Shown here piece after piece: positions 1 to 64,000 of a stretch of 64,000 nt of DNA. The stretch lies in the NCBI RefSeq assembly GCF_037975245.1, contig NC_092577.1:1360001-1424000 (forward strand), read 5' to 3'. Below the pieces are notes generated by a model. The model did no database searches, was not told where the DNA came from, and saw only the letters and a list, made by a program, of their open reading frames with translations. Origin of the DNA: Apostichopus japonicus (Eukaryota > Echinodermata > Holothuroidea > Aspidochirotida > Stichopodidae). Position numbers and translations under genes: made by a program. Position 1 is the stretch's first letter. Each line of letters begins with the position of its first letter.

Positions 1-126
1 AATTAAACATTCCATTTCATATATTCAGACATTAATTAAATCATGCTACATCATAAGTGCAGTAACCAATCACCCGGTCATGTTGCAAAGCACTCGCACT
101 GACAGTATCAGCAATGTGAACATGAT

Positions 127-858
127 CAGATAAAGGTTAAGAACTGTTCAAACTGTCAGCACAAGTGCTTTGAAGCATGATATGAGATAGCAGTATAGAG
201 TGATATTAGCATTAGAATCAGATAAAGGTTAGGAACTGTTCAAACTGCCAGCACAAGTGCTTTGAAGCATGATATGAGATAGCAGTATAGAGTGATATTA
301 GCATTAGAATCAGATAAAGGTTAGGAACTGTTCAAACTGCCAGCACAAGTGCTTTGAAGCATGATATGAGATAGCAGTATAGAGTGATATTAGCATTAGA
401 ATCAGATAAAGGTTAGGAATTGTTCAAACTGCCAGCACAAGTGCTTTGAAGCATGATATAAGAGGACAGTATAGAGTGATATTAGCATTAGAATCAGATA
501 AAGGTTAGGAACTGTTCAAACTGTCAGCACAAGTGCTTTGAAGCATGATATGAGATAGCAGTATAGAGTGGTATTAGCATTAGAATCAGATAAAGGTTAG
601 GAACTGTTCATACTGTCAGTACGTGTGCTTTGAAGCATGATATCAGAGGACAGTATAGAGTGATATTAGCATTAGAATCAGATAAAGGTTAGGAACTGTT
701 CAAACTGCCAGCACAAGTGCTTTGAAGCATGATATGAGATAGCAGTATAGAGTGATATTAGCATTAGAATCAGATAAAGGTTGGGAACTGTTCAAACTGC
801 CAGCACAAGTGCTTTGAAGCATGATATTGAGGGCAGTACATAGCGGTATTAGCATTGG
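127..858. repeat. 92-bp tandem repeat, about 8 copies
   Basis: CAGATAAAGG recurs at 127, 219, 311, 403, 495, 587, 679 and 771, a strict 92-bp period with a few substitutions and no indels. It lies in the amidase intron just 3' of exon h on the minus strand. There is no coding potential. Confidence 0.95.
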
Positions 859-916
859 GATAATTGTCCTAAATACAGGTACCACAAAGGAGAAAGAAAA
901 CATGTCTAGATCTCAC

Positions 917-9145
<8,229 letters not shown>

Positions 9146-9165
<20 letters not shown>

Positions 9166-9583
9166 CTGGATGGAAGGCTCTGAGTATAAATTATCTACAA
9201 AGAGACAAACAGCATAGTAGGTGTGACAAAGTAGGTACCTGGATTGAAGGCTCTGAGTATAAATTATTTACAGAGAGACAAACAGCATAGTAGGTGAGAC
9301 AAAGTAGGTACCTGGATTGAAGGCTCTGAGTATAAATTATTTACAGAGAGACAAACAGCATAGTAGGTGAGACAAAGTAGGTACCTGGATGGAAGGCTCT
9401 GAGTATAAATTATCTACAAAAAGACAAACAGCATAGTAGGTGAGACAAATTAGGTACCTGGATTGAAGGCTCTGAGTATAAATTATTTACAGAGAGACAA
9501 ACAGTATAGTAGGTGTGACAAAGTAGGTACCTGGATTGAAGGCTCTGAGTATAAATTATCTACAAAGAGACAAACAGCATAGT
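9146..9583. repeat. 73-bp tandem repeat, 6 copies, containing the exon a acceptor junction
   Basis: AGGTG(T/A)GACAAA recurs at 9146, 9219, 9292, 9365, 9438 and 9511, exactly 73 bp apart. On the minus strand every copy holds the polypyrimidine-poor acceptor ATCCAG|GTACCTAC plus the first codons of exon a. Only copy 1 (9146) continues into the coding exon. Confidence 0.95.
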
Positions 9584-11239
9584 GTTGAACCAGAATGCTA
9601 GACATTCGGCCTTGGAGATGAGCAAAAAAATATGTTAGAAATAAAATTGTTGAAGGTACAAATATTTGAATTGTGAAGGATACATTAAAGAAAGTCAAAG
9701 GGCTAAATAGAGCCACATCATTGATTGTAATTTATAATCTCGCAGAATAAAACTATTCCCTAAAAAAAAAACGAAGAAAATATGAAATATGTAAATGATT
9801 TTTCTGGTGATTGGTGACAAACAACGTAAAACTTACATTGAAGATAAAAATATTTCGCACTGCTGGTTGAGTATGGAATGCGAAAAGGGCAAACTTATTT
9901 TGTTGTATTTTTGTGTTCTAGTCTAAACTCGGATGTTGCTGCTGTTTTACCATGTTTTTATTATTATTATTTTACCAGATTTATACAGCACTCTTTTCAT
10001 GCTTAAGCATGTTCAAAGGTGCTTCACAATGACAACAAAATGACAAAACCCTTAAAATATGAATATGAAGAATAAAATTGAAACAGCTTAAATATTAATA
10101 TAAAAAAATAAATATATACAAGGAATATTAAAAACAATATAGATTTACAGTGAAATTCCTGAAAAAAAAGGTGAGTTTGAAGTGGCTAATGTTTTGGCAT
10201 CACAGATATTTATTTTGGGAGTGCATTCAATAGCTTGTATTCCGAATACATATTTGACCACAATCATTCACCATTCACCTAAGGTACGCTCTTTCTGGAC
10301 CAGAAAAAGATTACTTTGGTGTAAGCCTTGAAGTACGTCTAATGTAGATGGTGTGAGACTCTACTTATTGAGGTCAAATGCCCAGCAACGTGCGCAAATG
10401 CGGTAGCCTACCTCATGGCAGTACGTCAGTGCACTTTCTAACAGAAACTGAAGACTGTTCCGTTCATGTTCTGAACTGAACAAATAATGGTTTCCAACTA
10501 CTGCAGACCTAACGCCTGGACGTCATGCAATGCACACTGCTCACAACTCCAACGCAAAGTGTCTTTGAAGATGTTTAAGGAGATGCATAGGCTGTGAATA
10601 TCGGAAATCAAGTAAGACGAGTGTCTAGACAAAATGCCACTATGAAAGACATTTCCTTAGGTTATTACAACATAAATCATCATCCAGCCACCCCCCCCCC
10701 CCTTCCCCAAAAATGGTTGGCATGAAATGTACGTCTGTTGTGAAATTGTTAAAAACATTAGCATGCATAAGCATACTTAATTTGACCTCTGCCACTTCTT
10801 ATTTAAAGCATCCACAACCAGGAACTGAAATGGAAAATGAAAAAGGCTTCATATAAACCTCACTTCCAAATAAGTTAAGTTTTATTGCAAGACACATAAA
10901 TTATCTGGCAGTGAGAAAAGTGATGAATACATTTTTTTGGTTAGCTAGGTAGCTGTAATGCGGGAATAATTACACAATTTAACTGAATATGGTATGGCAA
11001 TACGTAGTAAATGAACATTCGCAAACTTTGGCTGAGAATTTGCTGAGCGGAACAAATGTTTCCATGAACATTTGATTTAATAAAAAAAAAAAAACGAGGG
11101 AAGATGTAGATTTGACAGGGCAGTACAAACAACTATAATGTCATATATCAAAGAACTATAAGTGAGATTGGTATAGTGTCTTTCAAAATCTTGAACTGTT
11201 TCATTCGACCAATTGCCCGTTCAACATGGATACATGGAA
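9584..11239. other. No gene recognised; short dispersed repeat at about 9957-10260
   Basis: The amidase promoter or first exon may lie here on the minus strand but I could not identify it. TTATTATTATTTTACCAG followed by TTCATGCTTAAGCATG (palindromic centre) at 9960-10020 looks like a dispersed repeat. The rest is AT-rich, with a poly-C run near 10690. Confidence 0.4.
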
Positions 11240-11389
11240 AGTGCCATTTCCGGCGATCTGGGAGGCATTTACAGCCAAAATTTTCTTGAACGCTTCGCGC
11301 CAACTCATGGTGGCGCTACGCTTAGATAGTTTGCAATGCCGAATCTACAGTTTCGCCCCTACCTTGGCAAATTCCTGGCTACGCGCCTG
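11240..11389 (-). mobile_element. hAT-like element end with core module
   Basis: Reading the minus strand from 11389: CAGGCGCGTAGCCAGGAATT, then TATCTAAGCGTAGCGCCACC, TTGGCGCGAAGCG and CCCAGATCGCCGGAAATGGC. This is the same family as 44130 and 42701. The other terminus was not found, so the limits of the whole element are unknown. Confidence 0.65.
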
Positions 11390-11640
11390 AGAGAGCCTTG
11401 AAACTTATTATCCAATTCGGTGCGATCTACAAGAAACTTCACAGTATTATGATCCTTTGTAGTCTGACCAGGTGAGAGCTTGCAAGTTAGGTTTTTGGGT
11501 TTGTTAATGAAATCCTCTGTACGATCAATGGTGCATCGGAGATTTCGGTACTTAGATTTCAGGGAAGAATACATGTTGTGGAGAACGTCGCTCTTTGAAA
11601 TAATTGATGGTAAAATTCCAGAAAGAGATGATATGAAAAA
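11390..11640 (-). pseudogene. Unrecognised open reading fragment cut by a hAT-like end
   Basis: The minus strand stays open for more than 80 codons with ordinary amino-acid composition (for example SKSDVLHNMYSSLKSKYRNL, later CKLSPGQTTKDHNTVKFLVD). It then runs straight into the hAT-like terminus at 11389. It looks like a piece of a former coding sequence, perhaps from another transposon. I do not recognise the family. Confidence 0.35.
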
Positions 11641-12350
11641 TATCAGTAGGTGCTAACCACGGTAAGAAAAAACCACAATGAAAACTTCACTTCTTTTTCA
11701 ATCCAGTTTCCTAAGCAAGCTGACATGCTTCTTTGAGGAAGACCTAACCCTTTGCTCTCCGCTCGTTTCGAACTTATGCTGCCCTTCCCAATATCTCGTT
11801 TTTCTGGTTTTCTTGGTGGGTGTGGAGACTTTCAATTGCAGCTTTTGAAGTTAATCCTGTACACTTTCTTACAGTATGATCATTCTTCAGACGAACTCTC
11901 CGGTGCCCCCTCACCTTTGGAAAATTTTCTATTGCTGAATGCCCTCAGATGCAATTTGGTGCGACAAAAGTGTACAATGGTGATGTTAATTTACTTCTAA
12001 AAACAATGTTTCCCAGGTGTAATTTTCTAAAATATTTATAAAACAGAGTTGGGATCATCTTTCTCAAGAAATTTTATTTTTCATAGGTTATAAATTTCTT
12101 ACAACCAGCCTGTAACTGCAAAATGGTGATAAACTGTAAATCCTCATGCTCATACATTTAATTTTAAAGCAGAAAACGAAAAGGTTTAGACTAGTCTACC
12201 ACTGCTATTCCTCTCGATTTTTTAAAATTACCAATCATATGATTTAGCGGATGTTCGGAAACACTTTTTGGCTCACCTTTGGGGGGGGGGCCATGGCCCC
12301 CGTTGCCCCCCGTTGGCCCCCCCCCCGTTGGATCTGCCAGTGTCCTCTTT

Positions 12351-13760
12351 ACATTTATAAGGAAATAATAAAAAATAAAGGAAATAAAAAGAAGGAGCCA
12401 CATACTATAGTACAACATGAAAAAAACTTGAACGATGGCACTGTTGTATCCTTCTTTAAATCTTAGGATCCACACGAGGTTGGGTTGGATATTATGAATG
12501 CGCTGGTGAGCGTAAGAAAACTTTCACCATCCGGTAAAAGTATAGTGCAAAAGCTTCCAAAACGTTTGAAGGATACTAATAAACTATTGTCAGAGACATT
12601 TCACGTAATACACTAACTTGAAAATGAATAATTGCACACAATTTTCCATAGTCTGTGTGCTTCATATATGAGTTCCGACCTAACAGATTTACGCCACTGG
12701 GACTATTATTTTTGCAACTGCTTGTGTTCACATTTCATTAAATCCCTTGTCTATACTTTGTAGAAAATAGTGGGGGTTCTTTTTAAAATAAATAAGACCA
12801 ATGCACCACCCTTTCAGCAGCCGGCTGTCATTGCCCTCCCAACGTCCCCCTATCCGACACCATCTATGTCACCCAAGAAAAACATACTAATACATTTATG
12901 TTGATTCCTGCGTATAACCCAATATGCAAATTCCTTGTCTAGTGTATACATTGTATTAAACTGTGGACGTTCTTTTTAAAATCAATAAGACCAAAGTACC
13001 ACCCCTTCGATTATTTACTTCTACCCTAAGGTTAATTCTCTCACCCCCCCGCCTCTCCCCATTGTGACAGTGAACATTCACGGTGTACCCTATGGCTACT
13101 ACACACAAAAGTGACGAATACTACTCTGTGACAGGAAGAAACTTCAACATTTATTTCTAGCATAGTAACGAATGTGTGACGAATGTCTAAAATTAACTGA
13201 AAAATGACATGACATAACGACGAATATGTTCAAGGGCGTAGTAACCGGGGGGGGTTTTCACCCCAGTGAAAAATATGGAGGGGCGGAAGTATCATTCCAC
13301 CCCCCCCCCCCCCGCTTCGCAAGTCAGAAAACCCCTTTTTCATTTCCAAATGAGAAAAAAATCTCATTTGGAGCACCAAATTGCATCTAAGGCCAGGTGA
13401 AAATGCAAAATTATATACAAAATGGAGTAGGTGGGTTTAAGTGTGCTATATTGCACCAAATTGCATCTGAGGCCACCTGGAAATGCAAAAAGATTCCAAA
13501 GGGGAGGGGGACACCCCCTCCCCTTAGACCCCTCCCCCAGGCCGGCCATTAGTCTTCAGCCCCCCCCCCCCCCCACTGAAAAGTACCTTCCTACGCCACT
13601 GAATATGTTAACACTAAAATTACTACTTTGTAAGAAATATAAATAAGAAAAATAAGAAGATCCTTTTTTAATTACGATACACTAATGTCAAAATGTGAAC
13701 ATCTTTAGATCTGCGCGTTTTCTCACTACGCCAGAACGGGGACGACTTGTTTGAACAATG
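12351..13760. repeat. Segmental duplication, copy 1
   Basis: From GGAAATAAAAAGAAGGAGCC onward, this block aligns through to the ACGCCAGAACGGGGACGA region with 14560-15965. Shared landmarks include CACGAGGTTGGGTTGGATAT, CATTTCACGTAATACACTAA and CGACGAATATGTT. It contains internal ~200-bp repeats (GACCAA..ACCACCC phrases) and a hAT-like insertion absent from copy 2. No protein is recognised. Confidence 0.75.
13231..13601 (+). mobile_element. hAT-like MITE, 371 bp, with 8-bp target duplication
   Basis: The element starts CAAGGGCGTAGTAACC and ends TTCCTACGCCACTG. It is flanked by perfect 8-bp repeats AATATGTT (13223-13230 and 13602-13609). The sister duplication reads CGACGAATATGTTTACAC at about 15729 with no insertion, so the empty site is directly visible. 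The interior is rich in G and C runs and non-coding. Confidence 0.88.
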
Positions 13761-14559
13761 AGGCGCTACTACAACAACACGCTCTCAATTTAAGAAACCC
13801 GTCATGCACTCATATAATTTGATAGAATTTTAATCAAACGTCAAATTAGTTTTAATTAGGGTATATTCTCTTACCTGCCATCGTATCGTCTTAAAATGAC
13901 ATTCAAAATGACATTCAATCTTCCGCAACACGTAATTACTGTAGTGTCGGTCTCGGGTGCAATTCAACTACTATTATAGAGAGTATACTCTAAAACCAAA
14001 AATTGTATTCTACCAATTATCACACTACACTACGGTATAACATGGAGTAACAGTTTGATCGCATTACTGTACATTTGGATCTCCAGGGGGGGGGGGGGGA
14101 GGCCGTCCCCTCTGACAGCCTTCACATGGACAAACATACACTCGCAACAGAGACATGAATATTCAGTAGATACAATTACTGAATGTTAACCCTTTGTATA
14201 CTGTACTAAAAACTCTCCTGCACAAATCGAGCAGAAATCTAAGAAATCTACACAAAATACCGAACGTAAGTTTACAGAAACTCATATATTTACCGTGCTG
14301 CTTTATACGTTCCATTCGAGCACTTAGAATGTTTGTTATAGTCTGTTTGTTATATCTTTTTATGTAATAACTTTTGTATTAGTAGATGTATTTTATATGA
14401 TATCCTATCATATTGACATTTTCTCCCCTTTTATATTAGTTATTCTTGGACTGTTTGGTATCCTATCATCTTAAAAAAAAAAAAAACTTTTATATGAGTT
14501 ATTCTTCTTGTTGAGTTGTTATATGACTCCTCTCTATAAATTTTATATGTATACTGGAA
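13761..14559. other. Spacer between duplicated blocks, no gene recognised
   Basis: AT-rich sequence with a G run near 14090 and an A run near 14473. No supported gene or element. Confidence 0.4.
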
Positions 14560-15965
14560 GGAAATAAAAAGAAGGAACAACATACTACAGTACAACTTGG
14601 AAACACTTAAACAATGGCACAGTTATTTCCTTCTTTAAATCTGAGGATTCACACGAGGTTGGGTTGGATATTATGAATGTGCCTGTGAGCGTAGGAATTT
14701 GTTTATATGTTTACTGGAAGGAAATAAAAAGAAGGAACAACATACTATAGTACAACTTGGAAACACTTGAACAATGGCACAGTTGTTGGGTTGGATATTA
14801 TGAATGTGCCTGTGAGCGTAACACAAATTTCCGTTTAAGGGGATAGTATAGTGGAATAGCTTCCCAAAGCGTTTGAAGGATACTTAGAAACTATCGTCGA
14901 TCAGAGACATTTCACGTAATACACTAACTTGAAAATGAAGAATTGCACACAATTTTCCGTAGCCTGTGTGCTTTATAAGAGTTCCGACTTAACAGATTAC
15001 GCCACTGGGACTATTATTTTTGCAACTGCATATGTTCACATTTCATCATATACATTGTCTATTGTATACCTTATAGAAAATGGTGGGGGTTCTTTAAAAT
15101 AAATAGGACCAATATATAACCCTTTCAGCAGCCGGCTCTCCTTGCCCTCCCCGTACCTCAACATCTCTCTATCCGACACCCTACATTTCACCCAAGAAAC
15201 ACATACTAAAACACTTACATCCGCCCATAACCCATACAAATTCCTTGTCTATTTTTTACATTGCAACAAAACGTGGGCGTTCTTTTTAAATTAATAAGAC
15301 CAATATACCACCATTTCAACAGCCGGCTCTCCTTGCCCTATATACCACCTCCCCTCGTCATATCCGACTCCATCCATGCCACTCAAGAAAAAACATACTA
15401 AAACACGTATGTTGATACCTGCGTATAACCCATTTCTTGTCTATTTTATACATTAAAGTAAACCGTGGACATTCTTTTGAAAATTAATAAGACCAATGTA
15501 CCACTCCTTCGATTATTTTCTTCTATCGTAAGGTTATTCCACCTAACCCCCCCCCCCCTTCCTCTCCCCATGTGACAGTGAACATTCACGATGTACCCTA
15601 TGGCTACTACACACAAAAGTGACGAATACAAGTCTGTGACAGGACGAAACTTCAAAATTTAGTTCTAGCATATAGTGACGAATGTGTGGCGAATGTCTAA
15701 AATTATCTGAAAATGATATGACATAACGACGAATATGTTTACACTAAAATTACTAGCCTACTATGTAAGAAATTTTTCGATCAGCAACAAACATGAGAAC
15801 TCAAAGTTCTATTTGTTATATTTAAAATATTGACAACTTTCGGTAAAAAAGATCCTCTTTTAGTTACGCTATACTAAAGTCAAAATATGAAAATCTTTAG
15901 AGCACGTTTTCTCAAAACTCACATTTTGAACATTCGTCACTACGCCAGAACTGGGACGAACTGTG
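14560..15965. repeat. Segmental duplication, copy 2
   Basis: This is the sister of 12351-13760. It lacks the 371-bp insertion but has a short internal repeat near 14566-14820, where GGTTGGATATTATGAATGTG occurs twice, and an extra ~200-bp unit. Confidence 0.75.
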
Positions 15966-16160
15966 TCAACAAGTTTCGTGATAAAAGGTAAATTTGATAC
16001 AGGTCTGTAGTTCTTTAGCACCTTCTTGATCTAACCCAGGCTTTTTGATAAATGGTTTTACATTGAAACGCTTGAAGCAGCATGGAACAACGGACTCAAC
16101 AAGTGATTTGTTAATAATGTTATGAGGTTTCAATAGCAAGTTAGGTATTGAGTACAGACT
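15966..16160 (-). pseudogene. LINE reverse-transcriptase fragment
   Basis: The minus strand encodes HNIINKSLVESVVPCCFKRF followed by NVKPFIKKPGLDQE. This matches the IINKSL..S.VP..FK.A.V.PLIKKP.LD block at the start of many non-LTR retrotransposon RT domains. The frame is lost directly afterwards, where KNYRPVSNLPF would be expected. It is a short dead fragment. Confidence 0.65.
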
Positions 16161-16576
16161 ACATGACTTTGATGGGGACCTTGTAAGTACATCAATTACC
16201 TTGCAATTACCTAAACTTAAACGAGACCTGAGGGTTGAAGTTTGATAGTGATTATACCTATACGTCACACGAACGGAGGGACTACATCCCCACCCTGAGC
16301 ATAATCTCCTCCCACCCAGTGGATGAATTGTCAAGGGTTCATTCCTATCAAAACTAAAAACTGAGGCGATCAAACCGTTCATGTGATGTAGAAACACTGA
16401 GATTAACCGTGTCACAATTTGTTACTAAATATCAACAAAAAAAAAAAACGTCGCAGACTTCCAGACCAAAAGTAGTATTTTCTTTCTTTCGAAATGAATT
16501 AGTTAGACGGACCGTATCCGTAATGAAATTTGGTTTGCCGATATAAAAAGGAAAATAGGGCAGTAGCAACCAGTAA

Positions 16577-16578
<2 letters not shown>

Positions 16579-16639
<61 letters not shown>

Positions 16640-16660
16640 CCTATATATATATATATATAT
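16579..16660. repeat. (TA)n tract with AGGCCT
   Basis: TA repeat interrupted once by AGGCCT at about 16636. It is mirrored by the (TA)n-AGGCCT tract at 18728-18769 across the element between them. Confidence 0.9.
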
Positions 16661-18727
16661 GGTCAATTCCATGGTGACTCGCGTGAATTTTTACTCAAAT
16701 TCCTCTCTATTTGATATCATTTAACAAATAAAGAAATTACCTGGGAGAAAAGCATTAATGTAGCAGTGAATGTACGCCTTAATGCTTACAACAGTAGAGA
16801 AAAAATATTTATACCTCAAGTATTGGGGGTGAAATTGGCGAAAAACTAAACGTGACTCGCGTGACAGTTACTATTAGCAAAAATCAGAATGCACACACAA
16901 ATGTTCGATTTCTTATGTCTTATTAAAATTTTTCCAATCACTTTTTATAATCATACCGAAGTTGAAAAATACCTCTACCTCAATTGCTATGCAACTTTGA
17001 AAAAAAGTTGTAACGCATGAAAATAACGATGAAGATGTATTGTGACTCGCGTGACAAGAAAACGTGACTCGCGTGACAAGTTCACTTTTCGGATAGTTCT
17101 AGACCAAATGCAGTAGTGAATTGAAGGTACAGATCTTGCATAGTGAAATATAACATTCATTGGTCTAGAAAGTGTCCAAGAGGTACTTCCCTTGGGAATG
17201 TCCAGATGATATTAATGTCCCCGAGTTACCTTCATGACTGCAGACAGTAGGTAATATACTGTACGGGTAGTACAGTTGTTCAGGCAATATATTTTGTAAA
17301 TTAATATTTATAACAATATTTAGTCTGTTGAAGTCACTCATTTGAAAGTTATAGAAGAAACAGATCTATCAAAATGTGATTCAAATTACCATTCTCATTT
17401 GTCATATTTGAATAAACCAAAAGTGTAATATTTGAGAAGATACATTTGCTCATAGGATTTTGGGAATGATTGAGCAGTTAAGACCTTAAGGTTGTCAAGT
17501 CATAGCACATGGAATTGCCAGATACAAATGTAGATTATGTTTTAGTATAATACTAAAAAATCAATGACATGTGCTAACTTTCCAAATGTGGTGATAAAAT
17601 AGGCATTATATTGCGAATAAATATTCATGATTTTAAATTCTGATATTTCAAATGAAATTATGATAATTAGTTGCATTATGTGTGCCCATATTATTCAAGT
17701 TGCCTAATTAAAGGGGAATGCATATATGATATCTTTAATCAGTGATTCATTCATCAAACTAGATAACATCCCTGTAATTTTCACACAGTAAATAGGTAGA
17801 AACACTATCTTGATTTGACGTGACTCGCATGACGTGACTCGCATGACATTCATAAAGGGTGATTTTCTGCAAAATTTGAATGTCTTCTGAAAAGGAAAAT
17901 TCAGTAATCCTTTTGGTATCTATGTGAAGACTTGATATTCATTATTTTGGAGTAAAACTATTGTGCAGGCAAGGAGAAAAAAAGCAAAAACAGTCAATTT
18001 TGTGACTCGCGTGACAGTAAATCGAGGGTGTTTACTGTTTTCTATTTACCACTGTTGTCTAATGCCTTGATATCAAAATAAAATTGAAGCTATTAAGTGA
18101 GCACTATGCAATAGCAAATATAATTAGTCCAACACACAGTAAATAGGTAGAAACACTATCTTGATTTGACGTGACTCGCGTGACGTGACTCGCGTGACAT
18201 TCATAAAGGGTGATTTTCCGCAAAATTTGAATATCTTCTGGAAAGGAAAATTCAGTAATCCTTTTGGTATCTATGTGAAGACTTGATATTCATTATTTGG
18301 GGTAAAACTATTGTGCAGGCAAGGAGAAAAAAAAAACAAAAACAGTAAATTTTGTGACTCGCGTGACAGTAAATGGAGGGTGTTTTCAATTCACCACTTT
18401 TGTCTAATGCCTTGATGTCGAAAAAAAATTGAAGCTATTAAGTGAGCACTATGCTATAGCAAATATAATTAGTCCAAAAGACTGATGATATCTATGATTA
18501 CTATGTACAAATCTGCACAAAATGAAATTTCACTGTATTTTTCATAATTTAGTTACAACAGGAACCATTTGTTATAACTGACCCCATAATCAAACAAATG
18601 ATGTGTCAGGGGTGAAAAAATCATTTTTAGTAACTACAAGTATTCTATTTATTGGAAACTTACACAATTTTGATGTACAATGATTTTAAATTTTTTGGTA
18701 TGATGTTGACCTTATCATGGAATTGAC
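16661..18727. mobile_element. Non-coding 2.07-kb TIR element with ten GTGACTCGCGTGAC motifs
   Basis: The ends are inverted: GGTCAATTCCATG at 16661 and CATGGAATTGACC ending at 18727, each bordered by (TA)n with AGGCCT about 20 bp away. GTGACTCGC(G/A)TGAC occurs at 16673 (13 bp), 16852, 17042, 17064, 17820, 17834, 18002, 18171, 18185 and 18354, in one orientation. Two pairs are joined head to tail. There is no reading frame of 60 codons inside. It looks like a non-autonomous DNA element of a family I do not recognise. Confidence 0.65.
17782..18476. repeat. 351-bp direct duplication inside the GTGACTCGCGTGAC element
   Basis: CACACAGTAAATAGGTAGAA begins at 17782 and 18133. The two copies then match for about 345 bp, including one motif pair and one single motif each. 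Copy 1 has two GTGACTCGCATGAC variants where copy 2 has GTGACTCGCGTGAC. Confidence 0.9.
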
Positions 18728-18741
18728 CATATATATAGGCC

Positions 18742-18769
<28 letters not shown>
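18728..18769. repeat. (TA)n tract with AGGCCT
   Basis: Right-hand counterpart of 16579-16660. Confidence 0.9.
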
Positions 18770-18772
<3 letters not shown>

Positions 18773-18869
18773 TATCACGAAGCGCTCGAACAATTTTGGG
18801 GATGAAAGTTGCTACGTGCATGCACCCAAGCAAATGTCCCCCCCCCCCCAATATTTGAAACAAATCGCC

Positions 18870-19880
18870 ACCCCTGACCACAACAGGTTTCTTGTACTAA
18901 ATGTGATAGATATATCAACATACAAAATATAACATCTGTCCTTGTCGAAATATTTTGTAAACCGTGGTTTTCACAATTTGACCCCTGGTGAACTCAAATG
19001 ACCATTGACCTCCGACCACATTAGGCGTCTCGTACTCAATGTGGTACAATTACATACCAAATAAGCGTTCTGCCCAAGCTTTCTTTACGATATTATGTGT
19101 AGGAAGGTGCGCCGGTTAGTGTAGAGAGACAGGTAAGCGGGGAGTGAAGTAAATGTTTGGCATTTGTTGACTTCAAATGACCTATGACCTCCACGAAAGC
19201 AATAACAGGCTCCTTAAATTTGATATGGTACATCTATTAACCAAATATGAGATCTGTCCAAGGTTCCTGTCTTCCAATATCATGTTTACAAGGCTTTCAA
19301 AATATGACCTGTTGTCCCCAAGTGACCTTTGACCGTGACCCCATTACAAAAGGCTAATGTACTCAATGTGGTACTTCTAAAAAAAACTAAAAAAATATGA
19401 GGTCTGCCCGTGCTTCCCTTCTTGAGATATCTTGTTAACAAGGTTTTCACAATTTGACCCCTGGTGACGACCCCAAATTACCTTTGACTCAACCACACAC
19501 AACTGGCTTCTTGTACTCAATGTGGTTCTTCTTCGACTATATATCAGGTTCTTCCCATGCTTCCCTTCTTGGGATATCGTGTTTACACGGTTTTTACGAA
19601 TTCACCCCTGGTGACCCTAAATGACCGCTACCATCCACCAAAAACAATAGGCTTCTTGTACTCAATGTGAAACTTGTACACACAAAATATAAGGTCTGCC
19701 CATGCTACCCTGCTTGAGATATCGTGTTTACAAAGTGTTCAAAATTTGGCTTCTGGTGACCTCAAATGACATTTAACCTCCACCAATATCAATAGGCTTC
19801 TTGTACACAATGTGTTACCTCTATACACCAAATATGAGATTTGCCCAAGCTTCCCTTCTTGAGATATTGTGTTTACAACC
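18870..19880. repeat. ~140-bp degenerate tandem array rich in TGACC half-sites
   Basis: Variants of CTTGTACTCAATGTGGTAC, GAGATATCGTGTTTACA and ACCCCTGGTGACCTCAAATG return about every 140-160 bp, roughly seven times. It is divergent and has no coding capacity. It shares its TGACCTTTGACC flavour with 28270-29990. Confidence 0.75.
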
Positions 19881-19964
19881 CGGGCAACACAAACGCACCC
19901 ACAAACACGCCATCATGAATGCAAAGTTTACGATTATCATCGAAACAAAAAGATGTTCTCCTAC

Positions 19965-20390
19965 TGTATTTTGCCACTTTTCCTGATACAGGAGAGCATC
20001 CTGGGGGATGATATAGACTCTAATAGGAGTATGCCACCTGAATATATACCATGGTGATGGGGTGTGTGGGTGTGTACCTATGGTGTGGGTCTAGAAATTC
20101 CAAACCGTGAAAGGGTTGTACAGGTAGATTGGGGATGGAAAGCAAGAACAATTTGGGGAGGCGTTTTGGAGGTGCAGAAGCGCACTTCACATGCAAATTT
20201 ATTGGACGTTCCCTCCCAATCCATCACACATGGGGTACCAAATATACCCAGATGGATTAGGTGGGGCATGAACCTTAATAGATGGGTTGTTGTCAGATGA
20301 AACGTGTTAAGAGTGAGGAGTGTGGATGTGGGTTAGTTTATCGCTACCCTCACATTGGGCGGTTTGAAATATAATGCAAAAGCTGAGAGT
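19965..20390. repeat. Conserved 3' flank of zinc-finger gene A
   Basis: TTTTGCCAC..TCCTGATACAGG through GTGGGTCTAGAAATTCCAAA to GGGCGGTTTGAAA.ATAATGC matches 35573-35990, and in part 52100-52400. The duplicated unit of the cluster thus includes several hundred bases beyond the finger array. Confidence 0.8.
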
Positions 20391-21026
20391 TGATATGCCA
20401 CGTTTTGATGTGTCCTCCAATTTTGATAAGGCTTCTATTCTGTATGTGTTCCTTCATGTGTCCTCAAATGTCCAGATACAGAAAACTTAAATTCTTACAG
20501 TAGCTACATTGATAAGGTTTCTCTCCTGTGTGTGTTCTTCTACTGTATGAGTCCTCAAATGTCCAGAAAAAGCACAAATTCTCTTACAGTAGCTGCACTG
20601 ATAAGACTTCTCTCCTGTGTATTATCTTTCATGTCCCCTCAAGTGTCCAGATAAAGCAAACATTTTGTCACAGAAAGCACACCAATCAGATTTTTCCTAG
20701 TGTGATTTTATATGTTTCTTCAAACCAGAAGCTTAAGCAAACTTTTTTGTCACAGTAGTCACACTGATAAGGCTTCTCTCCTGTATGAAGTTTTTCAAGT
20801 GTCCTCAAATTTCTAGATTGAGCTAACATTTTCTTGCAGTAACTACACTGAAAGGCTTCTATCCCGTGTGTGTTCTTACATGTATATTCAACTGTCCAGA
20901 TCTAGCAAACATTTTCTCACAGTATTTACACTGATAAGGCTTCTCTCCTGTGTGGGTTCTTTCATGGCTCCTCATTTGTCCAGATCTAGCAAACATTTCC
21001 TCACAGTAGCTACACTGATAAGGCTT
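20391..21026 (-). pseudogene. Decayed zinc fingers downstream of gene A
   Basis: The minus strand continues about six to seven C2H2 repeats after the stop of gene A. The first one or two are near perfect (KPYQC.YCE.MFARSGQ), then stops, lost Cys or His and frame breaks accumulate. A second TG-stop-KP linker at about 20864 repeats the nonsense that ends gene A. Confidence 0.8.
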
Positions 21027-22852
21027 CTATCCCGTGTGTGTTCTTACATGTTTATTCAACTGTCCAGATCTAGCAAACTTTTTCTCACAGTAGCTACACT
21101 GATAAGGCTTCTCTCCTGTATGTGTTCTTTCATGTATATTCAAATTCCCTGATCCAGCAAACATTTTCCCACAGTAGCTACACTGATAAGGCTTCTCTCC
21201 TGTATGTGTTCTTTCATGTATATTCAACATTCCTGATTCGGCAAACATTTTCTCACAGTAGCTACACTGATAAGGCTTCTGTCCTGTGTGTGTTCTTTCA
21301 TGTATATTCAAATTCCCTGATTGGGCAAACATTTTCTCACAGTAGCTACACTGATAAGGCTTCTCTCCTGTATGTATTCTTTCATGGCTCTTCAAACTAG
21401 AGGCTTGGGCAAACTTTTTCTCACAGTAGGTACACTGATAAGGCTTCTCTCCTGTGTGTGTCCTTTCATGTATATTCAACTGTCCAGATCTAGCAAACTT
21501 TTTCTCACAGTAGCTACACTGATAAGGCTTCTCTCCTGTATGTGTTCTTTCATGTCTCCTCATTTGTCCAGATCCAGCAAAATTTTTCTTACAGTAGTTA
21601 CACTGATAAGGCTTCTCTCCTGTATGTGTTCTTTCATGTCTCCTCATTTGTCCAGATCCAGCAAACTTTTTCTCACAGTAGCTACACTGATAAGGCTTCT
21701 CTCCTGTGTGTGTTCTTTTATGTATATTCAACTCTCCTAATTGGGCAAACATTTTCTTACAGTAGCTACACTGATAAGGCTTCTCTCCTGTATGTGTTCT
21801 TTCATGTATATTCAAATTCCCTGATTCAGCAAACATTTCCTCACAGTAGCTACACTGATAAGGCTTCTCTCCTGTATGTATTCTTTCATGGCTCTTCAAA
21901 TTAGCAGAGTGGGCAAACTTTTTCTCACAGTAGGTACACTGATAAGGCTTCTCTCCTGTATGTGTTTTTTCATGTCTCCTCATTTGTCCAGATCTAGCAA
22001 ACATTTTCTCACAATACCTACACTGAAAAGGCTTCTCTCCTGTGTGTGTTCTTTCATGTATGTTCAACTGTCCAGATCTAGCAAACTTTTTCTCACAGTA
22101 GCTACACTGATAAGGCTTCTCTCCTGTATGTGTTCTTTCATGTATATTCAACTGTCCAGATCTAGCAAACTTTTTCTCACAGTAGCTACACTGATAAGGC
22201 TTCTCTCCTGTATGTATTCTTTCATGGCTCTTCAAAATAGCAGCGTGGGCATACTTTTTGTCACAGTATTTACACTGATAAGGCTTCTCTCCTGTATGTA
22301 TTCTTTCATGGTTCTTCAAACTACCAGCGTGGGCATACTTTTTGAAACAGTATTTACACTGATAAGGTTTCTCTCCTGTGTGTGTTCTTTCATGAATCTT
22401 CAAGTTATCAGCACGGGTATACTTTTTGTCACAGTATTTACACTGATAAGGTTTCTCTCCTGTATGTATTCCTTCATGCCTCTTCAAACTAGCAGCTTTG
22501 GCAAACTTTTTGTCACAGTAGTTACACTGATAGGACCTCTCTCCTGCATGTGTTCTTTCATGTTTTTCCACACTTCCAGTGTGAGTAAACAGCTTGCTGC
22601 CATCAACAATGTTGTCAGGATTCTCTCCTCTATAAAGTGTACAATTCTCTGTCTGATTTGGTTTCCCTATAATTTGTTTAGTATCGCCAGAGGATTTTTC
22701 TCCATTATTGACCTCATCCTCCAGGCTGAATAAAACATGACATGAGTAGCTATCAACTGGTTCCACAGACTCCTTTTCTTCCTTCTTAACATCCTGTTGA
22801 TGTCCTTGGTGATGTGTGTGAGCAATGTGTCCAGAGGACAGTCCCTTCGATA
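21027..22852 (-). CDS. Zinc-finger gene A, exon 2: C2H2 array, 18 fingers
   Basis: The acceptor AATTCTCAG|TATCG joins in phase with exon 1 (24015-24078) to give 629 residues. About 110 N-terminal residues hold no KRAB, SCAN or BTB domain (SSGHIAHTHHQGHQQDVKKE, then an acidic stretch). A one-finger-like His-only remnant ([13 protein letters not shown]) leads into 18 C-x2-C-x12-H-x3-H fingers joined by TGEKPYQ linkers, so a nuclear DNA-binding protein is expected. Helices repeat heavily; fingers 5, 6 and 13 are identical (KKFARSGQLNIH). The frame ends at TAG (21027-21029) replacing Glu in a TGEKP linker, with more fingers beyond. Gene A is the first of four paralogues on this strand. No orthologue name can be given. 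Confidence 0.9.
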
Positions 22853-24014
22853 CTGAGAATTTAAGTAAAACAAGGTGAAACAGACAATACTGTCAGCATA
22901 GTGAATCCTATCATGTGAAGAAAAAAAACTGATTCAGAATATTGCAGTTTTTAAATGAGAATATTTCATTTAGGACTATGTAGAGTCACTCTCAACCTTG
23001 CTATTTTTAAGTGATCAGGAAAGTTCTTTCACTGATGTGAGATTATTAACAAGGTTATTGAGATGGGCTTTTCAATTAGCAGTGTGGAATATTTTTCTCT
23101 TCAACGTAAGTTTCACATTGTCACCAGACAATCCTTTAAAATCGAACACAAATCCAACCACAATCTTTAGCTTATATTGACAGAGATTCTCGTGAATACA
23201 ATACAGTACCTCCGGACAACAGAGCAAAATCTAGCTCTCTTTTGGATATATCCAATCCTCTTTCCACATTCCATATCGACATTAAGGGTTACAAAATACG
23301 TTTACAGGAATAGTGGAGTCTTGAGGGTCTTTTTGAGTGTTTGTGGTTCTCTGTTTCCAGGATGATGTTCAAATGCTTCGAGTTAAGAACATTTTAGGAT
23401 TTTTGCCGAAAATATATATACAGAGCCAACTGATGTCAAGATAAATCTTGGAGGGTAAGTGCTATATACAGACATTACAGTATTAAAAAATTCAGAGACG
23501 TTTCCCATGTAAAATAAAGCGAATGAAATTATTAAATTATCTGAGATGCCAGGCCTGTGCTCAAGGAATTTCATATATTATAAACGTTCACGCTTACTGT
23601 ATCATATCATTTATTGAAGCTGCCTCTAAAACCTCTGAATTATTCATAGCCATGCAGTATACAAAATCAAGGATATTCCCAGGAAAGTATTTTTTAAAGT
23701 GGGGTCATTCTGTGAACATATTATTTGTCCGGAGACATTACATGAAATCCAGTGACAGCAGTCCCTGGAAAACAAAGACGTCTGGTCGGGTTAACTTAAA
23801 AATTAAGCTTGCACTAAGATTTAGAACTGCCCTTACATAATATATATATTCTATCCTGTTTTCAGTAATTCATTCTTCGCTCATCTCTTTAGAGAAGTCT
23901 TAAGCACTTAATTTGTTTTGGTTTTTTTGTTGTTGAGCCCATCATGGTACTGCTGTTACTAGGGTCATTTTATATGCTTATACAATATCACTAGACTTTT
24001 CGCGGAACCGTTAC
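22853..24014 (-). other. Intron of zinc-finger gene A
   Basis: A 1.16-kb GT-AG intron. Most of it (for example CTTTTCAATTAGCA.TGTGGAA and GGTTACAAAATACGTTTACA) is matched in genes C and D, showing that the intron was duplicated with the exons. No element is recognised in this copy. Confidence 0.8.
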
Positions 24015-24078
24015 CTGTGTTAAAAGTGTTATCATGTAATGGTGACACTGGTTCCACCTTTACGGATATCTGAAACAT
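24015..24078 (-). CDS. Zinc-finger gene A, exon 1 (start codon, SUMO-type motif)
   Basis: ATG at 24076-24078 opens MFQISVKVEPVSPLHDNTFN and the exon ends ACAG|GTAACGG after 64 bp. The split codon G|TA gives Val and continues SKGLSSGH in exon 2. VKVE fits the psi-K-x-E sumoylation consensus. Near-identical exons lie in front of C, D and orphan E, and a diverged one precedes B. Confidence 0.85.
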
Positions 24079-24539
24079 TTTCTTTCCCGTGGATAAGTGC
24101 TCGGTAAATGATCTTCTGCTAATATTGCGGTTGATCTGTTTCGTCTTGCGATTTCTTTTTTCTAACTCTAAGCTTGGTAATATTTAACAAGAGCCGAACG
24201 GTTCCATGCTTGGTGTTGTGTATCATCACCATAATAACATAGCTGTGACTAATATCCAAGAACTCCAAACCTACATCGTACCTGAGTGACAGTCTAGTGA
24301 CCACACCTATAATAACCTAACATCCAATGGAATCTTTTCATTTCTTAAAATTCTCTAGCCTCCGCCCCCAAAACACGAAAAAACTCACGCACGCATCAAA
24401 GTGTTTGATACAAATTCTTTAAATCATAACGTTATAACTTAGAAGAGATATCTGTCTTCAATGAAAAACTATAAGAGACACTTTACTAACAACTGGCTAC
24501 CATAACGATAAGAACACATACTGTATATCACACAAGGCA

Positions 24540-25330
24540 ATGATGACTCAGTGATACACCTGAGGGTCTCATGCAAAGTAACCTAAAACTGCATCCAAAT
24601 CCCTGAAAGGCAGTTGACCTAAGTCTGGCACATTCTGTAAATAGGAGGCAATGTCATGAAAGACACAGCCTGACACACATGAGAGTCTCATGCACCATCA
24701 CCTGAGCACTCTATGCACCAATTCTTCAAAGGCAGATCTGAGTCTTTCATTCACTCTCAAAATAAGAGACAGTTTCCTGAATAACTCTGCCTGACACACA
24801 TGAGGGTCTCATCAGTGCACCATCACCAGAGTCAGATCATGGTGGGGACAGTGGGACGTGTCCCCACCTACTTTTTCAGTGGTGGGGACATGATATACCG
24901 TGTCCCCGCCAATTGTCTTGACCAAACGCTGCGTTTCAAATTCCCCTATATTGAACTTTGGCGCAGTTTGTTCCGGCATTGTGCAAATGACATGGTATAA
25001 ATGACGAGAATTATTACTATTGACACTGTTAGGCGTGACTTCTCCGCTGAAGTATTAACACATGCTATCATATGAAACTTAATCTATACGCGAGACTGGT
25101 AAATTGTGATCGGCAAAACGGACTGGGTGCGAACAAAACAATCGTTAACAACTCATACTGTGTGTTCGCAATTTGAGCTAGCTTCATGTCCTGCGGCGTT
25201 TCCACTTACAGTTGAATTACCTGAAATTTGGTCAATTTCAGGAGACCTGGGGGTCTCATGCACAATCACCTGAGTACTCTATGCACCAAATCTTCAAGCA
25301 GATCTGAGTCTTTTATTCACTCTAAAAAAA
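24540..25330. repeat. Short tandem copies split by a GTGGGGAC insertion
   Basis: A ~125-bp phrase (CTGACACACATGAGGGTCTC, CACCATCACCTGAG, GCAGATCTGAGTCTTTCATT) recurs near 24540, 24665, 24790 and 25245. Between about 24822 and 25243 it is interrupted by an insert that begins with a perfect hairpin, GGTGGGGACA (24841) and TGTCCCCACC (24859), and carries further GTGTCCCC copies. The insert is non-coding. Confidence 0.6.
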
Positions 25331-25612
25331 ATGTCCAGATAAAGAAATAATTTACTTGTTAAAACTTTATTATTAAAGAACAGATGAAGAGTATAAAGAG
25401 GAGAGGGTTGTAAGAGATAGCAATTTTCGTTTTCATCAAGTATATTAAAACACATCAAAATCAATAACAGTAATATTTATAAGGCAAACTATAATCAAGT
25501 CACTTGGTTAGAATAAGTGGCCAAGTTGAAACAAACGAATTACGTTAATGCCAATTTTAAACTCTAATTCACTACAATAATGACAATAGCTCTTCAAGTA
25601 CCTTCATTTTCC

Positions 25613-27330
25613 AAACACTCCATCCTACATCTCTTACTTTGATAAGTATACTATGCAAAGACTCCATCCTACATCTCTTACTTTGATAAGTATACTATGC
25701 AAAGACTCCATCCTACATCTCTTACTTTGATAAGTATACTATGCAAACACTATATCCTACATCTCTTACTTTGATAAGTATACTACGCAAACACTCCATC
25801 CTACATCTCTTACTTTGATAAGTATATTATGCAAACACTCCATCCTACATCTCTTACTTTGTTAAGTATACTATGCAAACACTCCATCCTACATCTCTTA
25901 CTTTGATAAGTATACTATGCAAACACTATATCCTACATCTCTTACTTTGATAAGTATACTATGCAAACACTCCATCCTACATCTCTTACTTTGATAAGTA
26001 TACTATGCAAACACTATATCCTACATCTCTTACTTTGATAAGTATACTATGCAAGCACTCCATCCTACATCTCTTACTTTGATAAGTATACTATGCAAAC
26101 ACTATATCCTACATCTCTTACTTTGATAAGTATACTATGCAAACACTCCATCCTACATCTCTTACTTTGATAAGTATACTATGCAAAGACTCCATCCTAC
26201 ATCTCTTACTTTGATAAGTATACTATGCAAACACTATATCCTACATCTCTTACTTTGATAAGTATACTATGCAAGCACTCCATCCTACATCTCTTACTTT
26301 GATAAGTATACTATGCAAACACTATATCCCACATCTCTTACTTTGATAAGTATATTATGCAAACACTCCATCCTACATCTCTTACTTTGATATGTAGACT
26401 ATGCAAACACTCCATCCTACATCTCTTACTTTGATAAGTATATTATGCAAACACTCCATCCTACATCTCTTACTTTGATAAGTATACTATGCAAACACTC
26501 CATCCTACATCTCTTACTTTGATAAGTATACTATGCAAACACTATATCCTACATCTCTTACTTTGATAAGTATACTACGCAAACACTCCATCCTACATCT
26601 CTTACTATGATAAGTATACTATGCAAACACTCCATCCTACATCTCTTACTTTGATATGTAGACTATGCAAACACTCCATCCTACATCTCTTACTTTGATA
26701 AGTATGCTATGCAAACACTCCATCCTACATCTCTTACTTTGATAAGTATACTATGCAAACACTATATCCTACATCTCTTACTTTGATAAGTATACTACGC
26801 AAACACTCCATCCTACATCTCTTACTTTGATAAGTATACTATGCAAAGACTCCATCATACATCTCTTACTTTGATAAGTATACTATGCAAACACTCCATC
26901 CTACATCTCTTACTTTGATAAGTATATTATGCAAACACTCCATCCTACATCTCTTACTTTGATATGTAGACTATGCAAAGACTCCATCCTACATCTCTTA
27001 CTTTGATAAGTATACTATGCAAATACTCCATCCTACATCTCTTACTTTGATAAGTATATTATGCAAACACTCCATCCTACATCTCTCACTTTGATAAGTA
27101 TATTATGCAAACACTCCATCCTACATCTCTTACTTTGATAAGTATACTATGCAAACACTCCATCCTACATCTCTTACTTTGATAAGTATACTATGCAAAC
27201 ACTCCATCCTACATCTCTTACTTTGATAAGTATATTATGCAAACACTCCATCCTACATCTCTTACTTTGATAAGTAAACTATGCAAACACTCCATCCTAC
27301 ATCTCTTACTTTGATAAGTATACTATGATG
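25613..27330. repeat. 44-bp satellite, about 39 copies
   Basis: The unit ACTCCATCCTACATCTCTTA plus CTTTGATAAGTATACTATGC plus AAAC repeats every 44 bp for 1.7 kb. Variants (ACTATATCC, GCACTCC, GATATGTAGAC, AGACTCC) recur in blocks. GCAAGCACTCC units lie 220 bp apart (5 units), which hints at higher-order duplication. Confidence 0.95.
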
Positions 27331-28270
27331 ATGATCATTTTTTTTCTATTGTGAAGAGGAGATTGGGGAGAACTATTAATCTAGAGAGGAAAACAAAGAG
27401 TAAATGCAGTCAAAGGATTGCAGGTTCAACAGCTCTTTGCTCCGCTTCCAACGTGTATATAAACAGGTACCTGTGAGGTACTTGTACTTATAAAAGATGG
27501 ATTCTTACAGCTCCTACAGTATGGGAGACCCTCCACCACCACCACCCCCACCCCCACCCAGGTTGTCTGGTACACTTGTGTGAAGAATTCAAAAGTTACC
27601 ATTGACCAGGGTAATCATTTCCTTGGTGAAGCGCTTTCAGACAGCGCTTTATAAGCATCATTCATTGATTTTGATCGAGTACATACTGTAAGGAATTTTT
27701 TCATGAACCAGAATGAAAACATTTCATGGTTCCTTGATGTTGTTCATTAGTTTCATTCATAGGGAAATTTCTAACAAAGCCCTATACAACAACAGCAATT
27801 TACTGTATGCACACAAACTTTTGTTGCCAAAGTAATGCTAAGCCCTGATATCAATTGCAACACACATCAGTGTGTAAAGACTATCTACCATTATCATCAT
27901 ACCAAGTTTGACGAAATTCCGACTAGTAATAGTAGCCAAGTAATTGCAATTTAGAGTAATTCACATTTGACCCCATGAACTCATTAATATTCATGAAATG
28001 AGCACCAAAATCAACAGGGTTCATCTACTTACTATGGGCCACCCACGCACCAAGTATGGTAATGATTGGTCATTCCCTTGTTGAGTTATCGTGCATACAA
28101 ACTTTTCATAACGAAATATTGCTAAGCCCCCCCCCCCCCCTTATAAATATGAATGATATCAATTGCAACACACATCAGTGTGTGAAGACTATCTACCAAT
28201 ATCATCGTACCAAAATTCCAATAAATAGTAGCCAAGTTATTGCAATTTGGGGTTTTTCACATTTGACCTG
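27331..28270. other. No gene; duplicated intergenic phrases
   Basis: The segment with ATATCAATTGCAACACACAT and GTGAAGACTATCTACCA occurs near 27848 and 28148. A poly-C run lies near 28129. No coding or RNA gene is recognised. Confidence 0.5.
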
Positions 28271-29990
28271 TGACCTCATTAATATTTTTTAACTTTGACC
28301 TCGTATAACTTCGCACACAAAGGTCACACGGGGTCAACCTATTGACATTTAAGATCAGAAGGTACCTTTAAAATCTGAAAATAGCATCGAAACTGTAAAA
28401 ATCCCAAAAACACGAAAAGGTCACCAGAGGTCAAATTGAGGTCAAGGGTCACCCAGATGCGGGTCCAAAACTGGATTACATTGAAGCAACTCCCAACCTT
28501 AACGGACAGTCCGTTCTCAAGATATCATAAAAATACTAGTTTTTATCATTAATTGACCTTTGTTGACCTCGGATCACATGACCGTTAAGTTTGAAAATAT
28601 TCCCCTATACCATTTGCAACTTGTCAAAAAATATCAACCGTGTCACACCTTGGAACTGGGAGTTTTTGGGCTAAATGTCTGAAAATTAACTTTGACCTCG
28701 TATAACTCCGCACACGAAGGTCACACGGAGGTCAACATATTGACATTTATGATCAGAAAGTACTGTACCTTTGATATCTGAAAATAGCATCGAAACTGTA
28801 AAAATCCCCAAAACATGAAAAGGTCACCAGAGGTCAAATTGAGGTCAAGAGTCACCCAGATGCAGGTCGACAATTTGATTACATTGAAGCAACTCCCAAC
28901 CCTAACAGACAATTTGTTCTCAAGTTATCGCATAAATACTAGTTTTTTATCATTAATTGACCTTTGGTGACCTTGGATCATATGACCGGTAGTTTGAAAA
29001 TATTCCCTTATACCATTTGCAACTTGTCCCAAAATATCAATGGTGTCACACCTTAGCCCTGGGAGTTATTGCACTAAATGTCTGAAGATGAACTTTGACC
29101 TCATATAACTTAACACACAAAGGTCACCTTGGGTCAACTTATTGACATTTTTGTTCGGTGAGACGTGAATATAGCATCAAACTATAAAAATTCAAACATT
29201 TTTTCTTTGCCCATTTTCTCCCCCCAAAATACTAGTTTTTTAACATTAATTGACCTTTGGTGACCTCGGATCACATGACTGTAAAGTTTAAAAATATTCC
29301 CCTATACCATTTGCAACTTGTCCAAAAATATCAACCGTGTCACACCTTGGAACTGGGAGTTTTTGGGCTAAATGTCTGAAAATTAACTTTGACCTCGTAT
29401 AACTTCGCACACAAAGGTCACACGGGGGTCAACCTATTGACATTTAAGATCAGAAGGTACCTTTAAAATCTGAAAATAGCATCGAAACTGTACAAATCCC
29501 AAAAACACGAAAAGGTCACCACAGGTCAAATTGAGGTCAAGGGTCACCCAGATGCGGGTCGACAATTGGATTACATTGAAGCACCTCCCAACCCTATCGG
29601 ACATTTCGTTCTCAAATTATCGCAAAAATACTAGTTTTTTATAATTAATTAACCTTTGTTGACCTTCAATCACATTAACGTTATGTTTGGAAACGATCCC
29701 TTACCCCATTCACAACTACTCCCAAAATATCAACAATGTCGGACCCTGTCAATGGGAGTTATTGCTGTTTGTAATATATTGGTTTTTGGCATCTAACTGA
29801 CCTTTGCCGGCACCAAAATCAATGGGGTTCATCTAGTCACTATGGGCCACCCACCCACGAAGTATGGGAGTGATCGGTAATTCCCTTGTTGAGTTATCGT
29901 GCATACAAGCTAAAGCATCACACACACTCACACACGCACGCCAACCTGAATACATAGGTTTCTTTGCTTTAGCAAGGAACCAAAAAGCTG
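28270..29990 (-). repeat. ~400-bp tandem repeat dense in AGGTCA half-sites, with hairpin and (GT)n start
   Basis: AACTTTGACCTCGTATAACT opens units at about 28289, 28687, 29091 (shortened) and 29387. Each unit has many TGACC(T)/(A)GGTCA half-sites, for example AGGTCACCAGAGGTCAAATT followed by GAGGTCA. At the 29990 side, read on the minus strand, the block begins with the GGTTCCTTGCTTTAGC hairpin, then a GT-rich stretch. The same start occurs at 38370 and near 52105. Non-coding dispersed family. Confidence 0.75.
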
Positions 29991-29994
29991 AGAG

Positions 29995-30232
29995 TTGAAA
30001 TGCCGCATTTTGATGTGTCCTCCAATTTCCATACCAAGAAAAGAACAAAAGATTTTCTTACAATAGCTACATTGATAAGACTTCTATCCTGTGTGAGATC
30101 CTTCAAGTGTCCTCAAATGTCCAAAGGCTCATTCTTACAGTAACTACACTGATAAGGCTTCTCTCCTGTGTGTGTTCTTTCATGTATCCTCAGTTTCCAA
30201 GGATCAGCAAACATTTTGTTACAGTAGTTACA
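29995..30232 (-). pseudogene. Decayed zinc fingers downstream of gene B
   Basis: After the TAG of gene B one almost perfect finger follows ([21 protein letters not shown]), then a partial one. A TG-stop linker sits at about 30092 and frame loss follows. Confidence 0.75.
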
Positions 30233-31332
30233 CTAATGAGGCTTCTCTCCTGTGTGTGTTCTTTCATGCCTCTTCAAAGTTTGAGACCGGGCAAACAATT
30301 TCTTACAGTAGCTACATTGATAAGGCTTCTCTCCTGTGTGTGTTATTTCATGTCTCTTTACTCTAGCAACTGTGGCAAACTTTTTGTCACAGTAGTTACA
30401 CTGAAATGGCTTCTCACCTGTGTGTGTACTTTCATGTGTCCTAACTTGTCCAGATTCAGCAAACAATTTCTTACAATAGCTACACTGATAAGGTTTCTCT
30501 CCTGTGTGTGTTTTTTCATGTGTCCTCAATGTTCCAGACTGAGCAAACTTCTTCTTGCAATAGCTACATTGATAAGGCTTCTCTCCTGTGTGAGTTCTTT
30601 CATGTCTCCTTCTTTCTGCAGATGTAAAAAACTTCTTGTCACAGTAGTTGCACTGATAAGGCTTCTCTCCTGTGTGCGTTCTTTCATGTCTCCACATTTG
30701 TCCAGATCCAACAAACTTTCTCTTACAGTAGTTACACTGATAAGGCTTCTCTCCTGTATGCGTTCTTTCATGTGCCTGCAAGCAACCAGTTTGGGAAAAT
30801 GTTTTCCCACAATAGCTACACTGATAAGGCTTCTCTCCTGTATGTGTTCTTTCATGTGTCCTCAAATGTCGACATGAAGAAAATTTTTTCCCACAATAGC
30901 TACACTGATAAGGCTTCTCTCCAGTATGCGTTCTTTCATGTTCCCTCAAACTTGAAGATTGAGCAAACATTTTCTGACAGTAACTACAATGGTAAGGCTT
31001 CTCTGCTTTGTGTGTACTTTCATGTATCTTCAATTGTCTAGATTCAGCAAACATTTTCTCACAGAAGTTGCACTGATAAGGATTCCCTCCTTTATATGTT
31101 CTTTCATGGCTCTTCAAACTAGCAGCTTGAGCAAACATTTGGTCACAGTAGTTTTGTTTGGAATCACCAAAGGAGTTTTCTCCATCATTGGCCTTATCCT
31201 CCAGTCTGAATAAAACATGACATGAGTAGCTATCAAGTGGTTCCCCAGACTCCTTTTCTTTCTTTGTAACATCCTGTTGATGTCCTTGGTGATGTGAGTG
31301 AGCAATGTGTCCAGAGGACAGTCCCGGCGATA
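30233..31332 (-). CDS. Zinc-finger gene B, exon 2: C2H2 array, 10 fingers
   Basis: The acceptor CAATTCTCAG|TATCGCC joins exon 1 (33721-33775) in phase to give 384 residues. The N-terminal region repeats the SPGLSSGHIAHSHHQGHQQD and EPLDSYSCHVLF blocks of the paralogues but is shorter. It runs directly into a degenerate finger ([18 protein letters not shown], one Cys and last His lost), then 10 complete fingers. Helices differ from gene A (SCRHLRTH, TGCLQAH, SAERRRH), so B is the most diverged member. The frame ends with TAG replacing the Gln of the next KPHQC. A nuclear DNA-binding role is expected from the family; targets are unknown. Confidence 0.88.
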
Positions 31333-31972
31333 CTGAGAATTGAAGCAAAACACAAGGTGAAAATAGAAGGCTGTCAGGACATTGGTTCATATTTTAATGT
31401 GACATTTTAAAAGAGATAATTTTCATTTATGACTACAGATCAAAGTTGCATTCAATCTTGCTATTCAGTAGCACCAAGAAGGTTCTAGCACTCCTGTGAA
31501 CTTCATATGGTACTTCAGATGACATTTGAGCTTTGTGCACATGCAGCCTGCAGTGCCCTGCACAAATCTGTGTTCTACAGTACAGTAATTCCTGAAATGA
31601 ATTTGCATACCACACATGAAGTTATTTCAAGCTTCAGTTTTAGGTGTAAAAAGGAGTTTCTGGATATAATGATGATAGCTTTTAAACAAACTTACTAAAA
31701 AGACACATCCTCGTAGCATTTTGGATCAATAAGATTGGAATGTGTAAATATTGAGAGAACTTGTAATTGCATGCATCTGCCAACAGCAGAATAAAGTCAT
31801 CAGATTAAAATGTCTTTGTTTGTCTAAAATTGAATTATAAATTCAGAGTTGTTTGCTAATTTGAATTTATTTCTGGAACATTCATAAAAACCCAGTAACA
31901 ATTCTGTAGGCAATTTTAATCTTGGGATAGTACAGTAGCCTACTGTACATGGAATCAAGCCTATACTAAATG

Positions 31973-32537
31973 AGACCCGTCAACTCTCCCGGTTTTACCG
32001 GGAGAGTCCCAGTTTTACCGGTTTTTGCTTGAATCTCCCGGCCTCCCAGTTTCATATTCTATTCTCCCGGTTTTTTAATGTTTCATCACTTGCAACATTT
32101 CTGAAAATAGCCAACAATTAGTCCTACGCTTTGCAATTCCCCACAGTAACGCTGAACAGGAAAGGCTATTCAGTGTAGTTTGCAAGAACAAGACAGACAG
32201 TACAGTAGGTCAAGTTTCAAGCTTGATGGGACTCTATCTAGCATACTAGCCATGAAGTCACATTACCCAGAGTCCACTGTTCCCTGTTTCAAATGGAAGC
32301 CTACTAAAGAAACCCTGTAGAAAGCGAAGCAAGCTGCTGTAAACTACAACAAGAAACACTGATTGGATGATTCTCTCATTGTATTGCATAAGTAGACTAC
32401 ACTGATTTAGGAGTATTTACAGAATATCATTTCAGTTGGAAATTACCAACCTCATTATTTTCCTCTTGTTCTCCCTATTTTTTGGCCATGAAAAATGTTA
32501 TTCTCCCTATTTTGGGGTCAAACAGGTTGACAGGTCT
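31973..32537 (+). mobile_element. hAT fossil with transposase C-terminal dimerisation motif
   Basis: The ends are inverted (AGACCCGTCAAC at 31973, GTTGACAGGTCT ending 32537), with a CTCTCCCGG/CCGGGAGAG hairpin near the left. From 32121 the plus strand reads VLRFAIPHSNAEQERLFSVV and CKNKTD. After a frameshift it reads SFKLDGTLSSILAMK, then a TAG and KAKQAAVNYNK. HSNAE.ER.FS..KKNKT...LDGTLSSIL is the hallmark of the hAT C-terminal dimerisation region. The rest of the transposase is missing. It lies in the intron of gene B. Confidence 0.75.
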
Positions 32538-33296
32538 GCTATAGGGGCAAGTCCACGGAAAACAGGGAGGTCTGGTAATGTTAATAGTGTAACTTGTGTA
32601 AAGTTGTGAAGCAATGCGAGTTCAGTTTGGACGGTGTGTAACCATTGTGGTAGTTTAAATCCCCTTGGAATTGTTATCTCTCCTGGCATTAAGTAAACCA
32701 GTTGAAATTATTGGCAGATTATTACTTTTGCGGCTGCTCCTATGGATCAGCATGTGGTATCAGGCTTATCCTGGGATGGTGATATACACAATGTGTGATA
32801 TTTTCTAGGGATACTCATGTGATCACATTCATCCCTGTAAATGAGTACAATTGTTAGGGCATGGTAGGAATGCACTGTAGTTTTTGTGTATTATGTCTTT
32901 AGCTAAGTTGTAGGGTAAAGTTCATCACTTGTATACATGTGGTATTTCCACGTTGACCACGTATGTTAAGGGATTGATATAAAATGCATTACCTTGGAGG
33001 GACAGGAAAGTCTACTCTGGTTGCTCTTGGAAGAAACATTCTTGTTGGTAGGCTTCACTGCCATGAAGCTTCAAGTGTGTAAAATACATCCAGTACAACA
33101 CACCTAATCTTACTGTAAGAAGTTTTCTTTTCAATATATCACTGTTAAAAATAGCATCACCTCTCTGGATTGATTATGTGTATAGCTTCATTCTCTGTCA
33201 ATTACAATACTACTAGTACTAGTCTAACTCTAGTCTATGAACCCTGAATGGCTGGCGCTTCTCACAAAAGTGTTACAATATTCAAAGAGGCTACTG
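32538..33296. other. Intron sequence of gene B, no element recognised
   Basis: AT-rich intronic sequence without supported features. Confidence 0.4.
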
Positions 33297-33499
33297 TATT
33301 CTTACGACTAGTCGTAACAATAACTTTTACGCATGCGCAGTTGCTTCAACGTAGCTATTTTTACGACTAGGACTTACTATTTTTACGACTAGGAGTAACA
33401 ATATTTTCCGGTTAGGGGTTGGGTTAGGGTTACCCCTACTACATGCGCAGTTGCTTTATTTACTTTACTGCGCATGAATTCGCCGTTGTCGTAAGAATA
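33297..33499. mobile_element. Small inverted-end element with TACGAC repeats
   Basis: TATTCTTACGAC at 33297 is inverted at 33488-33499 (GTCGTAAGAATA). The interior has the palindrome TTACGACTAGTCGTAA, two further TTTTTACGACTAGGA copies and two CATGCGCAGTTGCTT copies. A GGTTGGGTTAGGGTT stretch near 33416 is telomere-like but very short. Confidence 0.5.
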
Positions 33500-33720
33500 G
33501 CCACGGCCTACAATATATTACTATTAGAATTATGCTATCACTTAAAATTGCCCTATAATTATAATCTTGGCCTTTTAATCTGTTCCTCATTTGCATTAAA
33601 GCGTTTTTGCTCATCTCTTAAGGAGAAGTAAATACGCACAATGCTACTGCTAGACCTACAGTATTTAGTAGTCCAGAATCATGTACTGTATTAAACAGGT
33701 TTTTTTCGCGGAACCCTTAC

Positions 33721-33775
33721 CAGTGATAACAGTTGTATCGTTCACATGTTCCACCTTTACCGAGAACTCAGTCAT
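33721..33775 (-). CDS. Zinc-finger gene B, exon 1
   Basis: ATG at 33773-33775 opens MTEFSVKVEHVNDTTVIT and the exon ends ACTG|GTAAGGG after 55 bp. It is three codons shorter than its paralogues. The VKVE core is kept while surrounding residues differ, suggesting constraint on that motif. Confidence 0.75.
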
Positions 33776-33958
33776 TTTGTTTCTCGTAAATCTTCTGCAA
33801 ATTTCGCCTTTGGTCGGTTTCGTCTTGCGAATTTCTTTTTTTTTACACTTGACAATATTTGAAAATTGCAGCCCTAAAGTTGTGATTGTGGTTGCAGCAA
33901 AAGACTACGGTAGAACTAGAAGAAGACACGAATTAATTAACGAATGGTTGCATACCTA

Positions 33959-34559
33959 CGGAAGCGTAGAAAAGTCATGTAGGCTGTCATTTTGATGATG
34001 ATATTGTAACAACTCGTCGATATATCAAGGTGAAAATTGACGTTTTGACTACATATTCTAAATCGTCAACATGTCGAAAGTCTGAAGAAAAAAAAATCCG
34101 TTTTCTTGAAATGAATCACCTCTTCATGGTAACAAAAATATGACAATTGACCTTATAATACCAAATGCGTCAAAATGCCATGATAAATCTGAAAACTGAC
34201 GTTTAGTCTAAGTGTATCTAGCCAAAACGTGAGATTTATGATATTTTGATGGGTTAATACCTATTGACAAAATCGTCAAGTTTAAACTTGTTGACAGTTT
34301 GATGGCTTTGTGCAACGCGACAAAACGTCAGTAATAATCAAATTTTTTTTTGTCACTTTCATAAGTTGGTATGATGGAGTCAAAACGAAAACTTGGCTTC
34401 TGCCATTTTGATGAGATCACAGCAATACGTCAATTTCATGGTTTTGCTTATTTGGACGTTTTCATATTGGCTGACAAAATTGCAATTTTCAGATTGATGT
34501 AATTTTGACGAATTGTTGCATCTCATCACGTCAATTAACATGTACCTTCTACGCTTCCG
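33959..34559. mobile_element. 601-bp inverted-end non-coding element
   Basis: CGGAAGCGTAGAA at 33959 is inverted at 34547-34559 (TTCTACGCTTCCG), and the next ~10 bases also partly match (GTCATGTA / TACATG). The interior is AT-rich with many CGTCAA and TGACG words and no frame. No clear target duplication is seen. Confidence 0.5.
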
Positions 34560-34597
34560 TTACCAGAAGCGCTTCTGTTTTTTTTCTTTGCAGTATG

Positions 34598-34939
34598 CTA
34601 TGGCAAGCCATATGTGCAATAATTCGATTAACAGAGTTTGTCGCCGATAAACTCTGTCTTTCGATCGGTATACACAGATTATCGAATGGATAACCGTGTT
34701 TTTTGCGATAAATTCAGTTTATCGAGCGAAAAGCAGGGTTACCTCGATAAACTAAGATTGTCGGCGATAAACCGAGTTTATCAAATAGGATCTATGTTTT
34801 TCGCTCAATAAACTAAGTTAATCGATAATCTCTGTTTAGTATCCAGTCTATAAACTCAGTTTGTCGAGCGAAAAACAGAGTTAAACGGCGATAAACTCGC
34901 TTTTTTTCCTCGAATTATTGCACATGTGGCTAGCCATAG
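34598..34939. mobile_element. 342-bp foldback MITE built of GATAAACT palindromes
   Basis: The terminal 29 bp are inverted with two mismatches (CTATGGCAAGCCATATGTGC left, CTATGGCTAGCCACATGTGC right). Inside, ATAAACTnAGTTTATCG-type palindromes and TTTTCGCTC/GAGCGAAAA words recur several times, so the strand can fold into several hairpins. It lies about 0.8 kb upstream of gene B exon 1. Confidence 0.65.
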
Positions 34940-35572
34940 AAGGCACCACACCACAATAAGAGAAGTGTGTCTGCGCTCGAAAAGTATATCGTCCGGGAAA
35001 AGAGCTAAAACAACCAAATGTGAACGCTTGTTTAAGCATATTATCAGTTACCATCATTGTCGTTTCTTCCTTCATGTCAAGTCCTTAACTTAAAGTACAG
35101 ATGATGTCAAAATGGGGAAGAATGAAAGTGACATAAACCATGCAACAATTTATTGTGGTGCGACACCTGAAGGCAATATGAAGGTAGCATACGCCCATTA
35201 AAAGCCCCATTGACCTTCACACTTAACCACAAAAGTTAATGTGGTCTTACAGTCTAGATAGAAGTTTTCACTAGCTTAACGCTGCCCATCACTGGATAGG
35301 TGACATGTTGGCCTCTCATGGCAACATCAATTTTCCGTATCATGACTATGTAGATAGTTTGCTATCAGAGCCTGAAGTTTTTGTCACTTGTAAACAAACC
35401 TCTTCACTCAGTAGTAAACAATTTTGACGCTGCTCCTGGAAGGCCAAAAGGGGTCTAAAATTGTCTCAATCGACCCAATATTTGCACCACATGTACTTCC
35501 ATTCATGCTATTCATCATGAGAGCCACAAAAAAATACAGATCCCAATTGATAACACATCAAGAAAGATGTCC
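34940..35572. other. Intergenic, no feature recognised
   Basis: Mixed-composition spacer between gene B upstream sequence and the gene C 3' flank. No supported ORF or RNA. Confidence 0.4.
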
Positions 35573-35990
35573 ACTTATTGCATTTTGCCACTATCCCTGA
35601 TACAGGAAACATATGGGCGGATTGATATAGACCCTAATAGGAGTAAGCAACCTGAAACATATATACCATGGTAATGGGGAGTGGGTGTGAACCTAAAGTG
35701 TGGGTCTAGAAATTCCAAACTGTAAAGGGATTGTTCAGGTAGACTTGGGATGGCAAGGCATTTTGGAGGTGCAGAAACGCACTTCACAGGCAAATATATT
35801 GGATGCTCCCCTACCCATCCACCCCACATGGGGTTTTGAAAATCTCCAGACTGGATTACTGTAGGTGGGGCATGAACCTTAATAGATGGGATGTTGTTGT
35901 ATAAACAAGTTAAGATTGGGGTGTGGACGTGGGTTAGTTTGTCGCTACCCTCAGGTTGGGCGGTTTGAAAATATAATGCAAAAGTAGAGA
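35573..35990. repeat. Conserved 3' flank of zinc-finger gene C
   Basis: It matches 19965-20390 along its length (CCTGATACAGGA, ATATAGACCCTAATAGGAGT, GTGGGTCTAGAAATTCCAAA). Confidence 0.8.
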
Positions 35991-36401
35991 GTTGATATGC
36001 CACGTTTTAATGTGTCCTCCGATTTTCAAACACAAAAAAGATTTTCTTACAATAGCTACATTGCATGATAAGGCTTCTATCCTGTATTGTTCTTTCATGT
36101 GTCCTCAAATGTCCAGATACAGAAGCTTAAATTCTTACAGTAGCTACATTGAAAAAGTTTCTCTTCTGTGTGTGTTCTTTTATAAGTCCTCAAATGTCCA
36201 GAAAAAGCAAACATTCTCTTACAGTAGCTGCTGCACTGATAAGACCTCTCTCCTGTGTGTGGTCTTTCATGTCCCCTCAAGTGTCCTCATAATACAAACA
36301 TATTTTCAGAGAAAGCACACCGATCAGGCTTTTCCTGTGTATGATTTTATATGTCTCTTCAAACTAGAAGCTTGAGCAAACTTTTTGTCACAGTAGTGAC
36401 A
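35991..36401 (-). pseudogene. Decayed zinc fingers downstream of gene C
   Basis: About four fingers continue past the stop of gene C with in-frame damage. One reads RTYKRTHTEEKLFQCSYCKN. Another has an inserted codon (QCSSYCKRMFAFSGH). A TG-stop linker recurs near 36077. Confidence 0.75.
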
Positions 36402-37777
36402 CTAATAAGGCTTCTCTCCTATATGTGTTCTTTCATGAGTCCTCATATGTCCAGATTGAGAAAACTTTTTCTTACAGTAGTTACACTGATAAGGTTTCTC
36501 TCCTGTGTGTGTTCTTTCATGTGCCCTCAATGTTCCAGATTGAGCAAACATTTTCTCACAGTAACTACACTGATAATGCTTCTCTCCTGTATGTATTTTT
36601 TCATGTTTCCTCAAACTGTCAGATGACGCAAACATTTTCTTGCAGTAACTACACTGAAAAGGCGTCTCTCCTGTGTGTGTTCTTTCATGTATATTCAACT
36701 GTCCAGATCTAGCAAACATTTTATCACAGTAGCTACACTGATAAGGCTTTTCTCCTGTGTGTGTTCTTTCATGTATATTCAACTGTCCAGATCTAGCAAA
36801 CATTTTATCACAGTAGTTACACTGATAAGGCTTCTCTCCTGTATGTGTTCTTTCATGACTCCTCATATGTTCAGATTGAAAAAACTTTTTGTCACAGTAG
36901 TTGCACTGATAAGGCTTCTCTCCTGTATGTGTTCTTTCATGATTCCTTATTTTTCTAGAATCAGCAAACATTTCCTTACAGTATTTACACTGATAAGGTT
37001 TCTCTCCTGTATGTGCTCTTTCATGCCTCTTCAGATTATCACCGTGGGCATACCATTTGTCACAGTATTTACACTGATATGGCTTCTCTCCTGTATGTGT
37101 TCTTTCATGTTTATTCAAACTTCCTGATTCAGCAAACATTTTCTCACAGTAGCTACACTGGTAAGGCTTCTCTCCTGTATGTGTTCTTTCATGACTCCTC
37201 ATATGTCCAGATTGAGAAAACTTTTTGTCACAGTAGTTACACTGATAAGGCTTCTCTCCTGTATGTGTTCTTTCATGCCTCTTCAGATTATCACCGTGGG
37301 CATACCATTTGTCACAGTATTTACACTGATATGGCTTCTCTCCTGTATGTGTTCTTTCATGACTCCTCATATGTCCAGATTGAGAAAACTTTTTGTCACA
37401 GTAGTTACACTGATAAGGCTTCTCTCCTGTATGTGTTCTTTCATGCCTCTTCAGATTATCACCGTGGGCATACCATTTGTCACAGTATTTACACTGATAT
37501 GGCTTCCCTCCTGTATGTGTACTTTCATGTCTCCTCTTATGTCCAGATTCAGCAAACTTTTTGTCACAGTAGTTACACTGATAAGGTTTCTCTCCTGTGT
37601 GTTTTCTTTCATTCCTCTTCAAACTATCAGCGTAGGTGTGGGCATACTTGCTGAGTAACAGATGACATGAGTAGGTATCAACTGGTTTCACAGACTCCTT
37701 TTCTTCCTTCTTAACATCCTGTTGATGTCCTTGGTGGTGTGAGTGAGCAAAGTGTCCAGAGGACAGTCCCTGTGATA
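36402..37777 (-). CDS. Zinc-finger gene C, exon 2: C2H2 array, 14 fingers
   Basis: The acceptor TTCTCAG|TATCACAG joins exon 1 (41745-41808) in phase to give 479 residues. The SQGLSSGHFAHSHHQGHQQD and [13 protein letters not shown] blocks are kept. The acidic middle and the HTGSVEKH piece of gene A are deleted, so the array follows quickly after a degenerate finger (YADSLKRNERKH). Fourteen complete fingers follow. Fingers 2-3 are repeated exactly as 4-5 (KWYAHGDNLKRH with KKFSQSGHMRSH), evidence of recent two-finger duplication. The frame ends at TAG for Gln in KPYQC. The intron is about 4 kb because a LINE has inserted. DNA-binding role is inferred from the family. Confidence 0.9.
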
Positions 37778-38225
37778 CTGAGAATTTAAGGAAAATCAAG
37801 GTGAAACAGACAATACCGTCAGCATGGTGAATCCTAAATTATGTGAAGGAAAAAACTGATTCAGAATATTGCAGTTTTTAAATGAGAATATTTCATTTAG
37901 GACTATGTAGAGTTGCTCTGAACCTTGCTATTTTTAAGTGATTAGGAAAGTTCTTTCACTGATGTGAAATTATTAACAAGGTTATTGAGATGGGCTTTTC
38001 AATTAGCAATGTGGAATATTTTTCTCTGCAATGTAAGTTTCACATTGTCACCGGACAATCCTAAAATGGAACACAAATCCAACTACAATTTTTAGTTTAG
38101 TTTTAGTTTAGTAGAAAAAAGGATCAGGAGGGACACTTAAGTCCATAACTTAAGACCATAACTGACCTTTGGGGACCTTTGTGGGCACCAAAAACAATAG
38201 GGCACACCTTCTCCATATGGGGGAT

Positions 38226-39690
38226 CTATAGTCCAAGTTTGGCCTCAATCCAACATTCCCTTATTGAGATAGAGCGTACCCAAGCAAGTGTCACAGACGC
38301 ACACACACACACACACACACACGCCAACCTGACTGCAAAGGTTCCTTTTGCTAAAGCAAGGAACCAAAAGTCGGCAAAGGATAAATTGTCAAAACCATAC
38401 ACAATCTTGAAAACCTGGATCAAGTCCACACGTAACCTCCTAAGCTCCAGTGTGGTGAGATTCAACAGTTGTAACCGCCTATAATAAGGAACCCTCTTTA
38501 AGGAACTAATCATCCTAGTAGCCCTTCTCTGGACCTTTTCAAGTACTTCCTTATCCTTAGCAAAATAAGGGTTCCAAGCCTGCACAGCATACTCCAGATG
38601 AGGCCTAACCAACTGCTTATAAAGCCTAACTACTATGTCCTCTTTCAGAAAACTGAAGTTCCTCTTGATCATACCTAAAACCCTATTACCTCTTTTAGCA
38701 GAGCCTTCAAGACAATGTTTAGAAGGCTGCAGAGATGATCGAGTCAATGTAGATACCTAGGTCTCTTTCAACAGAGACCTCCTGTAACTCCACCCCATTA
38801 AGATTGTATGTAAACTTTTGGTTACTACTACCAATGTGCATTACCTTACATTTATCAATATTAAAAAGCATATGCCACCCCAAAGACCAGGAAAAAATCT
38901 TATCCAAATCCACTTGAAATTTCTCAGAATCACTTTTGGAACAGACCTCAGAATACAATTTGGTGTCATCAGCAAACTTCTTAGCTGTACACAAAATATC
39001 TCCGTCAATGTCATTTATATAGGCAACAAACAACAAGGGACCTAATACAGACCCTTGTGGAACACCACTAGTAACGTTCTGCCAAGAAGAAGCACAGCCT
39101 TTAATTACCACCCTCTGTTCCCTATTACCAAGCCAATTCCCGATCCAAGACAGTAAATTCCCTATGACACCCATGCTCTTCAGCCTAGGTAAAAGACGCT
39201 GGTGGGGAACTTTATCAAAGGCCTTCTGGAAATCCAGGAACACAACATCTACAGACTTCTGCCTATTTAGTGAGCTTGTTACATCTTCCATAAACTCAAG
39301 GATATTAGTGAGACAAGACCTCTTTTGACAAAAGCCATGTTGAGACTCTCTGATCAAAGACTGACTGCTGAAGTGACAGACCATAGACTTTTTAACAATA
39401 GACTCCATGACCTTACAAACTACACTAGTGAGACTAACAGGCCTATAATTACAGGGCTTAGACTTACCAGTATCACCCTTCTTGAAAATTGGGGTAATAT
39501 TAGCACATCTCCAGTCCCTAGGAACATAACCTTCATCCATAAATTTACTAAAAACCAACGAGAGTGGAACGCAGAAATGGTGTGCAAAAGTCTTCAACAA
39601 ATACGGATGGATTGCATCCGGTCCAGAAGCTTTAGAAACATTTAGACAAAGCAGCTCCTTTAAGACAACCTCATCCGAAAATAAGACCGT
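38226..39690 (-). pseudogene. LINE reverse transcriptase
   Basis: It begins with the block SKASGPDAIHPYLLKTFA and includes ITPIFKKGD, NYRPVSLTSV, VFLDFQKAFDKVPH, GVPQGSVLGPLLFVAYIND and the catalytic FADD (KKFADDTKLYS). A frameshift near 38745 separates it from the C-terminal LEYAVQAWNPYFAKD and RRATRMI region, which lies in another frame down to about 38370. The connecting segment toward the endonuclease is at 39968-40195 (PHWMNKKVICAIRQKRRMWK). Confidence 0.88.
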
Positions 39691-40218
39691 ATCCAGTTTA
39701 GGCCTATCACTGCCCCCCTGAAAATCTGGAATACTACTCGTACTGTATCTTCCCTTGTGAAAACCAACACAAAATAGTTGTTCAAAAGATCTGCAAGATC
39801 CTGACTATCAGTAACTATATTATCAGCCCGTGGTGCCCTAAGAGAACAATTGCATCTTGAACTTTCTGCTTTGACCTGACATAAGAAAAGAAGGCCTTTG
39901 GGTTATCCTTAATTTTTAGGGCAATGCTTTTTTTCGAAATTCAATTTTGCATGAAAGACTAAGCATTCTACTGTACCTTCAGCTGATGAACTTTAAACTT
40001 GGCCAAAACAGATTCAGATTTAGTCCTCCTAAACAACTTCCACATTCTTCGTTTTTGCCTAATTGCACATATAACTTTCTTATTCATCCAATGAGGCACA
40101 CTGCTTTTACGACGACGATTCTTCCACGGAACATGATTTTCCATAATGACCTTTAATTTATCAGCAAAACAAATCCAAGACTGAGAAGCACTCATACTGT
40201 ATCTCTAAACAAATTAAT

Positions 40219-41000
40219 CTAATCTGTACCCTTTAGTAAAGTTTCAATTGCCTTAAAAAAACCAGGGACTTTTTCATTGCTAACAGAATTGACGACTTTG
40301 CAAACAACATCAAAAGCTAGTATGTCATGATCACTAGTTCCTAGTTTTCCTAGACCCGTCAAATCAACAACATTGCTTGGATTAGAACTCAAAACAAGAT
40401 CCAGGATGTTATCCCCACTAGTAGGGAAAGTAACATGTTGATGTAAAAAGCAATCTTGCACAACATCTAGAAAATTACTACCCTTCCTACTACTAGAACC
40501 ATCTATCCAATTAATGTCAGGAAAATTAAAGTCGCCCATTATAACAACATCACCTTTAGCAGCCTTTCTTAGAATTGAATCAAACAGCACAACATCATTA
40601 TCATCGCTGCTGTTAGGAGAGCGGTAAACAACACCCACAGTGATAATGTCCCTGGACCTCTTGGACTTGTTTGTGGACAACTTGCACCAGACAGAATTAA
40701 CAAAAGCCCCTTGCAACTGAGATTTCTCAACACTTACAATGTCATCCCTAACATACTGTACAGTAAAACTTCCCCACCAACCCCGTTATGAGTATCCCTT
40801 TTGTCCTAACGATACACAACATACCCCGGGTGAGAAACCTCAGCACTATCAATGTCCTCCCTTAACCAAGATTCGGTGATACCAAACACATACGGTTTCA
40901 GATCCTCAAGAATCACAGTAAATTCAGCAAAATTTTTACGAATACATTTTCTAGCATTGGTAAAGACAATCTTCAGCTTATCCATGAAACTATGTACCTT
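40219..41000 (-). pseudogene. LINE apurinic-type (EEP) endonuclease region
   Basis: The minus strand reads KIVFTNARK and GITESWLRED upstream in broken frame. An open stretch (40716-40219) then has VGVVYRSPNS, VVIMGDFNFPDINWID, DLVLSS and GTSDHDILAFDV. GDFN, the N-W and SDH blocks are the catalytic landmarks of EEP endonucleases in LINEs. They are present but the protein is interrupted. Confidence 0.8.
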
Positions 41001-41744
41001 AGCATGCCTCCTAAAGTTAGAACTACTGTATGACTATCACTTTTCTTGCTTTCAAAACGCCTATAATCGCCTCCACTAGGAACATAATCCTTATCCACAA
41101 TTATTCCTGACCTCACTGATCGCCCCCCCCCCCCCCAATTTAATTTATATTGACAGAGATTCTTGTGAATAAAATTCCTCTGGACAACTGAGCCAAATCT
41201 AGCTCTCTTTTGGATATATCCAATCCTCCTTCCACATTTCATATCGACATTAAGGGTTACAAAATACGTTTACAGGAATAGTGGAGTCTTGAGGGCCTTT
41301 TTGAGTATTTGTGGTTCTCTGTTTCCAGGATGATGTTCAAATGCTTCGAGTTAAGAACATTTTAGGATTTTTGCCGAAGATATACAGAGCCAACTAATAT
41401 CAAGATAAATCTTGGAGGATAAGTGCTATATACAGACATTACAGTATTAAAAATTTCAGAGGCGTTTCCCATGTAAAATACAGCGAATAAAATTATTAAA
41501 TTATCTGAGATGCCAGGCCTGTGATCAAGGAATTTCAAGTATTATAAACGTTCACGCTTATCATATCACTTATTGAAGCTGCCTCTAAAACCACTGAATT
41601 ATTCATAGCCATGCAGTATACAAAATCAAGTATATTCCCAGGAAAGTATGTTTTTAAAGTGGGGTCATTCTGTGAACATATTATTTGTCCGGAGACATTG
41701 GTTATACTTATACAATATAACTAGACATTTCGCGGAAACGCTAC

Positions 41745-41808
41745 CTGTGTTAAAAGTGTTATCATGTAATGGTGACACCGGCTCCACCTTTACGGATATC
41801 TGAAACAT
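41745..41808 (-). CDS. Zinc-finger gene C, exon 1
   Basis: ATG at 41806-41808 gives MFQISVKVEPVSPLHDNTFN, identical to gene A. The donor is ACAG|GTAGCG. The frame is open further upstream, but in gene D two in-frame TAG codons precede this ATG, so I use it as the start in all copies. Confidence 0.83.
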
Positions 41809-41960
41809 TTTCTTTTCCGTAGATAAGTGCTCGGTTGATGATCTTCCTCTAATATTGCGGTTGATCCGTTTCGTCTTGCGATTTCTTTTTCTAACTCTAA
41901 GCTTGGTAATATTTAACAAGAGCCGAACGGTTCCTTGCTGAGTATTGTGTATCATCACCA

Positions 41961-42650
41961 TAGAAACTTCAACGAGGTAAATGAATCTGGAGGATTCATG
42001 TCAATTGGGTGCGCGCGTACCATGTATGGAGGGTCATGTGATGTGTTCCAGGGTGGTACTATATTGATATTTCTCTGTAACAGTTCGAGAACAGTGTTAG
42101 TGACTTCGTGAAAGATTGGTCGGTTCGGACATGGGAACTAACGGCATAAGAAGGTACTGGTACTTCAGGCCTACGAAATAGTGCTAATATGCTAACTTTC
42201 AACCTTATTCTCTTGAATGAAGGCAGGCTTTCTACATAATCTTACTTATTAATACAGCTCAAGGTGCAAGCTTTGTCTCATATGGCCTAACGTTATTACT
42301 ACACGCTATAAGTGAATGTAGAAATGGGAAATGTGGGGAAATGTTTAGTTCAGTGCAACCACGGAATTCTCCATGGAACAGAGCCTAATGCTGCTCGACG
42401 GGAATATAGCTATCACGTTAGGCTACAGGCACGGTTATTGCCAGGTAACGGGTGTCGTCTGCTGCTCTAAGCACTACGACGTTGTCACAGAATGTTAGCA
42501 CCAATCAAAATAGATCTCAGAAAAGATTTAGGGTTTCAGCCAATCGCAGGCATTTCCTGGATAAACAACATGTCTGCGTCCTTGTGTAAACTTATGCCGA
42601 CCCCGGTTTCAGTGGTGTACATGGACTTACGTTAGTAATAGCCAAGGCGG
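41961..42650 (-). promoter_or_regulatory. Upstream region of gene C, conserved with gene D
   Basis: CTGGAGGATTCATGTCAATT, GCGCGCGTACCAT and ATGGAGGGTCATGTGATGTG (41988-42060) are matched at about 57748-57815 upstream of gene D exon 1. Conservation of a non-coding segment 150-300 bp upstream suggests a shared promoter region or simply recent duplication. No TATA box is obvious. Confidence 0.4.
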
Positions 42651-43388
42651 GTCACACTAATTAGCGTCAACTCACGACAACTCAAGATAACATGTTTAAG
42701 CAGGCGCGTATCCAGGATTTTCTAACCCGGGGGCGCGAATTACTATCTAAGCGGAGCGCCACCATCGGTTGGCGCGCAGCGTACAAGAACATTTCTTGTT
42801 TTGAAACCCCCCAGATCACCGGAAACGGCACTTCTCGGGCTTGAAATGACCAACCAGATGTACACATTTTGCCTGAGAACCAAGTATTTCCTAAAAGTTT
42901 TTTTTTTCCATCCATAACCTTTTTGAAGATTGTCAACCCGGCACACATCATGTTCGACCTGATCGCATCTCCTGTGGGTCTTTGCTTTTGTAGGTGATTC
43001 TACGTCGCGGCCCACAATACCCGTCAGCCCCACTTTTCAAGGTTTTAAGCCCCATATTTGTTCAGAATTTGAAAATTCACATTTCTCGTGAATAAACTCA
43101 CTTCAAAACATACCCATAATGTTGTACAAAATTTCATCTATGGACAACCAATATAGAAAAAACTTCCTTCAACCCCTAACAGACCGGTCAAAATTGCACG
43201 AGTAGAGGGAAGTGTGATGTAGAATGTTGGTCAGAAATTTTCTAAAATTCAGACACAGTTAATTTATTGGTGTAGAAATATTAAAACCTGTTACAACGGC
43301 TATTATAAAACTTGGTTGAAGGAAATGAAAAAATAGCAGATATTTCCGAAACCGAACACTACACACATAGGCGTAGGAGGCGCGGCGC

Positions 43389-43771
43389 CAGTGGCGGAGC
43401 TAGGGGTATTGGTCAGGAGTGGCGAGAATGGTCTGTAGGGGCGCTTTCGACACTATCTAAGCGGAGCGCCACCACTGGTTGGCGCGTAGCGTACAGAAAA
43501 TTTTTGAGTAAAGATACTCCCTAGATCGCCGGAAATGACCCTTTCCGGGCCTGGCTAATTTGCAGATAAACGAAGAATAAGGTGTCATCGCCAAATTACA
43601 CCAACAAAATGTGACAAATGTCAATAAGTAGATGAGAGCGCAATAAAAAAAGTCAATAATCTAGAATCAGTAAAAAGTGGTAAAGAGCTGAAAAAGGCGC
43701 CAGCAGTCCATTTGAGTCCGTCAGGGGGGGGGGGGCATCCGCCCCCTGACCATACGGACGCTCCGCCACTG
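43389..43771 (+). mobile_element. hAT-like MITE, 383 bp, nested
   Basis: CAGTGGCGGAGCTAGG start and GACGCTCCGCCACTG end are inverted. The flanks CGCGGCGC (43381-43388) and CGCGGCGG (43772-43779) are an 8-bp target duplication with one mismatch. It is a close relative of 6740-7235, including the core module and GCAGATAAACGAAGAATAA. Confidence 0.85.
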
Positions 43772-44129
43772 CGCGGCGGGGGTGCAGGCCCTAATTCGCC
43801 ATTACTAATATAAAAGAGAGTTTTGACATAATTGGACCTCCATGCTTTTTATACATCTATATGAGACATGTCGTTGTTTACATTAGCATCCCGCGGTAAA
43901 CTGCGCAATTTTAACGGACCGTACTGTACATGATGGCATGCGATGTAATAATACCCGATGCTTGCTTATATGATATTGATATGAACACGTTGAACGCGCG
44001 CGAAGCGCGAGAAAATTTTTGGTTATTTTTTCAGGCAAGTCGGACAGTTTTGAGGCTTTTCATCCTGGAACGCCATTTTCATGCTCACTGATATGATGTG
44101 ATATCTGCTGTTTGCGTTACAAATTCGAA

Positions 44130-44300
44130 CAGGCGCGTAGCGAGGAATTTGCCAAGGGAGGGGCGAAGCCTGCAGGCAAATTATCTAAGCGTAGCGCCAC
44201 CATAGGTTGGCGCGAAGCGTACAAGAAAATTTTGGCCGAAAATGCCTCCCAGATCGCTGGAAATGACACTTCCCAGGCCTTGTAAGTTGCCTCTAAGCAC
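44130..44300 (+). mobile_element. hAT-like left end with core module, nested
   Basis: CAGGCGCGTAGCGAGGAATT then TATCTAAGCGTAGCGCCACC, TTGGCGCGAAGCGTACAAG and CCCAGATCGCTGGAAATG. It matches the minus-strand copy at 11240-11389 best. The right end is not resolved. Confidence 0.65.
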
Positions 44301-44650
44301 TTTCTATTTTGAAATTACTTAGCGATATCATTTAAATAAATGCTGAATGGGGGGTGGCGGGCGGTCGCCCCCATCCCAAAATGCGTCATGTTCCCCGACG
44401 ACACGGTCGAGTTCGAGACCAGCCACAGTTGGTTTCATAGCACAATTCTACACACACGTTATGATAGACCATATATAGTATATATATAGATCATTAGTGA
44501 GAGAGGAAAATGGAAACGGGAGTTGTCGGTGTAAGGGGTAGGGTGAGTCACACTTTTACGAAATCATTGATCCGTCACTGGCTACCCTGCAGCGCTGTAA
44601 TGATGTCACTGTTCCTCTTTCTCTTCCCGATGTCTTCGCGTTTTACTTTT

Positions 44651-44772
44651 ACTCCCTCCTATTTTCCTTTTCCTCTCTTTCTTCTTTTTCTTTTCTCTTC
44701 CTTCCTCTCCTCATCCTCTTTTCCCCCTCTTTTTCCGTTTTTCTTCTTCTTTTTTTCTCTTCTCTTTTTCTT
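44651..44772. repeat. Polypyrimidine tract
   Basis: About 120 bases of almost pure C/T on the plus strand, inside the 2.1-kb hAT-like element and next to its right end. Confidence 0.85.
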
Positions 44773-44824
44773 ACCCGGGGGGCGCGCGCCCCCAACGCCC
44801 CCCCCCCCCCTGGATACGCACCTG

Positions 44825-45030
44825 TTAAGATAACATCAAATACCATCAAATACAATTGATGTTATCAGAGTATATCTGGGAACACGTTTAAAACTGACTG
44901 GAACCAGCGTGCATACAGATCTTTCACGGGAAAAAATGTTTTTGTCGTAAAAATCGCCAACTTTTTTCTAACGTTGAATTGGACGACGTGATGCCATTGC
45001 GCTTGCGCAAAAACATTGGACCGAACCATT
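44825..45030 (+). repeat. PLE left inverted repeat, inner part
   Basis: It runs from TTAAGATAACATCAAATACC to GGACCGAACCATT and is the inverse of 48374-48585, with only scattered mismatches. Contains GCGCTTGCGCAA and a short ATCAAATACA/ATTGATGTTATC hairpin. Confidence 0.88.
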
Positions 45031-45039
45031 ACACTACAG

Positions 45040-45147
45040 GTAAGTGTATTTTTTCAATCGAGAATGGTGCCCACACACTGGTAACTTGGCAAAAGGCGAC
45101 GAGCGCCATCTAATTTTACTTAACTACTTTTAATGACTGTTTTTCAG
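45040..45147 (+). other. Predicted 108-bp intron in the PLE leader
   Basis: CAG|GTAAGTG at 45040 is a consensus donor lying 10 bp inside the terminal repeat. TGACTGTTTTTCAG at 45134-45147 is a good acceptor with a pyrimidine tract. The RT start codon follows 9 bp later (45156 region). No frame runs through it. Confidence 0.6.
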
Positions 45148-45155
45148 ACAGAAAC

Positions 45156-46960
45156 ATGTCCAATATAGAGTTTATTGCGTTGGGAAAAGGTCTGAAGTTC
45201 ATAGCAACTCCAGTAAAACCTAAACGAAGTGATCTTCTCAAGTCATTAAAAGACCTTAAAAGAAAAATGAGAATCCGCTTCATCATGCAGAATAAAATGC
45301 AAAAAGGGATTACAAAATTCCGTCTACCCTCCACATGGTCACCTAACATGACTTTTAGTAAAAACCTAGAGGACTATCTGGAAGCAACACAAACCGAAAT
45401 GGCAAGTGTTACTATCCGAAACGCCAATAGCAACACGCATAAGGCGGAACGTTTTGCACTAAATGCAATTAAAAACGACCACTCTATTATTGTCAAACCC
45501 TTCGATAAAAGTAGAGGCATTGCTTTAATAAATCACTCAGACTATCAAGCCGAAATTGAAAGGCAATTAGCTAGTCACCACTACGAAAGTTAAAAAGTGA
45601 TATGACGTTTCAAACTAAAAGTTTAGCCCAGGAAACACTAATTGATATGTTCTCTGCAAAAGAGATCGATAAAAGCACCTTCGAGTACTTGTCACCATAT
45701 AGCCACAAAATCCGCACACCGGTCATATATGTGCTACCAAAAATTCATAAAGCACCCCGGCTAACTCAAAATTTGCCGGTAGACCGATAATAAGTGGAAA
45801 CGGATCACCGACCGAAAAAAATATCGGAATTTGTGGACTATTTCTTGCTTCCTATTGTAATAAAACAAAGCACTTATGTGAAAGACACAAATCACATTCT
45901 GCAAATTTTGGAAGCCACCCCGTTACCAAAAATGGCAGTACTTGCTACACTCGATGTCGTCGCCATGTATACCAATACTCCCCAAGAGGAGGCATTACAT
46001 ATATGTCAAGAAGTCTATGAAAAGACGGAACAAAGCGAATATGGAATAAATAAAATATCTTCCATATCCATGCGCAAACTAATTGAACTCATCTTAACAA
46101 GAAACTGTTCCGAGTTCAATAAACAATTCTATCTAAAAAGATCGGTTGCGCCATGGGTAGCCAAGCCTCTCCGGAAATCTGCGATATCGTCATGCATAGA
46201 CTTGAAAACCAGATTTTACCGACAGATAATAAAATCTTAAAATGGCTCCGCTATAGAGATGACATTCTATTGCTCTACGACGGTACACATCAGGAACTTG
46301 AACTTTTAGTGAAAAGGTGGAATGAAATTCACCGCTTCTTAAAGTTTACGGTAGTAATATCAAACACCGAGGTAACATACCTAGATTTGAAAATCTTCAA
46401 AGGTACAAGGTTCGAAACCAATGGGTTATTAGACACTAAAGTCCACACCAAACCCACGGAAACCTTCCAATACCTCGACAGAAACTCTGCACACCCACTT
46501 GCCACTTTTACAGGCTTCATTAAAGGGGAAATATTACGATACGCACGTCTCTGTAACAACGAGACTGACTTCTTAGAGAAAAAGAATGCGTTCACAGAGA
46601 AACTGTTACTCCGTAACTATAAGAAAGAGCAAATTGCCACAGCCACTAAAGGCATACAATTTGAAAACCGTAGGCATTACCTCACTACCAATCCAGGAAC
46701 CACCACTGGTGTTCAAGCTTACCTATACACCCCACATCAAAACCACGCATTTGAAGAAAGCACTTTTGAAACATTGGCACTTAATTTCGAAACACGCGGA
46801 ATTATCCAAACTGTTTCCAAAAGAACCGATTCTAGCCTACAAAAGGGCCCAAAATCTCAAAGATTTACTTGTTAACTCAAGGTTTCGTACTAACGAAGAA
46901 TCAGCTGACTCTCAAGGTTCACACGAAGCTCTTTTAGATGCTCTTATAGATGAACTATGA
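45156..46960 (+). pseudogene. Penelope-like element reverse transcriptase, frame-broken, no endonuclease seen
   Basis: Conserved PLE blocks appear in order across several frames: LGKGLKFIATP, ALNAIKNDHSIIVKPFDKSR, PVIYVLPKIHK, GRPIISGNG, EFVDYFLLPIV..STYVKDT, LATLDVVAMYTN, the MGSQASPEICDIVM equivalent of the MGSP.SP block, YRDD (WLRYRDDILLLYD) at the active site, and LDLKIFKG..KPTETFQYLD. The end reads LFPKEPILAYKRAQNLKDLL. Frame changes fall near 45592, 45780, 45825, 46145 and 46690, so it is dead. The last frame stops after LLDALIDEL, before any Cys cluster or GIY-YIG domain, and none precedes the RT. PLE reverse transcriptases are telomerase-related. Confidence 0.88.
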
Positions 46961-47291
46961 GTCCATAAAAACTCGTGCACAGAAAACAGATGCATTTTGA
47001 GAACGAGACGCTCATGCCGAATATAAAATATTCAAAGGCTTACTACTGATGAAGCTCCTATAAAAGTTGAGAGCAGAAACCGGTCTAGTTGGTCATAAGA
47101 ATTACCTACGCTAGTCTTTCTTACTATTAAAAGTACACTCAATTCACCTAATAGGTGCAATTATGTTTCACCATGATGGGCATGCTATAAGTTCATGTTC
47201 TTCGGGCCCTCCCTTAAAAATACATCAGGTTCTTGGCCACTACGTTGCGTTAGATAGTGTAAAACCGCCTACACCCCCATTTCAAGTTAAT

Positions 47292-48260
47292 AATAACATA
47301 TGTAAATTACAATGGAAAAACAATAAGAAATATTCATTACTTTAAAAACATTCAATGATTTGACGGAGAGAATAATAAAACCAGGCAAAATGATAGTAAG
47401 CAAGACTCTGTAAAGTTGATAATAACATATGTAAATTACAATGGAAAAACAATAAGAAGTATTCATTATTTTAAAAACATTCAATGATTTGACGGAGAGA
47501 ATAATAAAACCAGGCAAAATGATAGTAAGCAAGACTCTGTTAAGTTGATCATAACATATGTAAATTACAATGGAAAAATAATAAGAAGTATTCATTATTT
47601 TAAAAACATTCAATGATTTGACGGAGAGAATAATAAAACCAGGCAAAATGATAGTAAGCAAGACTCTGTTAAGTTGATAATAACATATGTAAATTACAAT
47701 GGAAAAACAATAAGAAGTATTCATTATTTTAAAAACATTCAATGATTTGACGGAGAGAATAATAAAACCAGGCAAAATGATAGTAAGCAAGACTCTGTAA
47801 AGTTGATAATAACATATGTAAATTACAATGGAAAAACAATAAGAAGTATTCATTATTTTAAAAACATTCAATGATTTGACGGTGAGAATAATAAAACCAG
47901 GCAAAATGATAGTAAGCAAGACTCTGTTAAGTTGATAATAACATATGTAAATTACAATGGAAAAATAATAAGAAGTATTCATTATTTTAAAAACATTCAA
48001 TGATTTGACGGAGAGAATAATAAAACCAGGCAAAATGATAGTAAGCAAGACTCTGTTAAGTTGATAATAACATATGTAAATTACAATGGAAAAACAATAA
48101 GAAGTATTCATTATTTTAAAAACATTCAATGATTTGACGGAGAGAATAATAAAACCGGGCAAAATGATAGTAAGCAAGACTCTGTAAAATTAATAATAAC
48201 ATATGTAAATTAAAATGGAAAAATAATAAGAAGTATTCATTATTTTAAAACATTAAATAA
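47292..48260. repeat. 129-bp tandem satellite, about 7.5 copies, inside the PLE
   Basis: AATAACATATGTAAATTACA recurs at 47292, 47421, 47550, 47679, 47808, 47937, 48066 and 48195. The period is exactly 129, a multiple of three, so the minus strand stays open for 296 codons (43-residue repeat with LTIILPGFIILSVKSLN). Copies are nearly identical. I treat the frame as a by-product of the period. Confidence 0.95.
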
Positions 48261-48373
48261 TTTGATTTGGAGTTCATTCACCATACTTTGGTGCTTTATT
48301 ACTACGACAACCCACCTTACCGACACTGTACACAAGGTACTTTCCAAACCTAGCACAAACCCATCCATATTAT

Positions 48374-48634
48374 AATGGTTCGGTCCGATGGCATTGCGCA
48401 AGCGCAATAGCATCACGTCGTCTAATTCAACGTTAGGAAAAAGTTGGCGATTTTTACGACAAAAACATTTTTTCCCGTGAAAGATCTGTATGCACGCTGG
48501 TTCCAGTCAGTTTTAAACGTGTTTCCAGATATACTCTGATAACATCAATTGTATTTGATGGTATTTGATGTTATTTTAAACCTGTTGTCTTGAGTTGTCT
48601 TGAGTTGTCGTGAGTTGACGCTAATTAGTGTGAC
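48374..48634 (-). repeat. PLE right inverted repeat
   Basis: AATGGTTCGGTCC at 48374 through GATAACATCAATTGTATTTG to GACGCTAATTAGTGTGAC. This copy is uninterrupted and serves as the template for the split left repeat. Confidence 0.9.
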
Positions 48635-48818
48635 AGAAAACTGATCTTACATAATAACCCTTGGTTATTTATCCTGTTCTACCTTTTGAGTAATGCTTCG
48701 TCGCTCATCTATTTAGAGAAGTCTTAATCACTTCATTATTTAGCGCATAACGGTACTAACTGGTGTTTAATAGGCCATTTTTTATACAATATAACTAGAC
48801 TATTCGCGGAACCGTTAC

Positions 48819-48882
48819 CTGTGTTAAAAGTGTTATCATGTAATGGTGACCCTGGTTCCAACTTTACGGATATCTGAAACAT
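48819..48882 (-). pseudogene. Orphan zinc-finger exon 1 (copy E)
   Basis: ATG at 48880-48882 opens MFQISVKLEPGSPLHDNTFN and the exon ends ACAG|GTAACGG. Sequence is closest to gene D (EPGSP), and homology with the gene D upstream runs 48645-49040. Homology ends about 10 bp from the PLE terminus, and no finger exon belonging to it exists between here and gene C. It is a truncated duplicate; it could at most make a short transcript. Confidence 0.75.
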
Positions 48883-49040
48883 TTTCTTTCCCGTGGATAA
48901 GTGCTTGATGATCTTCTACTAGTGCTGCAGTTGATCCGTTGCGGTTTCGTTTGCAAAGCTTGGTAATATTCAACAAGAGCCAACGGTCCTTGTTAGGTAT
49001 ACTAACTATTTAAGTGGGCTGAACTTAAGTGTTGTATATC

Positions 49041-49876
49041 ATCACCCAATATCATATCATAATCTGACCTAGTTTCGAATGAGTTGTAACAGAAGTGTTA
49101 AGACACCACCATCGATCCCAGAACACACACAAAGCTTGCTACCGTCGGTAATTAGACACTAGTGTACAATCAATACATGCAGCTACGGTCAACACCCACG
49201 ACGCAGTGTACATAGCAGCCATAGACATCTCAGGTCCAGATAAAAGAGAACAGGGTATCACGTTTCGCAGTTTATAGCAACATTAAAAAAACGTCACTTG
49301 CAAGCAATGAAAAGTTCACTTTTTCAGAGGGCCGCACGCGGTTTGGGGCGAGTCTTCAATGCCTTTAATGTACCAGCAACCATAGAGGTAAAACCTTCAT
49401 GCAACAACTAACTGTACTCCAAGTTTGGATTTAATCTGATTGAACGAGATGGTCTCAAAAGATGAAGGCCTACATGAACCAGTTATAATTCACAAGTTTG
49501 GGTACCATCCGACTTAAGGTTGTGGAGTTATTGCACTATAAAGAAAATATGAGCCCAAACATATTGGGCCCCACAAATTCTTGCCCAAAGCGTATGTCCC
49601 AGAATACATTCAAGGTGAAAGTAACATTTCGGCCCACCCAGCCCAAAAATGGGCCCAGAAGTTTTTGAGTCCAGATGGTCCAAACGAAGATTCTGTTACA
49701 ATATCACTTACGATTGGAATGTGAAAATTATCACGTTTGACCTCATAACCTCATTAAAATTTATAAGGTCAGTGTCCAAGAATGAAAGGCACACCTTCCC
49801 ACTATGAAACATCAACATAGCAAGTATGAGATATATCCATCACTCCGTTGTTGAGTTATTGCAGACCCACACAAGT
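49041..49876. other. Intergenic; AGGTCA-family fragment at 49730-49876
   Basis: No gene. The last 150 bp (GTTTGACCTCATAACCTCAT, CCGTTGTTGAGTTATTGCAG, CCCACACAAGT) are the AGGTCA/(GT)n family, continued at 52061 after an insertion. Confidence 0.5.
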
Positions 49877-50318
49877 CAGTGGCGGATCCAGGATTTCACC
49901 GAAGGGGGGGGGGGGGGGGGCCCAGATGGGAAATGCCTAATCGTCGTCCTGGGGGAGGGGTCTAAGGGGAGTGGGTGCCCCCCTCCCCTTTGGAAAATTT
50001 CACAAAATATGGAGGTCCTCGGTGCAATCTGGTGCTACTTTTCGTGAAAGTTTGGAGTAAAATTTATTTCCAATAAATCATGTATTCATGGTTTGCCGGG
50101 CATATATTTGCAATTTCGAGCAATGAGCTGGGATTTACGTCTTTGGAGAGTAGGGTGGTGATGCAAACTACTTTTTACCAGGCTACTCCAGGGCATTTCA
50201 TCTTGGATGCCCCCTTCCAGATGGAGACTATTGATGCAGTCAGAGTGCCCCTCTCACCTTCACTTTATCAGAATGGTGTACTCTTTTTGCAAATTTATTT
50301 TACAAAAAATTACACGCA

Positions 50319-51949
50319 CAGTGGCGTAGCTAGGATTTTTTGAGTGGGGGCCCATGGGGGGCTGTTCTTTCTTGTGGGAGTGCCGGAGGTTACTATCTAA
50401 GCGGAGCGCCACCTTGGTTGGCGCGGAGCATACAGAGAAAATTTGAGATTTCAGCACCCCCCAGATCGCAGGAGATGGCACCTGTGAGGCAAAATAGCAA
50501 CCAAAAAGAAATGCAAAAAAAGTTTTTTCTCTTTCATGCTGACTGGCCTTGCCAACTCAGCCAGACTTTTAACTTGAGGGAAGTTGGCATCATTTGTCAT
50601 TTCAAGCTGTCAAGGCCTTTCTCCCAACTCAAACCCCTGTGGGCTACCGGTAGGTTTGCAGGATATGCCCACATGTGGACTTAAATAGCATTAGAGGAAG
50701 GGGATGGAAGACTAACACGCATCGATGTTTCGGTAATGGTCCACATTGGTGGCTCGGTGCTAATTAGGCCATTTATTGGGTTTCTTGAGGCAGCTGTCAT
50801 CAGAATCTGGCTTTTTGTGCCAATCGATGACCGATAACATGTATTGCTGTGGAAATTTCTTCTTCATATATCTAGCAACGCTCTAAAAACAAATGAGTGG
50901 ATTTCATTCCATTGGAGTGATCACTCGGCGCACTTCAAATTAAGAGTGAAATTTAACTCTATTGGAGTTAACCCTCACTCCTAATATTAGTGAATATAAC
51001 TCTATTAGGAGTTAAGATTTACTCCAATGGAGTGAAAATCACTCTTATACCGGAATGTGCTCAGTGATCACTCCCATGGAGTGAAATTCACCTATGTTTT
51101 TATCAGTACAGTGCATATCATCATAGACGTACGTACGTACTACGTACGTTCGTATATCAGACGCACTCGATACCCACGATACGATACGGTCCTGGAGAAA
51201 CTATTTCCACTCATCATTTTTTAAGGCGATACAGTAGTGAGTATTGAACAGGCACAGCCACATGTTTGCAGGAATTTCAGAATTCCCAATATTTTATAGC
51301 TCTACCAGTAGTGTTTCGACAGTTTCGTGGGCATAAAAAAGTTGTTTTGTGGAATATTCAATGACATATCAGGGGCGGATGCAGGATTTGTGACAGGGGG
51401 GTCTGACTGGTCCAGCCGCGCCTGAACGTAAGACTATCTAAGCGGAGCGCCATCATCAGTTGGCGCGGAGCGTACAAGAAAATTTTTGGCTTTACAAACC
51501 CCCCCAGATGGCCGGAAACGGCACTTCCCATTTGACTCGAGGCAATATATGAAAACCTGATACCTCGGCTCAGTACAAACGGAGCCAATCTTTTGATAAA
51601 TTGTTGCGCTAGGTGGAAGCACTGATCACATTTTCAGCAGATATCGATATCGCGCAGCACAACAAGGTTCGTGGTATATGGTCGCAATCGTCGCATCGAC
51701 CATTGCCATGCCATGCTGTGTGACCATTCTCATGATTACTACAGATATTGTATTTTCTTATTCTGCCAGATGCAGACGAGATAATTGTGTAACTCTATTT
51801 CCCAAATTATTGAACAAAAAATATAAGTGAATCGCACTTATTTTTTTACAACATTTTATTTTACCCCATTCCCAGTGGGGGGCCAGTGGGGGGCCAGCCT
51901 ATTTCATGGGGGGCCTCGGCCCCCCAGGCCCCCCGTAGCTACGCCACTG
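50319..51949 (+). mobile_element. Nested hAT-like element, 1,631 bp
   Basis: CAGTGGCGTAGCTAGGATTT start and CGTAGCTACGCCACTG end. Flanks TACACGCA and ATCACGCA agree at 6 of 8 bases. The core module begins at about 50394 (TATCTAAGCGGAGCGCCACC). A further left end, CAGGGGCGGATGCAGGATTT with its own module, starts at 51369 inside it. Confidence 0.7.
50895..51092. mobile_element. 198-bp foldback MITE with CACTCC/GGAGTG words
   Basis: The left GAGTGGATTTCATTCCATTG plus GAGTGATCACTC is inverted at the right (GTGATCACTCCCATGGAGTG plus AAATTCAC). Several internal GGAGTTAA/TTAACTCC and GGAGTGAAAATCACTC dyads are present. It is nested in the 1,631-bp element. Confidence 0.65.
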
Positions 51950-52099
51950 ATCACGCATGGGGCCCTTTCCCTCGAACGCGGTAAAAAAAAAAAAAAATCA
52001 GGATTTTCAAGAAGGGGGGGCCCGGGCCCCCCGGACCCCCCCCCCCTGGATCCGCCCCTGCAAGTGTCACAGACACACACACACACCAACCTGACTGCA

Positions 52100-52400
52100 T
52101 ATGTGCCACTGTATGGGGAGGTGAGATAGGGAGAGGGAAGCAAGCAAACTGTTTAGGGGAAGCCATTTGGGAGGTGGGGAAAATGCACATCACTGGCAAA
52201 TTTAGGGGACGACTCCCACCCCTGCCCACATACAGTAGGGGTTTCAAATTTCCCTGGACTGAGTTGCACGACTGAGGTGCATGAACCTCAATTAATGGAT
52301 GAGTTGTTGTCAGATAAGAATGTTACAAGTGAGGGGTAGTTTCTAGCTAACTTCACGAGGCTCACATTGGGCAGTTGAAAATAGTTAATGCAAGACTAAG
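52100..52400. repeat. Conserved 3' flank of zinc-finger gene D
   Basis: GGAGGTGGGGAAAATGCACA, CTGGCAAATTTA, GGGG.TTTCAAA and CTCACATTGGGCAGTTGAAA align with the flanks of A and C, more diverged. Confidence 0.65.
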
Positions 52401-52980
52401 AGACCAAATGGAGTTTTTTTGTGCAAGTTGAAACTATAAATTAGCTCCATAGTATCGTTCCAAATGCAAGGTTGTGCTAACAAATACTTTTGAATTCTGG
52501 AATTGTCCACCACTGAACGTTTTAGCTCCAACATAGGTGGGGCTTGTGGCATGATAAAATTCTACCACCCCCTCACTTCCCCACCCCCAGGCTTTGCCTA
52601 CCCCTTTCAGCATACCCCTAGTATTACAGATTGTGTAAATCTCTGGTACATCTTTGTGCTATTACCTTAGTTTACTTTACAACATGAACTTGAAGAATGT
52701 TGGTAGGCCCAGAGTTGATAACCAGCCAACTAGTGGTGTTTGCATGCTATCAAGCAGAAGCAGCAGTTGGAGGTGAGTGGTTCAGTCAGGATCAGTAACC
52801 TGAAACATTGATTTATACCTAGGCATAGATCCAGGTAATGTGAGGTGTACTCCTCCTTTTCACTGCATTCCTTTTTCATACTCACTCAAAAATACAAGTT
52901 AGGCATTGACAGGCATGTGTGTGTCCAGTAGATCAAATTTATAGTCTCAATATACCCCAGAATGCATCATTGGAACACGT
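52401..52980. other. Intergenic, no feature recognised
   Basis: Spacer between the duplicated 3' flank and the finger remnants of gene D. No supported gene. Confidence 0.4.
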
Positions 52981-53381
<401 letters not shown>

Positions 53382-55894
53382 TCACTGATAAGGCTTCTCA
53401 ACTGTGTGTCTTATTTCATGGCTCTTTAAACTAGCAGCTTGGACAAACTTTTTGTCACAGTAGCAACACTGATAAGGCTTCTCCCCTGTATGTGTTCTTT
53501 CATGCCTCTTCAAATTAGAGGATTGGGCAAACTGTTTGTCACAATAATTGCACTGATATGGCTTCTCTCCTGTGTGTGTTCTTTCATGTATCCTCAGTTT
53601 TCCAGATTCAGCAAACATTTTCTTACAGTATTTACACTGATAAGGCTTCTCTCCTCTGTGCCGTCTTTCATGGCTCTTCAAACTAGAAACTTGAGTAAGC
53701 GTTTTGTCACAGTATTTACACTGATATGGCTTCTCTCCAGTATGTGTTCTTTCATGGTTCTTCAAACTACCAGCTTGGGTAAATGCTTTGTCACAGTATT
53801 TACACTGATATGGCTTCTCTCCTGTATGTGTTCTTTTGTGGATCTTCAAACTACCAGCTTTGGTAAATGATTTGTCACAGTACTCACACTGATAAGGTTT
53901 CTCCCCTGTATGTATTACTTCATGTTTACTCAAATTTTCAAATAAATCAAACTTTTTGTCACAGTAGTTACACTGATAAGACTTCTTTTCTGTGTGTCTT
54001 CTTTCATGTCTCCTCATTGTTCCAGATTCAGCAAACATTTTCTTACAATAGTTACACTGATATGGCTTCTCTCCTGTATGTGTTCTTTCATGGCTCTTCA
54101 AACTAGAGGATTGGGCAAACTGTTTGTCACAATACTTGCACTGATATGGCTTCTCTCCTGTGTGTGTTCTTTCATGTATCCTCAGTTTTCCAGATTCAGC
54201 AAACATTTTCTCACAGTAGTTACACTGATAAGGCTTCTCTCCTGTGTGCCGTCTTTCATGCCTCTTCAAACTAGAAACTTGGGCAAATTTTTTGTCACAG
54301 TAGTTACATTGATAAGGCTTCTCTCCTGTATGTATTCTTTCATGTATCTTCAATTGTCCAGAGTGAGCAAACATTGTCTCACAGTAGTTACACTGATAAG
54401 GCTTCATTCCTGTGTGTGTTCTTTCATGTATCTTCGTTTGTGCAGAGTAAGCATACGATTTGTCACAGTATTTGCACTGATAAGCCTTCTCTCCTGTATG
54501 TTTTCTTTCATGTATCCTCATTTTTTTAGATTCAGCAAACTTTTTGTCGCAGTAATTACACTGATAAGTTTTCTCACCTGCATGTGTTCTTACATGCCTC
54601 TTTAAACTAGCAGCCTGGGCAAACTTTTGGTCACAGTAGTTACACTGATAAGGCTTCTCTCCTGTATGTGTTCTTTCATGCCTCTTCAAACTAGAGGCTT
54701 GGGCAAACTTTTTGTCACAGTAGTTACACTGATAAGGCTTCTCTCCTGTATGTATTCTTTCATGTATCTTCAACTGTCCAGAGTAAGCAAAGGTTTTCTT
54801 ACAGTAGTTGCACTGATATGTTTTCTTTCCTGTGTGTGTTCTTTCATGTATCCTCAAAGTGTCAGATTGAGCAAACATTCTATTACAGTATTTACACTGA
54901 TGAGGCTTCTCTCCTGTATGTACTATTTTATGTGTTCTCAAACTTTCAGATAAAGCAAACTTTTGCTTACAATAGTTACACTGATATGGCTTCTCTCCTG
55001 TATGTGTTCTTTCATGTCTTCTCATTTCTCCAGAATCTGCAAACATTTTTTTACAATAGTTACACTGATAAGGCTTCTCTCCTGTATGTTTTCTTTTATG
55101 AACCTTTAAATTAGAAACATGGGCAAAATTTTTGTCACAGTATTTACACTGATAAGGTTTCTCTCCTGTGTGTGTTCTTTCATGCTTCCTCATATGTCCA
55201 GATTCAGCAAACTTTTTGTCACAGTAGTTGCACTGATAAGGCTTCTCTCCTGTATGTGTTCTTTCATGTATCCTCATTTGTCCAGATTCAGCAAACTTTT
55301 TGTCACAGTAGTTACACTGATAAGGTTTCTCTCCTGTATGTGTTTTTTCATGGCTCTTCAATCTAGCAACTAGGTAAAACTTTTTGTTGCAGTAATTACA
55401 CTGATAAGGCTTCTCTCCTGAATGTGTTCTTTCATGTACCCTCATTTGTCCAGAATAAGCAAACATTTTCTTACAGTGACTACACTGATAAGGTTTCTCT
55501 CCTGTATGTGTTCTTACATGCCTCTTCAATCTTGAAGCTAGGGCATACTTTTTTTCACAGTAGTTACACTGATAGGACCTCTCTCCTGCATATGTTTTTT
55601 CATGTTTTTCCACACTTCCAGTGTGAGTAAACAGCTTGCTGCCATCAATACCGTTGTCAGGATTCTCTCCTCTATGAAGTGCACAATTCTCTGTCTGTTT
55701 TGGTTTCCCTATTATTTGTTTAGTATCGCCAGAGGATGTTTCCCCATCATTGGCCTCATCCTCCAGGCTGAGTAACAGATGACATGAGTAGCTATCAACT
55801 GGTTCCACAGACTCCATTTCTTCCTTTCTAGCATCCTGTTGATGTCCTTGGTGATTTGAGTGAGCAATGTGTCCAGAGAACAGTCCTTGCGATA
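53382..55894 (-). CDS. Zinc-finger gene D, exon 2: C2H2 array, 26 fingers
   Basis: The acceptor AATTTTCAG|TATCGC joins exon 1 (57408-57471) in phase to give 858 residues, the largest of the cluster. The N-terminal part is like gene A in full: [20 protein letters not shown], an acidic region ([18 protein letters not shown]), then [20 protein letters not shown]. Twenty-six complete C2H2 fingers follow, nearly all with TGEKPYQ linkers. Recurrent helices are ASSLKRH, SGQMRIH and SGKLRIH. The frame ends at TGA (53382-53384) exactly where the first Cys of finger 27 should be (TGT expected), and damaged fingers follow. It is the best-preserved member. A nuclear DNA-binding protein is expected; no effector domain or orthologue is recognised. 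Confidence 0.92.
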
Positions 55895-57407
55895 CTGAAA
55901 ATTTAAGCAAAACACGAAACACAAAATTATGACAACAGAAACCAACTGTTTTAGTAATTCTTCTTTTCATAAATGAGAATATTTCATTTATTACTACAGA
56001 CAAGATTTGCTTTCAACAAGGTCTTGCTATTTTTAAGTGATCAGGGAGGTTCTTGCACTGATGTGAAATTGTCAACAAGGTTATTGAGATGGGCTTTTCA
56101 ATTAGCAGAGTGCAATAACTTTCACTTAATAGTTTTATCCACATTGTCACCAGACTAGCAGAGCATCCTCAAAAAAATGAAACAAATCCAACCAATATAT
56201 CCCATCCTACTTCCACACTCCATAAAGACATTAAGGGTTACACGATACGTTTACAGGAAAAGTGGAGTTTTGAGGGCCTTTTTGGGTGTTTGTGGCACTT
56301 GGTTTCCAGGATGATGTTCAAATGCTTGAGTCTAGAACACCTTAGGATTTTTTCCCTAGATGAAAATTGCGAATTGATGTCAAAAAGAAAACCTTGGAGG
56401 GTAAGTGCTATATGCACTTATTAAACAATTCAAAGAGTTGTTTTCCATGTAAAATACTGCCCTTAAAATTTAGATGATCTGAGATCCTTAAAGTCAAATT
56501 TTACAAAAGTTCAACGCTTGCAAGATGTTTCATATACTGTATTGAAGCGGTGTGTAAAACCATTGAATATGTAGCCAGCTTATAGATTCAAGTCAATTCC
56601 AAGGAAAGTTTGTAAAAGGTGTGGTCATTTCTGTGAACATTTCTCATCTGGAGATATTATATGGAATCCAGTGACTGCACAGTCCCTTGAAAACAAAGAT
56701 ACAATACAGTGATGTATTTGGTCATGTTTTCTTATGTAAGCATGGCCGATTACGGTAAATGTAGAGTTCGGAAGGATACAAAATTGTACTATGTACAACA
56801 CTGTGAACTCTGCGTAACAAATATTTAATCAAAAGTACTATGTACAACACTGGATTCGTGCATAACATACATTTAATCAAAAGTACTTTGTACAACACTG
56901 GATTCCTGCGTAACATATATTTAATCAAACGTACTATCTAACAACTCTTGGCCAACTCAACTAGCCTTCTCTACAAGCGAGCCAGGGCTCGCCGACAGCT
57001 ACTGTAACATGCATCAATAAACATAAAGATTAAACTATTGTTACAAAAATAAAGGGCATTATTCCTTTATCGTCTTAGCATTTCGGATAAATACAAGTGA
57101 GGGATAAAGGTTAAGGGTGAGAGTTAACTTTACAATTGAATACAGTCGTTTGTTATTTCATTAAAAATATTGTGGGCCAGCAGTATTTATTATAAGATGT
57201 TACACTTATAAATTATGCATGCAGTTAAAACTGGTCTTACATAATAACCTTGGTTATTTATCCTGTTCTACCTATTGAGTAATGCTTCGTCGCTCATCTA
57301 CTTAGAGAAGTCTTAATCACTTCATTATTTAACGCATAACGGTACTAACTGGTGTTTAATAGGCCAATTTTTATACAATATAACTAGACTATTCGCGGAA
57401 CCGTTAC
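55895..57407 (-). other. Intron of zinc-finger gene D
   Basis: A GT-AG intron of 1.5 kb. The part 55900-56700 matches introns A and C (GAGATGGGCTTTTCAATTAG, GGTTTCCAGGATGATGTTCA). The stretch 56780-56940 holds a 3-fold ~55-bp repeat around ATTTAATCAAAAGTACT.TG. The upstream-most 180 bp (57227-57407) match the E copy. Confidence 0.75.
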
Positions 57408-57471
57408 CTGTGTTAAAAGTGTTATCATGTAATGGTGACCCTGGTTCCACCTTTACGGATATCTGAAACAT
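57408..57471 (-). CDS. Zinc-finger gene D, exon 1
   Basis: ATG at 57469-57471 gives MFQISVKVEPGSPLHDNTFN and the donor is ACAG|GTAACGG. Two in-frame TAG codons lie about 36 bp upstream with no Met between, which fixes the start. Confidence 0.85.
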
Positions 57472-57639
57472 TTTCTTTCCCGTGGATAAGTGCTTGATGA
57501 TCTTCTACTAGTTTTGCAGTTGATCCGTTGCGATTTCTTTTGCAAAGCTTGGTAATATTTAACAAGAGCCAACGGTCCTTGTTAGGTATACTATTTTAGT
57601 GGGCTGAATTAAGGTGTTTTATATCATCACCCAATATCA

Positions 57640-58205
57640 TATCATATGCCCAAGTACTGTACGTACATGATATGTAACGTGATGACTCGCGAACAAAGAA
57701 ACGTCTGATTGCTGTAATCTGACCTAGTTTCATCGAGTTTAATAAATCTGGAGGATTCATACCAATTGGGCGCGCGCGTACCATTCATGGAGGGTCATGT
57801 GATGTGTTCCTGGGTGGTTCTTTAGAGACCGGACTGAACCTGGCCGACAGAGCTAGCAAACAGCAAATTATACTCTAAAGTAGGTATAATGCGGTCACCT
57901 GGCAGTAACGTGACAAACCATGTGAATGATGAAGGCAAAGTGGGTAATATAGGATAGCATACAGTAACACTTGGAAGAGTCCACGTTAACGTGTTTTCTA
58001 TTTATGCAAGTGCGTTGATTGTCCAAACAATTCAAATTACAATTCTCAATACTGGCGTACACATGATTGCCAAGGTGGAGAAGGGGTGGGGAGGGGACTT
58101 TTTTCACGAATGATTCAATACAAACCTTAATACTACCCGAATCAAGCAGAACAGCAAAAACTGTGCACTTCCAATAATTGCTAAGTAAATTAAACAGTAT
58201 CACAA
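57640..58205. other. Upstream region of gene D, no gene
   Basis: It contains the block shared with gene C upstream (about 57748-57815, GCGCGCGTACCATTCATGGA). The remainder is unremarkable. Confidence 0.45.
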
Positions 58206-60530
58206 TTTTGTCTAATTAAATGACCATCATATATGTATGCAAGGCACATTTTTCTTTAGTTTTGTTGAGTTTTCATGACAATCGAAGTGGGTCTACTATC
58301 AGCAGCAGGCGGATTCCGGCAGCGCCCTCATCGGCTCAATGCAAAATAATACACTAAAGAGCGAAAACAGCAAAAATGACAACCCCCATGAATTGCTCAA
58401 TTTAACCCCGTGATAATTTTTGTGCCATCAAATGACTATCATAAATGAATGTAGGGGACATTATTCTTTCATTTTCATGACTTTTCATGACAATCGAAGG
58501 GGGTCTACTATCAGCAGCAGGCGGATTCCGGCAGCGCCCTCATCGGCTCAATGCAAAATAATACACTAAAGAGCGAAAACAGCAAAAATGACAACCCCCA
58601 TGAATTGCTCAATTTAACCCCGTGATAATTTTTGTGCCATCAAATGACTATCATAAATGAATGTAGGGGACATTATTCTTTCATTTTCATGACTTTTCAT
58701 GACAATCGAAGTGGGTCTACTATCAGCAGCAGGCGGATTCCGGCAGCGCCCTCATCGGCTCAATGCAAAATAATACACTAAAGAGCGAAAACAGCAAAAA
58801 TGACAACCCCCATGAATTGCTCAATTTAACCCCGTGATAATTTTTGTGCCATCAAATGACTATCATAAATGAATGTAGGGGACATTATTCTTTCATTTTC
58901 ATGACTTTTCATGACAATCGAAGTGGGTCTACTATCAGCAGCAGGCGGATTCCGGCAGCGCCCTCATCGGCTCAATGCAAAATAATACACTAAAGAGCGA
59001 AAACAGCAAAAATGACAACCCCCATGAATTGCTCAATTTAACCCCGTGATAATTTTTGTGCCATCAAATGACTATCATAAATGAATGTAGGGGACATTAT
59101 TCTTTCATTTTCATGACTTTTCATGACAATCGAAGGGGGTCTACTATCAGCAGCAGGCGGATTCCGGCAGCGCCCTCATCGGCTCAATGCAAAATAATAC
59201 ACTAAAGAGCGAAAACAGCAAAAATGACAACCCCCATGAATTGCTCAATTTAACCCCGTGATCATTTTTGTGCCATCAAATGACTATCATAAATGAATGT
59301 AGGGGACATTATTCTTTCATTTTCATGACTTTTAAAGACAATCGAAGTGGGTCTACTATCAGCAGCAGGCGGATTCCGGCAGCGCCCTCATCGGGTCAAT
59401 GCAAAATAATACACTAAAGAGCGAAAACAGCAAAAATGACAACCCCCATGAATTGCTCAATTTAACCCCGTGATAATTTTTGTGCCATCAAATGACTATC
59501 ATAAATGAATGTAGGGGACATTATTCTTTCATTTTCATGACTTTTTATGACAATCGAAGTGGGTCTACTACCAGCAGCAGGCGGATTCCGGCAGCGCCCT
59601 CATCGGCTTAATGCAAAAATACTACACTAAAGAGCGAAAACAGCAAAAATGACAACCCCCATTAATTGCTCAATTTAACCCCGTGATAATTTTTGTGCCA
59701 TCAAATGACCTTTCTCAATGCATTTAAGGGACATTATTCTCTCGTTTTCATGACTTTTCATGACAATCGAAGGGGGTCTACTATCAGCAGCAGGCGGATT
59801 CCGGCAGCGCCCTCATCGGCTTAATGCAAAAATACTACACTAAAGAGCAAAAACAGCCAAAATGACAACCCCCATTAATTGCTCAATTTAACCCCGTGAT
59901 AATTTTTGTGCCATCAAATGACCATTCTCAATGCATTTAAGGGACATTATTCTCTCGTTTTCATGACATTTCATGCCAAATCGAAGGGGGTCTACTATCA
60001 GCAGCAGGCGGATTCCGGCAGCGCTCTCATCTGCTAGTTGCAAAAATACTACAAAAAGAGCAAAAACAGCAAAAATGACAACCCCCATTAATTGCTCAAT
60101 CACCCCGTGATAATTTTTGTGCCACATAATGACCATCATAAATGAATGTAGGAGACACTATTCTTTTATTTTTATGACTTTTCATGACAATAGAAGGGGG
60201 TCTACTATCAGCAGCAGGCGGATCCGGCAGCGCCCTGATCCGATCCATGCAAAGTACTACACTAGGAGCGAAAACGGCCAAAATGACAACCCCAATTAAT
60301 CGCTCAATATAACCCCGTGGTCATTTTTGTGCCATCAAATGGCCATTCTCAATGCATTTAAGGAACATTTTTCTCTCGTTTTCATGACATTTCATGACAA
60401 TCGAAGGGGGTCTACTATCAGCAGCAGGCGGATTCCGGCAGCGCCCTCATCGGCTAATTGCAAAAATACTACAATAAAGAACAAAAACATTAACAATGAC
60501 AGCCCCCATAATTGCTGTGAGACTTAACTA
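58206..60530. repeat. 212-bp satellite, about 11 copies
   Basis: GGGTCTACTATCAGCAGCAG recurs with its GTCTAC at 58291, 58503, 58715, 58927, 59139, 59351, 59563, 59776, 59990, 60200 and 60410. The first six or seven copies are almost identical at 212 bp. The last four diverge and vary from 210 to 214 bp. Each unit carries GGCGGATTCCGGCAGCGCCC, the most GC-rich stretch. Non-coding. Confidence 0.95.
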
Positions 60531-63500
60531 TGTTGTTTGAAAGATAAGTTATTCCAAACGGGTTAACAAATTACTATCACCAACCGTTGTGGAGTTATCA
60601 GCGTTTAACCGAAATTGGATAATTGGAACCGTTCACTTTAACTTTGAAGTTGCCTGAAAACTAGAGCTGTGGATGTAAAAATTGCCCCAATCGTCTTTGT
60701 CGTTTATTGATCTACGAATTTATATTTTAATACTTTTCCTCTAAGTGAGGGCGCTATTTCATACATCAATTTCCTATTTAATGAAATCATTAGAAATTTA
60801 CGCAGGATATGTAAAATGTTTTTCCGTATCTGATGAGTGTATTTTAAAGTAAATTAAGACTCAGAATACTTTCTTATTAAGTGCACTTTATATTAAAGTA
60901 AAGTAACTACTAATTTAACATACTTTCTTTAGAGATGCCTTGGCACAAATTAATTCATGACACCATTAATACAAAATGTATGCGGTGAAAGTGTTGTGAA
61001 AACTTTCATAATGAACTACTCCGGTCTTCTACATAATCTGCATACACCATCCTATTGGCAGCCGTCGGGGAAACGAAGACAACACTGTGAAAATTAGTTT
61101 TCAAACATGCTTTCGGAGGTGGGGGATGTTGAGCCCATTCCATTTTAATGTAGGTGTCTAGAAGTGCATGAGTGTCGTAGTTGATTACATTTGTCATTTT
61201 TCTTCTGTAAATTTAAAACGAGGTGGGAGGGGGGGGGGGTGGGTTGCACAATACATCCATAAAGGTGAATTTTCAAAACCTCCCAAAAGAAAGAGATTCT
61301 GTAGTAATTTTGTAATAGACAGAAATTGAAATGAAAAAGACATACTCAAATACACTCAAGAAAGATACAGTCGACGAAATAATAATCTTGCTACAGTTGC
61401 ATTTATGTACAACTACTTTAATTAGTTCTTGCCACATACGCCATGCACGTTTCTGGCTTTATGTACATTACACAAAATGAAACTCGTTTCAACTTCTAGG
61501 TGCTGTTTTTTCTGCATTATTTAAAGTAGCACACCTTGTGAGGATACTCACATCATAAAATCAGGCACAAACTATCCATGTATACTTATTAAAACCACAT
61601 CTCGAGAGCATGCTGGATGAGGAAGATAACATATATTCAACATATTCATTTCACGGCAGTGCATTGCATGATGGGAAATATTCGTTTCACATAAAATTTG
61701 TTGATCAAAGCCTTTGTTTTTCTGTATTATCTAGACACACACGTAAATGGCACGTGTAAACACTTGCAGGGTGTCTGTTTTTTTTAAGTTTACTAAATCT
61801 AACCTGACACGGGGTGTTGTAAAATTCCGATGTCAAATAATGCATAACATTTAACCCCTTTCACGCAATTTGGGTCGTTATCGACCCCAACTCATCTTTG
61901 AATTTAAAAAAAATTATTACTCAGCCATCTTACATCCTACAACATTCATTTAGGTATTGAAATGTATCTAAGACCATACGTTTGTGTATAAAACAAATAA
62001 AAAGGGGGGTCACTGTGATTTTTTTTAGTGGGTGGGGCTCAAAGGTCAAAGGTTAATCTGAAAATGACGTAATTTGGCTAAAAATCGATGTTCGCTTCAA
62101 CTAAATCGTGAGAGAAAATAAGAGTTGAACAAACCCCCCCATCATATTTGGTATAAACCCTAACATGTTTTGAACATATTCTGAGCATTTCAGGAATATA
62201 TCTATAGAGAGTTCTGAGAAAAATGCAAATGTCCTTGAAATTACCTGTAATTTGACACCAAAATCGTCCAAATCCGTTCATTTTTGATCGAATTCTCGTT
62301 CCCGAACGCTTCAACCTACGTACGTGTTTTTTTCTTCTTATTGTTGATATTTAGGCCGCTCACTTTTTTGTAATTGATAGTTATGACATAGCGCCATTAC
62401 ATTCCTTTGTAAGTCTATAGCAACCGACGTTCTTGCGCAATATTGTGTAAGAACGGCAATACTGAATGTTTAGTGTACATTTCAACGTAGTGGATATTTT
62501 CAAATAGGTCGTGGCTGCACACAGCGTCCCAAATTACGGCCCAATAGGCCCTAAAGATGTGGGACGATTGGTCAGATACCTTGATGAGGTCCAGGACCTT
62601 CTGGTCGAACCAGTTTATCAAGGTTCGGTCCTTTGAGGACCCAGAAATTGTAAGTTCCATAGCGTTTTTTACAAAAATGGCTAGGCTAGGCCTAACGTTA
62701 TGCCAACGTTAGGCTGTATTTGTAGAAAGTAAACAAAGTAAACAAAGTAAACAACAAATTAAATCAGTCATAACTCTGTCAATCCTCAACAGATTTCAGA
62801 AAATAAGGTATCATCTGAAAGAGCAGCCCCAGAAGAACCTTTATCATACAATTTGAAGTCAATTTTGAAGTCCGTAGTGATTTTATTGTATTTTGGTGTT
62901 TTCCAATTAAAATTAAATTGCGACCTAATTTGCATATATTTGGATTTTTAAAAAAAATTATCAATTCCAAATATTGTTCCCTATGGATCTAAATCAACTT
63001 CCTAATAGAGAAGTTGTCCCTAACCTTTATAGCCAGCCCTAACAAGATAAGTGCCCCCCAGACCCTAATTGTTTTCCCACCCCCGAAGCTGAAAAGAAAC
63101 AGCAAACATTTTGGTTGTATTTTTTTGTGATATTATACCATGTTATAACCGTGCAGAAAGATGAATGAGGATGGAGGGCCCAAAGGCAGTCCAAAAATGA
63201 AATAAATGCAGAATGTAAACCACCTCCATAAATTCTACGATCTTCTTTTTTCCATCGTTATTATTCCTCGCAAAAAACTATAGTCTTTGAAGATAGTTAA
63301 GATAGATACTTTGTGAAAAGAGAAAAGCAAATTACCATAAACATTATACTAGCATGAAGAAAACCTTCTTAAACATGTTTTCCTACCCACCCTGCAGGTT
63401 AGACCAGTAAACCGGTCTTAACTGAAGTCCTGCCTGTAAGACATCCGATATTTGCAGACCTCATTGTAGCTATTAATACGGTTTCTCTTAGTGTAATTTT

Positions 63501-63640
63501 CGATCTTAAGAATAAAGTTAATTTTACAGTAGAAATATACAGGACTTAAATGATTAATTCAGCGTGTTTACATGTACGATGCTTGTTGCAAAGTTGACAT
63601 CAGAGTAAACAAGGTACTATATAGACCAAATAAGGTTAAA
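60531..63640. other. Gene-poor spacer between inverted satellite arrays
   Basis: Short frames only (for example minus 62660-62415, 81 codons), none recognised. There is a G run near 61234. A possible piggyBac-like terminus lies at 61855. Apparent A/T-rich unique sequence otherwise. Confidence 0.4.
61855..61895 (+). mobile_element. Possible piggyBac-like terminus
   Basis: TTAACCCCTTTCACGC followed by the dyad GGGTCGTTATCGACCC resembles the TTAA-CCC(T) start plus hairpin of some piggyBac ends. No opposite end or transposase was found in the window. Confidence 0.25.
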
Positions 63641-63644
63641 CAAT

Positions 63645-64000
63645 TTTGCCATTAAATTACCGTCATAATCGAATGTAAGGGATATTATTGTTTTGTTTTA
63701 GTTACATTTGGGATAATCAAATCGGATGTTTTTCTTTCGGTTACAAACGCTGGCCACACATACAACACACTACAAGGGGTTGCTCCCGTATACATAGTAG
63801 TATTTTTGCATTAAGCCGATGAGGGCGCTGCCGGAATCCGCCTGCTGCTGGTAGTAGACCCCTTCGATTGTCATAATAAGTCATGAAAACGAAAGAATAA
63901 TGTCCTTTACATTCATTTATGATGGTCATTTGCTGGCACAAAAATTATCACTGGGTTAAATTGAGCAATTAATGGGGATTGTCATTTTTGCTGTTTTAGC
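63645..64000 (-). repeat. Inverted copy of the 212-bp satellite at the window end
   Basis: From about 63795 the plus strand reads the inverse of the 58.2-60.5 kb unit (GGGCGCTGCCGGAATCCGCC, TAGTAGACCCCTTCGATTGT). Before it, 63646-63700 is a degenerate direct-orientation piece (GCCATTAAATTACCGTCATA). The array probably continues outside the window. Confidence 0.88.

Follow-up and report, generated by a model that had tools for sequence, protein, structure and literature searches.

In CACTA (En/Spm) and hAT (Ac/Ds) transposons, an element-encoded protein binds many short subterminal repeats; these repeats occur in both orientations and cluster no more than a few hundred bp from the ends. In transposons with short terminal inverted repeats (TIRs), the recognition code is usually visible only close to the tips. 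A different arrangement is described for Galileo, where transposase-binding sites reside far inside the element, in internal repeats that are part of long inverted repeats (PMC3688188, in part). According to the excerpted account of Sola2 elements in PMC3627910, their TIRs span 12 to 13 bp or 21 bp, and insertion yields 4-bp AT-rich duplications of the form AWWT (ATAT, AAAT, ATTT). The excerpt of a second source (PMC10294476) provides Sola2 counts without end sequences.

The window analyzed here, a stretch of 64,000 nucleotides of Apostichopus japonicus DNA, carries a non-autonomous DNA transposon whose inverted ends measure 13 bp and whose target duplications measure 4 bp; we refer to its family as A (Table 1). 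Ten copies of the 14-mer GTGACTCGCGTGAC are present on one strand between positions 16674 and 18367, seven of them exact and three with one mismatch, whereas shuffled sequences are expected to yield 0.11. An earlier note on this DNA had reported ten same-strand copies, and this claim is borne out, as is its description of a CRE-like TGACGTGA at the two tandem joints (17830 and 18181); the same motif also occurs at 17816 and 18167. The inverted ends named in that note are likewise present, and its right border at 18727 is one base short because the right inverted end occupies positions 18716 to 18728. The note had also found no frame of 60 codons. This holds for frames that start with ATG, the longest of which is 58 codons, and fails for stop-to-stop frames, of which the minus strand has five of 61 to 74 codons. 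A Pfam scan of the two longest stop-to-stop frames of family A (74 and 71 codons) gave no match at E values up to 1. The element is a non-autonomous cut-and-paste transposon, and we judge it probable that its 14-mers are binding sites of a trans-mobilizing protein, most likely a transposase.

Table 1. Features of the family A element in the window
Feature	Position	Strand	Basis or remark
Family A transposon, two-unit form, 2068 bp	16661..18728	+	genome search and copy comparison
Left TIR GGTCAATTCCATG, 13 bp	16661..16673	+	inverted-end match
Right TIR GGTCAATTCCATG, 13 bp	18716..18728	-	inverted-end match
Target duplication ATAT, left copy	16657..16660	.	inside (TA)n, hence length ambiguous in window copy
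Target duplication ATAT, right copy	18729..18732	.	flank comparison
14-mer site 1	16674..16687	+	last base changed in window copy
14-mer site 2	16852..16865	+	match to GTGACTCGCGTGAC
14-mer site 3	17042..17055	+	match to GTGACTCGCGTGAC
14-mer site 4	17064..17077	+	match to GTGACTCGCGTGAC
14-mer site 5	17820..17833	+	one change
14-mer site 6	17834..17847	+	one change; tandem with site 5
14-mer site 7	18002..18015	+	intact in window copy; degenerate in family consensus
14-mer site 8	18171..18184	+	match to GTGACTCGCGTGAC
14-mer site 9	18185..18198	+	match to GTGACTCGCGTGAC; tandem with site 8
14-mer site 10	18354..18367	+	match to GTGACTCGCGTGAC
Internal unit, first copy	17782..18132	+	1 to 3 units per element genome-wide
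Internal unit, second copy	18133..18477	+	about 93% identity to first copy

Other features of the window include four long minus-strand frames in succession for C2H2 zinc fingers in 84-bp units (21027-22892, which was subjected to a Pfam scan, 30233-31393, 36402-37838 and 53382-56012). Retroelement remains are present at 38719-40785 on the minus strand, with RVT_1 and an endonuclease domain, and at 45114-46960 on the plus strand, where the RVT_1 match is below its cut-off. Long tandem arrays occupy 25612-27327 (period 44 bp), 47284-48265 (129 bp) and 58218-60516 (212 bp).

We searched the genome (671,581,487 bases in 35 contigs) with a 2067-base family A query and scored the best 40 of 171 candidates. 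The matches comprise 44 stretches distributed over 40 places, including the window; at 31 of these places the match spans the entire query or lacks only its first 2 to 5 bases. Excluding the window copy, the 30 whole or near-whole matches share 92 to 98% identity with the query. An exact 23-base string, comprising the left TIR and the start of the adjoining site, occurs 74 times in the genome (reversed control, 0), and the 13-base TIR occurs 239 times, versus 15 for its reversed control. Thus, other copies exist, and their absence, which the earlier note had named as grounds for rejecting its element, is not borne out. The copies appear young, with a mean pairwise divergence of 3.5% and a closest pair at 0.05% among 30 two-unit copies. 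Two loci (L011 and L012) have common flanks, so at least this pair is a segmental duplication.

The ends and flanks of 39 of the 40 scored places were compared. Both 13-bp TIRs are exact in 31 of the 39 copies, where they coincide with the copy borders as the earlier note had proposed, and the other eight have a changed or missing end. The target duplications that it had proposed to read also emerged: 4-bp flanks are equal in 32 of 39 copies, versus a mean of 17.6 and a maximum of 23 after flank shuffling. The 32 perfect duplications comprise 24 ATAT, two AGAT, two ATAG, and one each of TGGT, ATGT, TTGT and ATAA. Among the seven copies with unequal flanks, L020 has TTAG to its left and right on the assumption that a terminal G was lost, as judged by eye. 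The window copy has (TA)n on both sides. A specificity for (TA)n, where the earlier note had proposed to read the target duplications, is not supported, since (TA)n of at least 20 bp surrounds 10 of the 39 copies. We read the target as a 4-bp ATAT-like site, and the frequent (TA)n flanks as a consequence of (TA)n often offering such a site.

These properties are those of a non-autonomous TIR transposon: TIRs at copy borders, a 4-bp duplication, ATG frames of at most 58 codons in family A, and longest stop-to-stop frames in family A and in its sister family B (see below) that lack a Pfam match over the cut-off. Several known classes were considered and set aside. Tc1/mariner elements duplicate TA, whereas family A duplicates 4 bp, with TGGT, AGAT and TTGT among the duplications. 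PIF/Harbinger elements generate 3-bp duplications; flanks are equal over 3 bp in 1 of 39 copies versus 32 of 39 over 4 bp. The TTAA typical of piggyBac and Kolobok is absent among the 32 perfect duplications. For hAT, P and MULE elements, whose duplications span 7 to 11 bp, the corresponding counts are 0 of 39 for both 5-bp and 7-bp equality and 9 of 39 for 8 bp, and all nine of these copies have ATAT flanks in (TA)n. Helitrons have neither TIRs nor target duplications, and family A has both. MITEs are smaller than about 800 bp; the main form of family A is about 2067 bp, and one 720-bp copy (L070) has its middle deleted.

Family A also varies in the number of its internal units of about 345 to 351 bp. 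The unit is present once in L023 through L027, twice in 30 copies, and three times in L028 (by alignment) and in L037 and L038 (by length), and L039 is a truncated copy. CACG replaces CATG in the left end of L019, L091, L093, L094 and L095. At L023, a 586-bp inverted duplication (456-1041 and 2789-3374, 99.8% identical) consists of the left flank together with 41 bases from the start of a family A copy, and we read it as a recent rearrangement starting at the transposon end.

The majority consensus of the 30 two-unit copies contains nine perfect same-strand 14-mers, at positions 14, 193, 383, 405, 1161, 1175, 1511, 1525 and 1692. The window copy has lost the final C of its first site (GTGAA) and carries one G-to-A change in the sites at 17820 and 17834, and the consensus is perfect at all three. 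Among the 30 copies, five variant events fall on the 82 non-CpG positions of the 14-mers (0.061 per position), versus a mean of 0.309 and a lowest random set of 0.129 in random-window controls. Thus, they hold about five times fewer non-CpG variants than the rest of family A, and their CpG positions, too, are less variable. Private changes number 4 in 82 site positions versus 441 in 1898 positions elsewhere.

We extended this analysis to 75 distinct left ends, obtained by collapsing identical sequences among 94 BLAST rows. The first 27 positions were omitted because many copies had been picked by those positions. Shared variants number 0 in the 28 non-CpG positions of sites 2 to 4, versus 97 in 415 positions elsewhere, whereas private changes in the same sites are hardly depleted (8 versus 11.9 expected, P = 0.16). 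The absence of inherited variants with tolerance of recent ones is what selection for transposition competence would predict. The few private changes in the 30-copy set are not fully explained by such selection.

Could the 14-mers instead be passive, an internal minisatellite whose copies are kept alike through duplication and gene conversion? Elements do hold one, two or three copies of the unit of about 350 bp with its three sites, tandem pairs occur, and L008 has three sites in a row. However, unit duplication accounts only for the right-arm sites of family A. The left-arm sites are embedded in their own sequence, are no less perfect in the consensus, and reappear at comparable distances in two sister families described below. 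Together with variant counts below those of the surroundings, these observations make a passive origin quite improbable.

A sister family, B, adjoins the family A copy at L062. Its end, GGGCGATTCCATG, is followed directly by a different 14-mer, GTAACTCGCATTAC, which recurs at +178, +365 and +380. The best BLAST match between family A and this neighbor covers bases 1 to 33 (82%, E = 5e-4). Family B is 2551 bp long with the end sequence ...CACGGAATCGCCC, and the two full copies that were read are 98.3% identical and flanked by duplications of ATAT and TTAT. A genome search, in which the best 40 of 86 candidates were scored, gave 49 matched stretches, and exact B left ends (TIR plus site) number 35 (reversed control, 0). 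Four B-type left ends, at C2:5794701, C9:24061737, C9:37143420 and C12:25134632, fall outside the 40 scored places. Two stop-to-stop frames of B (92 to 93 codons) gave no Pfam match over the cut-off, with one chance-like match to DASH_Ask1 (E = 0.053). Among four B pieces, which are too few for a strong test, 1 of 112 site columns varies versus 59 of 2219 others. Five B copies lie on one strand within about 0.5 Mb (C22:16913447-17418644), probably as a local duplication cluster. Separately, L002 has a degenerate pair, GTAACTCACGTTAC-G-GTAACTCATGTTAC, on the reverse strand (1469-1497), into whose edge a family A copy is inserted; this pair may be a remnant of B or of yet another family.

A third end type, C, reads ATTCCA[C/T]GGTTACTCACGTTAC, is found exactly at 28 places (reversed control, 0), and is paired with the 14-mer GTTACTCACGTTAC. 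The TIRs of B and C are related to that of family A. The one C copy that was read, L122, has sites at 48, 236, 425 and about 440 when the locus is reversed. Of these, the first alone is exact, and the fourth, which contains extra bases, was identified by eye. A search with the first 637 bases of L122, whose initial screen can miss weak matches, found eight places: itself, three at 66% over 347 bases, and four over the first 57 bases. With only these eight places matching, several different bodies seem to lie behind C-type ends. L122 also holds, at about 678-1213 of the reversed locus, a nested repeat of about 535 bp, whose best 39 of 1610 candidate places match at 91 to 93%, and which we read as a probable very abundant short repeat.

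The layout of the sites is similar in the left arms of all three families and in the right arms of A and B. In the left arms of B and C, a 14-mer lies directly inside the TIR and others follow about 178-188, 365-377 and 380-392 bp further. Left-arm sites start at 14, 193, 383 and 405 in A, at 14, 192, 379 and 394 in B, and at +0, +188, +377 and about +392 from the first site in C. The start-to-start distances are therefore 179, 190 and 22 in A (medians, 38 copies), 178, 187 and 15 in B, and 188, 189 and about 15 in C. Counted from the right end, right-arm sites start at 557, 543 and 375 in the one-unit A copy L024 and at 584, 566, 550 and 384 in B, and the last close site precedes the single site by 168 (A) or 166 (B) bases. 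The middles differ in length, at about 760 (A) versus 1570 (B) bases.

The site letters differ at 3 of 14 positions for each pair of families, and only positions 3, 8, 10 and 12 are involved. The family-specific letters are present in all nine consensus sites of A and in all eight sites of one B copy, and the other full B copy has one site change, at 1985. We compared the spacers with 200 letter shuffles in six left-arm and two right-arm comparisons among A, B and C. Local z scores range from -0.3 to 3.0 (highest for A/B spacer 2) and global z scores from -0.2 to 2.6 (highest for the right end of A and B); the local z is 3.7 for a longer left-hand stretch of A and B with site 2 included. From these scores and the BLAST comparison of A with the element at L062, similarity outside the TIRs and sites is weak at most. 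Each family thus has its own 14-mers at similar distances amid weakly similar spacers, which suggests that the sites change jointly and the layout persists while the body turns over. With some spacer comparisons slightly above shuffles, the similarity in layout could be inherited rather than selected.

The earlier note's proposal that the 14-mers are putative transposase sites is strengthened by the sister families, which retain the layout and switch their 14-mers together. The note had also considered a host bZIP or bHLH factor. More broadly, the 14-mers may bind a host protein of this type, or a C2H2 zinc-finger protein, as an array for expression, silencing or tethering rather than for the chemistry of transposition. 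The presence of TGACGTGA at the tandem joints and of several C2H2 zinc-finger arrays within the same window is compatible with this alternative, and same-strand sites across the element are more in keeping with a regulatory array than with classical end sites. However, the joints that create TGACGTGA are absent from B, where close sites are 1 to 4 bases apart, and the letters switch by family while the TIR, the layout and the adjacency of site and TIR persist, as would be expected if each family had a protein of its own. We therefore regard a host-protein array as unlikely, and host bZIP or bHLH binding as less likely than binding by a transposase.

No transposase or autonomous partner was found behind the family A ends that were read, which are 66 of the 74 exact left ends: 30 at L040-L069, 20 at L102-L121, and 16 at other loci. 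All 66 have family A next to the end. At L059, family A continues for only 307 bases before an unrelated insertion, and L023 contributes two of the 16 ends, one of them a 41-base fragment. The remaining eight comprise five (one on C7 and four on C8) with a right end about 2.05 kb away, one on C20 and two on C21. Some 26 unpaired 13-mer ends were picked by eye among the first 100 of the 239, and 19 were read; 15 proved to be family A and four did not (L082, L084, L085 and L088), a number to be read against the 15 genome-wide matches of the reversed control. The foreign DNA inside two A copies (L059, judged by inspection, and L087 with L090) represents interrupting insertions, and the stretch around the latter has no frame of at least 140 codons. 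TIR-plus-site strings without family A behind them were found at two places, a variant of A and family C.

Two further leads were rejected. PF25273 (DUF7869), which we presumed on a hunch to be linked to transposons and tried as a marker of the autonomous partner, has 53 matches, the nearest of which is 38.6 kb from any of the 74 A, 40 B or 28 C places, and the literature searched contains no mention of DUF7869 together with a transposase. A palindromic ancestor of the 14-mer, GTAACTCGCGTTAC, was rejected because its genomic match count equals that of the reversed control (1 versus 1).

How might such an array operate? A mobilizing protein, most likely a transposase, would read GTDACTCRCRTKAC through a DNA-binding domain and load on a phased array, formed on the left by the site touching the TIR and by sites about 180 and 370 bp inward, the latter with a close second one, and on the right by a close pair or triplet and a single site starting 375 to 384 bp from the right end. 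The loaded protein would then pair the two short TIRs to allow cutting, followed by insertion at ATAT-like targets. The spacing of 166 to 190 bp may set the sites on neighboring nucleosomes or linkers. Each mobilizing protein would keep the sites of its own family alike and leave spacer DNA free to change, which would explain why families differ in site letters and little in layout. From the sequence comparisons we infer that a trans-acting protein binds the 14-mers, that it is a transposase, and that concerted change of the sites reflects change of that protein. Two features speak against this model: all sites have the same orientation in both arms, and the last right-hand site ends about 360 to 370 bp before the right tip. 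The ends of DDE transposons usually carry mirror-image sites.

A bolder and rather doubtful proposal is that an undescribed transposase lineage acts on a one-directional 14-bp array with nucleosome-like spacing (about 166 to 190 bp) in both arms, that the sites coevolve with the protein, and that the elements are otherwise empty scaffolds whose bodies are exchanged between families. If true, this would add a new architecture of end recognition to those of eukaryotic cut-and-paste transposons. Within one genome, several families with a common layout and differing letters offer a natural experiment on how a DNA-binding domain and its site change together. If the array is a docking platform for a transposase, it would also permit a direct test of the part played in transposition by the spacing, which is near the nucleosome repeat length, and give a handle on the mobilizing enzyme. 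The string GTGACTCGCGTGAC is absent from the literature text searched, a weak test of novelty that covers paper text only, and titles and abstract openings of the literature on Sola2, subterminal repeats and echinoderm elements hold no description of family A.

Among known systems, Micron-type elements in (TA)n resemble family A in its frequent (TA)n flanks, and differ in that only 10 of 39 family A copies lie in long (TA)n and that TIRs are present. CACTA and hAT elements have many short repeats in common with family A and differ in the clustering and orientation of these repeats and in target-duplication sizes. Galileo, a Foldback-like member of the P superfamily, is similar in having several THAP sites, some at 561-577 and 701-718 bp, in internal direct repeats; its sites are held in 1.2-kb TIRs and hence mirrored, whereas family A has 13-bp TIRs and one-strand sites (PMC3688188, in part).

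Sola2 resembles family A in its ends, with short TIRs (12-13 bp in one species) and 4-bp AT-rich duplications that include ATAT; the excerpt of PMC3627910 that describes them does not mention a same-strand 14-mer array such as that of family A, for which no transposase was found among the ends read. Family A may be a non-autonomous member of Sola2 with an array that is an undescribed and ordinary trait of the group, a reading that we hold slightly short of even and that is compatible with a transposase acting on the 14-mers. Its 13-bp TIRs fall within the 12 to 21 bp described for Sola2, and 24 of 39 copies have ATAT duplications, as that excerpt describes, although several of the eight other perfect duplications (TGGT, TTGT, AGAT) are less AT-rich than AWWT. 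A mobilizing protein of Sola2 type is only a lead, drawn from TIR length and 4-bp AT-rich duplications. On this comparison, family A is of a known kind as a non-autonomous TIR transposon, and what appears new is the array of 14-bp sites, phased and all in one direction, that runs along the element.
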